From the NCBI GenBank assembly GCA_003116975.1, contig BGKB01000113.1, forward strand, positions 62,001 through 126,000: DNA of 64,000 nucleotides, written 5' to 3'. The DNA is from Aurantiochytrium sp. KH105 (Eukaryota; Sar; Bigyra; Thraustochytrida; Thraustochytriidae). Shown in pieces: positions 1-64,000 of the stretch. The position numbers and the translations under genes were made by a program. The notes beneath the pieces were generated by a model that saw only the letters and a list, made by a program, of their open reading frames with translations, had not been told where the DNA came from and did not search any database. Numbering within the stretch: position 1 is the stretch's first letter; the number at the start of each line of letters is the position of its first letter.

Positions 1-1822
1 CGTCCGCTCGCTCGCGCGCCACTGCGCGCTCGCCGCAACCTTTCAAGACTAACTCAGAAATCCTGATTCTATCTTCAGATGCTACGTCTAGTTTCTTTCC
101 TTGTGCCCGTGGTGCTGCAGCAACCGCTGACCGCAGCCGCTGCGCTGCCAGGCGCTGCTGCAGGCTTTCTCTGTTTCTTTCTTACTTTCTTCGCGCTTTC
201 GCGTCCCCGCGCGGGGCCGGCTGGCAGCTGCGCGTTGAGCCGGCCGGCGCGCGTCGCAAGGCGTCGCTGCGGCGGCTTGAGCCGCGCTTTGGCACGGGCG
301 CGCCGCGGTGACCCGCTCCCGCCGCGCCGGTTCGCCGCCTGTTCTCCGGGTCTTCCTGCGGGGGTCCCCGCGCACACCCTCTGCGGGGACTTCTCAACAT
401 AGAGTCGCGGTACGCCCCCTTTCCGCGCACGTTCCGCGGCTGAGGTCTTTGGGCCGATAGGGCCCCCGGGGCGGAGCGGCGGGCAGGAGGGGGGTGCGCG
501 GGGAGAGGCTGCGGTCGGCGGGGGGGACTCGCATGGCCGAAAGCCGCCGCCCGCACGTTACCGATGCGCGAAGAGCGGATAGAAGCGGGCACGCGCGCGC
601 GGCCAGTGCGGCACGGGGAAAAGATGCTGCGGCCGCAGCCGGCAGTGGCCACTGCCACCCGCCACCGGGCGAGCAAGCGGCGGCCTGCGTAGCTGGCCGG
701 CGGGCCAGAACGGGGAGCGGCGGCCGCGCAAGAGGCCGCGGCCAGGCATCGTCCTGGACGGGGGCCTGGAGTGCTGGTCCCCGTTCCTGGCCACTTCGGC
801 GCGCACACTGTGGGCGCGACGGCCCTCCACACCTCCACTGCCTTCTATCGCCGCTGGCGCTGTGCTCAGCAGGCATGTCAGGCCCCGCAGCTTGCCCAGG
901 CTCGCGCGCAGCACCTTTCGCGCAAGTCTGCGGCCACCCCCCATTTCCGGGAGAATTCCCCGAGGTGCGCGAAGGTGCGGTCTGCTTTCGCACCCGCACG
1001 TCCGCCCCTCACGTTTCCCCGTTCTGCCGGCGCGGGGGAGCAGCGCACAAGTTTGCGCGGGCACGCGCCTCGGGTAAGCGAGGATATCCTGGACCCTCGA
1101 GAATGAGACGGCGTTCGCCGCGGCTTCCGCGGAACGGCACCGCCGCAGAACGGTCCCCGCCGCTTCGGCCCGCAGGAGGGGCCCCTTCCGCGGCGCTTCC
1201 AGCGCGGCGCGGCAGTGCGGCGCCGGCGGATAGGCGACTTGCGGGCCGCGCATAGCGCACTTGCCGCCGCGGTTTGCCGCACTTGCGCCCGCCCTCCCTC
1301 CCCTTTCTTTCCCTTCCCCCTCCGGCTGGCTGGCTCCCGGTCAGGCACATCTCCGGGAGGGAACGGAGCAGGAAAAAGCTGGGCGAGGGCGAGCACGACT
1401 CGGACGTCAACAAATTCAAAACACTCAAATCAAATCCACAACCCGCACCACGAGCGACAAGCCCGACGTCCAGCCAGCAGACGCGGAGCGCGAGGGAGAG
1501 CAAGAACGCAGCAGCGTGCGGGAGCGAGGTCCAGCAGTGCTGTGCTCGCGCCGTGCTGTGCCGAGGCCAGGACTCCAGGAACGCCTGCGTGCGCGCGGCC
1601 TCCGACTCCGACACGCGCGACGGCGGGTGGAACCCCGGCGCGAAGGAAGGAAAGGAGGAAGCAAGGCCAGCGCAAGGCACGGCAGAGCCGGCCGTGGTTG
1701 GCGGGAGCGAGCGCGAGAAGCAAAACCGCAACTCGAAGCGCGCCCTACGTGACGACGCACAGCAGCGAAGCAAGCTAGCGAAGCAAGACAAAGACTCTCT
1801 CACACACAAACAAACTTATACA
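1..1822. other. GC-rich non-coding region upstream of the first gene
   Basis: No convincing gene is seen. Reading frames here are open only because the DNA is GC-rich and AT stop codons are scarce; their translations are Arg/Ala/Pro-rich without domain-like composition. The stretch holds a palindromic AGGATATCCT (1081-1090), a GCGCACAA/TTGCGC imperfect inverted element (1043-1058), and short GGCT repeats near 1324-1336. It is best read as promoter plus 5' leader of the gene starting at 1823. Confidence 0.6.
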
Positions 1823-3181
1823 ATGGCTGAAGAGGAGTTCAACAAGGACTTTGCCGCTCTCGGCCTCGATCGCGAAGATGCGGCGAGTGACGATGGCGCC
1901 AAGGCAGCCTCTGAGGTGGACCGCGCGCCCGTGTACAGGAGCGTCTCGTCCATGCTCACAGATGATCAATATGTGGACCCTGTCGTGTACAGGTCTCTCA
2001 AGGTGACGGAGTCGTGCCCGTCCGTTTTCGACCTCGCCGACTTTAAGAAGACCGCCGCTGTCCACAAGGAGCAAGGCGCCTATTACACCTTCGACCTCGC
2101 GCAGAAGACCCAGCACCAGCAGACCGCTGGTGTCAAGCGCCAGCGCCAGGTTCACCGCGTGCAGTCGCTCCGCAGACCCTTTGCCAAGTACGTGCCCGCG
2201 CCCGTCCACGCCCTCGCCGAGGTCGCCTCTGGCGATGCTCTCATCGAGGCAACCTTTGCCGCTCTTCACAAGGCTCAAGTTGACGCCAGCGCATGGGACG
2301 AGTCCCTCTCGAGCATTTCCTGCAAGGTGGTCGTTGACTCGACCGCCTACCGCTTCGATGTATACATTCTCGAGCTCGATGAGGCAGGCAAGGTCGAGAC
2401 CAGCGCCGCATACATGATTGAAATCCAGCGTATCTCTTCGTGCGCATGCCCCGCCGCTTGGAGCGCCGTGGTGGACTCGATCATGTCCCCTCTTGCGGAC
2501 ATTTGCTTCGGAGGCTACTTTACCGCACCTGTGCGGCGCCCGGCCTTTGGCCTCACCCGCCAGAGCTCTTCGGGTCACATTACCTCCCGCGAGGACATCT
2601 TTGCCGACCTTGGCTCTGCTGAGGACGACGAGATCGACCTCGAGTCCGTTGACGAGGAGTCGCTTGTCCGCGAGTACACCAGTCTCGTCGGCATTGCCTG
2701 CAACGCCGAGACGCCTTCGTGGTGCGCGCGCGTTGAGGTGGCCCAACTTCTCGCCCGTGTATCGGCCGAGGAGCGTGCCGCCAAGGCCCTCATCAAGGCG
2801 GACGCAGTGCCCAAGGTCATTCAGAGCCTTCAGGCACAGGTCCTCTCGCGCACGCTTGGGGAGCTCGCGTGCGCTTTCTGCACGCTGCTCAGCAACCTCG
2901 CCGTGCACTTTGATGCCCTCGAGACGCCCGTGAGCGTCGACCTCGCTGCACACACGACCATGCATGTGCTCCGCGCGGGCGACCTTACGAGTCATCTCGA
3001 TATTGAGCTCCTCCGCGAGGCTGCTCGGGCCCTTTCCTTGTTCTCGCGCAACATCAAGAACAAGCACCCTCTTCTCGACCAGGTTCGGGAGGTCGCCAAC
3101 ACCTGTGCAATGCAGACGAACGATACTCGTCTTTCGTCGCATGTTACATCTATCCTCCGCAATACCACAATCGCGAACTAG
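1823..3181 (+). CDS. Conserved-looking hypothetical protein, 452 aa, helical C-terminus
   Basis: The frame is open from further upstream, but the ATG at 1823 (preceded by ACA, protein start MAEEEFNKDFAALGL) is the most plausible start because everything before it is low-complexity Arg/Ser-rich translation. I do not recognise the family. The first 100 residues are acidic and polar. A central block (about 125-240) looks like a mixed alpha/beta domain, including the strand-like stretch YRFDVYILELDEAGK. An acidic linker follows (about 265-285, DDEIDLESVDEE). The last 170 residues are Leu/Ala-rich and resemble ARM/HEAT-type helical hairpins. No signal peptide or membrane segment is visible. It is convergent with the small gene on the minus strand. 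Function is unknown. Confidence 0.8.
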   Translation: MAEEEFNKDFAALGLDREDAASDDGAKAASEVDRAPVYRSVSSMLTDDQYVDPVVYRSLKVTESCPSVFDLADFKKTAAVHKEQGAYYTFDLAQKTQHQQTAGVKRQRQVHRVQSLRRPFAKYVPAPVHALAEVASGDALIEATFAALHKAQVDASAWDESLSSISCKVVVDSTAYRFDVYILELDEAGKVETSAAYMIEIQRISSCACPAAWSAVVDSIMSPLADICFGGYFTAPVRRPAFGLTRQSSSGHITSREDIFADLGSAEDDEIDLESVDEESLVREYTSLVGIACNAETPSWCARVEVAQLLARVSAEERAAKALIKADAVPKVIQSLQAQVLSRTLGELACAFCTLLSNLAVHFDALETPVSVDLAAHTTMHVLRAGDLTSHLDIELLREAARALSLFSRNIKNKHPLLDQVREVANTCAMQTNDTRLSSHVTSILRNTTIAN

Positions 3182-3884
3182 TTGCGAATGTTCATTATTG
3201 GCTGTCTACAATCAACTCCTTTGTAATTATTTGTCACACACTCACAACACATTTGGTATCTCTCTTTTTTGGTGAACGCTGATGCCGTCTTGAGAGAAAG
3301 AGAGCGAAGGAAACGTGCGTTTTCATCTCATGTGGGAAGGATAGTTAGCCGAGGCCCGCCTCCTTTTCTTTTCGTAGCTAGATGTGCCCGTTTTACTGAT
3401 AGGCACCGCTACTGCAAGCTGGCTTTTTTGAGAACAAAGGATGGGCTTCGTTTCGCAGTCGAGTTTTTTTTTTCAAAGTTGAATGAATGGTCTATAGGGT
3501 TGGCAACTGGGCTTCCACTCTGGTTAATGAATCTTTTCCAGTTCGATTCGATGAGATCAAAGGTGACCACTTTCACACGTGGTTCATCTATTCCAGCTCG
3601 ATCTACTGGCGGTGTAAGCAGAAAAAAAGCTACAATTGAGACATGAATCTCGCAAGTGCGTCTAGGCCCGGGCAACCAAGCTTTTTCTTCGCACGAAAGA
3701 ATCAAACGCACCCGCTTCAAGGCTGCTTCTTTGTCCATTTTGGTGGTGTTCGGGATCTACAGATTTGGACGGACAGTGTGTGTTATTTTAGCCATTTTTG
3801 TATTTTCTTCTACTATAGTTCTGGACCTTTTTCACGGCCAGTCCGAGCGCCGGCGCGTGAAGAGGCCAATCTGCAAGCCGGTAC
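3182..3884. other. Convergent intergenic region
   Basis: About 700 bp between the 3' ends of two convergent genes. AT content is higher than in the flanking genes, with T-rich runs (around 3467-3475). No gene, RNA or repeat is supported. It presumably holds both 3' UTRs. Confidence 0.5.
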
Positions 3885-4226
3885 TCATGCCCGGGCGTCG
3901 ATGGCGTCCTGTGCGGCATCCTGCTTGGCGCGCTCCTGCCGGTCGTACAAGTCGAGCATGGACTGAAGCGAGTTGGCGCGCGAAGTGGGCGTCGCCATGT
4001 ACTTGGTTCCCTTGCCGTCCTGGCCCTCGCATGCGAGCTTCTCGGACGTGAGGATGAACGTGCGGTCCGGCTGCTGCCACCAGTTGGCCATGCGCAGTGG
4101 CCTCGAGGTGTGCTCGCGGAACGCATGGGCGCCAGCGTCAAGGTCCTTGAGCTCCTTGCGGGCGTGCGAGCGGACGGACACTGGGTCCTCCATCATGTTG
4201 TGGATCATGTCCGTAATGAAGCTCAT
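3885..4226 (-). CDS. Small hypothetical protein, 113 aa
   Basis: The reading frame begins MSFITDMIHNMMEDPVSV and ends QDAIDARA. An in-frame ATG 33 nt further upstream exists, but the shorter start has an ACA context like other genes here (ACAATG). The composition is protein-like and mixed, unlike surrounding shadow frames: an amphipathic N-terminus, a central WWQQPDRTFILTSEKLACEG segment, and a charged helical C-terminus (LDLYDRQERAKQDAAQ). No membrane segment or known motif is recognised. The sequence just upstream, ending TTGTTGCTGCACAG, resembles a 3' splice acceptor, so a 5' exon cannot be excluded. The function is not known. Confidence 0.6.
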   Translation of the reverse strand: MSFITDMIHNMMEDPVSVRSHARKELKDLDAGAHAFREHTSRPLRMANWWQQPDRTFILTSEKLACEGQDGKGTKYMATPTSRANSLQSMLDLYDRQERAKQDAAQDAIDARA

Positions 4227-4286
4227 TGTGTAGCTCTTCCTGGGTCTGTGCAGCAACAACGAGATCGAGGCAGCATGATAATATAT

Positions 4287-4307
4287 CAGTCAGTCAGTCA
4301 GTCAGTC
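4287..4307. repeat. (CAGT)n microsatellite
   Basis: Five uninterrupted CAGT units in the upstream region of the small minus-strand gene. Confidence 0.9.
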
Positions 4308-4402
4308 GATCAGTTGAAACAAATCAGGTCTTCGCCACCGCCGACGTCGCCGTCATCGCGAACAAATCCCCTTCCCCGCACGGCCCCACGCAGCCGCAGC
4401 AC

Positions 4403-4435
4403 TGCGCGCACGCACGCGCGCGCGCGCGCGCGCAC
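4403..4435. repeat. Alternating CG tract, Z-DNA-prone
   Basis: GCGCACGCACG followed by about nine CG dinucleotides. Alternating purine-pyrimidine of this kind can adopt Z-DNA under negative supercoiling, which fits a promoter location. Confidence 0.8.
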
Positions 4436-4832
4436 AAAGAGTGCAGCTCTAGCTCGCTCCCCTCGGGCGCCGCTGCCATTCCCTGCGCATCATCATCGCC
4501 TCTTCGCGGACCGCGCCGCCGCGGCGACCGCCAAGGTCTGCGCACCGGGTCGACCCCGCGCCGCCGCCGCCGCCGCCGCCTCCGCCGCCGCCCGCGCGCC
4601 CGCGCCGCCGCACGTACTCGTCTCCGCGCGCGCCACTCGATCGAAGAATACAAGCGCCGCAAGAAGATGACGAAGAAGAAGAAAAAAATAATAATAAATC
4701 AAGGCAGCCGCAGGAAAGAGCTGCTGGGTGCGGACAGCACGGGCGCGCGGTATCGTAGAGTATTTCCGTCTCCCTGGGTGGGCGGGTTGGGACGAAGAGG
4801 GACTTGACCGTTCACGGCGTAGCAGACTCGGA

Positions 4833-4868
4833 GCTTGCTTGCTTGCTTGCTTGCTTGCTCGCTCGCTC
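4833..4868. repeat. (GCTT)n(GCTC)n tetranucleotide repeat
   Basis: A run of GCTT units that passes into GCTC units, about 150 bp upstream of the ATG at 5014. Confidence 0.9.
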
Positions 4869-5013
4869 TCGCAGGGCTTGCTTTCCGAGAGACGTGCGCA
4901 GCGATGAGCAAGTGAGCTGTGCCTCGATCAGGAAAAGCTTCGCTAGACTACGCTAGGCTAGGCTAACGCACGCTGACGCACGCCAGCGCACGAGCGGTTG
5001 CGAGAAAAAGGCC

Positions 5014-8000
5014 ATGGGTAAGGTCTACTCGCAGGAACTACGAGACCAAGATGCAGAACTCAAGACGCACGGGGCCGTGAGCGCCGCGACGAGATTGAGG
5101 GCGACGAGCGCCTGGGTTCCAGACTTTTCAAGCTACGATTTCGGAGAGGAGTTTGTGCGATGGGAAGGCATCGAGTTCAAGGACGTGCAGCGCGCGCACA
5201 GCCTTTGGCGCAAACTTGGTGCCAACCTCACCTTCTCGCGCAACGGGTACCTCTTTTTTGTCAACCAAACAGGGCTCAGCAAAAGACAAAGCAAGGACAT
5301 CGTCGCCCTTGCCGCAACCCATGGCGGAGACGGCGATAGTACCACCGGTCCTCCGGTACTCTCATCCTCTGACGTCAACAAGCTCGAGGTTCTACGCCAA
5401 TTCGACAGCTTTCTCGCCAAGGCCAAAGACTACGGCTTGGCCCAACAGCGAAGAAAAATTGAACGACAGACCAACACGCCCGTTACCCCACCTCGCATCT
5501 CTGCCCTTGACCTGCTCAGCGGACTCGCCCTTGTCAGCAAAGCGACGCCAACGCAAAAGGCGGGCTTCATCTTTGGTCTTTTCGATTTTCATCGACGCAA
5601 AAAGCTCGATCGCGACGAGATTCTCGCGCTCGTTGCAGCTTCCATGCGAGGCTACTGCTCCATCAAAAACGCGCCTCTTCCACCGCCCGAGGGCCTGACC
5701 TGGCTCGTCGACGAAACATTGTTTCAAGCCCAGCGACTCGACAAGACGCGTGACACCATTGCCCTCAACTCCTTTGTTACCTTTTGCAAGCGCAGCCCCA
5801 GCGTAGATATCATCCTCAATACAGCAGATGCAGTCGCGACAGGTTCTGGCTCCGCTTTTGCGGAGCGTCGTCTCGCGCTTCAGAAAAAGCTTCTCACACG
5901 CCTCGCACGCATCGAAGCGTCTCTCGAGGCTCTCGGCGAGGCCCCCTTCCCACCCGATGAAATACGTGATCTCATCACCAACACTGCGCAAACCCGCAGT
6001 CTCAAAGAACATCAGGCTTTTCTTCAGCAGGGCGTCAGTGAAAGCAAGCCCGAGACAGATGACCTGATCGCTGCCAGTGACAACCAAGCTGGCACGCTTC
6101 CCTCGCGCCGCGGTGCACAAGTCCATGCTTGCCTTGTCCACTCTTGGTTTCCCGAGCTCAAGCCGCAAACGCAGATTCGCGCGTCGCTTGACCCTGCCTT
6201 TGCCGGACTCTCCATCGAGCAATACTCAAACATGTCCGAGGCAGACCGCCTCGAATGGAGCGATTCCACGTCAACGCTCGTCTTTCTTGTCGACAAGCTT
6301 GAAGCTTTATGGCCGCTCGATCGCCTCTACTTGCCAAAGTGCACCTCGCAATGGCTTTTCTCGCTCGCTGCCTTCTCAGGTGCTTTGCTCGACGTCGCGA
6401 ATGAACCCCAAGCGCCGAACTCGGAAGAAACTCAGCGACCTCCAAATGATCAGGTCGAAAGTGCGATCAACCAAATTGAAGAATCTCTTGACGGGCCAGC
6501 TGAGGCAAATGTCGACATTCAACTTGCAGCAAAGAATGATGAAAGTTCTGCGGCAAAAGTCAACTTTGCCGCAGATACATCCAACGAGACTAGAGGAGAA
6601 TTCGCGAACGCATCGTCCGACAACCCGAACGCAAAGCCTGCAACGGGTGACCAAAACTTTGACCCCGACGAGGCCTCGAGCGGCCCGAACAAAAAGCACG
6701 CGAATTGCGAGAAAGGCGCAAGCTCTGTTGCGAAAGCTGACGAGCAAGCCGAAACATCTCAACCTATTCGAGACGTCCCTCTCTCGGCTCTTGCGCAGTG
6801 GATTCGCAGGTGGCCACTCGCAGAAGAAGTACTTGCTCGTACCTCTACCGGCAAGTATTGGGCGTGGTCTCGGGTCTTGTCCCCACTTGCCCGAGCTCTC
6901 GGTCGTGCCGTCATGTTCGGTCTCTCAAGTCCATTTGACAGAGTTATGACGCAACTTGCATCACATCTTTGGATCGGAGATCGATACGATCAAAAGGCAG
7001 ACACCACGCTCGCCATGACTGTCAATCTAGATCCAGACGACACCTTTGCAGTGGAAGCTACCCTAGAGTATCGCGAACGTGGAGAATCTGCCCGCCGCAT
7101 GGAAGAGAGCGCAGAAGCACCTGAACTGGACGACGAGGACGCCACGGAAAGTGCACTCGATCAACTCGACTATGAGCTTTCCCTCGTGGAAAATAGCCCG
7201 GTCCTCGAGCGAGGCAAAACTTTCTACGAGCGAGCTTTCCATGACACCCCAATGGACTCGCGGGGAAGCCTTGTCAAGTCCAATCTGCCAGCGACGGATG
7301 GGGTGACTGGCTACCTCATGATTGATTTGGCCGTACATGTGTCTGCCACTCCAGAGGAACTTACCTTGGCAGCCTTCAAGCTTCGCGTGTTCTTGACACA
7401 CGAGTATTTTGTGCACTCGACGGCCGTGATCGGCGCCCATGTGATCGAGGTTGCAGAGTTCAAGGGCAGTGCGAAGAAGCTCCGTCTTGTGCTTTTTTTC
7501 AAGACGCCGCTCATGACACGGATTGTCAGCAAGCTTACTGAATGGTTTGGAAAAGCGGAGTCACTCGCTCTGCATCTCTCCATGGGAGCCAATGTCGAGC
7601 AAGCTTTTGAAAGTTCCTGGAACGGTGAGCTCGAGGCTCTTTGGGAGATGCCCCAAGAAGACGGCACATTTACAAGTATTAATCAAGCAGATGACGCACG
7701 TGCAGACAGCATGCGTTCGCAGCGCAAACGAGCATTTGATCCGGCCTGGGCGCGTCACCTTGGTCTCCAGATGCCTTCACTGGCACAGTCTGCCCCTGCA
7801 AAGCTGCCAGCTGATTCCCGAGCAGCACAGAGCTCGACTTCAAACCAAGAGGATCGAGACCTTGAGCTCAAACTTGCCCAGGCGATGAGCGAACGCGAAG
7901 TGCATCGACGTGCTCGGCTTCGAGTTGCAGAAAAGAAATTAACCACCTTTGGTCACGAATGCGTCGCCATTCTTTTCGCGACATTTGATACCGATCGTGA

Positions 8001-9033
8001 CGGCGCTCTTAGCCTCGACGAGATGAATGCAATGCAACGTGCGCTCGATAGTGCGCAGTTTTCTTCAACGCAAGAATACGTTTCGGCATTGCAAGAGGAC
8101 GGGGCTGTGGTGGATCACCAGGGCTTTCTCACTCTCGATGGACTCGAGCAGCTCTATATTCGGACCGCGCCCGAGTGCCTCGCCAAAGACCTCGGGATGC
8201 TCGGCATCAAGAGCTGCTCTCTTGCTCGAGTTCCCGTGCAGGCAAGTTTACGTGTGGTTGGTCCAATGCTTGGTCGTATCTGCGCGCAAACGAGCTCACA
8301 AAACAACGATGCTACCTCATCAGCAAATGCGTCCTCCTGCGATCGCCTTGGTCATCTGCAAAGTCTCTTTGCACACGGATTTAGACTTTTTCAGGAGGGA
8401 AAGGAGCTTTGGCGGCAGCACAACGAGGCTGCGCGCCTTGAGGTGGCCTATCCTGACTGGGTCGGAGCGCTCCGTTATCTGACTGAGTCAGCACAAGTCT
8501 GTCTGCCACAATCCGCATTTTCCTACCTGCGTGATTTGGTATTCCGTGCCGGATTCGCTCGAAATCTGGCGTTTGACACCATGGCCTTTACGCGCGGTCT
8601 CCTCTTTGCGCTTTCGAGGGCCCAAGTCGGTTGTTTGGACGATGAGGTTGAGGATGCGACTGAGCAAGAGGGAAAGACCGACGTGGACGCGGCACTCGAA
8701 GGCCAGGTCGACAGCCTTGGCGAAAGCGAGGGCTTCGATGCGGACGGAGACAAATCTTCGGAGAAGGATCGTGTGCCAGCTGATGTCTTGGAACGTCAAT
8801 TCTTGAAAAGCTGTTATCACCTTTGCAGCGCTTTCCAATTTGTGATTGCTGGCGTTGCAAGGGGCGAACTTCGTTTCCAGGACGATCGTGCTGTTGTTCT
8901 CTCTGGAACCGGAATGGACATTGTTGACTGGTTCGTTGGGCCTACCAAGCTCGATTCTCTGGCAAGGGCCATTCTTGTCGACAAAAAAGCAAACGATGAC
9001 ACAAGTGACACCAGTGTACCCCTCGAAGCGTGA
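5014..9033 (+). CDS. EF-hand protein, 1339 aa, candidate N-myristoylation
   Basis: Single-exon gene starting ATGGGT. The N-terminus MGKVYS fits the N-myristoylation rule (Gly2, Ser6), suggesting a lipid-anchored cytosolic-face protein. A degenerate EF-hand-like segment lies near residues 185-213 (FDFHRRKKLDRDEI, poor in loop ligands). A canonical loop starts at Asp992 (DTDRDGALSLDE: Asp at 1, 3 and 5, Gly6, Glu12). A hydrophilic, repeat-poor linker rich in Asn/Glu/Ala lies around 465-590. The rest is alpha-helical-looking with no membrane span. The layout (paired EF-like regions in a large scaffold) recalls Ca2+ sensors or scaffold proteins, but I cannot name the family. It is convergent with the Zn2Cys6 gene, with 257 bp between stop codons. 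Ca2+ binding is inferred for the second loop only. Confidence 0.85.
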   Translation: MGKVYSQELRDQDAELKTHGAVSAATRLRATSAWVPDFSSYDFGEEFVRWEGIEFKDVQRAHSLWRKLGANLTFSRNGYLFFVNQTGLSKRQSKDIVALAATHGGDGDSTTGPPVLSSSDVNKLEVLRQFDSFLAKAKDYGLAQQRRKIERQTNTPVTPPRISALDLLSGLALVSKATPTQKAGFIFGLFDFHRRKKLDRDEILALVAASMRGYCSIKNAPLPPPEGLTWLVDETLFQAQRLDKTRDTIALNSFVTFCKRSPSVDIILNTADAVATGSGSAFAERRLALQKKLLTRLARIEASLEALGEAPFPPDEIRDLITNTAQTRSLKEHQAFLQQGVSESKPETDDLIAASDNQAGTLPSRRGAQVHACLVHSWFPELKPQTQIRASLDPAFAGLSIEQYSNMSEADRLEWSDSTSTLVFLVDKLEALWPLDRLYLPKCTSQWLFSLAAFSGALLDVANEPQAPNSEETQRPPNDQVESAINQIEESLDGPAEANVDIQLAAKNDESSAAKVNFAADTSNETRGEFANASSDNPNAKPATGDQNFDPDEASSGPNKKHANCEKGASSVAKADEQAETSQPIRDVPLSALAQWIRRWPLAEEVLARTSTGKYWAWSRVLSPLARALGRAVMFGLSSPFDRVMTQLASHLWIGDRYDQKADTTLAMTVNLDPDDTFAVEATLEYRERGESARRMEESAEAPELDDEDATESALDQLDYELSLVENSPVLERGKTFYERAFHDTPMDSRGSLVKSNLPATDGVTGYLMIDLAVHVSATPEELTLAAFKLRVFLTHEYFVHSTAVIGAHVIEVAEFKGSAKKLRLVLFFKTPLMTRIVSKLTEWFGKAESLALHLSMGANVEQAFESSWNGELEALWEMPQEDGTFTSINQADDARADSMRSQRKRAFDPAWARHLGLQMPSLAQSAPAKLPADSRAAQSSTSNQEDRDLELKLAQAMSEREVHRRARLRVAEKKLTTFGHECVAILFATFDTDRDGALSLDEMNAMQRALDSAQFSSTQEYVSALQEDGAVVDHQGFLTLDGLEQLYIRTAPECLAKDLGMLGIKSCSLARVPVQASLRVVGPMLGRICAQTSSQNNDATSSANASSCDRLGHLQSLFAHGFRLFQEGKELWRQHNEAARLEVAYPDWVGALRYLTESAQVCLPQSAFSYLRDLVFRAGFARNLAFDTMAFTRGLLFALSRAQVGCLDDEVEDATEQEGKTDVDAALEGQVDSLGESEGFDADGDKSSEKDRVPADVLERQFLKSCYHLCSAFQFVIAGVARGELRFQDDRAVVLSGTGMDIVDWFVGPTKLDSLARAILVDKKANDDTSDTSVPLEA

Positions 9034-9290
9034 GAGTGCCAGAAAGAATTGAAATTTGCCCGGTTAGGGACAGTAGTATAAAAAGGAAAAAATGTGTTGA
9101 AAAAAGTTCGTCATTCAGAAGGAGTTGCTCGTTTAGCAAAAAGAGGCTTACGAGCAGGGAGAAAGTTAAGCAAGTGTCATCCTGTTCTGATGTGATGTCG
9201 TCAAAAATGTGCATTCTATAACCACGCTCAGTCCATGATTGTTACAACAATAATAGCCGATCGCCAGCACAGACGCGATGCGCAGGCAAG

Positions 9291-11036
9291 CTACACCGAA
9301 TCATGATTTGGATGAACGCCTGCATTCGACTGTGATGAGGACGAAGTCCCGGCGGTGCTTGAGGAGACAGCACCTTTGTTTTTGTTGGCGGGCCTGTCTG
9401 CTCTCGAAACAGAGGAACCAATGCCACCAGGAGGAGCAACTGAACTCACGCGGTCGTCATTAGTGTGATGCGTCGAGCCCAAGGCTGTTGCCGAAGGAGG
9501 AGGCGGTGGTGTCGTTGACGTGGCCTCGGGGGCGCCAGGGCCACCAACACCGGAAGACGCATTTCCGGGGAAGGCGATATCGTCGTTGAACTGACCAAAA
9601 GTACCGAGAAACTGTTCAGCGTCGAAGTCAATGAGGTGATCGGGCCAGAAACGACCGTCATCGTGCGCGTCTTGCGCATGAGGGTCCGTGTGCATCGAGG
9701 TGCCATCACCAACATGATGGAGAGGGTCTCTGCGAGGGCGAGCCGCCTGCGGATGATGCTCGTACTCGTGTTCATGAATGGACGGCGGCAAAGGAGGCTG
9801 TGTGTGACCGCGAGCTCCAATCTGGTGACGCACGTGCGAGTGAGCGTGCGGGTCGACTGCAGGGGGTTCGAGCCCGCGATGCACAGGCTCAGATTTCAAT
9901 AATCGAAAGTTGCGGAATTGTACATTGTGCAAATAGCGGAGCGGGGCAACAATGCCCACGTCGTGCTGCACAGCGTCGACGAGCCAGCGACGCCCAAATC
10001 GATCGCGAATGAGAACGTCTCCAAGGTTAAACTGAGCGTGCCACATTTCTTCACGGCCTTGTGCGTCAATGACCATTTGCGTGACCATGGTGGAGCGCAT
10101 GCAGCTGGTTGTGAAACGGATTCGATCGTGGACGCGCTCGACGAGGTCTGGGTAAAGCTTGTAGTTCCCCTCGTTGGACAGCGGCGTGGCAGCCTCGAGT
10201 TCGGACATAAAAAATTTGCTAAAGGCGGCGCCGAGCGCTGGCAAGCGCCGGCCCTCGCGCACCTCGACGCGGTAGCAAACGGGACCAAAGTCTCCTGGGT
10301 GATCACCGGCGCGCACGTCGACGGAAGAGAGTCCCGTTGCAGACTGAAAGACCGCCCTTGCGTTGGGAGAGAACTCGCGGTGTGGGTCTCTTTTGGGTGA
10401 TTCAAAGTTCATTTTACGAAAGCCTTGCATAATGGCGAGCGTGGTGGCGGCATGCAACACGCTGACCGAGTGATCGGCGCGCGCCATGGCGATTTGCGTG
10501 CGAATGAACCAGTAGAGAGGTCTTGGGTGTCCCTTGTCGTAGCCGAGCTCGCGGCTAATGGCGAGAAGCGCTGCGGCGGCCTGATACTGTTCGGCGCTGT
10601 TCGCCCTCGGCTGGAAGGCATGGCAGCATGTCCATGCCTCGAGGTTGCGAAGCTCGGCGATGCTGTGCTTGCTCGCGCCGAGCTGTAATTCGAGATCTCT
10701 GCTGTTTCCAGGACCTCCGCCATCTGACCTGCGCATTTTAAGGCGCTCCGAGTGCTCGGCAAGCGGCCTGCCGCGCTTGCCCGGTACGCGTGGCACGCAG
10801 AGGAGGCCGAGGCGTACGCAGCGTGCGCAGGCCTCGCCTCCTGGTGGTGCGCGGCATTTCACGTGTGACCTGAAGCAAGCTGCGCAAGCTGCGCCTGGCG
10901 CGGGGCTGGACCCAGACCCTGTGCTACTGCTGCTGCTGTTGCTGCTGCTGCTCCCTGCACCTGCGTTGCCGGCTGAGCCGCTGGTCCCTGGCGGGGTGGT
11001 CCTCGCGCCGGGGCTCGAGGTGGCGGTCTGCGTCAT
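9291..11036 (-). CDS. Zn(2)-Cys(6) binuclear cluster DNA-binding protein, 581 aa
   Basis: After a Gly/Ser-rich N-terminus (about 1-48, poly-Ser encoded by GCT/CTG-type repeats), six cysteines fit the fungal-type Zn2Cys6 pattern: C51-x2-C54-x6-C61-x8-C70-x2-C73-x6-C80, with basic residues between Cys2 and Cys3 (FRSHVK). An AT-hook-like core (GKRGRP, 86-91) follows directly. Together these argue for a sequence-specific nuclear DNA-binding protein. The middle (about 130-380) is a compact domain I do not recognise. The C-terminal 200 residues are His/Pro/Gly/Ser-rich and probably disordered, possibly an activation region. The ATG at 11036 lies in a clear context and nothing upstream in frame looks coding. 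Zn2Cys6 factors are classically fungal, so the occurrence here is notable. Confidence 0.85.
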   Translation of the reverse strand: MTQTATSSPGARTTPPGTSGSAGNAGAGSSSSNSSSSSTGSGSSPAPGAACAACFRSHVKCRAPPGGEACARCVRLGLLCVPRVPGKRGRPLAEHSERLKMRRSDGGGPGNSRDLELQLGASKHSIAELRNLEAWTCCHAFQPRANSAEQYQAAAALLAISRELGYDKGHPRPLYWFIRTQIAMARADHSVSVLHAATTLAIMQGFRKMNFESPKRDPHREFSPNARAVFQSATGLSSVDVRAGDHPGDFGPVCYRVEVREGRRLPALGAAFSKFFMSELEAATPLSNEGNYKLYPDLVERVHDRIRFTTSCMRSTMVTQMVIDAQGREEMWHAQFNLGDVLIRDRFGRRWLVDAVQHDVGIVAPLRYLHNVQFRNFRLLKSEPVHRGLEPPAVDPHAHSHVRHQIGARGHTQPPLPPSIHEHEYEHHPQAARPRRDPLHHVGDGTSMHTDPHAQDAHDDGRFWPDHLIDFDAEQFLGTFGQFNDDIAFPGNASSGVGGPGAPEATSTTPPPPPSATALGSTHHTNDDRVSSVAPPGGIGSSVSRADRPANKNKGAVSSSTAGTSSSSQSNAGVHPNHDSV

Positions 11037-11224
11037 CTCTCTCGCTCGCTCCGTCGCGCGGTCCTGCGAGCTTCTGCTTCTGCCTGCGCTGCCTGGCCGT
11101 GCTCTGCTCTGCTCTGCTCTGCTGCTGCTCTGCCCTGCTCTGCCCTGCGCTGCACGCTACGCTGCGCTGCGTTAGCGTAGTTCTCGCGCGCCTCGAGCGA
11201 GGGGCTGGGTTGGCTGGCGCTGCC

Positions 11225-11258
11225 GACCTCGACCTCGACCTCGACCTCGACCTCGACT
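11225..11258. repeat. (GACCTC)n hexanucleotide repeat
   Basis: Five to six tandem GACCTC units, upstream of the Zn2Cys6 gene. Confidence 0.9.
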
Positions 11259-11522
11259 CTGCTGCGCGGCGCCCTCTGCGCGGCGCTGGGGCTCTGCCCC
11301 GCTCCCGGCGGCGGCGCAGGCAGCCTCGCTGGCTGGCGGGCGGGCGGGCGGGCGGCGAACGGGCGGCCTGCGGATTTGGGGGCCGCGATTTGTGATTGAT
11401 CGAGCACGGCTCGGCGCAGGTGTGGTGCTCGCGACCAAGTGGGAGCAGAATGCTGCGCAACGCAAATTGACCTGCGCCGAAGTGACGGGAGAGAACGGCC
11501 TCCGTGCCGTGCCGTGCCTGCC

Positions 11523-11711
11523 GTGCCGCGCCGCGCCGCCCGAGCCGCGCCGCCCGAGCCGCGCCGCCCGAGCCGCGCCGCCCGAGCCGCGCCGCCCGAG
11601 CCGCGCCGCCCGAGCCGCGCCGCCCGAGCCGCCGCGACGGCGAGGCGGGNNNNNNNNNNNNGCCGCGCCGCCCGAGCCGCGCCGCCCGAGCCGCCGCGAC
11701 GGCGAGGCGGG
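11523..11711. repeat. 14-bp GC-only tandem repeat interrupted by an assembly gap
   Basis: Tandem copies of CGAGCCGCGCCGCC run up to and beyond the N run. Because 14 is not a multiple of three, every frame reads through as a 14-residue Pro/Arg/Ala repeat, which explains several long artefact frames. Both sides of the gap end in the same GACGGCGAGGCGGG terminus. Confidence 0.9.
11650..11661. other. Assembly gap (12 N)
   Basis: Twelve Ns. The 50 bases immediately left (11600-11649) and right (11662-11711) are identical, so the gap probably separates two contig ends that overlap. Confidence 0.95.
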
Positions 11712-12690
11712 AGAGGCCGGTCGTGCGGCGCGGAGCGTGCAGGAGCGTCCAGGAAAGGCGCCCCGGGGGACGACGAGCGAACGTCCCAAAAGGGCGCTTG
11801 CGCCGTCTGTGAAGTGTATGGGCAGCCAGGCCGAGATCGCGTGGATGGATGGATGGATGCATGGATGTACGTCATTGGATGCGGCGTGGATGTGTGTCTC
11901 ACGCGGAGCCTCGGGGCGCTGACACTGACAGTGAGACTCGGAGGCTGGCAAGATGCTGCCACTGCACGAGGTGCCCGCGAACGGGAGAACGAAGGAAGGA
12001 ATGCAGGAAAGACCAAGAACCGACGCAGACCTTGAAGAAAGTCCGTCTGCTTGTCATTCGTAGAGTCGATTCGGGCGGTCCTATTGTTTATATATACCAA
12101 GATGCGGACAGCTTGAACTGGTGACCATTCCGAATGAATGAACAAACAAACGAACGAACATATGAACGGCTGTCCAAGATGACGATGATCTCGATGCCCC
12201 AGCGCCGCTGACCACGAAGGGAAAACGGAGCGGAGGAACACGCGATCGATCTGTGCTGGGCTCCCTCACGGTCAGCAGGGCTCAGTTGCTTGGCATTCAC
12301 TTTCATTGTCAGTTCCTTTTCTGTGGGGGGCAGCGGGACAGGCTTCCACATCGAGTCCTGCCTGCATCACTGCTTCCCGTGGCATTGTCGTCCATTCCCG
12401 ATGCTTCCTGCGGCTGCCCCTGCCGATGCTGGCCTCGTCGTCGCTCGCTCAGCGTCTCCTCAGCAACGCCGGCAGCGGCTGCGGCCAGTGCGGTCTTGGC
12501 CACACAGACACTCCGTGGACGCGGAGCGGCGCCCGACAAAGGCCCCGCGTGGAGACCACGACGATCCGGACGGGGCGGATGCGCTTCAGGCCCTCTGCCG
12601 CCGCTGCCGTCTGCACTGGTCGACGGCGAGCTCGCCGTGCAGACGGCCGCGACGCGCGGTCTGTTCGACGCCGAGGTTTCTTTGTTTGCG

Positions 12691-12728
12691 AGCTTGCATT
12701 CGCTTGCATTCGCTTGCATTCGCTTGCT
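12691..12728. repeat. 10-bp tandem repeat (CTTGCATTCG)n
   Basis: Three full copies plus a partial copy, in non-coding DNA. Confidence 0.85.
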
Positions 12729-13287
12729 GTTGCAGTTGCTTGCTCCGTGCATTCAAATCGGAATTTCAAATCGCTGCGCTGCGCGTCGATCGATGCGAGG
12801 CTCCGTTCTCATCAAAACGCCAACCTCGAATCCATCGATCCACCACGCGCACTCGAGGCTTCGCCGGCGGCGGAGGAAGAGATGAAGGGAAAGATCGCGG
12901 CGGCGTGGCGTGCGTGCGTGCGTGCAGTGCGTGCCGCGGCAGGTCCTGGAGCAGCGGTATCTTAGCAGCTGCAGCAGCTAACACATGAGCGTCATCACCC
13001 TTGCGCCCACCCCGGTCCAAGATGTAGAGATGAATGATTGCAGATGCTTTGCACATACCATCGACAGCGTGCTGCCAGCAGAGCATCCCGAGCAGAGTTG
13101 AGACGAGAGAAAGCTGCGCAACAACAACGTGGCACACAAGCTCGAGCGAGGCGAGCCACAAGGATGAGTCAAAATAAAATTGACAATCAACGAACGCGGT
13201 GCGGCGTACGCGCAGACGCACGTCTACTCATCGTGTGTGCGTGCCTGCCAATGACGCAGCCATGCGTGCACTCGCAGTGTCGCTGAC

Positions 13288-13351
13288 ATGCACATGCACA
13301 TGCACATGCACATACACATCCATCACACTGGCAGCAGCAGCAGCAGCAGCT
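13288..13351. repeat. (ACATGC)n and (AGC)n microsatellites
   Basis: About five ACATGC units (13288-13318) followed, after a short spacer, by about seven AGC units (13330-13351). Confidence 0.85.
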
Positions 13352-13873
13352 ACACAGAAGGAAAGGATGGGAAGATGCAAGCGACTGCGACTGTAAGGTA
13401 ACTTTGCGAGGCAAAAGAGGGCGCTATTTCGCACTCGCTCTCCCCCGCCGCCGACTGACAGTGAAGTTGCGCACGGCCAGCAACAGCCGCAGCCGCACGG
13501 AGCTTCTTCTGATTCGTTCATCGTCTTCATCTCATCAAGATCAGCCAGTTCGGGGACATCGTCATTCATTCTACTACACCTACGTACAACTAATTATTCA
13601 GAAGTCCGCCGCCGTCCGGCCGCGCCGTCCGGAATTCACACGACCGCGATCGACGTCATCCGCCTGCTCCTGCTGCTTTTACATGTTAATGTTGCTGCAG
13701 CTGTAAGGCTGCTGGCTGCTCGCGCTGTGTCTCTCCCTCCGCATCGTGATGGTCGGCGGCTGGAGGTCGGCCGACAAAGGCCCGAGCAGGCCGGGCATTT
13801 ATCGGAACGGGCATTTATCGGGCCATCGCCGCCGCCGACGTTCTTTTCGAGGCGTTCTCGTTCTAAAAGTTCT

Positions 13874-13906
13874 CCTGTTCCCGTTCCCGTTCCCGTTCCC
13901 ATTCTT
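13874..13906. repeat. (GTTCCC)n hexanucleotide repeat
   Basis: Four clean units and then degenerate ones, about 100 bp beyond the 3' end of the TmcB-like gene. Confidence 0.85.
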
Positions 13907-14003
13907 GTTCCCATACAACTGGAGTCGCAAAACTGAGCTCTGAGATATTTCTTTCATGCCCCCGCGTCCACGATAGCCGAGTAGAAGAGGCGCGATTTCT
14001 GCA

Positions 14004-17000
14004 TTAGCGCTGCGGCGCAACCTGGTTGGTGCGGGACCGTCGGTGAACAGTGTCCTTGGCCTGCTGTTGCTGCGGCTGCTGCTGCTGGTGTTGACGTCGA
14101 CGTTTCTTCTCCTTCTCCTTGGCCTTTTTCTTTTTGATGTCAGCCTTGCGCTGGGACCCACTCGCGTTGAGCTGCTTGAGCTCATCGGCGAGGAACCTTT
14201 GCACGTGCGGGAGCTCCGGAATCACATCCTCGGGAATAAAGAGAACGAGCTGCTTGGCACGCGAAAGCTCGAGCCGAAGTTTGCGAATGGTCGGGCTCAC
14301 CACCACGATATAGCACAGGAAGTTCACCACCAGAAACACAACGCACAGAATGAGCATATATCGCTCGAAGTCCACAATCTTGGCCAGATGTTCCGCATGC
14401 TGGACTTCCGTTGCCACCGACAGCTGGATCTGCAAAAAGCTGCGCTCGAACTCGAGCAGTTCTGTGACATCCGCACGCTCGAGCAAGGACCTGGTCGCCG
14501 TAACGTTCCGCCATTCCGATTGTTCGCCAAGACTTTCATCATTGCCCAGCATCAAGCCACCTTCAACAAAGGTCTCGAGCGCATTGTGCAGCCCAGTGCT
14601 GAATATACCATTGTGAAACGAAGCGCACTCCGACGCCGTGCTTTCTGCAGTTTCTGCAGGCCACAGCGAGCACCCGTTTTGTGTATAGAGCTCCAACAAC
14701 GACCCATTCGCGCTTGTTCCATCCATGCTCCCCTTGATATCGTATTCGTCGCTCCCATACAAGAGGACTTCCTGGAGCTCCTGAAGTTCGATGCACGAAG
14801 CGACGAATTGGCTCTTGGGCGTCCGAAACTCATACGGAGAAAAGTTGGCGGGTAAGTCTGCAAGGGCTCCCGCCAAAAACATGCGCAAATCAACGATGGC
14901 CTGACGAGACTTGACTTGCCGATAAACGCTCAAAAAGGCTTCCGACGTGTACCCAGCAAATTGCAGCTGCGTATGATAGACAATTTCTGCCATTCCAAAC
15001 GAGAACCCGGTGCTGAAGAAAAGAAGCACGCCCATACGAAGAATGTGCACCAACCGCCTCCAGCTATGCCGACGCTGGACGCTCAGTTCCCCGCGAAGCT
15101 GCTCAATGTTGGTCGTCACCGAACGTTTCAGGGCGGGGATTTCAGTGGGCAATTTTGTCACGCGGCCCTCCCCCAAGGCCGGCATGTCTTCCATGGCTTT
15201 CCCGGACCCAAGATTGTGGGGTCCGGCCTCTGCATTTTCCGTTTGTGAGCCTCCCGCATCCTCTTTGCTGCCGACGCTCCCACCATCGTCAGAATCCTCG
15301 TACTCATCATCGCACACCACGGGCTGCACTCCGCCAGATATTTCTGACATTCGCAGAGAATACCGATCTGACAGCTCACGAGCTGCTGCCCTTGGCATTT
15401 GCAAAAACACCTTCAGCACGCACAACTTTGTCCTTTCCACGCGAGCATCGTTTCCGAGCAGTGGGTAAAGGCTAATCAACAAGAAAACAAAGCCCACCGC
15501 CCCGAGTGTAATCGCCTCGATGATGAGCTGATGCTCCACCTCGACCAACGTAGTCTCGACATACGTTGTGAACAAGTCCGTCGAGACTTCGAGGTTGTGC
15601 AATACCGACCGAGGAGCAAAACCCAAATTGGCCAAAAGAGGAAATATGGAGCCACCCGTAAGGTTCATGTTGGCCAAGGGAAGCTCGGATGCCGTGCTCG
15701 CTAAGCTGGAGAGCTCCAAGGTGCCCTCGAATAACGTCATGTTCTTCATTTGGAGTCTCTCGTTGCTCAAATCCAGAAATAAGGTGATGTCGTCCTGATA
15801 CAGCTCTGCCAGCGTCCCCCCCACTGCAGGGCTTCTATCAAAGAGACTCGCGTCAAGCTCCTTGAGACCCAAGGCAGCATTTGCAAGGTCAGCGCGTAGA
15901 GATTCCTCTGCCTCGGCACTCAAAACGCCTCGGCGAACAAGGTCGAGCGAGAGCGCGGAGTCTGCGATCGTGGTCACGTGCATCTTGCGAAAGCCAAGAT
16001 CATGAATGAAGTCGAGATCCGATTTGAAGTCCTCAAGAACACGCGTTGTATGCAGCAGCTGGTATACTGCGACGATGGCAAGGAAAAAGGATGTAAGGAT
16101 ATACAGCTTCCGCACTCGTTCAAGAGCAGGATCCTTTTCTGATTTTGCAGAGAGCGCAAGCTCGCGCCTCACTCGGTGCGCCCGCATGCGCAAAGTGTCC
16201 GAGGTGGAGGAGAACACGCTGCTGGCCCCATCGTTCGTGTTCGCTTGGCCTTGGATGGAGGCAAACGCTCGCTGCTGCAGTTCCTGTGTCCGTCTCACGA
16301 GATGGAACACGTTCGACTCGCCTTCTGGCCCGGGAAAGTCACGGTTTGATACATTACCTTGCACGCCGTCCTCCTCATCAAACTCAGCTTCGAGCTGCTC
16401 GCGCCGCATTCGAAGGAGACGCTCTGGCTGCGAAATATGCACCTTCACAAAACAAACTTCAAGTCGAGATACCTTCTCCACCGTCACAGCGACCTGAGAA
16501 TCGATTATCCGCTCAGCGTCGTCGTCATCCAGTTCCGCCTCGGGAGCAAGTTCGTCAGATACGATAATCAAACAGCCCATTGTGCCCTCGGGTGTTTCGT
16601 CCAGGATCCCATCGAGCTCGAGTGGGAGCTCATCGTCATTAAAACTGCCCTGTTTCGGTTGTTCCCGAGCCATCTCATCCGTCTTTGCATTCCCATGCTT
16701 CTTGCCCACCCCATCAGCGCCGGCTTTGCCGCGGTCTTGCTGCTGGGTTTCGTTGCCATTCTGCTGGTCCTGTTCCTCGACGCATAAGTCTTCGAGCTTG
16801 GGTTTCCGCGAGCGCTCAAAGTCCATTTGCGGCACGCGTGCCGTTGTGATTGCTTCCTCTAGATCTGGCGAGTTGACGACGAGATCCGTCAGCCGGCACT
16901 TCTCATACGCATCGTTTCCGTGGTGGATCCCTTGCCGTAAACTGGCGCAAGCTGGGTGTCCATTGAACCATTGGTGCACCTGTCCCGAGAGCCCGATCAC

Positions 17001-19196
17001 CTCAAAGTTGGCAGGATTGAGTAACATGTACGCGGACCCGAGATCATTAATAGCGGCCTGCTGATGGTGGATGGGGGTAAATAAGGCGTATATTTCAAAG
17101 TGAAGCCCATCCGAGGCAAAGGGTTTGAGTTTCATGTCAACTTCGACAATCTCGCCCAGAGGAGTCCGCAAAAACGTCCGGATTTTGGTGTCAAACCAAG
17201 CATCATCGCCAAGCTCGATAAAGCGATGCACAATGTCTTCGAGCTCACTGCGCAAAGGCTCCACGCAAAAGTCCTGGAAGCGCTCGCCAAGCATTGACTG
17301 GCCAGGTGTGTTGAGAAGCTGGCAAGCCATTGCGTTCGCAGAGATGACCGCCCCTGTGCCTCCTCCCAGAATGTCGGTGACGCTCATGACCACGATACCG
17401 ATGGCCTCTGATGTAATATCGTCGAGATCTTCGTCCTTTTTATTACCTGGCCGCATTCTGGAGACACGAATTGCTCTGTTTAAGACAGCCAGACCGTTTT
17501 GATAGTCACTGCATACCTCGGTGAGGAAGCTCCCAAACTTTTCGAGAAACTCTGGATTCTGCGGCGCCAGCTGCAGCAAATTCAGATACGCTTCACGCGC
17601 ACCGGAAGAGTACTTTGCAATTGAGAGTGCCAGATTTCTAACCTTGGACACATCTGGATGAGCCTGCTGCAATTCGTCCCAAAACTTGGCCAGTTCGGAA
17701 GTGCAGCGTTCGTCAAGCTCCACGGCCTCCTTCATGTACATAGCGCTCTTTACGTACCCAAGCAGATCAGATGTCGCAGAGAGGTTCTCTTCGAGAAGCC
17801 GCTTGGTCTTGTAAATCGCAAAATGTAGGTCGACGTCGAGGCCCCGGCGCTCCGCAATGAGAGTTGCGCGACGCACGAGCGGACTGCGATTGCTCAGAAA
17901 GTCGAGCAGGACGTGCGCGTGAAAAACACACAGCGCGCTCGATGAAGGAAAGACTGCTGCGGCGTCAATGTACCAGCTGTGCGCACGAATGGCGCGCCGG
18001 TGCAACTCCGAGGAGTCAGCTTTGGCCAGAACCGCAATGTGGCGCTCGCGACCGACACCTTGGATCTCGAGCCGACATTTGAGTTCCAACTCAAAGACGT
18101 TGCTGCATTGTCGCGGCAACTTGCTCACCAAGGACTGGCGACGATAGTGCACCACAGTATGTGCAAGAGGGATCACCAGGAGGAGACCGCCAAAGAGAGT
18201 TGTGGCCGAAGTTGTCTCGAATCGCGTGTCCTGTGCTGCACACTCGCCCTCCAAGGATGAGCTGTCGCCGTAGAATAGACGAACGTGGAGAAAGGTGCAC
18301 ATTGCCGTCCACGCCAAAATGCTCGAGAGAATCGCACGAACCATGCCGACGCCCTGATCAAAGTATGGCTGGTACCAGCAAAACAAGTACGCCAGACCGA
18401 CGGACAGCGTCATGGTGAGAAATGCCCATCCAGTCTTGAGCCCCGTCCCCGGGTTTTTCGTTTGCACAATTGCGAAGACGACTGCAAAGACGGTCTTTGC
18501 ACACAGATGCAAGGTTGTAATGCGCGCATGTGGCCGCGCAGATGGTGCGCTCGACTTTGGTCTTGGGTCGAAGAGTGTCAGCGACACCAGGAGCGAAATG
18601 CCTATGAAAATCGCGAGGGCAATAAGCGTAATTGGCAAGAGTGCCGCGCACGTTTCCGCATCCTCGATGCCTCGACACGAAATAACATTGGCCATTACAC
18701 CCACGAAGGGAATGAAGAGGATGCCTACGCAGCTCGTCATGGTGTGCCGCAACACCTGAATCGTCCAAATGTACTTGAAGTTCTTGTTTGTCCAAGAATA
18801 CCCAACATAGAAAAGGTTCATTAGCTCGAGCACAACCACGACGAGACAAAAGCACAATACGGGAACGACAGAGAGCAATCTCGTCGCTTGATATCCGATT
18901 TGCATGTAGACGATGGCACGTGCAAGCGAAGTGACCGGAGCCGGGTACGAAAAGTCCATGATTTCAGGTGGCGGCAGCACGAACGAGAGCATTTGCACAA
19001 AGTCGACAAACATAAAGAATAGAAACATGGTACGCGAATGTGAGCCTTTCTTGGACATGGCGAAGAGAACGCCATTGAGGCCTTCCTGTGCGGCTTTAAG
19101 ACCATGGTCGACGGCCTCGAGGAAGCTCTCCTCGTTCAAGTTCTGATCGCCCAGGTCTTGCAGCTCGTCCATTTCCTGTCGCCTTGGTTTCTTCAT
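14004..19196 (-). CDS. Tiny macrocysts B (TmcB)-like multipass membrane protein, 1730 aa
   Basis: The N-terminal third holds about eight hydrophobic helices (roughly 55-370). A soluble block typical of the Dictyostelium TmcB/TmcC family follows (about 385-600), with a helical TPR-like signature (AKFWDELQQAHPDVSKVRNLAL, then AYLNLLQLAPQNPEFLEKFGSFL). Next is a PAS-like fold (about 600-715; SANAMACQLLNTPG), then an acidic linker. The C-terminal part has further membrane helices flanking a non-cytosolic-looking domain with conserved cysteines (NGCSLW, ECASFHNG). The C-terminus is a Lys-rich then Gln-rich tail encoded by short repeats. It is arranged head to head with a paralogue starting at 21735 that shares the full domain order. 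The start at 19196 (ACAATGAAG) has a good context; a second ATG eight codons later is possible. The biochemical role is not known. The PAS domain suggests a signal-sensing function (inference). Confidence 0.85.
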   Translation of the reverse strand: MKKPRRQEMDELQDLGDQNLNEESFLEAVDHGLKAAQEGLNGVLFAMSKKGSHSRTMFLFFMFVDFVQMLSFVLPPPEIMDFSYPAPVTSLARAIVYMQIGYQATRLLSVVPVLCFCLVVVVLELMNLFYVGYSWTNKNFKYIWTIQVLRHTMTSCVGILFIPFVGVMANVISCRGIEDAETCAALLPITLIALAIFIGISLLVSLTLFDPRPKSSAPSARPHARITTLHLCAKTVFAVVFAIVQTKNPGTGLKTGWAFLTMTLSVGLAYLFCWYQPYFDQGVGMVRAILSSILAWTAMCTFLHVRLFYGDSSSLEGECAAQDTRFETTSATTLFGGLLLVIPLAHTVVHYRRQSLVSKLPRQCSNVFELELKCRLEIQGVGRERHIAVLAKADSSELHRRAIRAHSWYIDAAAVFPSSSALCVFHAHVLLDFLSNRSPLVRRATLIAERRGLDVDLHFAIYKTKRLLEENLSATSDLLGYVKSAMYMKEAVELDERCTSELAKFWDELQQAHPDVSKVRNLALSIAKYSSGAREAYLNLLQLAPQNPEFLEKFGSFLTEVCSDYQNGLAVLNRAIRVSRMRPGNKKDEDLDDITSEAIGIVVMSVTDILGGGTGAVISANAMACQLLNTPGQSMLGERFQDFCVEPLRSELEDIVHRFIELGDDAWFDTKIRTFLRTPLGEIVEVDMKLKPFASDGLHFEIYALFTPIHHQQAAINDLGSAYMLLNPANFEVIGLSGQVHQWFNGHPACASLRQGIHHGNDAYEKCRLTDLVVNSPDLEEAITTARVPQMDFERSRKPKLEDLCVEEQDQQNGNETQQQDRGKAGADGVGKKHGNAKTDEMAREQPKQGSFNDDELPLELDGILDETPEGTMGCLIIVSDELAPEAELDDDDAERIIDSQVAVTVEKVSRLEVCFVKVHISQPERLLRMRREQLEAEFDEEDGVQGNVSNRDFPGPEGESNVFHLVRRTQELQQRAFASIQGQANTNDGASSVFSSTSDTLRMRAHRVRRELALSAKSEKDPALERVRKLYILTSFFLAIVAVYQLLHTTRVLEDFKSDLDFIHDLGFRKMHVTTIADSALSLDLVRRGVLSAEAEESLRADLANAALGLKELDASLFDRSPAVGGTLAELYQDDITLFLDLSNERLQMKNMTLFEGTLELSSLASTASELPLANMNLTGGSIFPLLANLGFAPRSVLHNLEVSTDLFTTYVETTLVEVEHQLIIEAITLGAVGFVFLLISLYPLLGNDARVERTKLCVLKVFLQMPRAAARELSDRYSLRMSEISGGVQPVVCDDEYEDSDDGGSVGSKEDAGGSQTENAEAGPHNLGSGKAMEDMPALGEGRVTKLPTEIPALKRSVTTNIEQLRGELSVQRRHSWRRLVHILRMGVLLFFSTGFSFGMAEIVYHTQLQFAGYTSEAFLSVYRQVKSRQAIVDLRMFLAGALADLPANFSPYEFRTPKSQFVASCIELQELQEVLLYGSDEYDIKGSMDGTSANGSLLELYTQNGCSLWPAETAESTASECASFHNGIFSTGLHNALETFVEGGLMLGNDESLGEQSEWRNVTATRSLLERADVTELLEFERSFLQIQLSVATEVQHAEHLAKIVDFERYMLILCVVFLVVNFLCYIVVVSPTIRKLRLELSRAKQLVLFIPEDVIPELPHVQRFLADELKQLNASGSQRKADIKKKKAKEKEKKRRRQHQQQQPQQQQAKDTVHRRSRTNQVAPQR

Positions 19197-21734
19197 TGTG
19201 AATTACCGAGCGCGTGCGGTCCGTGCGTTGCTCCACTCAGCTTGGCTGCGTCCACCTGCAGCGGCAGCGGCAGCTGCTGCCGTAGGCGCGCCTGCTTCGC
19301 ACTCAGTTCGTGGTGTCCTTTTGCTGTCTGCAGCCGAACGGTATACGCAGTCAGTCAGACTGACTGACAGACAGGCCTTGGCAACGCAAGGCGACGCAAG
19401 GCAACGAACGCGCACTAGCAGGCCAGGCAAAAGAAACCGGGTCAGGCTCTCGGTCCGTGGCACTGGACAGGCAGGCAGCCTGTTTGCCAGCCAGCGAGCG
19501 CCAACGAGCTCCTGCGAGGTCTGCAACCCAGACTCGATGCGAGCGTCGCGTCACGTTACGAAAAGGGCACCCTCACTGTTGCTGCTTGCTCAGGAGGGAG
19601 CGTAGATGGACCTGGTTGACGACCAACAAAATGACAACGATCAGCCACGCCAGGGTCAGACCGATAGCAAGGCGGCGTGAGCAAAATACAGCCCCTTGCG
19701 AACGATCGAACGAGCGAGCGAGCCGTCGAGTGATCGAGCGCTCTCGCTCTTTTCTTTTTTCTCAGCTTTTTGACCAGTTTTCTTTTTCAAAGTTTTTCAA
19801 AGTCAAGTCCCGTTACTACATCGTCTCCGGTCCATTCCTCTCCGAGTCCGAGTGCGGCATCGAGCTGATTGATGTCCAACGCAGCGTTGAGCCGTGCAAA
19901 CGCAACGCAACTGTTGCGAGTCAGTCTCGTCGCCTTTCCTTAACTGGAACATTCTTCGAGGGAGAAGCGTATACAGAAGTTCAAAGGTGGCTTAGGTGAG
20001 CAAGAAATGAAAACCAAAGGTTCGCGCTCTCGTTCGACGCGAGGCTGTAGAGCGGGAGCTGCAACAAGGAGGACGCGTGGTTTGGCGCGTCGTTCGGTGG
20101 GGCAGCGAGCTTGGTGGCGGGGCGTTTTATCGCTATCGCGCCTGGAAGAAAGGGAATAGTCTACCGAGGCTGCAAGAGCCTGAGCTAACTATTAGCCAAC
20201 GGCACGTGAGCTGGCCGGAAGCGGAGTAGGGACCACGGATTCGGTGGCGTAACCGAGGTCCGAGCCCGGGTCCACTGCTGCGCATGCAGCACAGGTTCAT
20301 GCTTTCGTTGGAATGAAAGAACTGAAGGGCTGACCGGCCGGCTGGCTGACTGACTGGCTGGCTGGCCTAACCAAGTGAGTCGCTATCCTCACTCGTCGCT
20401 GCCATCGTGACGATGCCGACGCGGCGATTGCTCTTAGCGATCGATCATTTCCGCCCCACAGTGGCGATCCACGACACTTGGAGCAGCTTGCTTATGAACA
20501 GGCTTGCAAATGTCCCGAAATGGCCGTCGGTTTAACCGCGTGAAAGGCCTCTCCAAAGAGACTGATCAGTAACACCTGTCCTACCGGAACCAGGGTCTGG
20601 CTTGCATTGTAAAAGTTGGTGGACGAGCGTGAGGTCATGAGGAAGCGCTAGGTCGAGAACTTTTTTTTCTTCTTCGTTTTTTTTTTTCTCAAGCTGTTGG
20701 ATGATGGAGCGGTTTCCAACGATCGAATGGGAGAATGAGTTATCATGCCATGGACTTGATCCAATCCGGCTAAGATACTTTGCTGTGTCTGTCGTTCAAG
20801 TAATTTTTGGTGATAGCGCCTGAACTGCACAACTCTGTCAGAGAGTCACAGGCTATGGAAGATTTCTTTTGAGCCTTTTTTAGCAGTAAGAAGTTACCGT
20901 TGGCATCGGTTTCAACTTAGTTCAAGCTCGCTTCGTGGTTTGAGTCGCGATTTGAGCATCTTGCGCGCCCTACACTTACAGTCGAATGGCGAGCGCCCAG
21001 GGAATAATAACCGTAAATACCTAGGTCTTCGGCTGGTGGCTGAGAATGGTATTTTTTGGGGGGGGGGGGGGGGGGGCAAGCAGGGAGGGGAGGGGGGGCA
21101 TTTATGTATGATCCATACACAGCTTGGAACAAGCTGTCTCCGTGTCCGTCTCGGTCTCCCGATCTCCATCTCCGTCCCCGTCTTCAGATCCGTGCTCGTT
21201 TTCCTGTTCCACTCCGTGTCTCCATCCGCGGCTCCCCGACCAGGCCTGGGCCACCGGCACTGGACTGGGCTCAGAGCGTAAAGCCTATACCACAATAATT
21301 GGCCAGTCATTTGGCTGTGTGCGGCTCCGAACTCGCTCGCCGGGCCCGGCCTGCCGAGTTCTCAACGGCTCCGAGACAACAGGTCGGCCTTGGCCTGCTA
21401 GACAACCTCACGCGTACTAAAGTTAAGCAGGTGATTGGAAAAGGTTCTATAGATTGTAAGGGCTGTGCAAGTCTGTGAAAAGGGAGAAGGGCAGCAATAC
21501 CAAACGCGAGGCAGGAGAATCTGCTCTCGGTCTGCTCTCTTGCACGAGGTCCAATCGCTGGCTCATTCTCTGGCTCGGTTGATCGTTCGGCCACCTGTAG
21601 GCGACGAAGCAGCAGGGCCCGATCAAATAACGAAGCGAAGGGAATTGGATTGAGTCGTACCAGGGGAGAGCTCGACTTGACAACCAGGACCGTGAGATCA
21701 GAACTCGTCGTTCTCCCGGAGCGTATCAAAAACA
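19197..21734. other. Bidirectional upstream region between two TmcB-like genes
   Basis: 2.5 kb between two divergent paralogues. It carries CAGT/GACT repeats (19341-19372), (CTGG/CTGA)n (20339-20366), pyrimidine runs (20660-20692), and a 19-G tract (21058-21076). Open frames here lack protein character. I looked for tRNA-like T-loops and 5S/U-RNA hallmarks by eye and found none that hold up. Confidence 0.55.
21058..21076. repeat. G19 homopolymer tract
   Basis: Nineteen consecutive G followed by further G-runs (GGGAGGGGAGGGGGG), a strong potential G-quadruplex about 660 bp upstream of the ATG at 21735. Confidence 0.9.
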
Positions 21735-24700
21735 ATGCCTCCAACGGTGGTGTCCAGGGCGCAGAGCCATGTCAGCGGTATGACTGGCATGTCAACGGGT
21801 GGCGACGCTGACATGGACAGTGCTTTTCGCCAGCTCCGCTCGCAAGGCGGCAATGCATCAAGCATCTTTATTGAACTCGAGGCATTCTTTGAGAAAGCCA
21901 AGACTGGTCTTAACAATCTGCTTCATAGCCTTACGCGTACCTCAAAAGAGTCACATCTCATCTTCATGGCAGGCTCACTGATTGAAGCAGGCCAGCTTGC
22001 TTCTTTGGCACTGCCCGCATCATCGACCATGGACATGAACTACCCAACACCTGTTGCAAAGCTTGCTGAAATCATTGGCTACACTCGATTTGGAGATCTC
22101 ATGTGGGAGCACTTTGATCACTTCACCGTAGCCATCGTTATCCAGAGTGTCCTCTTGGTACTTCTCCTTGCTCTCCCCTATATTGCCTACACGTGGGCAA
22201 ACAAGGAGGGAAGATCAATTGGAACCAAGCTTTTGCAGTACCAAATGTCAATTTACGGCGGCATCTTCTTCATCCCGATCATCACCTGCCTTGCAGAAGG
22301 GGCATTTTGCAGCAAATTCGAAGGCAACCAATGCAAGTTTTTCATGCCAATCGCCATCATCGAACTCATCGTGTACATCGTGCTTGTTCTGCTCGTCTCC
22401 ATTATGTATTTTGACTCGAGGCCAGTCTCAAAATCAATGACTTCGCGCCCTCACGCTCGCGTCCATGTACTCAGCGTTTTCATTCGGGCCGTTCTCACCT
22501 TAATCTTCGTCGGGGCTCACAATGTGGAGTCTGGATCGGGCTTAGTCAAGTTCTGGGTTGTAATTGTGGCGGTGTCTTTAACCCTGCTTGGCCTCGGATA
22601 TACATGGTACCAACCGTACTACCACCAGCGCGCCAATGCCATCCGAGCGTTACTCACCATGGCTGCTGCATGGCTTGCCATTTGCTCCATGGTTCATGTC
22701 CTCGCTTCTTCAGTGACGACAACGACATCAACCTCGGCCTCCGGGGAAGAATGTGTCTACACTTCAGACAGTACAGTTACGGTGACCGTGTTTGGCGGAC
22801 TCATTCTCATTCTCCCGCTCACATGGGTGGCACTGCACTATCGTCGATACACGCTTCACATGAAGCGGCCAAACCAGTGCGCCAATGTATTTGAGCTTGA
22901 GCTCAAGGGAAGACTCGAGCTTCAAGGTCTTGGCATCCACCACGTGAGTGACCTCTCCAAAGCGGACAAAGATGTCATGCACGCGCGAGCAATGCGCGTG
23001 CACAAGTGGTACATGGAAGCAGCCTCTCTGTTTCCCCTTTCCGGCAGTCTGTTCATGTTCCACGCTCAAATGCTCCTTGCCTTCCTTCCGAAGAAGACGC
23101 CCATGGTTCGTCGCGCTATCGTCATTGCAGCGAAGAGGGGCCTTGCGCCAGACTTTCATGTCATCGTCTACAAGGTTCGAAGGACCTTGGAAGAGACGAT
23201 CAAGGGCTCTTCGGACGTCTTGAGCATTGTTCGTTCCGAGGAATATACAACGGAAGCGCTCAAGTATGACAAACGCTGCTCGACACAACTCGTCGACTTC
23301 TGGAGCGAACTGTCCGAGAAGCGCCCCGACATCAACAAGGTGAGACGCTTGGCCCTGAACATTGCTGTTTCCTCGGCAGCCGCGCATAAAGCTTATTTGA
23401 AGCTCCTTCGTATCTCACCCAAGTCTTCCCGTGTTTATGACATGGTTTCTTCCTTTCTGCTGGAGATCATGCACGACTCGCGACTGGCGGCGATGATGCG
23501 AATGAAGGGGGGCCGTCTCGCGAGAGAGGCGAGCGTGCGTGCGTCAACCAACTTAAACGAGGCGGAGTCTGACTCCCTTGGTGTTGTCGTCGTGCGTGCG
23601 TCACTCGAGAATAGGCATGAGTTGGGCGACATTATCTTTGCAAATGCAAACGCCAGCCAGATCCTCAATCAGGTGAATCAGATGATTGTCGGACAAAAGA
23701 TCGACTCATTCTTTGTGAGCCCGCTCGCCGAACGTTTCGAGGAGATTGTCGAGAGCTTCATGGAGGACGGAAACGATGAAGCGTTTGAGGACACCATCAA
23801 CACTTTTCTGCGTACACCTACCGGAAATGTGGTGGCGGTGAATCTCAAGTTACAGCCCTACGCTCCGGACGATGTGAACTTCAATATCTACATTGTCTTC
23901 CAAGCTGACACCTCGCACTCTGGAGAGAATTTCATTGTCGTAAACGAGACGGATGGCATGGTGGAAGGTATGGGAAGCGCTTGCTTTGCGGCATTTCAAA
24001 GTCATATTCTCGCTGCATCGCAGCAGCGCCAGTTCCAAAGGATGGGCGGTATGGCCTTTGGAGGCGTTGCAGGCCAAGGCGGCCCAGAGCGCCTTCACGT
24101 GTCGACGCTCATTCCCAACTACTCGATTATCAATCCTCAGCGTCTTCCCTCTGGAATGCCAATTCCTGTAACCTTGCAGGAGGAAGACTCTGGAGTGCAC
24201 TTGCTCAAGCGTTTGCGAATTACCTTCGCCAGCGATGAGCCAAATGCTCAGCGACGCGACTCCTGCGAGGGAGGAGCGCCCGACGCATCCTCGTCGCGTC
24301 CACGACTCGGCCATCGACCGAGCATCGTGTCCCTGCTCGGCGGCGACGATGTCGACAGCACGGGACGCGGTTCGTTCTGCATGCCGGGGGCCGCTCCCGA
24401 AGCGGCTGTCCGCCGCGCCAGTACCGCGCCCGGTGCTTCTGATAACGGCGAAAGCGGAGACGCGACCAAGAAGAGATCCTCGGCGATGTTTTCGCCCATG
24501 CGAAGAATGTCATCCATGTACTCGCCACCGGAGCACGTGAAAGGCAAGATTTGGATTCACCATAAGCAAGTCCTCGGCAAACGATACCTGCAAGTCTTCA
24601 TGCATGACCCAGAAGTTCCAGAGTTCAACACCGTCGATGAGCGTTTCGAAGACCGTGGCGCTACGATGGACGTCGGAGGTCAAAGCGAGTTCGACGATGC

Positions 24701-27020
24701 GTCAATGGGCAACGCCGAGTCAGACTTCGGAACCGATAGCGATGCTAAAGGAAGGAGCGGGGGACCTGGTGGCCCGGTCGGCGGTCTCATTCGCCGCACA
24801 TTCACGGACAAGTCTGAGCACATGCGGCGCTTCATGGAAGAAATGGGCTCCGAAGCAAAGATTGCAACAACTCCCCGCGCACGTACGGGAGGTTCCCGTG
24901 CAGGATCCAAAGCAGGTTCGGTGTCTTCTGGGGAGGTTCTCCGGCACAAAGCACAGGCCGTGCGAAAGACCCTACAAGAGAGCCAGAATGCAGCCATGGA
25001 CTCTACGCTGGCTAAGCTTCGTCGCATGTACCTCCGGGCCTCCATCCTTGTCTGCGTTTGTGCACTTGCACAATACGTCAACAGCACAAACCTTTTGGGG
25101 GAATACAGCAATGATATTCAGCTCGTGGGCTCCCTCGGGTTCCGCCGATTCTGCCTCGTCGCCATCGCGTTCGCGGCGCACGGCCTGAACCTAATCAATC
25201 GCGGGATTCTCGACCCCTCAGAGGAAAGTCATCTACGTTCGGAGCTCGGCACTTTCGGAAATACTTTGAAGAACGCTGACTTTGAGCTTTTCCAGCGAAG
25301 GGCGACTGTCGGAGGCAGCTTGCAGACGACGTACGAGGAACCATCGTTCGACTACTACTTTTTGCGTAATGGTTATGTCATGTCCTCACGTATGAGTCTC
25401 TTCGAAGCTACGATGAAACTCTCGAGTTCGGCTTTACAGGCTGAACAGGCGGACCTCTCCGAGTTCACGCCAGGATCTGCAACAACCCTTCCGCTCATGG
25501 AGAATCTTGATTTTTTCAGCAACTCCACATTAACTGGCTTGGAGCAGACCACTGAGCTATTTGCTGATTACGCATTGCAACACTCAACAGTCATTCTTCA
25601 TCAACTTTTGGTGATGGCAAGTACCATGCTCTTTGTCACAATCATTCTCGTCGGCGTGGCAATCTATCCGCTTGTGGGTAATGGCGGCAAGATCGAGAAG
25701 GTCAAAGGTGAGATTCTGCAAGTCTTTGCGGACATTCCCAAGAAAACCACGCAAGAAGTTGGACTTCGTTTCGTCGAGCGGCTTAGCGTCATCCATGAAG
25801 AAGATGTCGACGCCTCGCGGCTCAATGGCGAGCATCCAGCTACACGCGGTCACGATGAGCTCCGGGAAGCTGGCTTGGACCCACGAACCGCGTCTGGGGC
25901 AGCGGGCGGCATGTTAAGCCACATCACCGATGCGTCGACCCCGCATTCCGATGCGCAGACGCGCGAGCCCAAAAAGGTTGCCAAAGTTGCACCGGAAATT
26001 CCGAACGCAGATCGCTCGAAACCCAGTCCTCGAGCCAAGAAACAAGGCGGAAGCAGCTCGAAAAGCAAGGACGAGCACAAGACGCGTGCCCCTTGCTGCA
26101 CAGTGCGCAAGGCTGTTATCAGTGCGAAAATGAGCTCTTTGCTCTTCCTTGCAATTATCTACTTCGCTTCGGTCGTGCTGCTCACTGCCAAACTTGAATG
26201 GGACACCGAAAGTGCACCAGCAGTGGCAAATTATGCCGGCTATCGACGCATGAAGATGCGGTACGTGATGCACGAGTTCCGTCTTTGGCTGACTGGCGCT
26301 TTTGAAGGCGTCGACATGGTCACCATCGACGGCGAACATATTGACTTCCGCAGCGACACCGATCATGTTCGCCATCGTCTTGCGACCTTGCAAGAAATTC
26401 ACGAGAAACTGCTTTACGGCAAGGAAGCCGACCACATTGTGGGAACATTTCGAGACCCCTCGGCGAGCGACGATCTCATGGAACTTTACACCACGAACGG
26501 GTGCTTGAGCCTGCCGTCAACCTCGAATCGGACCGAGGCCGAATGTCTGGCCTTTGACAATGGCCTCATGGCCACGGGTTTGCAAAGCGCTTTCACGAAC
26601 TTCATCGACGCCATGCAAGAGCTTACTTATGACACGGAGATCGACGCCGCTGCTCATTCAAGAGATGACGCGATCATTCGCACAATCTTTGAGCGAGACG
26701 ACGTACAGCGCCTGATCGAGCTTGAGAAACACTATCTCCAACCGCAGTTTTCTACGGTGATTCAAATCGGTAACACCGATCTCGCGTCTCGCGTCGCGCA
26801 TGTCGAGATCATGATGCTCATTCTGCTCATTGGGCTCATAGTGTGCGCCTTTTGCATCTACGCCTTCGTTGTACGAGCCATCCTCACGCGCCTTGATACG
26901 GAGGTCAAACGCACACGAAGTCTGTTGCTTGTGATACCTGAGGATGTCTTAGATTCACTTCGGCATATCCAGGTCTTCCTCGTCGACTCCTTTGGGACCG
27001 GGAGCACAGGCAAGAAGTAA
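21735..27020 (+). CDS. Tiny macrocysts B (TmcB)-like multipass membrane protein, 1761 aa
   Basis: Paralogue of the 14004-19196 gene with the same order. About eight membrane helices lie between roughly residues 75 and 365 (for example near 135-155 and 200-225). The conserved cytosolic TmcB block is at about 380-600 (LVDFWSELSEKRPDINKVRRLAL; AYLKLLRISPKSSRVYDMVSSF). A PAS-like domain is at about 613-725 (IFANANASQILNQV). A long Ser/Gly/Arg-rich linker follows (about 830-1080), then further membrane helices near 1095-1145, 1285-1310, 1465-1490 and 1695-1720. Between the last helices is a domain with cysteines shared with its paralogue (TNGCLSLP, ECLAFDNG). The start ACAATGCC is clear. Its 3' end is 148 bp from the 3' end of the fused CNG-type channel. 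Function is unknown beyond a likely membrane-sensor role. Confidence 0.87.
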   Translation: MPPTVVSRAQSHVSGMTGMSTGGDADMDSAFRQLRSQGGNASSIFIELEAFFEKAKTGLNNLLHSLTRTSKESHLIFMAGSLIEAGQLASLALPASSTMDMNYPTPVAKLAEIIGYTRFGDLMWEHFDHFTVAIVIQSVLLVLLLALPYIAYTWANKEGRSIGTKLLQYQMSIYGGIFFIPIITCLAEGAFCSKFEGNQCKFFMPIAIIELIVYIVLVLLVSIMYFDSRPVSKSMTSRPHARVHVLSVFIRAVLTLIFVGAHNVESGSGLVKFWVVIVAVSLTLLGLGYTWYQPYYHQRANAIRALLTMAAAWLAICSMVHVLASSVTTTTSTSASGEECVYTSDSTVTVTVFGGLILILPLTWVALHYRRYTLHMKRPNQCANVFELELKGRLELQGLGIHHVSDLSKADKDVMHARAMRVHKWYMEAASLFPLSGSLFMFHAQMLLAFLPKKTPMVRRAIVIAAKRGLAPDFHVIVYKVRRTLEETIKGSSDVLSIVRSEEYTTEALKYDKRCSTQLVDFWSELSEKRPDINKVRRLALNIAVSSAAAHKAYLKLLRISPKSSRVYDMVSSFLLEIMHDSRLAAMMRMKGGRLAREASVRASTNLNEAESDSLGVVVVRASLENRHELGDIIFANANASQILNQVNQMIVGQKIDSFFVSPLAERFEEIVESFMEDGNDEAFEDTINTFLRTPTGNVVAVNLKLQPYAPDDVNFNIYIVFQADTSHSGENFIVVNETDGMVEGMGSACFAAFQSHILAASQQRQFQRMGGMAFGGVAGQGGPERLHVSTLIPNYSIINPQRLPSGMPIPVTLQEEDSGVHLLKRLRITFASDEPNAQRRDSCEGGAPDASSSRPRLGHRPSIVSLLGGDDVDSTGRGSFCMPGAAPEAAVRRASTAPGASDNGESGDATKKRSSAMFSPMRRMSSMYSPPEHVKGKIWIHHKQVLGKRYLQVFMHDPEVPEFNTVDERFEDRGATMDVGGQSEFDDASMGNAESDFGTDSDAKGRSGGPGGPVGGLIRRTFTDKSEHMRRFMEEMGSEAKIATTPRARTGGSRAGSKAGSVSSGEVLRHKAQAVRKTLQESQNAAMDSTLAKLRRMYLRASILVCVCALAQYVNSTNLLGEYSNDIQLVGSLGFRRFCLVAIAFAAHGLNLINRGILDPSEESHLRSELGTFGNTLKNADFELFQRRATVGGSLQTTYEEPSFDYYFLRNGYVMSSRMSLFEATMKLSSSALQAEQADLSEFTPGSATTLPLMENLDFFSNSTLTGLEQTTELFADYALQHSTVILHQLLVMASTMLFVTIILVGVAIYPLVGNGGKIEKVKGEILQVFADIPKKTTQEVGLRFVERLSVIHEEDVDASRLNGEHPATRGHDELREAGLDPRTASGAAGGMLSHITDASTPHSDAQTREPKKVAKVAPEIPNADRSKPSPRAKKQGGSSSKSKDEHKTRAPCCTVRKAVISAKMSSLLFLAIIYFASVVLLTAKLEWDTESAPAVANYAGYRRMKMRYVMHEFRLWLTGAFEGVDMVTIDGEHIDFRSDTDHVRHRLATLQEIHEKLLYGKEADHIVGTFRDPSASDDLMELYTTNGCLSLPSTSNRTEAECLAFDNGLMATGLQSAFTNFIDAMQELTYDTEIDAAAHSRDDAIIRTIFERDDVQRLIELEKHYLQPQFSTVIQIGNTDLASRVAHVEIMMLILLIGLIVCAFCIYAFVVRAILTRLDTEVKRTRSLLLVIPEDVLDSLRHIQVFLVDSFGTGSTGKK

Positions 27021-27168
27021 AGATACAATATCACTTTTTTTGACCCGATACACACGTTTCGTTCTAGCATGTACACAACATGCACAGCTTGCATGAATGA
27101 CGGTAGAAGTTGGCGAAGAGTAGACAGGAATGGTGCCAACCAACAAGACAAAGCTTGCAATTTGATAT

Positions 27169-30100
27169 TTATTTTAGAAGAAATTCGGTCTGTCGACGTT
27201 CTAGGTGCTGCGGAGAAAGCACTGGCAGGGCGTCCAGAGCAAACAAAGAATCGCCAGTTTGGCGCGTGTACGCGAGGAAGTCCTGGGCATCTTCATAAGT
27301 GAAGCTACCGCGCTGAATTGTTGCGACCATGTTGCCCTTTCGCGTGCCGCGGAAGACTGTTGCTCGTCGTTCCGTCACGTTATTGTCCTTGAGATATTTT
27401 GCGAGCTGCTCTGAAGTCTTGGAGAGCTGTCGAGTCGCCAAGAATTGTTGATCCCGCTCTTCAATGGTCCTCCTGCGACCCTCGCGCGGTTCGACCCAAT
27501 CAGGTCCTTTCTTGGAGCCCGACTTCTGACTGGAGACCGACTTTTCACTGAAGCTGCGCAACGAGGTCGCACCGGAACTCCCATCCTTGTCCACTTCCTT
27601 GAGAATATTGGTTCCGAGGGGCTTGGCCACCGTCGCAAAGGACTTGCGCGACTTGGGGTTGTGCAGTATGGTGTCGTCTTGAAGCTGCGACTGAATGAGC
27701 GTGTGCTGGATAGAAGTAAGCCTCGGATGCTCCCTCAGCATCTTGGTATTGGGGTTACCGAGAATATTGGCAATGTGACGGGCCGAGAAGCGGCCAAGAG
27801 GGGTCTGCACGCTCCCGGCGATTTCAGCAACCTGACGATGCAGCTCCTTGGATTGTTTCATCGTTCTTCGCTCGGGATGCACAAGCTCAGCAAAGATGCC
27901 GATGCTTCGGTGCTCAGGAAATTCTACCATGATGCGCTCGAACTCGTCTTTGGGGATGAAGGCGAGCTCGCAGGCTTCTGTACATTGAACGGTCATCGTT
28001 CGCTCCCCGCTTAAAGAATACAGGCACTCACCGCCAAAGTGATGTCCCGCACGGAGCATGTAGGATCCTTTCTTTCGAACGCTCATGTGCGAGGGCATGG
28101 TGCTGAGATTTCTCTGGCTCTGAGAGAGTGCCTTCTCGGTCGAAGTAACCTCAAGTTCCCCAGATCGGATAAAGTAGATGTCGTGACCAATCTCTCCCTC
28201 GCGAAAGACGTATTCTCCCTTGCTACAGATTTGCATTCGCAGCTTTCGCGCGATGTGACGCTGCACGTGAATATGACATTTGCGTAAGCCGCGAACTTTG
28301 TCCATAATGTCATGGTGAATGCACATGGCCAGCTCCAGCTGCAGAGGGAGCGGGAGACCGACAATAACATCGTGCATATCTACGCCTTCAAAGCGCTCCC
28401 AGTGATTCGTAAAATGATCGATGATCTCGCGCTGGAGCCCGCCTGGAAGCTCTCGGAATGCCATAAAATCCAAAAGCTTGCGAAGTCGGTTCTTGAAAGA
28501 GATCTCGCCCCGAGAGTCCCAGTGCAAGAAGACCACCGCGACTGATCCAATGAGTGCTGCGAACGTGCAGGCCCCGAGAACGACGACAACCAGCTCGTGA
28601 ATTGTCTCGACCAAGGTGTATGGGCGAATATCGCCATATCCAACACTCGACATGGTTGTCACAGTGAAGTAGAGGGCGCGCAGATAGACGAAGCTTGGAT
28701 TCAGATCCTCGTTGAAAATATTGTGAGAGCCAGCAGCCTCTGGATCGTCTGACTCTGTGATGAACTGAGCCAATCCATCGGCGATGGCCCAGGTCTTGTG
28801 CAAATCCGATTCCACATAGCGATGCAAGATGAACCAGGTGCAAGCTGCCCAGTGATTGAGAAGAAGCATGCCGGTGAAGAGAAAAATGACGGAAATCACG
28901 CTGGAGTTAATTCGCGGGAAGAGCTCGTGAATGTACTTGTCGAGCAGCTTGGAGTAGCCGTGCACACGAAGCAGGCGCAGAAGGTGCAGGAATCGCACCG
29001 CTGAGAGAAGCGTGATGTGCGAATCGTTGTTTCCAGAGAGAAAGGCGGCCCATGCAAAAATGTCGGCAGGAAATGAGGCCGCGAGGTCGTAGAACAGCCA
29101 CGTGTTCCAGTAGTGTTCTGCAATGAGAGTCTCATTCGTAATGACTTTTCCATACCTGTTAATGGCGAATCGCTTGTACCGCATGAAAATGTCAACCATG
29201 AAGAATATGTCGATGCAGTACTCGAAGCCAAACCAAATGATCACACCCCACGTCATCTTGTGATCCATTAATGGCGGACGGCCGTCTGCAAAGAAGGCGA
29301 AGCGGAATGGAATGGAAAACGCAAAGTACATGGTGAAGAACAGGGAAGCCATGTTCCAGACGCGGCAAAATGTCTCATTTGGCCTGTAAATCCTGGCTTT
29401 CTTGGCAGCCGCTTTCTGGCGCTTCTTGCGCATTCGCGAGTCGCTTACGAGGTGGTGCGAGAGCTTTGGGACGGGTTTGCCATCTATACCGTACTTCTTA
29501 TTCGCCACTGCCGGAGTCGGCCCGGCTGAGCGGAGGCTCGAATACATGAGAGACTTGTAAAGCGTGCTGCCAAAGCCGTTCGTGCGGTTTGACGGGCTCA
29601 TAGGCGGTGACTTTGGGGACTGGGGGGACTTTGGGGTTGTCGGCGCAGACCCTGCGCCAGCTGCGTATACTCTGGAGCCTGTTGCTATACCGAGGGGCCC
29701 TGTCTTGAGAAAGGACGCCCGCTTGGTTAGCATTCGTCGCCCGTAATCGAGAATGGAGCCTGCAGAGAATGAGGGTCGCTTCTCGGACATAAAGTCAAGC
29801 ATCTTGGATCCGGCAATAATGGCCTCCATATTCGTGCGAAGATTGTCATTGCGAAGCTGATTGTTCTCGCGCAGCTCGGAGACGACGCTGAACATACGAT
29901 CAGCCTGGTGCGGATAGCGGAGCAGAACCTCATCCAGATCCTCTCGATGCAAGGCAAAAAGCTCGGTGAAGTCCAGTGCTCGCGCAGAGCAGCTGCGACG
30001 CTCGTTGAAGAACACTGCAGTCTCGCCAAAGTAAGCACCGGCGTCGAGGCTTGCGAGAACGATGATCTCTTCCTCGCCGATCTGACCCTCTATGGCAATT

Positions 30101-33100
30101 AGACTGGCGCGCTTCGTGCTGTGCGCCCCACTCCGCAAAGAAGATAGGGACGGCTGCTTAACGACGCCAATGCCTGGACCTCCGGCTGGCGACTGGGACC
30201 CGTTTGACTTGATCCGTTCGGATAGAATTCTGCTGTTAAGCGAACGGTTGCTCTGGTTAACGCCGCCCGGGCTACCAGGGTCAACGGCGACACTGCTGGC
30301 ACGGTGACCACTTCGCCAATTGCCCCGAAAGGATACCATCTGAACAGTTCCTTGCTCGATAAAGTACATTTCAGTACCAACGTCACCCTCGTAGATGATA
30401 AAGTCATGCGGCGAATACACTTCGGACTTGAGTTTTGCGGCAATTCCTTTGGAAAGGGCGGTGTCGCAAAATTCAAAAAAGGGCGTGTGAATTACGAACT
30501 TCAACTTGAGGTAGTTGGAGACCTCGGCTCGCAAGGTGGCGGGCATTTGGTCGACCAAGTTTGCCTGGACAGCATCTTTTTCGGTCTCCCATAGATACTC
30601 GAGATAATTGCGAGTGCGCTGCTGCAGGGACTGAGGGACCTGGTACATGTAGAGGAAACGTTCGAATGTGTCCATCTTCTCACGATATTTGGCGGCGCTG
30701 CCCTCTAGGTTGGCCACCAGGTTGGCAATACTGCCAATGATTGCAGCATTGATAGTCACTCCAATAATGATCATGATGGTCACGTACAAGGTGCCAGGGA
30801 TATCGACTGGAATCGTGTCCCCAATAACAACGACAACGAGCGTGGGGAGGGCCCAGTTCATCGCACGAAGGTACCGATGGTCTAGCGATCCACCGTCGAG
30901 AGGCAGCAAGCCCATTTCCATTTGATTTTGGATCCAGGTCTGGTTCCAGCGACAGTGGGCCTCGAATGTGGCACCGCAGGTCAGGTCAGAATTGGTCAGC
31001 GGCCAGTTGTCCTTCATTGTAAAGAAGGTCTCCTCAGGACAGCTATCCGCTGAGTATTTGATGATGTCATCGTTGCCAAGTTCGGCTGCTAGGCGATCCA
31101 CACATTCCGCAATGGCGTCATCATCGGACTGCTCGTAGTATGCAATGGCGTAAAAGAAACAGCCAGTCCAGTGCGAGATGGCAATCACTGCGACGACGAG
31201 TAGAAAGAGCCGATACATGGCTCCGTAGTCACGAAAGCGAGACATGCTGAAAAGTGTGTCGAGGTTTGCCTTCAATTTCGGAACACGCAGCACGAGCAAG
31301 AGCTTGGGGATTCGACAGCATGCCATTGCGAGCGCGAGATTCCGCGAAAAGTCTTCCGACTCAGGATTGATGAAAAGTGAAATCAGAGCCAATACATCAA
31401 ATGGAAGTGTTGTGAGCACGTCTCGTCGCAGAACCCCGCCCCGAAAGTAGTTGGAACGAATATCATCCCTGTCAGTGAAAACCTGGCCGCCGTCGAGGAA
31501 GCCAAAGTACTTGTACCGGCAATAGACATCAATGGCGAGGAAAACATCGAGCGTGTAATCGACCGCGAAAAGGGTGAGGCCAGCATTCAGCGCGAGACGA
31601 ACAGGGACGGTCGCAAAGTTGTACAGGATAGCCAGGAGAATGGCCACGTCCCATGCGCGGCGCAATCCGGACTCTGGATGTCTCCACGATGTCTCTGGCA
31701 CAGTCTTGCGCTCCTCGTACTCGTAACTTGTAATGACGGCCAGTTTGGAGTAGCGATCCATGTTCTCAATAATTGCGGCGTTCTTGAGCCGCTTTTCTTG
31801 CAGCGTTGCGCGCAGACGCATGAGCACAAGTTCTCGCTGCTGGGGAAATTCACGCGTGACGCGGTCAAAGTCCTCCTTGTTAAGCACGAAACAGTCACAG
31901 TAGCCAATTGCGATGACATTGGCGGTGCGCTTCTCGAGGCCGAGAAGAGATCCTTCTCCAAAGTAGTCGCCCGGGGTGAGTACTGCGTAGGTCAGCTTGC
32001 CATTTGCCGAAGTGACGCGCGTGGCCCCCTTTTCAAGCAGAAACATGTCCTGACCGAGCTCTCCAGCCGTGATGATGAAGTCCCCGGGGAGAAAGACGGA
32101 AGGTTGAAGCACACTGAGCAAGTGGCGGAGAAGCTCCTGGTCGATGTCCTGCAGAAAGGTGATGTTCCGCATGATGGAGCCGTTGATATACTCTTGGACC
32201 TCCATCCGCAAGGAGTTGGGCAAGTCGTGAAGAATAGAGTCTTCGTCGACGCCACGCTGGCGTGACCAAAGGTAGTCGTAGTAGCGCATGATTCTGACCC
32301 GCAGGGGGCGCGGGAACTTTTTCACGGCCATGTACTGCGTGAGCACGGCGAGCTTGTTCTGGAACTCCGTACGCGCCGTGTCGAGACTCGAAATCAGAGC
32401 GGCCATGGCACCTACTACAGCAGGATATCCGAGGCCTCCGATGAAGGTAATGAAGGCCACGTATGCAGTCTCACGCGTGTTATAGGGTACCAAGTCGCCG
32501 TACCCCACGGTGGTCATGTCTACGAGGACGAAGTAAATAGCGCGCAGGTAGGTAACGCCCGGCTGCGTGTGGTCAATATTTGCCCAGTTTGCATGATCTT
32601 TGCAAACCCAGTCATCATCAGTTTGTGCGCAGTTGGCACGGTCAAGATATGCATGTCTCTCGTCCTTTCTGAGACCTCCATGGTGCCAAGATATGAGAGA
32701 CATGACCATCCATCCGCAGCCCACCACGTGCACACACCAGATGACCCAGAAGAAAATTTTGACAATGCGATGTAGGCCGTTGGAGAGCGTAATACGCCGC
32801 GCGGCCATGTAGGTTTGCGCGGTGTCATAATGGCTCATCAGGTACTCGATGCGCAAAATCTTGTTGAGCCGCAAGATGGGAAGCCATGTCACTTCGTAGA
32901 CGGCAATTAGGTCAAGCGGCATGATTACAATGAGATCGGTAATCCATGGTTCGATGCGCTTGTACCTCTGGAAGATGCGCTCGCCGTCGCGAACGACAAC
33001 GCCCTCTTGCACAAAGCCAAAGAAGCGGGCGCGAAAGATAACGTCGATGATAAAGAAACAGTCGAGGAACCAGTCGACAACAAAGTGCCCCGGTCGCACG

Positions 33101-34860
33101 TCACCAGCGAAAAGATACGTCTGCGTTGCCAGGCGGTACGGCCCGATCATGGACATGTATGCGACACCAAAGAAGTTGAGAGCATTCCAGATCTCGCGGA
33201 AGCGGGATCTTGGCTCGAGAATGTCGCGCCAGGATTTCGACTTTGCGGTATTTGTGTCGAGACCAAAAAACTTCTTCACCTTGGCGCTACGTTTGGCGGC
33301 CTTTTCTGCTGCCATTCGGATCTCTTCGAATTCTTCCTCCTCGAGCGACTCGGCCATGATGTCCTCGAAAAGCTCTTTCTTCAAGAAAAAGAATTCGCAG
33401 TAGCTCTTGGCGCGGATGGAGTTCTCAAAATTTCCCGGAATGAAAAGTGACATTTCTCCCATAAAGCTGCCTAGCTTGCCGCTCAACTGCGCGAGCACTG
33501 CGCCCCCGGGTGAGATAATTTCGGCCTCGCCGCGGCGTAGCCAGTAGCATCCGGGCATGTTCTGACCTGCTCGCGCCACGTAGTCTCCTGGTGACACGAT
33601 GACCTGTTCAAGTGCCACGCAAATGGAGTTGATGACGGGATTTCGTAACTTGCGCAAAAAGTGAACTTGTGTGACCAGGTCCTTGGACCGCAATCCAGCG
33701 ACCTGGAGCTGCAGCGTAATGGGAAGGTCGCGCAGGAACTTTGCTTCGTTGACACCTTTAAGACTCGTCCACATGTACGTGTAGTAGGCACGAATACGGT
33801 CACGCAGGTCTGTCGACAGGTGCCGATATGCCATGTACTTGTTCATGTTGTCCATTTTGGTATGGAATTCATCCTCGTCGGCATCAAGGTTGGCGACCAT
33901 GTTTGTCAAGTTGCCAATCACCAAGCAAGTAAGCGTCATGCCTGTATACATGGTAATGAGCGTGAACGAAGTTTCCACCCCTGAGTTCGAGGCGGGGACA
34001 ACGTCGCCAAGACCTACAGTGACCATGGTGATGATTGCCCAGTAGATGCTTCGAACATAAGCATGGATTGTGGGTTCATCGAGATCAACGCTTGATGTTG
34101 TGGCGTTGTAGTGCAAGAGCCCGTCGGCTTGAGCCCAGCTCTGATGAGGTTCCTGGCGCACCGCTGAGAACGCCACTGCAAAAAAACCGCATGCAAACCA
34201 GTGCGCGAAGAAGAAAAAGACTGCCCACAGCAGGATCATGCGACGCATGCCTGCATTGACAATGAGACGTCTTCTCTCGAGCATGAGAAAGATGACGTTC
34301 GACTGTTCCTCGACATGCAAAAGGCGCAGAAACTTGATTAGACGAAGCGCAAGAGCAATGTCCTTGTTGGCATCAGGATTCGCGGCGTACACAATGTAGT
34401 CGAGAGGCATCGCACAGATGATGCTCGTGACCAGAAAGATCAAGTTTGAGACCTTTTTCCGATACTGTTCGTGACTGGTCATGCGCTCTTCGCGCTGTCG
34501 CTCGTGCGTGGAGCTTAGGACAAGCTCAGCTTCGGGCATGACGATGGAGCTTAGTCTTGGGTCGAATTTCGAGCGAAAAATAAATCGCTGCATCAATAGG
34601 TCAAGGATCAGAAGCAAATCTGCTGCGATGTCACCAACCAGAAAGAGATAGAGAAGGAAGTCGTACTCGGCTTGCTTTTCTGCACTCGCATTGCGAAAGG
34701 CTTCATCGTCTTGCGAGACGCTCCCGTACCCCGGAAAAAATGATAGTCGAAAGGGCACCATAAAACAGTTCCATGAGAGAGCGAGAATTTGTAGACCTTC
34801 CCACGTTGGCCTTGAGGGCGCATAGCGATGCAGCAGCGCAAGCAGTTTGCGTTTCGCCAT
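27169..34860 (-). CDS. Four-domain cyclic-nucleotide-gated-type cation channel, 2563 aa
   Basis: One uninterrupted frame encodes four consecutive units, each with six membrane helices, a pore loop and a C-terminal cyclic-nucleotide-binding-like (CNBD) fold. Pore filters read GLGD (283-286), GYGD (786-789), VIGD (1345-1348) and GYGD (2074-2077). CNBDs lie at about 415-500, 915-1010, 1480-1690 and 2214-2330. Unit 2 has the canonical phosphate-cassette signature FGEGSLL...RTA (from 967). Unit 3 carries a Ser/Gly-rich insertion of about 80 residues inside its CNBD. Units 1 and 4 are diverged in the cassette. A Ser/Pro-rich linker (about 1700-1835) separates units 3 and 4, and the last 230 residues are a polar tail. 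One chain could therefore form a complete pseudo-tetrameric pore, as in the sea urchin sperm tetraKCNG channel. Probable location: plasma or ciliary membrane. K+ selectivity and ligand response are inferred, not shown. Confidence 0.92.
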   Translation of the reverse strand: MAKRKLLALLHRYAPSRPTWEGLQILALSWNCFMVPFRLSFFPGYGSVSQDDEAFRNASAEKQAEYDFLLYLFLVGDIAADLLLILDLLMQRFIFRSKFDPRLSSIVMPEAELVLSSTHERQREERMTSHEQYRKKVSNLIFLVTSIICAMPLDYIVYAANPDANKDIALALRLIKFLRLLHVEEQSNVIFLMLERRRLIVNAGMRRMILLWAVFFFFAHWFACGFFAVAFSAVRQEPHQSWAQADGLLHYNATTSSVDLDEPTIHAYVRSIYWAIITMVTVGLGDVVPASNSGVETSFTLITMYTGMTLTCLVIGNLTNMVANLDADEDEFHTKMDNMNKYMAYRHLSTDLRDRIRAYYTYMWTSLKGVNEAKFLRDLPITLQLQVAGLRSKDLVTQVHFLRKLRNPVINSICVALEQVIVSPGDYVARAGQNMPGCYWLRRGEAEIISPGGAVLAQLSGKLGSFMGEMSLFIPGNFENSIRAKSYCEFFFLKKELFEDIMAESLEEEEFEEIRMAAEKAAKRSAKVKKFFGLDTNTAKSKSWRDILEPRSRFREIWNALNFFGVAYMSMIGPYRLATQTYLFAGDVRPGHFVVDWFLDCFFIIDVIFRARFFGFVQEGVVVRDGERIFQRYKRIEPWITDLIVIMPLDLIAVYEVTWLPILRLNKILRIEYLMSHYDTAQTYMAARRITLSNGLHRIVKIFFWVIWCVHVVGCGWMVMSLISWHHGGLRKDERHAYLDRANCAQTDDDWVCKDHANWANIDHTQPGVTYLRAIYFVLVDMTTVGYGDLVPYNTRETAYVAFITFIGGLGYPAVVGAMAALISSLDTARTEFQNKLAVLTQYMAVKKFPRPLRVRIMRYYDYLWSRQRGVDEDSILHDLPNSLRMEVQEYINGSIMRNITFLQDIDQELLRHLLSVLQPSVFLPGDFIITAGELGQDMFLLEKGATRVTSANGKLTYAVLTPGDYFGEGSLLGLEKRTANVIAIGYCDCFVLNKEDFDRVTREFPQQRELVLMRLRATLQEKRLKNAAIIENMDRYSKLAVITSYEYEERKTVPETSWRHPESGLRRAWDVAILLAILYNFATVPVRLALNAGLTLFAVDYTLDVFLAIDVYCRYKYFGFLDGGQVFTDRDDIRSNYFRGGVLRRDVLTTLPFDVLALISLFINPESEDFSRNLALAMACCRIPKLLLVLRVPKLKANLDTLFSMSRFRDYGAMYRLFLLVVAVIAISHWTGCFFYAIAYYEQSDDDAIAECVDRLAAELGNDDIIKYSADSCPEETFFTMKDNWPLTNSDLTCGATFEAHCRWNQTWIQNQMEMGLLPLDGGSLDHRYLRAMNWALPTLVVVVIGDTIPVDIPGTLYVTIMIIIGVTINAAIIGSIANLVANLEGSAAKYREKMDTFERFLYMYQVPQSLQQRTRNYLEYLWETEKDAVQANLVDQMPATLRAEVSNYLKLKFVIHTPFFEFCDTALSKGIAAKLKSEVYSPHDFIIYEGDVGTEMYFIEQGTVQMVSFRGNWRSGHRASSVAVDPGSPGGVNQSNRSLNSRILSERIKSNGSQSPAGGPGIGVVKQPSLSSLRSGAHSTKRASLIAIEGQIGEEEIIVLASLDAGAYFGETAVFFNERRSCSARALDFTELFALHREDLDEVLLRYPHQADRMFSVVSELRENNQLRNDNLRTNMEAIIAGSKMLDFMSEKRPSFSAGSILDYGRRMLTKRASFLKTGPLGIATGSRVYAAGAGSAPTTPKSPQSPKSPPMSPSNRTNGFGSTLYKSLMYSSLRSAGPTPAVANKKYGIDGKPVPKLSHHLVSDSRMRKKRQKAAAKKARIYRPNETFCRVWNMASLFFTMYFAFSIPFRFAFFADGRPPLMDHKMTWGVIIWFGFEYCIDIFFMVDIFMRYKRFAINRYGKVITNETLIAEHYWNTWLFYDLAASFPADIFAWAAFLSGNNDSHITLLSAVRFLHLLRLLRVHGYSKLLDKYIHELFPRINSSVISVIFLFTGMLLLNHWAACTWFILHRYVESDLHKTWAIADGLAQFITESDDPEAAGSHNIFNEDLNPSFVYLRALYFTVTTMSSVGYGDIRPYTLVETIHELVVVVLGACTFAALIGSVAVVFLHWDSRGEISFKNRLRKLLDFMAFRELPGGLQREIIDHFTNHWERFEGVDMHDVIVGLPLPLQLELAMCIHHDIMDKVRGLRKCHIHVQRHIARKLRMQICSKGEYVFREGEIGHDIYFIRSGELEVTSTEKALSQSQRNLSTMPSHMSVRKKGSYMLRAGHHFGGECLYSLSGERTMTVQCTEACELAFIPKDEFERIMVEFPEHRSIGIFAELVHPERRTMKQSKELHRQVAEIAGSVQTPLGRFSARHIANILGNPNTKMLREHPRLTSIQHTLIQSQLQDDTILHNPKSRKSFATVAKPLGTNILKEVDKDGSSGATSLRSFSEKSVSSQKSGSKKGPDWVEPREGRRRTIEERDQQFLATRQLSKTSEQLAKYLKDNNVTERRATVFRGTRKGNMVATIQRGSFTYEDAQDFLAYTRQTGDSLFALDALPVLSPQHLERRQTEFLLK

Positions 34861-36766
34861 ATTTTAGTGTTTGTGAAAGCGAAAATGCAAATGTGTATTT
34901 AGTTGCAATGCGCAGGCCTGGCAAGGCCACTTTGTGGAGCGGCGGCTGCCGCTTCGACTGCTCCAAGGCCAGGGCCGACGAGCAAAGTAAGGCCGGTTGT
35001 GCACGCTGCCTTTTCTGTACTCAACGTTTTTACGCAGCAGCACGAACTCTAGCACGAACTCTCGCACCAGCACCAGCACCAGCACCAGCGCCAGCGCAGG
35101 ACGAGCAGTCGGCTGGTCAGTTGGTTGGCTGGTCGGTCGCAGAGTGAGCGACAAGCTTGCGCACAAAGCTTTGCGCACAAAGTTTGCGGGCAACAGGTGG
35201 GCGGGGTCGGCCCCGCGTTCTCCCTTGAGAGGCGAGCACAACTCGTCTTTTGCTGCAGCCTCGAGCTCCGCTACCTCGGGCCAGCGTGCCGCCACGCCCC
35301 GCCTCAAGGGCGCCGCGCTCTTGTTTATTGACTTGCCTGCTCGCTCGCGCTCTTCGTAGTTGCGAAGTCCTCGTGGCAGCTCCAGCAACCGCCGCCAAAG
35401 TACCGTTGAGAGGAGCACAGACTCTGGCTGTGGCCCGGCGCGCACATATACACACACCTTGCTTGTGGTGGCGGTGGTGACCGGTGACGTGACATTGCGT
35501 GGCTCGGCATGCACGGCTCGGCATATCGCACGGCACGGCACCGCGCCCACGTAGTACGTACGTAGGTATGCGTATACGTACAGCACGGTATCGGCACGGC
35601 ATCGTGGCAAAAATGGGGGCCAAGCTCAGCACCTCCTTCGCTCGCACGTTGTGCGGACGGGGCTCCGTGGGAACGGCGCTTACTATGCTGGGGCCATCGA
35701 CATGCCTTGGCACTTCCGAAACGGGGAGTAGTTGGGCGCGGCGGCCAAGAACGCTGGACTTCTGAAATGAAAGACGTTTCTACTGGGCATACTACCAGTC
35801 ATGACAAGCTACTTCCAAAGCAGAGCTGGGCCTGGTTAGGCAGGCTCGCCTGGCAGTAGTATAAGTAACCTGTAGCTATACCATCGCAACCAAGTCAAGG
35901 AAAGGGGAAAAGGAGGAAGGAAAGGACCCGTCGCTAGGCTTTCGACTTGTAAGGAAGGAACAGCCACAGTCAAGACCTGATCATGGCTGACTGAATGGCT
36001 GATGACTGATCGACTGATTTCAAGGCATATAAACATCTAGCCCGGAGTCGCAGCCCCGTTATTGAAACATTTCGAAAGTAGCCAGCCGCCGGTGTTGTGC
36101 CTCTAGACAAATTAATTTGGAGATGAGTAGTATGGCCAGAGGCCTTCGATTGTCGAAGCATTTGCCCCAAAAATCCTGGCCGAAGGTGCTCCTGAGCAAG
36201 AAGTGCCGATAAATGCGCCGATATCCGTCTGTCTGTCTGCCTGCCTGCCCCCATGCCTTGCCTACCTTTTCAATTCCGCACACGAGCCACGAGAGTGGCT
36301 GTGGCTGCTCAACAAGAGGCACAGCTGCAGCTGCAGGTCGCCGTAACGGCCTCTTGTAATGTAGATATTTTTGTTGACTCTTGGCAACAAGACTTTAACG
36401 TAGACTTCAGCGTAGACACACGCTACGCCGGATCCTCGTACGCTCAAAGCGCCAAGCCCAAGTCAGGTCGAGCGCGGAGGCAGCGCGACGCGCGACGTAC
36501 GTCGGCACGGGACCCCGGGGCCGGCCGGTCTAACGGCACTTGATAAAGGCACGACTGCGACTGCCCTGGTCGCGCATAGGCGAACGAGCGGGCCAGCGAG
36601 TGAATCGACCCGAGGCGCACGACGCTGCGAATACAACTTCACTTGCTGACCAACTTTCGCGCGCACGACGCAGCACGACGCGACGCGACGAAGATTCCAC
36701 GCGGCGCGTGCAGGCAGACCGGTTTAGCACGTAGCAGAGCACGCATTGTCGCAGGATAACAAGAAG
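34861..36766. other. Divergent upstream region of the channel and TSG101 genes
   Basis: 1.9 kb without a supported gene. It contains a tandem pair TTGCGCACAAAG (35157-35168, 35171-35182), (CCAGCA)n near 35066-35098, GCACG-rich repeats near 35505-35610, GGAAA-rich DNA near 35900-35930, and (GTCT/GCCT)n near 36230-36250. Several frames of 60-250 residues are open but translate into Arg/Ala/Cys-rich low-complexity sequence. Confidence 0.55.
35157..35182. promoter_or_regulatory. Direct repeat TTGCGCACAAAG x2
   Basis: Two identical 12-mers with start points 14 bp apart, about 300 bp upstream of the channel ATG at 34860. The core TGCGCA is self-complementary. Possible regulator-binding sites; function is inferred. 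Confidence 0.35.
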
Positions 36767-38209
36767 ATGTATCCGCAAATGCAGCAGATGAGGCGGCAGC
36801 AGCAGCAGCAGCAGTCGTCGCCACTCGCGCATCAGGTGGGCGGCAGTTCCGTGGAAAAGGCCGTGAGGTCGTGCGATGCGTACAAGCCGGAGTACGTTCA
36901 ACGTATCGTCAGGGATATCAACGATATTCAGGGCGCAGCCTCTCTCGAGGCGAAGGCTGCGGAGCACTTTAGCGACTTTGGCGAGCGGAACCTTCTTGTG
37001 GAACTCGAAGGTACCGTGCCAATCAACTATCAAAGCAACCGGTATAACATCCCCATGCGGATATGGATCTCAAAGTCCTATCCGGAATCGGCCCCGCTTG
37101 TTTACGTGACGCCGAAGCCCGGAATGCACATTGTGGACGGCCACAAGCACGTGAACCGCGACGACGGGCTTGTGTCGCATCACTACCTCCAGGAATGGCA
37201 GGCTTCGAGATCGAACCTCTCGGGTCTTTTGAATGCGTGCAAGACTATGTTCAGCATTGCACCTCCTGTGATCTCTTCTGGCGGCGCGAGCCAAGTGCAT
37301 TCTACCTCGGCAAGCATGTATCCTGCGCACGCACGCCCTCCGGCGACATCGCGATCAATGCCTCCACCTCCACCGGCTTATTCGTCATACGCGGGACCAG
37401 GATATCCGCGCCCTGCCGCTGCTGCTTCTTCGCACGGTTGGCCTGACCAGGCCCCACCGACGCCGCCTTATCCTCGCACCTCCACGCCGCCGCCTCCACC
37501 TTACCCAGCGAGCGGCGGATCGTCTCGTCCACGGACGCCGACTATGCCCTCGTCTCAGTCTTCGAGGGCAGCCGCCTTGCACGCCACAAGCGAGCAGGAA
37601 CACACGCGACTCGACGCGCAACGCCAGTCGGAGCAAAACAGAACTCGGCAGGCCCTTGAGATCAAGCTTCAGGAAAAGTTCAAAAAGTTTCGTGAGCAAA
37701 TGAAGACGGAGCTGAGCGACGAGATGAAAATCCAAACCAAGCTGGAAGAAGGTCAGCGTGTGCTCGAGGAGGGCTTGGGCAAGCTCGGGAAACAAAAGGA
37801 TGACCTCGAAGCCACGATTCATGAACTGGACCTCAAAGAGACGCAGCTCAAGACATGGCTTGAACAGTACGGGAACGCAGATGAAGAAGGCAATCCGAAC
37901 AGTTGCGCTATTGCACAAATTAACCTCGACGAGGCCATCGTGCCTGCTGACGGTCTTTCGAGGCAGCTCTTTGATTGCGTCGCAGAGACGAGCGCGATCG
38001 ACGACACATTATATCACTTGGACCGTGCGCTCTCGAATGACATCATTAAACTCCCAGACTTTCTCAAGGAGGTTCGCAAGCTTGCACGCAAACAATTCAT
38101 GGCCAAGGCTCTTGCTCTCAAGATTCAAGAGCACCAGCAGAAAATGCACATGCAGACGCGCCAGGTTCCCTCATTGAACTCTCGTCCGCCGCCGTACCGG
38201 CCATCCTGA
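36767..38209 (+). CDS. TSG101: ESCRT-I subunit TSG101/VPS23, 480 aa
   Basis: Component of ESCRT-I, which binds ubiquitinated cargo on endosomes for sorting into multivesicular bodies. A Gln-rich leader (about 1-20, CAG repeat) is followed by a UEV domain (about 25-165), recognisable from the core IPMRIWISKSYPESAPLVYV and HLNRDG-like KHVNRDDGLV, without the catalytic Cys of active E2 enzymes. Then come a Pro/Ser-rich linker (about 170-275), a coiled-coil stalk (about 285-370), and a C-terminal steadiness box (about 405-460; LDRALSNDIIKLPDFLKEVR). It is longer than the roughly 390-residue animal protein because of the linker. The frame is open seven codons further upstream, but the first ATG is at 36767. 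It is convergent with the MIOS gene. Confidence 0.92.
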   Translation: MYPQMQQMRRQQQQQQSSPLAHQVGGSSVEKAVRSCDAYKPEYVQRIVRDINDIQGAASLEAKAAEHFSDFGERNLLVELEGTVPINYQSNRYNIPMRIWISKSYPESAPLVYVTPKPGMHIVDGHKHVNRDDGLVSHHYLQEWQASRSNLSGLLNACKTMFSIAPPVISSGGASQVHSTSASMYPAHARPPATSRSMPPPPPAYSSYAGPGYPRPAAAASSHGWPDQAPPTPPYPRTSTPPPPPYPASGGSSRPRTPTMPSSQSSRAAALHATSEQEHTRLDAQRQSEQNRTRQALEIKLQEKFKKFREQMKTELSDEMKIQTKLEEGQRVLEEGLGKLGKQKDDLEATIHELDLKETQLKTWLEQYGNADEEGNPNSCAIAQINLDEAIVPADGLSRQLFDCVAETSAIDDTLYHLDRALSNDIIKLPDFLKEVRKLARKQFMAKALALKIQEHQQKMHMQTRQVPSLNSRPPPYRPS

Positions 38210-38590
38210 GGCCTTGTCACGGTCTTTCTTACTTCCTTCTTCCTCCCTTTCCTTCTTTACGTTGGGGAGAATCGGGGCGGAGCTGGTCCTCTTGCGCAAA
38301 GCTGGCAATGGCAGATGAAGTGTTCAAAGGTTTTGCACCCCCTTCTGACAAAGAGAATTGTGAACAAGGCGCGCGGGGGGGGGGGGGGGGGGGCAGCCAC
38401 GGAGTGAGTAGGCGGCATGCTCTCTGCTGAGATCCTATACGCTTGTAAATTGAGATAAGATTTTGTGGGGACTGACTAGGCTAAAAAGTAAAGAAAAGGA
38501 ATGAAAAGACAAGACGACCAAAACGTTTTCATAGACCTGCTGCTCAAGACTCATTTCGCCTCCTCTCTCTCTTTCTCTTTAGTGTTTCTC
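38210..38590. other. Convergent intergenic region with G19 tract
   Basis: 3' regions of the TSG101 and MIOS genes. It holds a 19-G homopolymer (38375-38393) and a pyrimidine-rich patch just after the MIOS stop. No gene seen. Confidence 0.6.
38375..38393. repeat. G19 homopolymer tract
   Basis: Nineteen consecutive G between two convergent genes, the same length as the tract at 21058-21076. Confidence 0.9.
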
Positions 38591-41500
38591 TTACCGCAAA
38601 GATGTACAGGTGCAGGTGCAGTCCGAAACAGGGCAGCAAACGTGCTCCAGAAACCATTCGGTCATGCATGAGGCATGGCCACCATGACGACATCTGAGAC
38701 ACCACGAGAACCAGCGACCAAAGGGCTGCGCGGTGCCTGCAGGAACAAAATCATTTGACACCGAAGCTCCTCCCTTGCCTTCGCCTTTCTTTGAGGCGCT
38801 CTTGTGCCTGCCTCGTCCATGAGAAGCAGCATCGCGCGGATGCTTCTCCATGATTCGCGCAAAACGCTCACGCTCACGGTGCGTTGTGCCCATCATTTGC
38901 GCGTACGGATTTATGCAACTCATGGGCAATACACAAACCGCGCATGACGAGAGCCGCTTTTTACAGTGCGGACAGCAAGGGATGGTCAGCTTGCGGTCGT
39001 TGAGGCGGGACGACCCGCTGAGCATGCTGGCATCCGGAATAACCTCGTGAAGGAGAAGAGACTTTTTGCAATGCGTGCATACTGCGTAGACTTGCGGATC
39101 CTGCGCCGCGCGCGAGCGCATTGACGCCAAAGCATCGCCCGCCATATCCTCGGGAACCCGACTTGGACCGTTGCTTGAAACATGATCAACATGGCGCGCT
39201 TCATCGAGAGCGCGCGTCGAGGGCGGAGGTGATGAGGGGGTGGCGGGCGCCTCATCCTTTTCGCGATGCGCCTTGAGTTTGCGCTCTCGAGCTGCGAAAC
39301 GCACATCGAAGCGCGCGCGCTCTTGCCAAAGCTGCCAAACATTGAGCAGGTCGCGATACGAAGAGATCCACCATGCGATGCGCGTCGCATCGCGAACAGA
39401 CAGTTCATCTGGAATCGTGTGACAGGATACGAGAGCAGCAGTCTGAACGTCGCCAGAGTGATCAACGTATGCCTGCAGCAATTGCATGCCGCGATCTCCC
39501 AAGCCCGTGAGAACAATTCCATCAAGATGTCCATGCTCGATCGCGTGGTCGCAATTTTCGCGCAAAAAAGTGTAGAGCTTTTGATCGGGAAGGAACCGGC
39601 AGGCAAACGCAATGCGATCCGTGAGCGCAATGCGCGATTCCTTGAGAACGCAACTGAACTCGATCTCCGACGAGGGCAAAAAGACATCCTGCATACCCGA
39701 AGAACCGACGTCGTCGCTGCCATTCGCATGAGACTTGTTTGAGGCCGCGGTATTTAAGTCGCTGATAGAAGCGTTGTTGCTCGCCCCACTGCCAATGCTG
39801 AGCTTTCCCGAGGACTTGGTCGGTGACGCGAGGGCGTGCTCTACTGATGCGCCAGCTTCGGCCTCCGCTTCGTCCTCGGGGATGCCCGCAAGGCCAGAAC
39901 TTGATGTCGTCGAGATCTGGCCCGATGGCATAATGCTTGTGACGGCACTTGATACAGAAAATCCATCGTCCAGCCGCGTTCCTGACGAGTCGTTTGCCGA
40001 CAACGACGAGTTATCCAGCGCTTCGATCCTCGAAAGGTCCCGACGATGCTGCACGCGTTGCTCGTAATTCTCAACGAGAAATGCAAGAGCGGCTCGCAAG
40101 ACAGGAAAGCTATCGAGGCGCGTGAGCAGACCACTACAACGGTCCACCCATAAAGATGAGTTTCCGCTTTCAGCCCCGGGGTAACCCGCCAGCGCCATGG
40201 CAACCAGCTCGAGAAGATCCGCAATGAGTTCCTCGTCAGTGCTGCGAAAGGGATCGCGGTGTACTTCGAAGCAAGGGTTTCCGGCGCCAAGAGAGATGGG
40301 GCCATTTGAGGACGCACGATGGGCGCGACGGCGATGGCGAAGGTCAGTCGCAGCCTTTTGCAGGATTTGCACCGCTGAGGTTAGATTGCAATCAAAGATT
40401 GCGAGTGCGGCCAAACGCTGATAGTCGCGGTCGTTGCCAACAACGCCAAAGCGCGTGTCCGTGGAAACACTCATGGAGCCACTGTGACCCTCCTTTTCTT
40501 CAAGATCTCGCCAACCACAAAGTCGCAGCGCCGTGTTGCGCGAATTGCTGAGATACAGAGAAAACCGGGGCTTAGAGGTGGTGTCAACGCGCGTTCCATC
40601 CTGCGCACCCGCGCGGTTTGCGAGGATAGAAATCAGGCCGGCGTCGACGAGGCCTTTGGCTCGCGTAGGGTCCATTCGACGCGAGGCACGCTCGACCCAG
40701 CGCCACATGTCGCGCAGGCGAACGAGGTCGGCAAGACAGGAGGTTGGGTCGCTTGGGTCCACCATAGTATAAAATTCTTCATCAAACCCCTTGGGCGACT
40801 GCGGGGCCCCATTGGAGAGGCGTTTGGCAGCGGCGATCGTTCGCTCTAGCAGCTTGGTGTTCGCATCTGCGTCAATGGCGTAACCGAGCCTTGCGCGTGT
40901 GCGAAGAATTAGCGACGGGTCTCGCTGCGGAAAGGGAAGCTGAGAAGGTACGAGTGCCCCACCAAAGCTGAGCATTGACTGTGGAGACACGGAGATGGGC
41001 AACGGATTCTGCAGCGAAAGGTCGTCAGGAGTTCCATTTTTGCTCGAGACAAAGAGAATGCGATTGGCACTCAAGGCAAAACGACGCTTATCCAAGGCAT
41101 TCGAAGGATCCGCCGACCCGTTGGCGATGCCAAGGCCTGCCCTTGAAGCTACAGATGTCGCCAAGGGGCCAGCATTGCCAAGAGGCACATTCGGACCGAC
41201 AGCTGCTGAAGCGCCGGGGACACCAGCCACAGGATTGCGCGGACCCCCCGTAGAATTGGGATGGGCGCCTTTGACAGGAATCCAGCAAAAGCTGGCAATC
41301 CGATCGCTTGTGTAACGACGCACATCTGACCTCGTGATCTCCTTTGTTGAAAGCTTCTTCTTCGTGTCCGTTTCGCGCTTCTTTGCAGAAAGTATAGACT
41401 CTTTGTCTTCAAGCGCAGCGGCAGCTGACAAGTCGTCGCTGCCACGCGCGGCTGCTGGCGGGGGCGGCGGCGGGGGCGGCAAGTCATCGTTGTGGTTCTC

Positions 41501-42793
41501 AAAGGAGCTGTCAGACCCAGAATCGGAGCTGTCCACGGCTTTGTCGACATCGTAGAGGCTAATAAAACGCTCGTCTGCAGTGGCACAGGCCAAGAGACCT
41601 GAACGAACTGGAGACCACGCAATTTGCATAATGTCCCTGGACACTGCGTGGATGATGGCGATCGGTTCGTCCAGTCGACGCAGATCCCAGGCCTTGACGA
41701 AGGGATCGATTTCTGAAAAAGTAGCCAGACGGTCAGGACGGCATGGATCGAAGGCAATTCCGCTTACAATCTTGGTGTGTGCTACGACAGCTGGAGGGTT
41801 TTGGGATTCTGCGTCGCGCACATCATAGAGACGCAACCATCCGTGACCAGCCCCGACGGCAATGCACGACTCTTTGTCTGGCGCCCATGCAAGCGAGAAC
41901 GTTGGCTCTGCATAGCAGCTTTGAAAAATGGGGCGTAGGTTCGGCGGGGGCCGCGATCGGCCTTTTAGATGCGAATACACAATCTTGTTCTCCTCGGGCG
42001 CGCTGGCGAGCTCGCGCGCCACCTGCAAGGTGTCGTACAAGGCAAGACTCTTTTCCGCTCGTGTTTTTTCGACAGCAACGGCGAGGTTGCCGGGCTTTGA
42101 TGGTTGCCAGCTCAGAGCATTACAGTGTCTATTCTGCACGGCACCTGGCGAGATTTCGTAGACCACGCCGCTGCCTTCGGTGTTAATGCCGTCTTGGAGA
42201 CTCACGAGCCGCACAGTACCGGAACTATCGCCTGTGGCGATGAGCAGAGGGTCAAAGGGCCCGGGGTACCAGCTCAAACAGCGGATAGGGCGCGCCATCG
42301 TTCTCATGGCCACGAACGAGTGCTTGAGTTTCCACCGTACAGCGGATTCTGCGCCAGAAGTGTTGACGTTGGCCTGTGACTGCACAGGCGCATTCGCGCT
42401 GCTGCCTGGAGCGTTCCATGATGCGATCTGTCCGGAGGCTACGCTGCCTGCGCTGACGCGTCTTGCATGGCCCCTGAGCTGTTGTTGTGGTTGCTGAGAT
42501 TGTTGTTGCTGTTGCTGTTGTTGCATGTGCTGTTGAATGAGAAACTGCTGTTGGTGTTTTTGCACGACAGCGCTCTCTGGTTGCCCGCTCGAGTCCGCCG
42601 GTACACTCTCGTACAGCTTGAGGTCCAGCGACTGGGTCACCACGAAGTGGCTCGAGTCGTGCGGCGACCACTCCATGACCGGGGTCGACGGCTTGATCTT
42701 GCCGCCGCCGCCACCGCCGATCCCTGCGCCGGAGCCCCGGCCGCTCCTGCGGGGCACGCCGCCGCCGCGCGCCTCCATGTACCCCGTCTGCAT
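38591..42793 (-). CDS. MIOS: GATOR2 complex subunit MIOS (Mio/Sea4), 1400 aa
   Basis: Part of the GATOR2/SEACAT complex that relays amino-acid sufficiency to TORC1 at the lysosome. The N-terminus carries WD40-type blades (CLSWYPG...GDSSGTVRLVSL; SLAWAPDKESCIAVGAGHGWLRLYD; GIAFDPCRPDRLATFSE; QIAWSPVRSGLLACATAD). The middle is helical solenoid. The C-terminus is the MIOS zinc-binding end with paired cysteines and HGGHASCMTEWFLEH, finishing CPVSDCTCTC, very close to animal MIOS. It is about 60% longer than human MIOS because of Gln-rich (about 70-105), Pro-rich and Ser-rich insertions. The frame is open to 43117, but upstream residues are repeat-encoded (His/Tyr/Thr and Gly/Arg/Gln). I chose the ATG at 42793; the ATG at 42778 is also possible. 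Confidence 0.9.
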   Translation of the reverse strand: MQTGYMEARGGGVPRRSGRGSGAGIGGGGGGKIKPSTPVMEWSPHDSSHFVVTQSLDLKLYESVPADSSGQPESAVVQKHQQQFLIQQHMQQQQQQQQSQQPQQQLRGHARRVSAGSVASGQIASWNAPGSSANAPVQSQANVNTSGAESAVRWKLKHSFVAMRTMARPIRCLSWYPGPFDPLLIATGDSSGTVRLVSLQDGINTEGSGVVYEISPGAVQNRHCNALSWQPSKPGNLAVAVEKTRAEKSLALYDTLQVARELASAPEENKIVYSHLKGRSRPPPNLRPIFQSCYAEPTFSLAWAPDKESCIAVGAGHGWLRLYDVRDAESQNPPAVVAHTKIVSGIAFDPCRPDRLATFSEIDPFVKAWDLRRLDEPIAIIHAVSRDIMQIAWSPVRSGLLACATADERFISLYDVDKAVDSSDSGSDSSFENHNDDLPPPPPPPPAAARGSDDLSAAAALEDKESILSAKKRETDTKKKLSTKEITRSDVRRYTSDRIASFCWIPVKGAHPNSTGGPRNPVAGVPGASAAVGPNVPLGNAGPLATSVASRAGLGIANGSADPSNALDKRRFALSANRILFVSSKNGTPDDLSLQNPLPISVSPQSMLSFGGALVPSQLPFPQRDPSLILRTRARLGYAIDADANTKLLERTIAAAKRLSNGAPQSPKGFDEEFYTMVDPSDPTSCLADLVRLRDMWRWVERASRRMDPTRAKGLVDAGLISILANRAGAQDGTRVDTTSKPRFSLYLSNSRNTALRLCGWRDLEEKEGHSGSMSVSTDTRFGVVGNDRDYQRLAALAIFDCNLTSAVQILQKAATDLRHRRRAHRASSNGPISLGAGNPCFEVHRDPFRSTDEELIADLLELVAMALAGYPGAESGNSSLWVDRCSGLLTRLDSFPVLRAALAFLVENYEQRVQHRRDLSRIEALDNSSLSANDSSGTRLDDGFSVSSAVTSIMPSGQISTTSSSGLAGIPEDEAEAEAGASVEHALASPTKSSGKLSIGSGASNNASISDLNTAASNKSHANGSDDVGSSGMQDVFLPSSEIEFSCVLKESRIALTDRIAFACRFLPDQKLYTFLRENCDHAIEHGHLDGIVLTGLGDRGMQLLQAYVDHSGDVQTAALVSCHTIPDELSVRDATRIAWWISSYRDLLNVWQLWQERARFDVRFAARERKLKAHREKDEAPATPSSPPPSTRALDEARHVDHVSSNGPSRVPEDMAGDALASMRSRAAQDPQVYAVCTHCKKSLLLHEVIPDASMLSGSSRLNDRKLTIPCCPHCKKRLSSCAVCVLPMSCINPYAQMMGTTHRERERFARIMEKHPRDAASHGRGRHKSASKKGEGKGGASVSNDFVPAGTAQPFGRWFSWCLRCRHGGHASCMTEWFLEHVCCPVSDCTCTCTSLR

Positions 42794-42894
42794 GCCCGCC
42801 ACCGCGGCCCCGCGCGCGCGAACCCGGTACGAGTGTATGTATGTATGTATGTACGTATAGGCTCTGCACGCTCGCTCTCCAGGCGTATCTTCGC

Positions 42895-42895
42895 G

Positions 42896-42927
<32 letters not shown>

Positions 42928-42930
42928 CCC
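42895..42930. repeat. (GCCT)n tetranucleotide repeat
   Basis: About eight tandem GCCT units between two divergent genes. Confidence 0.9.
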
Positions 42931-43069
42931 GCCCGCCAGGCGAAAACGGGTTCCGCAGGGCGCAGGCGCGGGCAAAGAGACCTAAGGGCGCGGCTCCGGG
43001 ATAGACCGCTTGGGCCTCTGGCGCCGCGCAAGATCGCCGCGGCAACTCCCGCGAGAAGAGAAGCAACAA

Positions 43070-43114
43070 GCAGAGCGAGCAGAGCGAGCAGAGCAAGCAG
43101 AGCAAGCAGAGCAG
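43070..43114. repeat. 9-bp tandem repeat GCAGAGCRA
   Basis: Five tandem units GCAGAGCGA/GCAGAGCAA/GCAGAGCAG in the 5' leader of the EF-hand gene. Confidence 0.85.
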
Positions 43115-43275
43115 CAACGCAGAGCAAACGGAGCAGCGAAGACGCGAGGCGAGGAACCCGGCGAGCCCAGGGCGCAGACCGGCTGGCCGCGGTGGAGCCT
43201 GCGGCCGAGCCCGCGGTGGAGCCCGGGACCGCCCTGTCTGCTCTGCGCGCAGGAAGCGGCCTCGCGGCGCCGAGG

Positions 43276-46200
43276 ATGGCGAGCGGATACCTGGTCTGCG
43301 CCTGGCGCGGGCGCGAAGCCACGCTGCCGCTGTACGGCGAACCGGAGCGACTCGTGCAGCACTGCGCGGCGGCCTTTGGCGTGCGCGCAGAGGACGTCAT
43401 CGGCTTCGCCATGGACAACACGCTGTACCCGGCGAGCCTCGTCGGCCGCAAGGGCGCGGCGGGCTTTGGCGGGAGGCGCATGAACCTTGTCGTGAAACTG
43501 ACCCACGACGAAGAGGGCGACGCCGGACGAGCGCAGCGAGAGCCCGGGGCGGTGGCCCGCCATGCGCACCGCAACGGCAGGCGTGCCGCGGGCCTGACAG
43601 TCGCGCCGCGAGGCTCTCAGCCGTCGCCTTTGTCGTCTCAAAGCCAGTTCCTGCGCAAGGTCTCAACTACGAAAAAGGGGCCTCTCCCGAGTACGCCCCG
43701 GGAGCGTCGCTCGCTTCGCTACTCGCTCGTGGGGAATCAGTCTGTGCTAGTCACAAAGAAGGACCTGATCGCGGTGCGGCTTATGCGACAGGCACTGGAA
43801 GGTCTCTCGCTGAGCGCCTCGGCACTCATGGATCTCTTCTCCTTTGAGAGTCAGGACCTGCTGAGCAAAACGTATTTTACAGAAATTGTCGAAGAGCATC
43901 TCTGCCCTGCAGGGGTGGGAAGCCCGACGCAGTGCGCGCAGATTCGTGGACTCCTGTTGCGCGCGTTTTACGCGCTCGACGTCTTTGGTGAAGAGCGCGT
44001 TCCCGTGCGCGAGGTACTTTGTGGACTCATTATGCTCACGAGCGGGGAGCTCGAACTCAAATTTGCGTACATGTTTCAGCTTTTCGATACAGACCAAGAT
44101 GGCTCGTTGCACTTTGGGCAGCTTGCGCGGATTTTGCGTGCGCTGCTTACCTTTGCGCTCGCATTTAGTGACGGTATGTCACGCCTGCCGTCGCGATACG
44201 TGTACAGCCTCGTCGACGAGACGTGCGAAGCCGCGCTTCAAACGCTCCCAGCAGAAACAGATGCGAATGTCTCATTGCGACCTTTTTGGGAATGGTACTC
44301 GACGATCGGGCACAACCTCATGCCATGGGTGGAGTTGTACGAGTCGGATATCAACGTCGCGAATGCGCTTCGCTGGCTCGCCAAGCTCGATCCGTTTGCG
44401 GAAAACTCAACGGTAGCCCCACCGGCTATCGTTGCGTTGATGAGCGAAGGCGTGGCTACCTCGCCGTTGCGCCGCCAGCGCGGCGCTCGTCGTGCGAGGA
44501 CACCAACCTCGCGTGCCGCAGCAGTAGCTGTGGCTTCGCCGACTCCCGCATCGCCCTCGCGACTTCGTTCACTGGGACCAAACAATAGCTTTCTACTGTC
44601 TTCAGATGGCGACGACAGCGATGCTATTCGCTTCGATAGACGAACCTGGAAGGGTAAGATTGCTCGAGATGAATCGGACTCTGATGAAGGTGGTGCGGAT
44701 GCGGGCGAAAATGATGACGATGAGGTCAATGGTGACTACGACGATTCCTCCGAAGAGGACGGCGCGGTGGACTCGGCAGATCCGCTCTTGGATGGGTCCC
44801 CGGAGGCACAACTTGAAGGCGATCCGCAGACGCTACCCTTGTTTCGCTTTGCGTTGTGCGAAGACAAAGAACTTGTCTTGATGCCAATTGATGCCGAGTT
44901 GGTCGATTTGATCGTATCGACAACGCGCATTTCCGACACAGGAGCAGAGCAAATGTATAGTCTTTTCCTGAATGCAGTGGCGTCACAACCCGGACCGGAT
45001 CTCTCCAAAGAGTGTTTTGATGAGTGCATCCGGGAACTCGTGCCTGGCGAGCTTTTGGGCAAACAGGAGCAACGCTACCTCTCGTACACGTTTTCTACAT
45101 TTTTCTATGCCTTTGATCGTGCCAGCGAGGATCGCGTTCCCACGGATGAGTTCTTGGGCGGGTTCATGCTCCTGGCCAGCGGAAGCAAATCACAAAAACT
45201 ATCGCTCGCCTTTTCCCTTTTTGACACGGACGGAGACGGCGCAATCGACTCGATTGGCCTCGTACGATACCTGCGTTCGTTTCTCACCTTTCTCTTTGCG
45301 CTGCAAAAGGATGCGCCCAAACTCGATGCCGAGGAGATTTATACAACGATCGATCGCACGGGCGTGGAAGTGGCCCGTGCTGTGTACGAGCACTTTGGCA
45401 AAACAGATACAGACACAGTCTCCTTTGAGGAATTTGGAGAGTGGTACAATCACGAGGGCCATGAGGCTGTCCCGTGGCTTGAGCTTGTAGATTTGGGAAA
45501 GTGGCCCATTCGACGAAACAAGTCTGCTTCCGCTGCTGCTTCTTCCTCGGCAATGCCGTCATCGAGCGGAAAGACTGCGCAAGACGTGGATGGCGAGGGC
45601 GTTGGCCCAGCGGGTGAGCGGCTGGTCTTTCTCGTCCCGCTGCGCGCCTCGGCGACGCGAGATACCGCGAACCGAGCCTCTCTGTCCATCATGACGAGCG
45701 ATGTGGACTGCATTGAGAACTTGCTACGTTGTACACGACTGGACGAAGCAGATGCTGACGAGATGTATGCGGCGCTGCTTCGCGCGTCCCGCGGATCGGA
45801 CATAACCATTCACCGTGATGCCTTTATTCGCGCCGTTCGCGAAATGGTGCGCTCCATTGCAGTTGCTGGCGCCGATAGCAGCAACGAAGGAAAGCAAGGC
45901 GAGCGCCACGGCCAAAGCCGGAGCAAACCTGAGGATGCAGCGGGTCGACAGCAAAATGACGCGGCAGAGGAAGAAGCCGAAATGGTCGCTCTCTTTTCGA
46001 GTGTTGAAGATAGACTTCGTCGTTTCTTCAAGCTGTTCGAGACAAATTCGCCCGCGCGTGCGGCCACGGACCAGTTGGCATGCGCTTTGAGTCTGCTTGC
46101 GCAGGGCAACAAAAGCGACAAGCTGGCCGTCGGATTTGCGCTCTTTGACCGGGACCGCGACGGGGCGCTGACACAGCGCGAGTTGGTGCAATTTCTCACT

Positions 46201-48117
46201 GCGCTGTTGCTTGGTCTTCACGGCCTCACGTCGGTGCTGGAACGTGAGGGTCTCCATAAGGTGCAAGCCATTTCGGCAGCGGCCGCAACAGAAGCCGTGG
46301 CTGCCATCAGCGAGTACCTTGGCGGTCCCAAGCGGCCCGGGGCCGCGCAGACCAACGTCTCCTTTGGAGAGTTTGCTCAGTGGTATGCCGAGGGAGGTGG
46401 CTGCGAGCGCATCCCATGGGTGGAACTCTACGACCTGGCCAAGTGGCCGCTGGGAGGATCAGGCATGACGGCAGTGAGTGGACAAGGGAGCGGACTTGCA
46501 GCATCTGGAGGTCAGTCGGGGGAAAACGAAGAATGGCAGCGATTGTCTGACGAGGTGATTCTACATTTCAATATCGGCGGCGACGCAGACATCGCGCTCG
46601 GCATCTCGAGACGCGACGCGTACTTTGTTCGCGAGGTGGCAGATCTCTCGGGTCTGCGGCTCATGACGGCTGAGAGCTTGTACGGCCACCTGTTGCAGTA
46701 CTCGGTGCGCAGGGGCGGGCTGCCGGTCCTCCGCATGGAGAGCTTTATGGCGATGGTGAACGATCTCTTGGACCGTGCCCCTGAGCAGCCGGCTGCGGTA
46801 CGCCAACGTTTGATGCGGGCGTTCATCACGTTGTTTGGTCTCTTCGAAACGCAGGCGTCCGTGGGACGTGGCGCCGTTCGTGCCAACGCTCTATTTGCTG
46901 GTTTGCTCTTTTTTGCGGCGGGACGCAAGAGCGACAAATTCAGTCTAGCGTTTTCAAGTTTTGATGAAGACGAGGACGGGGCGCTCACGCGGGCGCAGCT
47001 GCATAGCTTCCTGCTTGCCTTCCTCATGGGTCTGCGCGTGCTTCCAGTATGCAGCGGCAAGCGAGCAGGGCCCGTGGCGCACGACGACGCGGCGGACCTT
47101 GAGCAGCTTTCTGAAGCCACTGTGCTTCTTGCCGGTGCGATTTTAACCCAGACCGCGGCGCGACGCGCGCACTCTGGCGCAATCAGCTTTGAGGAGTTTT
47201 GTGCTTGGTACTCTGCGGGGGGCAGCCATCACATGGCGTGGCTGGAGCTCTTGGATTTGCGAAAATGGCAGCATGCTTTGGACTTTGGCACGACCTTGAA
47301 TAGTAGCGGAGAGAGCCCACGGCGCAAGTCGCATAGTACGGACGAGGGCGCAGCTCAGCTTGGGGAGGTGTCCATTGATGATGGAGATGCCGATGTAATT
47401 TTCCGCTTTGTTTTGACATCACGGGGTGAAACCATGGAGTTTCGGCGGCAAGACGTTGCACAGCTGCACAAGCTGCTCGCAATCTCGGAGCTGCACAGGA
47501 AGGAGGCATCTAGCGTTTACAAAGTTCTTGCGTTCGCAGGCGAGCGCGTCGCCGGCGAGCGCGTCACAGATTCTGATGTTGCGCCACTTGTACTGAGCAG
47601 AGCCGCTTTCCAGCAGGTGATTCGGCAGCTCATTCCGGGGAATCGACTGTCCGAGGAAGACAAGCGGGGGTTTTCGGTGCTGTTCGCGAGCATCTTTGCA
47701 GCCTTTGACCGTTCGTCAAGTACCCATATTCCACTGGTCGAATTTGCCTGTGGATTTACGGTTCTCGCCAAGGGGTCCAAGAGCGATAAGCTCGCCCACG
47801 CTTTTGACCGCTTTGATCGACTCCGGACGGGATATCTCTCGGGGTCCATGTTTCGTCAGTTCCTCAACAGTTTCTTGACCTTTTTGCTTGCTCTCAATGA
47901 AGAGGCGTGTCGGCAACCCGCGGGCAAAGTCTGGGCAATGGTGGACCGGTCCGTGGATGAGATCGCTGCGCGTGTGTTTGCGGATCTTGGTTTGGACGAG
48001 AAGCGGGGCCCTGGCATAACGTTTCGTCAGATTGCTGACTGGTATACACAAGAAGGCGGCCACGAGGTGATGCCCTGGCTCGAGCTTCTCTCCGTGTCCA
48101 AGTGGCCGCTTCTGTGA
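43276..48117 (+). CDS. Five-unit EF-hand repeat protein, 1613 aa
   Basis: Starts MASGYLVCAW; the N-terminal 75 residues look like a small ubiquitin/PB1-type beta-grasp (GYLVCAWRGREATLPLYG ... MNLVVKL). Five repeats of about 275-380 residues follow. Each has the pattern: helical start, AFDR..RVP-type segment, GFxLLAxGSKSDKL, one EF loop, SFLTFLxAL helix, and a closing WY..G..PWLEL..KWPL motif. EF loops: unit 1 (Asp271) DTDQDGSLHFGQ, unit 2 DTDGDGAIDSIG, unit 3 DRDRDGALTQRE, unit 4 DEDEDGALTRAQ, unit 5 DRLRTGYLSGSM. Only unit 3 keeps Glu at loop position 12, and unit 5 has lost the Asp ligands. No membrane span is visible. It is probably a Ca2+-responsive scaffold; the exact function is unknown. 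The earlier in-frame ATG (42841) lies in microsatellite DNA and was rejected. Confidence 0.85.
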   Translation: MASGYLVCAWRGREATLPLYGEPERLVQHCAAAFGVRAEDVIGFAMDNTLYPASLVGRKGAAGFGGRRMNLVVKLTHDEEGDAGRAQREPGAVARHAHRNGRRAAGLTVAPRGSQPSPLSSQSQFLRKVSTTKKGPLPSTPRERRSLRYSLVGNQSVLVTKKDLIAVRLMRQALEGLSLSASALMDLFSFESQDLLSKTYFTEIVEEHLCPAGVGSPTQCAQIRGLLLRAFYALDVFGEERVPVREVLCGLIMLTSGELELKFAYMFQLFDTDQDGSLHFGQLARILRALLTFALAFSDGMSRLPSRYVYSLVDETCEAALQTLPAETDANVSLRPFWEWYSTIGHNLMPWVELYESDINVANALRWLAKLDPFAENSTVAPPAIVALMSEGVATSPLRRQRGARRARTPTSRAAAVAVASPTPASPSRLRSLGPNNSFLLSSDGDDSDAIRFDRRTWKGKIARDESDSDEGGADAGENDDDEVNGDYDDSSEEDGAVDSADPLLDGSPEAQLEGDPQTLPLFRFALCEDKELVLMPIDAELVDLIVSTTRISDTGAEQMYSLFLNAVASQPGPDLSKECFDECIRELVPGELLGKQEQRYLSYTFSTFFYAFDRASEDRVPTDEFLGGFMLLASGSKSQKLSLAFSLFDTDGDGAIDSIGLVRYLRSFLTFLFALQKDAPKLDAEEIYTTIDRTGVEVARAVYEHFGKTDTDTVSFEEFGEWYNHEGHEAVPWLELVDLGKWPIRRNKSASAAASSSAMPSSSGKTAQDVDGEGVGPAGERLVFLVPLRASATRDTANRASLSIMTSDVDCIENLLRCTRLDEADADEMYAALLRASRGSDITIHRDAFIRAVREMVRSIAVAGADSSNEGKQGERHGQSRSKPEDAAGRQQNDAAEEEAEMVALFSSVEDRLRRFFKLFETNSPARAATDQLACALSLLAQGNKSDKLAVGFALFDRDRDGALTQRELVQFLTALLLGLHGLTSVLEREGLHKVQAISAAAATEAVAAISEYLGGPKRPGAAQTNVSFGEFAQWYAEGGGCERIPWVELYDLAKWPLGGSGMTAVSGQGSGLAASGGQSGENEEWQRLSDEVILHFNIGGDADIALGISRRDAYFVREVADLSGLRLMTAESLYGHLLQYSVRRGGLPVLRMESFMAMVNDLLDRAPEQPAAVRQRLMRAFITLFGLFETQASVGRGAVRANALFAGLLFFAAGRKSDKFSLAFSSFDEDEDGALTRAQLHSFLLAFLMGLRVLPVCSGKRAGPVAHDDAADLEQLSEATVLLAGAILTQTAARRAHSGAISFEEFCAWYSAGGSHHMAWLELLDLRKWQHALDFGTTLNSSGESPRRKSHSTDEGAAQLGEVSIDDGDADVIFRFVLTSRGETMEFRRQDVAQLHKLLAISELHRKEASSVYKVLAFAGERVAGERVTDSDVAPLVLSRAAFQQVIRQLIPGNRLSEEDKRGFSVLFASIFAAFDRSSSTHIPLVEFACGFTVLAKGSKSDKLAHAFDRFDRLRTGYLSGSMFRQFLNSFLTFLLALNEEACRQPAGKVWAMVDRSVDEIAARVFADLGLDEKRGPGITFRQIADWYTQEGGHEVMPWLELLSVSKWPLL

Positions 48118-48515
48118 TGTTCGCATCATCATGTTCGCAGGGGAAAGGTTACTTTTGGTGAAAGAAACTGGGATGGAAAATGGAATCGCTCCTCTTTGAT
48201 TGGTGACTGCGTAAAGAAAAAAGGTAGAATACGGTTCTTATTTTTATTGCCCCCCATGGCGAGGCGACCTTCCTCACAAAGGGAAAACAGGAAGATGGAA
48301 GAATGAGAGGGAGGTGCCGTCGTACGTCGTGCCTGGGAGGACCCTTTCACTCTCTCCACTGTGATATCTTTGAATGCTGGCGCCTCCTATGCACGACAGG
48401 GCTATTCTTGTTTTAGTATGCCACTTTCAGAATATGGTCTAGCAGTGGATTCATTATCGTGTGCAGATACAAGAATTTTTCCCTCTGGTGGTTGCACAAG
48501 CAGCAATCTTGCATC
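48118..48515. other. Region between EF-hand gene and transposase gene
   Basis: About 400 bp, less GC-rich than the neighbouring genes. If the downstream gene is a DNA transposon, its left terminus should lie here. I could not find a convincing inverted-repeat partner for the downstream side. Confidence 0.4.
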
Positions 48516-51500
48516 ATGGACGACTTCGTGACGCCTGACGTCTTTGCGGAGGCCTTTGGGAAACCTGAACAAGACGGCGATGCGGAGATTGCCGGGAACG
48601 ATGATGACACACCTGCTCGTTGGAAGCGCGTCCGTCCCTCCGAACGCGACTTCATGGAGACTTGCATCGAGGAGGTGGAGGCGATGAGTGATGAGAAGGC
48701 TCTTCAACGTTTCTGTACAAACAACGACCGCTCCTGGGTTTTCTGGTCATCGAGACGCGGGAATCAACCAGAGAAAGACCAATTCATGACCCGAGCAGTC
48801 GGCCTATGGTGGCCATGGAAGATGTTCGAGGAAATGCAAGGGCGAAGCATCGTTTGCCCCAAGTGCGAGCGAAGCATCAGTCGCGCCGAGGGCACATGGG
48901 TACCCCTTGATGAAGTTCGGGAGGTCATCTCCTTCTCCTCCACGTGGCTTCTTCTTGGACGTGAGTACCGCTGTCCTGCTGCCAATTGCAATGCCTCTTT
49001 CCGTAACACTGGCGAGAGGTTCTTGAAGCAGTGCCCGGAGTTGACCCGGCTTCGTTTCTCCATCATTTTGCGACGAAGATTGGCAATCGAACGAGCCGTG
49101 GCGCAGTTCATCCACCCACTATGGGTGACAAACGCGCAAGCTGCGTTTGATTTGCTTCTCGGGGCACACGTGCGCGAGTACGAACGCGTTCGGGAAGCAT
49201 ATCTTTTGCACTGGGTCGCAACCGCGTCACCTCGCGCCTCCAACAGCATTTCCAACCGAGCCACAGGTCCAGGCCTCTTTACCTCGTCAACGAGCAAGGA
49301 AAAAAGGATGGAACTTGAGTCTGCATCACACGGGCCACAGCATACAAAAGAAGAAGCCGAGAAGATGATCAACCTGGAGGCATGGGAAACGATTTGCTCC
49401 AAGAGAAGAGAGGAACGGAAGAAGGTGAAGGCGGTTGTTGTGTCTTGCGGAGCTGGTGAGAATGGCGAAAATGTCATCCGTCCAATACGTGCAGTCGAGA
49501 TTCTCGAGCAGTGGACGGATAACTTCATTGGCACAGCCAGCCTTGACTGGATGCAGAACAATGTCGCCTCCTTAGTTAAGAGGCATGACGCGAAAAAATC
49601 GAATGCTTCAACGAAGAAACCAAAGGGGCAACAGCCTATCAAGGTTCAACACTACAGAAACCGCATGATATCGGTTCGAAAGGCAGTGGAAACCTATTGG
49701 AAGAAGAACATGCAAGGAATGACAGTGCATGAAGTTCAAGATTTGCTTCGAGAAGGAACGTTGCGCGAGCAACGGAATGAAGCGACGATAGCTCTTGGAG
49801 AGCAAAGCAGGCAAGACAAGGAGGCGAACGAAGCGACTGACTCACGAAAACGTACGGGGAAGGCGGGGCTCCCTCCGCACTTTGGGCCCTACGCAGATCC
49901 TACCGGTTACAACGGTTTGCGGTTGAGCAGGTCGTTCATGAACGCCATTCAATTTGAGCTGTACGAGGACGAAGCACGTCCTATGCTTCGTGAGATTGTC
50001 AGTGTACCAGCGAGGGTTCTGCGTATCGATTGTACATTCAACGTTGCGAGAAAGGTGTCCGTGGAGCTCAGGAATGAGAACAAGCTCTCTGAATGCATCC
50101 AGCCATTTCGCGCTCTCCTGACCGTTGTCAATGAGCACAGCCAAGCATGCTTTTATCGAGGTCTTCGTGATGGAGAAAGTTTGGGAAGAGAGACCTATCG
50201 CGCACTTCGTTCGTTCAAAAGCATGCGCGAAACGTTTGATCCAGCGTATCGTCCATCGGTCATCTACTCGGACAAGTGTTGCTCAGAGCGGAACTCTCTC
50301 CAGAGTATCTGGAAAGGAACGCCTGTCAAGCTCGATGCGTTCCGCTGGCTGGCAAGGTGGGGACCAATTATGCAGGTGGAAAAGACGCACATTTTACGCA
50401 AACTCTTCATACGCGCGATGAGCGATGCTCTGTTCGTTCCTGATGAAAGTCTACTACGTGAGAAGACGCCAAATGGCGACTTTTGCCAGATGACGCGTGA
50501 GCTGCGAAGCGAGATACCGCGTAAAGTCCCTCAACCCTCAATTCTCAAGGAGCGCGTGCGTGCCGTGCTCATCATGTTTGTCAACTCCGACTCGCTCGCA
50601 GAGAGGCAGAACAGAATCAACTTTCTCTATCGCGTCTGCCCTTCGGATACCTCCTCAGTGCAGGAAGACTCAAGCGAAGATACTCTGCGCGCTCTGCGAG
50701 CGCAGCATCCATCGCTTGAAAACGATGGCACGAATTTGCTGCGGACGCTCGAGGAGGTCTCTACGCAACAAGCACGGAAGCTCTTTGCTTCAAAGATTTC
50801 TGTCAGAGGCAAGAGACAAACCTGGGAAAGCTTTGTGCAAACAATGATGTCTCACGTCACACAAGGTTGTTTGAGCGACCCTGAAGGCGTCTCTCTCCAT
50901 ACCGCGTGGCCCTGCGGTCGCGGATTCTTCACGGCGCGAGGAACGAACAACAATGAACGTCTTAACATGGCCTACAACACCGCGTTTGGTAACCGCTCGC
51001 TTGGCCTTGTGAGAGCAGACATGGTTCTTCTCCACACGACGGCAAGGCACAACCTTTCAAGCACAGCCAGACTTCGCGGTGAGCCAATTGACGTGTACCT
51101 GCAAGGGTCTCCTGCGCATCGATTACGTTGCAATGCTCTGGTCCAAGAGGTATTCCCAGACCATTCACTCCCTTACTCCAAGGCAGTGCTCCCTGTTGCC
51201 CTCGATGTAGGCCTCGAGCTTGGATTAAGCCTTCTTCCCGCTCTCGGGTCGCGCGCGCAAGCGGAATCGACTTCAGAGTCAACGCGGGATCTTGGCTTCT
51301 TCCAACTGCCTCGAGTTGCAGTCTCAGCACGCGCCGCATCAAGCAGCGCGCTCGAGATGATCTGGGCATCTCTCGTGTCGCTTTGTCTTCAAGACAGTAC
51401 CTTGGCGAGTATCACGGCAAATTCGATCCTCAAGTCGTCAGCCAGCGAATCCATGGCCTCTGACATACGAGGAATCTTTGGCGCCAAAGTCGCAGCGAGG

Positions 51501-53909
51501 TTTGTGCTGGAGCAGAAGCGAGCGCATAGGGAAAAGCACGGCTCAAATCCGAGTGAATCAGAGATCATCACGAGCTTTGTGAAGTTTTTGGCGACTAAGT
51601 CGGCGCGCAAGGTGATACTCGAAGTCGTCGAGGTGGACAATGACAATAACGCCGTCCAAGAGCGGAAAATTGAATCCGGGAAACCACCACAACAAGGTCG
51701 CGGTCGCCCGGCATCGAAGTTGCTACAGGTATTCATCGCCAGGCTCGGCGTCTCAATCTCAAGCGTCTCAGCTACGGGGAATTGGAAAAATATCGAAGCA
51801 CTTGATAGTGTGGCTGCATCAAATGCAACGCGACAACGGCAGGCAAGTGCGAGCGAGGCTGCACAAGAGGGTGCAGACGCAACCGACGAAGGCGCCTTCG
51901 CTCACAGCGAAGCCCCTTCGGGTGTCGCGCACGGGGACTCGGACTGTCTCCCTAACGTCCACGTGACGCTTTACGATGCAAACAATGCTGAAGGCCACGC
52001 TTGCTGGGTGGCCTTGGCTTCAAGCTTTCAAGACCTACTTCGACCCAATCGCGAGCAGGAATCAGTACCTTTATCGACTTTGCCTCTGACAAGGAGCGCG
52101 CCTGCCTCATGGGACCCTCCGGCGCAACCATCCAAGCGTCCACGTGGGGTACCACCTCTTGGAAAAGATGCTCTGACAGGCTCATTGCCCCTGCGCACCA
52201 CGCGCAAGGGCGCCGACAAACGTGAACGTGCCGAGCAAGATCTCTTTCGACTTCTCCAAGCAAGGTACGGCTTCGAGGTTGATGCGAACGCGAACTCGGA
52301 GAAGTCGTTTACGAAGATGGCGTTAATGTGGAATTCGATCGTCAACTACCCTGTCCTACTCGGAAGTGACATGTACAGATTCATTAACAAGGGGCTGCGA
52401 TACAAGAACGTATCGGAGCTACGGGATTATGCACGGTTCAAGTGCCAGCACTCTCAGATACCTTTCGACAAGAGGCGCAACCCCAAGAATGCCAGCAGCG
52501 AGCTTCTGATGAAGGATGCCATGTCAGTTGAAGCGCAAGTCCCAGAGGAACCTGTCATTTCGGCAGCCCAGCAGAAACAGCTTCAGCGCTTAAATTTCCT
52601 TCTCGCAAATCTCAATCCAGATCTTCGAGACGTCTTGCTCCAGGACATCTTTGGTCGGCATCGACACCTTGGATCCTCGGACGACATTGACTCGGGAGCG
52701 ACGGGTCTGTCTCCACTCCGTTTGCTACATAAAATGCCGCAAGTCCCCATTGGAACGATTGCGAGTATTGTGGAGGCTTCGAATCAGATAGCAGCCCGAG
52801 CCGGGCAGGAATGGCGAACCGCAGAGAAGTTGAGTTCGAGGTTGTTCTGTTCTTCTTGCAAGCGCCGGCGCTTGAAGAAAGACCACGAGGGTGTACCTTT
52901 CGGGATTAGTGGAGGTTGTACACTTGATCAGGTGATCTACACTCGGCATGCTCTTTGCAATTTCCCTCGCCGTTACTTTGAGGACTTTCCAGTTTATACG
53001 GTGAAGACGGATGGTGAGCTCTCTGCTGCCCAATCTCGCCAAGGTGAGACTTTCAAGCAGGCTTTGGCCAAGATTTGCAACATCTTCGGAGATGCTACAG
53101 ATCTAGTTTTTTCCTTAGCTCGAGCCCCATCTGCGGCTTATTCACGTTCATGCATTGACGACCCCGAGGCCCTGCGCGTTAGTCTTCTCCAAGACCTTGT
53201 TGGTGCCGGGCCCACACAATGGGTGAGCAACACGATCGTCGACGTGTTCATGAAGGTTTTGGCTGCTCGGGAGCACTACAAGCCAGACTCGATTTCGAGA
53301 AGGGCCATTTTCGTGTATGAAGGAGGCTGTCACTTCGACGAGCATGCCTGGCGGGTGACTTTGAAAAGGTGGTCCAAGTCTGGTCAAGAATTCGAGAAAA
53401 TGTTCGATGGAAGTCCGATCGATGTGACTGGCAAAGCTGAGATTGTCATCAAGCCGGTCCTACACGGAGCCCACTGGGGCCTCATTTATCTTGACCTGAA
53501 GTCGAAGGCTCTCTTCGTGTACGACCCGCGGAACGCTCTTGCGTCTCAGTCAAACTTCACCAAGAAACTGAGTGACTGCGCCATCAGCCTAAGGAAAGTC
53601 GTCCTAAAGTCAGAAGGTGAACCAGTGTTTCGTTATGGCTTTCAAGGTGTGGAAAACAATACAGACTGCGGCATTTTCGTCATGGGCGTCATCAATGCGC
53701 TTCTTACCCTTCCCGACGAAGTCGACAAGGCTCATGAGAAGGTGCAGCCGAAATCTGGCCATTCTACACTCGATAATGTCCGGAGTGGGATCGCTTTGAC
53801 ATTTGCAGACATCTTAAATGATGCCGTCAATCTAGAAGAGGCCAAAGTTGCAGAAACACGCGATGCGCTGGTCCAGTCCTTCATTCAAGATCAGCGTATT
53901 AAATCCTAG
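48516..53909 (+). CDS. DDE transposase-like protein with C-terminal Ulp1 protease, 1797 aa
   Basis: Intact single frame, probably the coding part of a DNA transposon. The N-terminal third has a zinc-ribbon-like block (C114-P-K-C117 ... C153-x4-C158) of the kind found ahead of transposase cores. The RNase H-like core has candidate acidic triad residues Asp505 (LRIDCTFN), Asp586 (IYSDKCCSERN) and Glu814 (GTNNNERLN). The C-terminus is a C48/Ulp1 SUMO-protease fold with all expected residues: His1653-Trp, Asp1670 (VYDPRN), Gln1710 and Cys1718 (NTDCGIFV). Ulp1 domains occur in several eukaryotic transposons (for example some Mutator-like and KDZ-type elements); the superfamily here is not assigned. 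The start ATG at 48516 is chosen over a GTG 57 nt upstream. Codon choice looks less GC-skewed than in neighbouring genes, and the gene interrupts the local strand alternation. Both fit an insertion. Confidence 0.85.
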   Translation: MDDFVTPDVFAEAFGKPEQDGDAEIAGNDDDTPARWKRVRPSERDFMETCIEEVEAMSDEKALQRFCTNNDRSWVFWSSRRGNQPEKDQFMTRAVGLWWPWKMFEEMQGRSIVCPKCERSISRAEGTWVPLDEVREVISFSSTWLLLGREYRCPAANCNASFRNTGERFLKQCPELTRLRFSIILRRRLAIERAVAQFIHPLWVTNAQAAFDLLLGAHVREYERVREAYLLHWVATASPRASNSISNRATGPGLFTSSTSKEKRMELESASHGPQHTKEEAEKMINLEAWETICSKRREERKKVKAVVVSCGAGENGENVIRPIRAVEILEQWTDNFIGTASLDWMQNNVASLVKRHDAKKSNASTKKPKGQQPIKVQHYRNRMISVRKAVETYWKKNMQGMTVHEVQDLLREGTLREQRNEATIALGEQSRQDKEANEATDSRKRTGKAGLPPHFGPYADPTGYNGLRLSRSFMNAIQFELYEDEARPMLREIVSVPARVLRIDCTFNVARKVSVELRNENKLSECIQPFRALLTVVNEHSQACFYRGLRDGESLGRETYRALRSFKSMRETFDPAYRPSVIYSDKCCSERNSLQSIWKGTPVKLDAFRWLARWGPIMQVEKTHILRKLFIRAMSDALFVPDESLLREKTPNGDFCQMTRELRSEIPRKVPQPSILKERVRAVLIMFVNSDSLAERQNRINFLYRVCPSDTSSVQEDSSEDTLRALRAQHPSLENDGTNLLRTLEEVSTQQARKLFASKISVRGKRQTWESFVQTMMSHVTQGCLSDPEGVSLHTAWPCGRGFFTARGTNNNERLNMAYNTAFGNRSLGLVRADMVLLHTTARHNLSSTARLRGEPIDVYLQGSPAHRLRCNALVQEVFPDHSLPYSKAVLPVALDVGLELGLSLLPALGSRAQAESTSESTRDLGFFQLPRVAVSARAASSSALEMIWASLVSLCLQDSTLASITANSILKSSASESMASDIRGIFGAKVAARFVLEQKRAHREKHGSNPSESEIITSFVKFLATKSARKVILEVVEVDNDNNAVQERKIESGKPPQQGRGRPASKLLQVFIARLGVSISSVSATGNWKNIEALDSVAASNATRQRQASASEAAQEGADATDEGAFAHSEAPSGVAHGDSDCLPNVHVTLYDANNAEGHACWVALASSFQDLLRPNREQESVPLSTLPLTRSAPASWDPPAQPSKRPRGVPPLGKDALTGSLPLRTTRKGADKRERAEQDLFRLLQARYGFEVDANANSEKSFTKMALMWNSIVNYPVLLGSDMYRFINKGLRYKNVSELRDYARFKCQHSQIPFDKRRNPKNASSELLMKDAMSVEAQVPEEPVISAAQQKQLQRLNFLLANLNPDLRDVLLQDIFGRHRHLGSSDDIDSGATGLSPLRLLHKMPQVPIGTIASIVEASNQIAARAGQEWRTAEKLSSRLFCSSCKRRRLKKDHEGVPFGISGGCTLDQVIYTRHALCNFPRRYFEDFPVYTVKTDGELSAAQSRQGETFKQALAKICNIFGDATDLVFSLARAPSAAYSRSCIDDPEALRVSLLQDLVGAGPTQWVSNTIVDVFMKVLAAREHYKPDSISRRAIFVYEGGCHFDEHAWRVTLKRWSKSGQEFEKMFDGSPIDVTGKAEIVIKPVLHGAHWGLIYLDLKSKALFVYDPRNALASQSNFTKKLSDCAISLRKVVLKSEGEPVFRYGFQGVENNTDCGIFVMGVINALLTLPDEVDKAHEKVQPKSGHSTLDNVRSGIALTFADILNDAVNLEEAKVAETRDALVQSFIQDQRIKS

Positions 53910-54211
53910 GTTTGAGACTCATTATAATGAGTCAGACTCATTACGACCCATTCATTTTAAATTCTCCTCAATGGTGACACGACACCCCGTGCTGGAGTAG
54001 GGTTTATCAAGAAAAGGTGATTGACAGTGAATGACTGGATGAAGTGAATGACAAATTCAGTTTTCGCAGGTGTTGAAGTTATGGAAAAAAAGAAGCAATG
54101 AATGAATGAATCAGTGTCTGTACGAATGACAAATTTGGTTATTGAAAGTGCTGAAGGAAAGAAGGCTTTTTGTAGCAATGGATGTGGATGTCTGTTGAAG
54201 ATATAACCCAC
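53910..54211. other. 3' flank of the transposase gene, palindrome and short repeats
   Basis: AT-rich 300 bp between convergent stop codons. It contains an 18-bp perfect palindrome (53916-53933), a second AGACTCATTA copy (53934-53943), GAAT repeats, and an imperfect duplication beginning GAATGACAAATT (54046-54078 and 54124-54156). It may include the right end of the element. Confidence 0.5.
53916..53933. repeat. 18-bp perfect palindrome GACTCATTATAATGAGTC
   Basis: Self-complementary over 18 bp, 7 bp after the transposase stop codon. It could be a transcription terminator/3' end hairpin or an element-end motif. Confidence 0.8.
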
Positions 54212-56311
54212 TCACTCTTCGAGCCCGAGGTCGCGCGCGATCATTTTGGCCGCAATGGCATGGTAACCCGCGCGATTTTCTTGAAACGTCTCAATGGCCG
54301 TGGCCCTGCCCTTGGGCCCAGCCTGAAAGAGTTCTCTGTACAGGGGGCGAACGAACTTCATGCGACCCTGCTCGAGAAGGAAGCGTACGACCATCCCAAA
54401 GCGGCGCTCGTCTCGCGCTCGAAGGCAAAGGAGGCACCAGCGGAAGAGAATTTCGCTGTTGCGCGTGGATGAAAAGTTGTACCACTCGTCGACAGCGTCG
54501 ATGAGCTCGCCCGTGATGAGATCAGCGTCCGCATTGAGAAGCTCTTCGACGAAAGCAATGAGCTGATCCGCACTCCAGTTCGAGAGGCGTTTCGAGGCCC
54601 ATGAGGGCGCGGAGCGGTTCTCGATCCAGTGGGCGGCCGCTTGAGCAACGGCGTCGATGAGAGAACTGTCGAGAGGAGGTTCCCAGTCAGGCATGCCCGT
54701 TCCGTGAACCCACTTGTCCCAGTCGATGCTGTCGAGTGTGGTGGCAGCGATCTTGTGTTCGCGAAAGTACTCTGTAAAGAAAGAGCGGAACTGTTCCCAG
54801 GAGACGGTACCATACTGGAAACGCAAGACGTAGGCCTTGAGAAACCGTTCAAAATACGTCGGCCCTCCGACGAGGGACTCCAAGTACAACAAGAAGGCAG
54901 CACCCTTCTCGTAGGGAACCATGGAAAAGGCGTCATCGGGATCCGCGTCCTCGAGAGGAACGTGAAGCTTAGTAAAGTCGTGCTCAGGTCCAAAGAGCGC
55001 AACGGAGTCCTTGAGGCGATTCCACCCTGCCCGCTGCTTGAGAGATGCCATGCCTGACCCGTAGGTTCTTTCAATGATTCTTCGCTCGATGAAGACCGTG
55101 AAACCCTCATTGAGCCAAAAGTCTTGCCAGGTCGCATTGGTGACGAGATTTCCGGACCAGCTGTGAGCGATTTCGTGCGCAATAATATTGCCGAGTGAGC
55201 GGTCACCAGCGAGGAGCGTCGGAGTGACGAAAGTAAGTGTCGGGTTCTCCATGCCACCATACGGAAAGGACGGCGGGAGCATGAGGAGATCGTATCGGCC
55301 CCAAACATAAGGTCCGCAAATGCTTTCGGCAGTTTGTAGGAATTTTTCTGTATCGACGAACTCGTATGCGCCGAGATCAACAACAGAAGGTTCCGCCCAG
55401 ACTCGCGTGCGAGGGCCAATGTCCCGGGACTCGAGATCGCCCACGGCGAGCGCCACGAGATACGCCGGAATGGGGACCTCTTGGCGAAAGCAAAAGGTTT
55501 TAAAATCTGCCGGCGCGGGGGCAGGCGGGGCGCCGGCAAAATCAGGAGTCGAGATAGCGCTCATAAGGGCGACGAGCTGCTCTGGGACAGTGATGCGAGC
55601 CTCATAGGAGCTTTTGACGGCCGGGGCGTCTTGGCAGGGAAGCATCGACCGGCAGTGGATTGCTTGGTTTTGGGTGAAAAGGTAAGGGTGAACACGACCG
55701 GCGGTTTGCTCGGGAGAAAGCCACTGGATCGCAGAGCAGGCTTCCCCAGGAGCTGTTTCGTAGGCGACCTCGACACGGACTTCCTGGCCGACCTTGCGCG
55801 AGGCCGGCGGCAGGCTCACTCGAAGCGCGGATCCGAAGGCCTTGTGCTTTTCGCCAAAAGAGTAATCTGCAACTTGTCCGCTTCGTGTATTCGAGTTGAG
55901 AATGCGTACGCCCGTCACCGTGAGCGAGGACGTGTCGAGAACGAGCTCTGAGGTTCCCTCGCGACGAATGGTGGCATGAAGCACCACGGTCCCGTGCAGG
56001 ACGCGTCGCTGGAAATCGACCTCGAGATCGAGGGCCATGTGCGTTACGGCACAGGCATCAAAGTTCGCGAACGAGGTGGGCTCACGGATGCCTTTGGCGA
56101 TGGGCACGCGCACTGGCCTCCGCACGGCCACGGTTTCCGGGTCGGTCTCACGCGTTCCCTCGTTGGCTACGGACCCCGTGCTATATTCTTTGTCAGGCAT
56201 CCTCTGGGCGCGAAGGTGGCGCTGTCGCCTTCGCAGCGCGTACAAGGTACCGGCGACGGCGACCACCGTCAGCGCCGCCGCGCCCGCGGCAACAGCCGTT
56301 GGTCCGCGCAT
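54212..56311 (-). CDS. LTA4H-like M1 zinc metallohydrolase with N-terminal membrane anchor, 699 aa
   Basis: Member of the leukotriene-A4-hydrolase/aminopeptidase B branch of M1 peptidases. It shows the GGMEN exopeptidase motif (352-356) and zinc site H379-E380-x2-H383-x18-E402. A VPYEKG motif corresponds to the catalytic Tyr region. A C-terminal helical domain ends with EQGRMKFVRPLY, carrying the Arg/Lys used for substrate carboxylate binding in LTA4H. Relative to the roughly 610-residue human enzyme it has about 50 extra N-terminal residues: a hydrophobic helix (about 5-26) followed by RRRQRHLRAQR, a likely signal anchor, so the enzyme may be membrane-tethered. Aminopeptidase activity is expected; epoxide hydrolase activity cannot be judged. 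The start is the ATG at 56311, the first residue before the hydrophobic helix. Confidence 0.92.
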   Translation of the reverse strand: MRGPTAVAAGAAALTVVAVAGTLYALRRRQRHLRAQRMPDKEYSTGSVANEGTRETDPETVAVRRPVRVPIAKGIREPTSFANFDACAVTHMALDLEVDFQRRVLHGTVVLHATIRREGTSELVLDTSSLTVTGVRILNSNTRSGQVADYSFGEKHKAFGSALRVSLPPASRKVGQEVRVEVAYETAPGEACSAIQWLSPEQTAGRVHPYLFTQNQAIHCRSMLPCQDAPAVKSSYEARITVPEQLVALMSAISTPDFAGAPPAPAPADFKTFCFRQEVPIPAYLVALAVGDLESRDIGPRTRVWAEPSVVDLGAYEFVDTEKFLQTAESICGPYVWGRYDLLMLPPSFPYGGMENPTLTFVTPTLLAGDRSLGNIIAHEIAHSWSGNLVTNATWQDFWLNEGFTVFIERRIIERTYGSGMASLKQRAGWNRLKDSVALFGPEHDFTKLHVPLEDADPDDAFSMVPYEKGAAFLLYLESLVGGPTYFERFLKAYVLRFQYGTVSWEQFRSFFTEYFREHKIAATTLDSIDWDKWVHGTGMPDWEPPLDSSLIDAVAQAAAHWIENRSAPSWASKRLSNWSADQLIAFVEELLNADADLITGELIDAVDEWYNFSSTRNSEILFRWCLLCLRARDERRFGMVVRFLLEQGRMKFVRPLYRELFQAGPKGRATAIETFQENRAGYHAIAAKMIARDLGLEE

Positions 56312-57783
56312 GGCACTGCAGGTTGAGCTTGCTTCGCTTTGTTACCAAGTTGTTTTGCTTTTGCTTTTGCTTTCGCTTTTGTCTTGTTTTGTGCGTGCGA
56401 TGTCGACGCACGTTGGCAGCGCGAACCCGATTCCGCCGACTCTCGGACTCCGCTTTGCGCGAGCGCGACAGCGACGAAGGTGCGGCGCTTCGTTTCTGAG
56501 CGGCCTCTGGTCCGAGGACAGACGAACAGATGGACAGGACCGGTTGACAGATCGACCAGCGGGCTGACTGACCGGCCGACTCGGAGATAGAAGAATGGCG
56601 CGCCGACGCTTGAAAGGGCCGAGCAGGCCGGTTGGATTTTTCCAAGCAGTGCACGGCAGTGCCAATAAAAAAATTCAAGTCACTTGTTGATGTCGTCAAC
56701 GTGGCAGGGATTTCGTAATAAAAAGGCCGATAGTACTCGAATCGATCAGCAGCAGCGAACCATGTCCTGGAGTTCTTGAATTCTTTCTCTGCAGAAAGGA
56801 GCTATGTCATTCGGTCATTTCATTCACACTGGCAAAGCAAAGCAAAGCGCAAATGCAAAGCGCAAATGCAAATGCAAATGCAAATGCAAATGCAAATGCA
56901 AATGCAAAGAGCAAATGCAAATGCAAATGCAAATGCAAATGCAAATGCAAATGCAAATGCAAATGCAAATGCAAATGCAAATGCAAATGCAAATGCAAAT
57001 GCAAATGTAAATGCAAATGTAAATGTAAATGCAAATGCAAATGTAAATGCAAATGCAAATGTAAATGCAAATGCAAATGCAAATGCAAATGCAAATGCAA
57101 ATGCAAATGCAAATGCAAATGCAAATGCAAATGCAAATGCAAATGCAAATGCAAATGCAAATGCAAATGCAAATGCAAATGCAAATGCAAATGTAAATGT
57201 AAATGTAAATGCAAATATAAATGCATGTAAAGTGGCCTTCTTCGCCTTAAAAACAAGCGTTTTCGCTAATTCATTGATTTGTCGTCGTACAGCGACGTAG
57301 ATTTTCTTGAGACGCGAGCGGATGAAGTACTTGACTTTAGAGATGGCTGCTGCATCAGCCTGGTTTCATTAAAAGCTTGTTTTTTTTTTTAATACACAGG
57401 GGATACGATACGTTCATTGACTCACTCGCTTGCATTCGTCTGCGAGACGGAGTTTATCCCAACGTAATGGCGCTGAACGGACGCGCTCCGAGAAAGTTTT
57501 CTTGCTCGAGCAAAAGGAGAGAGAGTTCGTTGGCCGTGCCGACTTTAAAAAAAAAAGAAAAAAAGAAATCCAGTCTGCAGCCTTGGTCTCTGGCCTCCCA
57601 AGATGATGTGCGAAATTGTTCGTGGTGCGGTGTTCTTGGCTTGCAAGATGGCTGGATACCTTCGTCACTGAGTGTTGGCCTATAGGAAAACATGTAGGTT
57701 CCCTTCAAGTGAGAAAGGGCATCTATCCTCGAACGCACCTAGTGCGCGAGCCGCACATGCCCAGACGAGAAAAGCAGGAGATC
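56312..57783. other. Intergenic region dominated by an ATGCAA satellite
   Basis: Between the LTA4H-like start codon and the FAD synthase stop codon. It contains GACTGACC-type repeats (near 56520-56580), the hexanucleotide satellite (56834-57228), T- and A-homopolymers (57379-57391, 57547-57568) and otherwise featureless sequence. Frames through the satellite (CKCKCK, NANANA, HLHLHL) are artefacts. Confidence 0.7.
56834..57228. repeat. (ATGCAA)n hexanucleotide satellite, about 60 units
   Basis: Nearly 400 bp of tandem AAATGC units. Two blocks (about 57003-57070 and 57190-57215) include ATGTAA variants. Each junction recreates ATGCAAAT, identical to the octamer bound by POU-domain factors in animals; relevance here is unknown. 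Confidence 0.95.
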
Positions 57784-58575
57784 TCATGCGCGACTGACGC
57801 GCTCGAACTTATCCCCATCGTCAAGCTCGTAGGCTGGCCTCGATGAATTGCCATCGTGAAGCTTTGGGTTTTTCTTCGTGGTGTGAATAGAGCCTAGCGA
57901 GGTGTATCCTTGGTCATAAAGCTTGCAGTACTCGAGCTCGCAGCCCCGAAGGAACGCCCAAATGGTGCGATAGGTCCAGTTAAGAATCGGGTTGATGCGA
58001 ACAATGTCGGGCCAACCGGGAGAGCAATGGGTAAAGTGGGAAAGGTCGGCGGCATATGGGTCCGTACGGCGCTGGCCCATGAGCACGGCCTTGAAGCCAG
58101 CGGCCTCCATCATGGCCAGACCTTCCTTGTAGGAGCTGGGATAGATGTCGACGGTGATGCCGTACTTTTCCTTGATCTGGTCCACGAAGGCATGCATCTC
58201 TGGGAACTCGTCCTTCTTTTGAAAGTAGACAAACTTGAAATTGGCCAGCTGTCGCTCAGGCCCCGCGTCGGCATACCTCTCCTCGAGGACCGCGCGCAGC
58301 AGGTGCATGACAACCGTGCAGTCTTTTCCTCCATTGAAGGAGAGCGCAAGCTCGCCAAAGGCATACTTGTCGAAGGCTTCTCGCAGCACGTCGAGGCTCT
58401 CCTTGATCTCGGCCTTGACCGTCTCGTCGACGCCGGCCAGCACGGCCTCCAGCTTGGGCACGAGGGGCTCCACGGCCTCGCCGCCCAGTCCGTCTGCGGG
58501 CGCCGTCACGCCGGCGTCAGCAGGCGCGCCGCCGCCGCTGCCGCAGTCCACCTCTGGCGCCGCGGCGACCTCCAT
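57784..58575 (-). CDS. FAD synthase (FMN adenylyltransferase, PAPS-reductase fold), 263 aa
   Basis: Transfers AMP from ATP to FMN to make FAD. The PP-loop-like nucleotide-binding motif SFNGGKDC is at 79-86, followed by the FVYFQKKDEFPEMHAFVDQI strand-helix, the MGQRRTDP segment, and the RINPILNWTYRTIWAFLR region with a C-terminal YTSLGSIHTTKKNP, all diagnostic of eukaryotic FAD synthases (yeast Fad1, C-terminal half of FLAD1). There is no N-terminal molybdopterin-binding domain, so it is the short Fad1-like form. The frame is open to an ATG at 58881, but the extra 102 residues are Arg/Ala-rich and a TATA-like box lies inside that stretch, so I chose the ATG at 58575. Probably cytosolic, or organellar if the long form is made. 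Confidence 0.88.
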   Translation of the reverse strand: MEVAAAPEVDCGSGGGAPADAGVTAPADGLGGEAVEPLVPKLEAVLAGVDETVKAEIKESLDVLREAFDKYAFGELALSFNGGKDCTVVMHLLRAVLEERYADAGPERQLANFKFVYFQKKDEFPEMHAFVDQIKEKYGITVDIYPSSYKEGLAMMEAAGFKAVLMGQRRTDPYAADLSHFTHCSPGWPDIVRINPILNWTYRTIWAFLRGCELEYCKLYDQGYTSLGSIHTTKKNPKLHDGNSSRPAYELDDGDKFERVSRA

Positions 58576-58820
58576 CGCGGCCTCGCTCGCTGGCAGCCTC
58601 CTCCGCGCGTCGCGCCGGCACGCACGCCGCCCTCCCGCGTCCGTCCGCTGCCTCGCCGCCGCCGTCCAGGTCCGGGTCTGCGCGCCGTCGCGCCATCGCG
58701 CCCGCCGACATCGCCACGAGGAACCCCGCCCTGGCCCGCGCGGAACAGAACGCCTTTGGAACGCCCGCGTCTCCCGCGCCGCGGATCCTGCAATACGCGA
58801 CCCCGCGTTTTTTATTATCG

Positions 58821-58830
58821 CAATATATAG
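58821..58830 (-). promoter_or_regulatory. TATA-like element upstream of FAD synthase
   Basis: The minus strand reads CTATATATTG in an otherwise GC-rich region, 245 bp before the ATG at 58575. It lies downstream of the alternative ATG at 58881, which argues against use of that ATG. Confidence 0.4.
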
Positions 58831-59322
58831 CGCATGCCTTGCGGTCCGGTGAGGAACAGGCGGCGCGGGGGGAAAATCCAACTACCCGCAGACGCCGCCG
58901 GGCGGGGGGCTGGGCCTGGCCGAGGATAGTACAGGATGTCGGTAGTATACTGGCTTGTGATGGCGGAACGAGGATATTCTCGCTCACAAGTGCCGCCTAG
59001 GAAGCCACTAGAGAATGCGGCGATGAGGCGGCGACACCTCGCACGCGCACGCCGTGCCGCGCGGCGAGGCACGGGCCTGCGTTCCCTCGCGGCAACTTCT
59101 CCGCGGCGACTCCGCTGCGTCGCGGAGGCCGCGACGCGACTGCGCGCTGCACGGCAGCCTCCGGCCGCTGCCTGGCGGGTGCCATGCCGATGTCGAGAGC
59201 GTCTATCTATCTATGTATCTAGTATCTATGTATACACCCTGGCCGAGGTCTCGCCCCGGCCAGGCCAGCCGCAGCAGCAGGAACGCTCGCCATATCCGCG
59301 TCTCGCTGTCGCCGGGGCCAGG

Positions 59323-59370
59323 GCACGCAGGCACGCAGGCACGCAGGCACGCAGGCACGCAGGCACGCAC
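59323..59370. repeat. 8-bp tandem repeat (GCACGCAG)n
   Basis: About six tandem units in the FAD synthase-ATAD3 intergenic region. Confidence 0.9.
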
Positions 59371-59510
59371 TTCGTGGAGTGAAGTCGCGCGCAGCAGCAG
59401 CTGCAGCTGCGGCGCGGAGTCGGGGTCGGCGTCGGCGGCGTCGGGAGGGAGACGCAGCAAAGCACAAGGCAGGCCCGCTCCGCCGGCGGCGAAGAACTTC
59501 AAGCTGGGCG

Positions 59511-59582
59511 CGGATATCCTGGCTTAGAGCGAGCGGGGGCGAGGATATCCTGCGCGGGGTCTGGTCTGCGCGAGGATATCCT
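59511..59582. promoter_or_regulatory. Three palindromic GGATATCC motifs at exact 31-bp spacing
   Basis: Core copies at 59511-59520 (CGGATATCCT), 59542-59551 (AGGATATCCT) and 59573-59582 (AGGATATCCT). Start-to-start spacing is 31 bp in both intervals, while the spacers differ in sequence. Located 290-360 bp upstream of the ATAD3 ATG. Likely a cluster of sites for a dimeric DNA-binding protein on one face of the helix (inference). Confidence 0.6.
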
Positions 59583-59642
59583 GCGTCTTCCGGCGCATCC
59601 TAGGTTTGGCGCGGCGCCATCCATTCATTGCGCGCGAAGTGA

Positions 59643-59662
59643 TCTCTCTCTCTCTCTCTCTC
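59643..59662. repeat. (CT)n microsatellite
   Basis: About ten CT dinucleotides in the probable 5' leader of the ATAD3 gene. Confidence 0.9.
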
Positions 59663-59869
59663 ATCCATCCTTCGAGACTTCGAGAGACCTGGCCGCTGAC
59701 TCACCCTGGCTGGAGGAGAGCAGCAGCAGCAGCAGCAGCGAGCAGTCGATCTTCTCGCGGCAGCTCGCGCGGACCCGGGGCAGACTTGCAAGCGGAGAGA
59801 CAGGAGCGAGCGAGCGAGCGCGCGGTCGGTCGGTCGGTCGTCGCACGCAGCGTGCGCAGAAAAGGAGAG

Positions 59870-61666
59870 ATGTGGCCCTTTGGCAAGAAGGCCGAGGACG
59901 AGACCCCCGGCACCGCGAACCCGGCGAGCGCCGGCGAAGATGCCGCCAAGAAGGCCGCCGCCGCCGTGATGGGCGCCGCGAGCGACGCGGAGAGCGCCGC
60001 GGGAAGCATCTTCAAGGACGAGGCCAAGGACGAGGCCGCCAAGCCGGAACCTGGCGCCATGCGCGGGTTCGACCCGACCGCGCTCGAGCGCGCCGCCAAG
60101 GCCGCCCGCGAGCTGCAGGACCTCAAGTTCGCCCCGGAGGCCATCAACATTGCCAAGCTCAAGGAGGAGCGCCGCGGCAAGCAGGCCGATGCCGAGGCCG
60201 AGTCCATGAAGGCCCGCCAGAAGGCCTTCGAGGTCGAGCAGTCCCGCGTCCAGGAGCAGGAGCGCCGCCAGACCCTGCAGCAGGACCACAAGCTCAAGCA
60301 GGAGCAGGCGTACTACCAGGACCAGCTCGCGCGCAAGCGCCACCAGGATGAGCTCAACGCGCAGCGCGCCATGAAGGAGCAGCAGCTCAAGCGCGAAGAG
60401 GAGTTCCAGCTCCGCGTCGAGGGCATGAAGCGCCAGACCGCCGAGTACGAGGCCAAGCTGCGCAAGGACACCGAGCGCGCCCGCGTCGAGGCCGAGATGG
60501 CCGGCAAGGCTGACCAGGAGCGCAAGAACTGGGACCTTCACATGCAGCGCAGCCAGATGCAGGCCAAGGAGATGCGCACCACCGTGCTCGAGAGCGTGCG
60601 CGAGAGCGGCCGCATCATCGGCGACGGCGTCAACGGCTTCTTGCACGACCGCGAGAAGCTCGGCACCACCGTCGGCCTCTTCACCATGCTCGCCGTCGGC
60701 ATCTACGGTGCCCGCGTCGGAACCGGTGTGCTCGGCCGCTACGTCGAGGCCCGCATGGGCAAGCCCCCTCTCGTGCGCGAGACCTCGCGCCGCTCGCCCC
60801 TCGAGACCATCCGCAGCCCCATCTCCTCGATTCGCCGTCTCGCCGGCGGCAGCGGCAACGCCCTCGATGGTGTCGTCGTTGAGCCCAAGCTCCAGGACCG
60901 CCTGTCCACCCTTGCTGTGACCACGCGCAACACCAAGAACAACGGCGCCCCTTACCGCCATGCCATGCTCCACGGCCCGCCCGGTACCGGTAAGACGCTC
61001 TTTGCCAAAAAGCTCGCCCAGGCCTCCGGCATGGACTACGCCATTCTCACCGGTGGTGACATCGCCCCCCTCGGCCGCGAGGCCGTCACGGAGATGCACA
61101 AGCTCTTTGACTGGGCCAACACCAGCCGCCGTGGCGTCGTCGTCTTCATCGATGAGGCCGATGCCTTCCTCCGCAAGCGTACCGAGTCCAACCTCAGTGA
61201 AGATGCCCGCAACGCCCTCAACGCCTTCCTCTACCGCACTGGTACCGAGAGCAAGAACTTTATGGTCGTCTACGCCACCAACGAGCCGGAGCAGCTTGAT
61301 TGGGCCATCAACGATCGTACCGATGAGCTTGTTCCCTTTACTCTTCCGGGTCCTGCTGAGCGTGAGACCATGCTCAAGATGTACTTTGACAAGCTGATTG
61401 TGAACAACACCAAGAGCGCCAGCACCGGCATGTTTGGTGGCCCCAAGCAGATCACTGTCGACGGCGTTGACGATGCCCAGCTCACTGCCATTGCCCAGAA
61501 GCTCAACGGCTTCTCTGGTCGTGAGATCTCCAAGCTCGTCATTGGCTGGCAGGCGGCTGCATACGGCACCTCTGACGCCGTGCTCAACAAGGCTCTCGTC
61601 GACCGTGTTCTCGACAACAGCCTTGAGCAGCACATGACCAAGATGAAGTGGGAGGGCCGCGACTAA
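59870..61666 (+). CDS. ATAD3: ATAD3-family mitochondrial AAA+ ATPase, 598 aa
   Basis: ATAD3 proteins sit in the mitochondrial inner membrane and affect nucleoid organisation, cristae and membrane contacts. The N-terminal region has the family signature GFDPTALERAAKAARELQDL (about 66-85), then a long charged coiled coil (about 90-250) and a hydrophobic segment (about 265-285, TVGLFTMLAVGIYGARVGTG). The AAA+ domain has Walker A GPPGTGKT (369-376), Walker B VVFIDEAD (DEAD at 428-431), sensor-1 ATNEPEQ and the arginine-finger region AINDRTDEL. Length matches animal and plant ATAD3. The frame is open upstream to 59606, but the ATG at 59870 (MWPFGKKAED) is the natural start, matching the MSWLFG-like start of relatives. 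Fungi lack ATAD3, which helps place the organism. Confidence 0.95.
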   Translation: MWPFGKKAEDETPGTANPASAGEDAAKKAAAAVMGAASDAESAAGSIFKDEAKDEAAKPEPGAMRGFDPTALERAAKAARELQDLKFAPEAINIAKLKEERRGKQADAEAESMKARQKAFEVEQSRVQEQERRQTLQQDHKLKQEQAYYQDQLARKRHQDELNAQRAMKEQQLKREEEFQLRVEGMKRQTAEYEAKLRKDTERARVEAEMAGKADQERKNWDLHMQRSQMQAKEMRTTVLESVRESGRIIGDGVNGFLHDREKLGTTVGLFTMLAVGIYGARVGTGVLGRYVEARMGKPPLVRETSRRSPLETIRSPISSIRRLAGGSGNALDGVVVEPKLQDRLSTLAVTTRNTKNNGAPYRHAMLHGPPGTGKTLFAKKLAQASGMDYAILTGGDIAPLGREAVTEMHKLFDWANTSRRGVVVFIDEADAFLRKRTESNLSEDARNALNAFLYRTGTESKNFMVVYATNEPEQLDWAINDRTDELVPFTLPGPAERETMLKMYFDKLIVNNTKSASTGMFGGPKQITVDGVDDAQLTAIAQKLNGFSGREISKLVIGWQAAAYGTSDAVLNKALVDRVLDNSLEQHMTKMKWEGRD

Positions 61667-62293
61667 GCTTTTTTTTCTTTTATAATATCTTCGCTTACAC
61701 GAAAAAAAAGCCTCGTCTCTCAGCCTGTCCTGCCTCTTGCTCGCGCTGTCATGTCAGTCATAGGGGTTACATACCACGTCTCATATTGCTAGAAGAGTGC
61801 AGGAATACGCTTGTTAGTTTTTTTTTTCTTTCTCTTCTTGCTTCTCTCTGCCAGTCTTGGTGTTGCTGCCTCATACTATCTGCTACTCGTCCAAATTGTG
61901 TTGGTTGATGCGAAGTGCGGTCCTCTCCCTCGGAGCTTGATTTTACAAAGTGCTGCCAGATAGATGTAAAAGGACAGACGAAGACGAAAAAGATGAAAAT
62001 GAAAAGAGTCCAAGAACGTTGCCAAGAGCACTGAAAGCGAAGGCAATGGAAGCGAACAGTTCGACGCGAAAGAGCATAAGTATCAGACAGTTTACCTAGA
62101 CCCTGGGACGGTTGCCATACTCTAAACCTTTTGGGAAAAGGAATCACCTCACATGGAAAAGTTAAAGAAACAAAATCTGAATTTTTAACGCCACAAGACA
62201 AAGCAAGCAGCCACAGACACGAGGGAAATCAACGACCTCTCCTTTGTTTTCTCTAATGCAAAGTTTCGAAAGGGTAGAATAAGAACGGCTAAT
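61667..62293. other. Convergent intergenic region
   Basis: About 630 bp between the ATAD3 and Hsp110-like stop codons, with T-runs (61671-61679, 61820-61828) and an A/G-rich stretch near 61966-62010. No gene is supported. Confidence 0.6.
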
Positions 62294-64000
62294 CTAGCCG
62301 AACATCTTCTTGGCCATCTTGGCGCGGCGCGCCTCTTCGCGCTGAATCTGAAGGTTGACCCGGTTCAGCAACGAAGCGAGCGGTTTCTGTTCCGCCTCGG
62401 GGGCAATCTTGATTGCGCGTGCGAGATTCTTCTTGGCCTCAGTAAATTCCTTGGTCTTTTCTTGCGCAAAGGCAAGGCGGAAGAGCGCCTTGGTGGAGTT
62501 GGCATCGAGCTCGAGGGCTTCCTTGGCAGATTTGACGGTCTCGGCCCACTCTTCGAGCTTAATCGAGCACTGCGCCATGTTCAAATGCAAGGAGAGCTTA
62601 ATCTGCTTAACCTCCTCCTCGTCATCGGGACCAAGGTCGAAAAATTTGTCGGCATGCTGCAGAGAGCGCAGGTACCGGTTCTTCGCGGCGTTGTAGTTGC
62701 CATCTTTAAAAAGCTGCGTACCCTCATCCTTATTGAGCTTGACTTTGCGCATACGTTCAGGCTTCTTGAGCTTGCGCTGATCATGGTCATCCTTGCCGCC
62801 GTTCGCAGCCAGTTCGGCGGCTGCCAAAGTCTCCTGCTCTTGCATCTCGCGTTCTGCCTTCTCGCGCTCCTCTTTGATCTTGGCCCAATATGCAGCGCAC
62901 GGGCCCTCGAGCGCCTTGTCGAGATCCTCGAGCTTGTTTGCGTAGTCATCCGCGGAAGCTGACTCCGAGGCATCCCACAGCCAGTTCTCGAACTCGTCAA
63001 GGACTGTGACGCATGCGCTGCGGTCGATGAGGTCCGTGTGCGGCTTGCGAGAGCCTCCGTCGGCGAGCGCGCGTGTCTCAAAAATGCGGGATTCGAGCTT
63101 GTTCCGTGCGGCGTGCAAGGCAGCCTCGGCGGCATCGGCGGCAAGCAGGTCCTGTTCCAGACGGACCGCAGCATCGAGATCCGACTCGGACATGACCGAA
63201 GGGGCGTCCACGCGCGTCTGCGTATCCTGTGCCGCATCGTTGTTCTCGGGAATACCGCGCGCAAGATTGTCAAAGGCCGGCCGCATAACGCCGCCCGCCT
63301 TGGGCTCAAAGTCCTTGGCGCAGCAAAGGGCCGTGCCAACAACAACGGACGCGGTCGAGTCCATCGTGTAGCCGAGAGGCACATCTTCGCCAAAAGCAGC
63401 CGAGATCGCCTGCTTAACTAGAGGCATGCGCATGCCGCCTCCAATAAGCTCGACAGCACGGATGCTCTTCCGCACTTCCTGATCATTGTCCTCGGTGCCA
63501 AGATTCTCCAAGAGGTCGCGCAGCATGCTGCTAATCTTATCGCCGAGAGGCGCGCAAATTTCCTCGAGCTGCGCCTGCGTATAGGTAAAGCTAACGTCCT
63601 CGTCATTAACGAGCGATTCGCAGCTCACCCGCGTTTGGGGCGCCCCGGAAAGCGACTCCTTGAGCTTGCGAACCTGCGTCATGAGCCGGATGCTGGCCTT
63701 GCTGCCGCGCGAGACGCCTTCGCCCTTGCGCGACTTGCAGTCCTCATTGAGAGCGTCAAAGAGAAGGTCGTCGACGGCGGCTCCGCCCACATCGGCAATG
63801 CACTTTGAGGCAAGCTTGGTCACCTGCTTGCCCTCACAGCGAAAGACGGCGCAAGAGGCATATGTGTGGCCGACATTCACAATGGCAAAAACGCCCCCGT
63901 CGAGAGTCTCAGCGCTGCGTCGCGAGACGTAGTCCATGATGGCCGCGTCCGTGTGGTCAACGATGCGCTGCAGATCGACCCCGCCAATCTTGGCCGCATC
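62294..64000 (-). CDS. Hsp110-like protein with C-terminal TPRs, partial (5' end outside window)
   Basis: The frame stays open past the ATG at 63937 to the window edge, reading DAAKIGGVDLQRIVDHTDAA, a typical Hsp70/Hsp110 segment, so the gene starts outside. Visible part: the second half of the nucleotide-binding domain (VNVGHTYASC, Hsp110-type phosphate loop; ELIGGGMRMPLVKQAI adenosine motif; ASVVVGTALCC). A short polar linker follows, then an Hsp110-like helical lid (DEFENWLWDASESASADDYANKLEDL). The C-terminus is about three TPR helices pairs (LNKDEGTQLFKDGNYNAAKNRYLRSL; LHLNMAQCSIKLEEWAETVKSAKEALELDANSTKALFRLAFA) and a basic tail ending KKMFG. The beta-sandwich substrate-binding domain normally between NBD and lid is not evident. 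The phosphate-loop Asp of Hsp110 is Asn here (codon 63875-63877). Probably a cytosolic co-chaperone or nucleotide exchange factor. Confidence 0.85.
   Translation of the reverse strand, partial: DAAKIGGVDLQRIVDHTDAAIMDYVSRRSAETLDGGVFAIVNVGHTYASCAVFRCEGKQVTKLASKCIADVGGAAVDDLLFDALNEDCKSRKGEGVSRGSKASIRLMTQVRKLKESLSGAPQTRVSCESLVNDEDVSFTYTQAQLEEICAPLGDKISSMLRDLLENLGTEDNDQEVRKSIRAVELIGGGMRMPLVKQAISAAFGEDVPLGYTMDSTASVVVGTALCCAKDFEPKAGGVMRPAFDNLARGIPENNDAAQDTQTRVDAPSVMSESDLDAAVRLEQDLLAADAAEAALHAARNKLESRIFETRALADGGSRKPHTDLIDRSACVTVLDEFENWLWDASESASADDYANKLEDLDKALEGPCAAYWAKIKEEREKAEREMQEQETLAAAELAANGGKDDHDQRKLKKPERMRKVKLNKDEGTQLFKDGNYNAAKNRYLRSLQHADKFFDLGPDDEEEVKQIKLSLHLNMAQCSIKLEEWAETVKSAKEALELDANSTKALFRLAFAQEKTKEFTEAKKNLARAIKIAPEAEQKPLASLLNRVNLQIQREEARRAKMAKKMFG

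Follow-up and report, generated by a model that had tools for sequence, protein, structure and literature searches.

A candidate four-repeat CNBD channel with an unusual selectivity filter, most likely from a labyrinthulomycete

In this study, we identified, in a window of 64,000 nucleotides (the whole stretch of DNA analysed), a gene that encodes a four-repeat CNBD channel with an unusual selectivity filter (protein A, Table 1), most likely in a lineage without an earlier report of such a channel. The first-pass annotation had proposed that four complete CNG-type units are fused in this chain, and both the profile search and the alignment by unit bear this out. Within the 2563-aa frame, the Pfam search gives four stretches of Ion_trans (E 7e-53) and five of cNMP_binding (E 7e-57); a fifth stretch of the latter is expected if one match is split by the CNBD 3 insert. 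In the alignment, the order of 6TM core with pore, C-linker and CNBD, which is the hallmark of CNBD channels, is seen in each of four complete units, so that the alternative outcome of fewer than four 6TM units did not occur. All four units match solved CNG, KCNH and SthK channels in sequence comparison, and the predicted models of units 1 and 3 match CNG, SthK and HCN structures, with an rmsd of about 15–18 Å over the whole of unit 3, a comparison that says more about the domains than about how they are arranged. On the plus strand, 27169–34860 is not open.

Table 1 Features of protein A (positions in the window) and tandem CNBD channels at other loci of the genome
Feature	Location	Strand	Remarks
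Protein A, four-repeat CNBD channel	27169..34860	-	one open frame, 2563 aa; second allele on contig C104; pN/pS 0.068
Unit 1 (aa 1-530)	33271..34860	-	6TM, pore, C-linker, CNBD; position of the phosphate-binding-cassette (PBC) Arg is Phe478 in alignment
Unit 1 filter TVGLGD (aa 281-286)	34003..34020	-	unit alignment
Unit 2 (aa 540-1050)	31711..33243	-	6TM, pore, C-linker, CNBD with canonical FGE...KRT phosphate-binding cassette
Unit 2 filter TVGYGD (aa 784-789)	32494..32511	-	unit alignment
Unit 3 (aa 1060-1665)	29866..31683	-	6TM, pore, C-linker, CNBD (FGE...RRS) broken by insert
Unit 3 filter VVVIGD (aa 1343-1348)	30817..30834	-	TVGYGD expected; identical in both alleles
Insert in CNBD 3, about 85 aa (aa about 1515-1600)	30061..30318	-	low model confidence; pN/pS 0.20
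Long linker, units 3 to 4 (aa 1666-1814)	29419..29865	-	pN/pS 0.20
Unit 4 (aa 1815-2330)	27871..29418	-	6TM, pore, C-linker, CNBD (FGGE...ERT)
Unit 4 filter SVGYGD (aa 2072-2077)	28630..28647	-	unit alignment
C-terminal tail (aa 2331-2563)	27172..27870	-	no Pfam domain listed; pN/pS 0.22, highest among regions compared
B, four-repeat	contigs C33/C110; L010 87-7775	-	2562 aa; C-terminal RGS; filters TVGYGG/TTGFGD/AVGFGD/TIGFGN
C, four-repeat	contigs C59/C214; L012		2360 aa; filters TVGYGD/TVGYGD/TVGFGD/TIGYGD
D, four-repeat	contigs C49/C90; L014 1251-9830	+	2859 aa; C-terminal RGS; filters TVGYGD in all four units
E, two-repeat	contigs C64/C40; L023 1319-6409, second allele L024	+	1696 aa; filters AVGYGD/TVGYGD

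The channel gene stands beside two large divergent TmcB-TPR frames of 1730 aa (14004–19196, minus strand) and 1761 aa (21735–27020, plus strand), the second of which has a weak PAS match and ends 148 bases from the channel stop in convergent orientation. On its other side, a 1758-aa frame with several EF-hand family matches (42841–48117, plus strand) overlaps at its start an opposite-strand MIOS-matching frame (38591–43117), and a 1816-aa frame (48459–53909, plus strand) has DUF6729 as its sole Pfam match at E 0.001.

The 76-Mb genome, in 367 contigs, seems to comprise two haplotypes, and most of the family matches listed come in pairs. The second allele of protein A is 98% identical, full length and open. 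Over 2563 codons, the alleles differ by 200.5 synonymous and 45.5 nonsynonymous changes, corresponding to divergences of 11.3% and 0.8%, respectively. Two open alleles under such strong purifying selection indicate that protein A is a real, selected frame. That adjoining genes or an assembly join were read as one frame is therefore highly improbable: the two alleles, at about 11% synonymous difference, both stay open over more than 2560 codons, three other loci show the same arrangement of four repeats, and the units, at a pairwise identity of 22–27%, are not a recent tandem copy. The same genome does contain a gene that seems to have been cut by the assembly. A PfaA-like PUFA synthase scores 930 bits over model positions 6–1035 on C72 (311448–315046) and 930 bits on C155; a second match on C72 (positions 1366–1457) ends 134 bases before the contig end, and positions 1287–2567 start at base 32 of C61 (32–2791), with a like pair on C290. 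The C72 and C61 matches appear to be one gene, broken at what we take to be tandem ACP repeats. As PfaA-type synthases mark labyrinthulomycetes among eukaryotes, this gene points to a protist of that group, most likely a thraustochytrid, a placement that we take as likely; a conserved 18S pattern gave no match in the genome. All these pieces score below the family cut-off (1010.1 bits), and matches were also obtained in 11 of 14 control prokaryote genomes, none of them above the cut-off.

Constraint extends over the whole channel core. The pN/pS ratios of the 6TM regions are 0.076, 0.040, 0.056 and 0.000 for units 1 to 4, and those of the CNBD parts are 0.016–0.078, apart from the CNBD 3 insert. 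With 28 synonymous to 5 nonsynonymous differences in its 6TM region, unit 3 is about as constrained as the neighbouring units. In codons 1261–1440, which cover its pore, S6 and C-linker, 20 differences are synonymous and no amino acid is substituted; the alleles differ in length by a single Gln, which the second allele has in addition at about aa 1288, ahead of the unit 3 pore helix. In pore and S6 together, the alleles differ by no amino acid in units 2, 3 and 4 and by three in unit 1. The 21 codons around the unit 3 filter show no allele difference at all, synonymous ones included, so the filter is identical and a local constraint on it is not separable.

The selectivity filters divide the units into two kinds. 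Two canonical filters (units 2 and 4) and two odd ones (units 1 and 3) are read in the alignment, as the first-pass annotation had stated. Its further claim, that VIGD in unit 3 takes the Tyr/Gly carbonyl positions, holds as to an altered loop, and the change proved wider: ungapped, VVVIGD swaps three residues (Val for Thr, Val for the first Gly and Ile for Tyr). Judged by sequence, the GLGD of unit 1 is a mild filter change and the VVVIGD of unit 3 a strong alteration. GYG or GFG is present in 25 of the 27 CNBD-channel pores compared, a hand-picked set, and the two exceptions are units 1 and 3 of protein A. A CNG-type gap in the unit 3 filter (two residues, HMMER against CNGA3) was also considered and placed second to the ungapped VVVIGD, because the distance from the pore-helix aromatic to S6 is, by eye, as long in unit 3 as in unit 2.

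The first filter glycine is near-universal in K+ channels, and with Val in its place in unit 3 the pore may be a poor conductor or fail to conduct. A K+ channel can lose conduction through defects in a single subunit, and one loop of four carries Val for this Gly in protein A; the protein could thus conduct little or nothing and serve as a cyclic-nucleotide sensor, a scaffold or a silencing partner. We regard this as quite unlikely, given the strong purifying selection on the 6TM region of every unit, the pore and S6 segments of units 2, 3 and 4 being free of amino-acid changes between alleles (three in unit 1), and the canonical filters retained in units 2 and 4. Both alleles carry VVVIGD although the gene is strongly constrained, which suggests that the asymmetry serves a use and is not a sign of decay.

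The architecture is not confined to protein A. At least three further four-repeat CNBD channels (B, C and D), each with a second allele, and one two-repeat protein (E) were found in the genome; the genome-wide counts are lower bounds, as scores cover 150 of the 199 candidates for Ion_trans and 150 of the 279 for CNBD. B, C and D are 20–33% identical to protein A where aligned. Pfam finds four Ion_trans stretches in each of them and one, three and two cNMP_binding stretches, respectively; their remaining CNBDs, placed by unit alignment, are apparently degenerate. All 12 loops of B, C and D keep GYG or GFG, which indicates that the architecture forms a family here and that the odd filter is special to protein A. 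This bears on the possibility of an ordinary K+-selective pore of the CNGK kind, in which three good loops hold the filter and the unit 3 loop is tolerated. Two canonical loops and one near-canonical loop would suit such a pore, and CNGK, a K+-selective channel of four repeats, offers a precedent (PMC4749565); nevertheless, three of the five TVGYG residues are replaced in unit 3, in both alleles, and the 12 unaltered sister loops suggest a change specific to protein A, and we consider this explanation unlikely.

An RGS domain ends B (E 1e-14) and D (E 2e-6), above the Pfam cut-off and in both alleles of each. These RGS-tailed proteins may provide a direct link from G-protein signalling to a one-chain channel. 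Pairing of CNBD and RGS is a recurring theme in the genome: three frames of 483–663 aa (C7:29987–31504, C70:221100–222212 and C33:268344–269279) carry two or three CNBD matches and an RGS match, and are absent among the Ion_trans matches listed. No report of CNBD channel-RGS fusions was found in a search of titles and abstract openings that covered few subscription papers and preprints. Among the other loci, L025 (C98:127500–135500), whose 1632-aa frame includes a TVGYG pore loop, lies outside the 27-pore comparison, and frames such as those on C85 and C184 carry four Ion_trans matches with no CNBD among the matches listed and may be Nav/Cav-like. A pattern scan of the genome-contig collection with unit 2 gave 19 matches and zero relatives, and a search of viral contigs with the whole of protein A gave zero matches.

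Phylogenetic analysis was based on 27 units drawn by hand from 40 loci (L009–L048): four from protein A, 12 from B, C and D, two from E, and nine from single-unit loci (L029–L036 and L047). Second alleles and L048 (a weak match without a recognisable filter) were omitted, as were L037–L046, L016–L022 and L025–L028, which were not taken for CNBD channels on the matches listed; the second allele of D was left out of the selection analysis as its piece (L015) is incomplete at one end. In two trees, B3 pairs with D3 (support 94 and 96/97), B4 with D4 (94 and 97/79) and B1 with D1 (69 and 89/92), the last two being flagged as long-branch joins, and B2 and D2 do not pair. Pairing at three of four positions suggests that the four-repeat layout predates the split of B and D. 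E1 and E2 are sisters (support 100) and group with the single-unit L029, L031, L032 and L033 in both trees, so that E looks like an independent two-fold fusion of single-unit channels. The grouping of L030 with L035 is likewise supported in both trees. The repeats of A and C are placed in neither. In the more careful tree, no single branch separates the 16 four-repeat units from the rest, but constraining them to stay together is not rejected (AU p 0.354). Also not rejected are the four units of A as one clade (p 0.318) and the position-1 units (p 0.156) and position-3 units (p 0.246) as clades. The CNGK-type grouping of repeats 1 with 3 and 2 with 4 is neither recovered nor rejected (AU p 0.359 and 0.322).

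Each unit of protein A shares fold and sequence with SthK, CNGA1/CNGA3, HCN, KCNH and plant AKT1/GORK, channels that have one unit per chain and four chains per channel. Nav and Cav channels have four 6TM repeats per chain and an asymmetric filter but no CNBD, and the CNBDs in the units of protein A set it apart from them. The two-repeat tandem CNBD channels of the SAR supergroup resemble protein A in their fused CNBD units, diverged repeats and lineage; they have two repeats with TVGYG or close variants, whereas protein A has four repeats.

The closest precedent for four units in one chain, already named in the first-pass annotation, is CNGK/tetraKCNG (ApCNGK of sea urchin, DrCNGK of zebrafish and SrCNGK of a choanoflagellate), which shares with protein A the four 6TM-CNBD repeats and, in part, GYGD-type filters. 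In PMC4749565, CNGK pores are described as K+-selective, of four repeats and carrying GYG or GFG; ApCNGK is opened by a single cGMP at the third CNBD, and in DrCNGK the Arg of repeat 2 is replaced by Ala and the C-linker of repeat 3 contains an insert of 42 aa. The CNBD without the ligand Arg is thus that of repeat 2 in DrCNGK and that of unit 1 in protein A, and the repeat 3 insert lies in the C-linker in DrCNGK and inside the CNBD in protein A. While CNGK filters are reported to be canonical, those of protein A are so in units 2 and 4 only (two of four). Four-repeat CNBD channels are known from animals and choanoflagellates, and a eukaryote survey did not identify tandem channels among the labyrinthulomycetes (PMC7576140), the group from which protein A most likely comes. 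In male gametes of a brown alga, a stramenopile, K+ channels have been called similar to TetraKCNG, the available part of the paper leaving the repeat number unstated (PMC3879662); beyond it, titles and abstract openings, covering few subscription papers and preprints, yielded no report of four-repeat CNBD channels in stramenopiles.

Protein A was not filed as a CNGK because the canonical filter is confined to two of its units and because the trees cover units of its own genome. It might still be a true CNGK, either older than the split of animals and SAR or transferred between lineages, as opposed to an independent four-fold fusion. The shared plan of four 6TM-CNBD repeats (PMC7576140) and the TetraKCNG-like channels of brown-alga gametes, whose repeat number is unstated in the part of PMC3879662 at hand, speak for such an origin; two filters that are neither GYG nor GFG and the survey result for labyrinthulomycetes (PMC7576140) speak against it, and we consider it unlikely. 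Trees built from units of the same genome leave the repeats of protein A unplaced.

The ligand-binding residues vary among the units. In the alignment, CNBDs 2 and 3 of protein A retain FGE as well as the phosphate-binding-cassette Arg. CNBD 4 keeps the Arg, and also the Glu if one extra Gly in the cassette is allowed, the Glu standing off the aligned column; in CNBD 1, Phe occupies the position of the ligand Arg. Because of the insert in CNBD 3 and the extra Gly in CNBD 4, three working CNBDs are an upper estimate. Protein A nonetheless keeps the most ligand residues of the four-repeat proteins A–D: the aligned-column Arg is present in three of the 12 units of B, C and D (B1, D1 and D4), and Glu and Arg together in two of them (B1 and D1). 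The S4 segments of protein A contain three to five R/K each, as against one to five across A–D and three to six in E and the single-unit channels, and we infer that they form a weak voltage sensor. CNBD channels have a short S4-S5 linker of under ten residues (PMC7576140).

Taking these sequence features together, we lean slightly towards protein A being a one-chain, cyclic-nucleotide-gated, K+-preferring channel with asymmetric and probably relaxed selectivity. The protein would supply all four pore-lining units and fold as a pseudo-tetramer, so that the architecture implies a fixed stoichiometry. If the units follow in order round the pore, the altered loops 1 and 3 would face each other; the filter would then depart from the usual four-fold symmetry, and one of four canonical ligand sets would be missing from the inner K+ sites. 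K+ may still be preferred, or K+ and Na+ may both pass with lower selectivity. Cyclic nucleotide, presumably bound at CNBDs 2, 3 and 4, where Glu and Arg are kept, would open the channel, with CNBD 1 lacking the Arg. The ligand could come from the class III cyclases of the genome, in which 37 Guanylate_cyc matches were counted, alleles and double domains apart. The top cyclase matches are two frames of 1216 aa, each containing a pair of class III cyclase domains (C138:48133–50832 and C69:244026–246725). A pathway like that of sperm, in which a Na+/H+ exchanger carries a CNBD, was considered and set aside: none of the 20 exchanger matches lies in a frame among the CNBD matches listed.

A more specific form of this proposal is put forward tentatively. 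The K+-type loops of units 2 and 4 would oppose each other and, at right angles, GLG would face VVVIGDTIP, a loop that has departed from the K+ signature, giving a cyclic-nucleotide-gated, mixed-filter pore of intermediate cation selectivity; protein A would belong to a family of at least four deeply diverged four-repeat labyrinthulomycete channels, two of them with RGS domains, and the joining of four CNBD units in one chain would have begun outside the animals or before them. In an alternative register, VVVIGDTIP resembles the animal CNG filter TIGETPP. We know of no one-chain precedent for a mixed-filter pore of intermediate selectivity.

Four such loci in a labyrinthulomycete would carry the four-repeat architecture to a very distant lineage and make its origin testable. 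Since four units in one chain can each be altered alone, protein A also offers a system for determining the number of good filter loops that a K+ channel requires, and it is suited to asking what effect one broken filter loop has.
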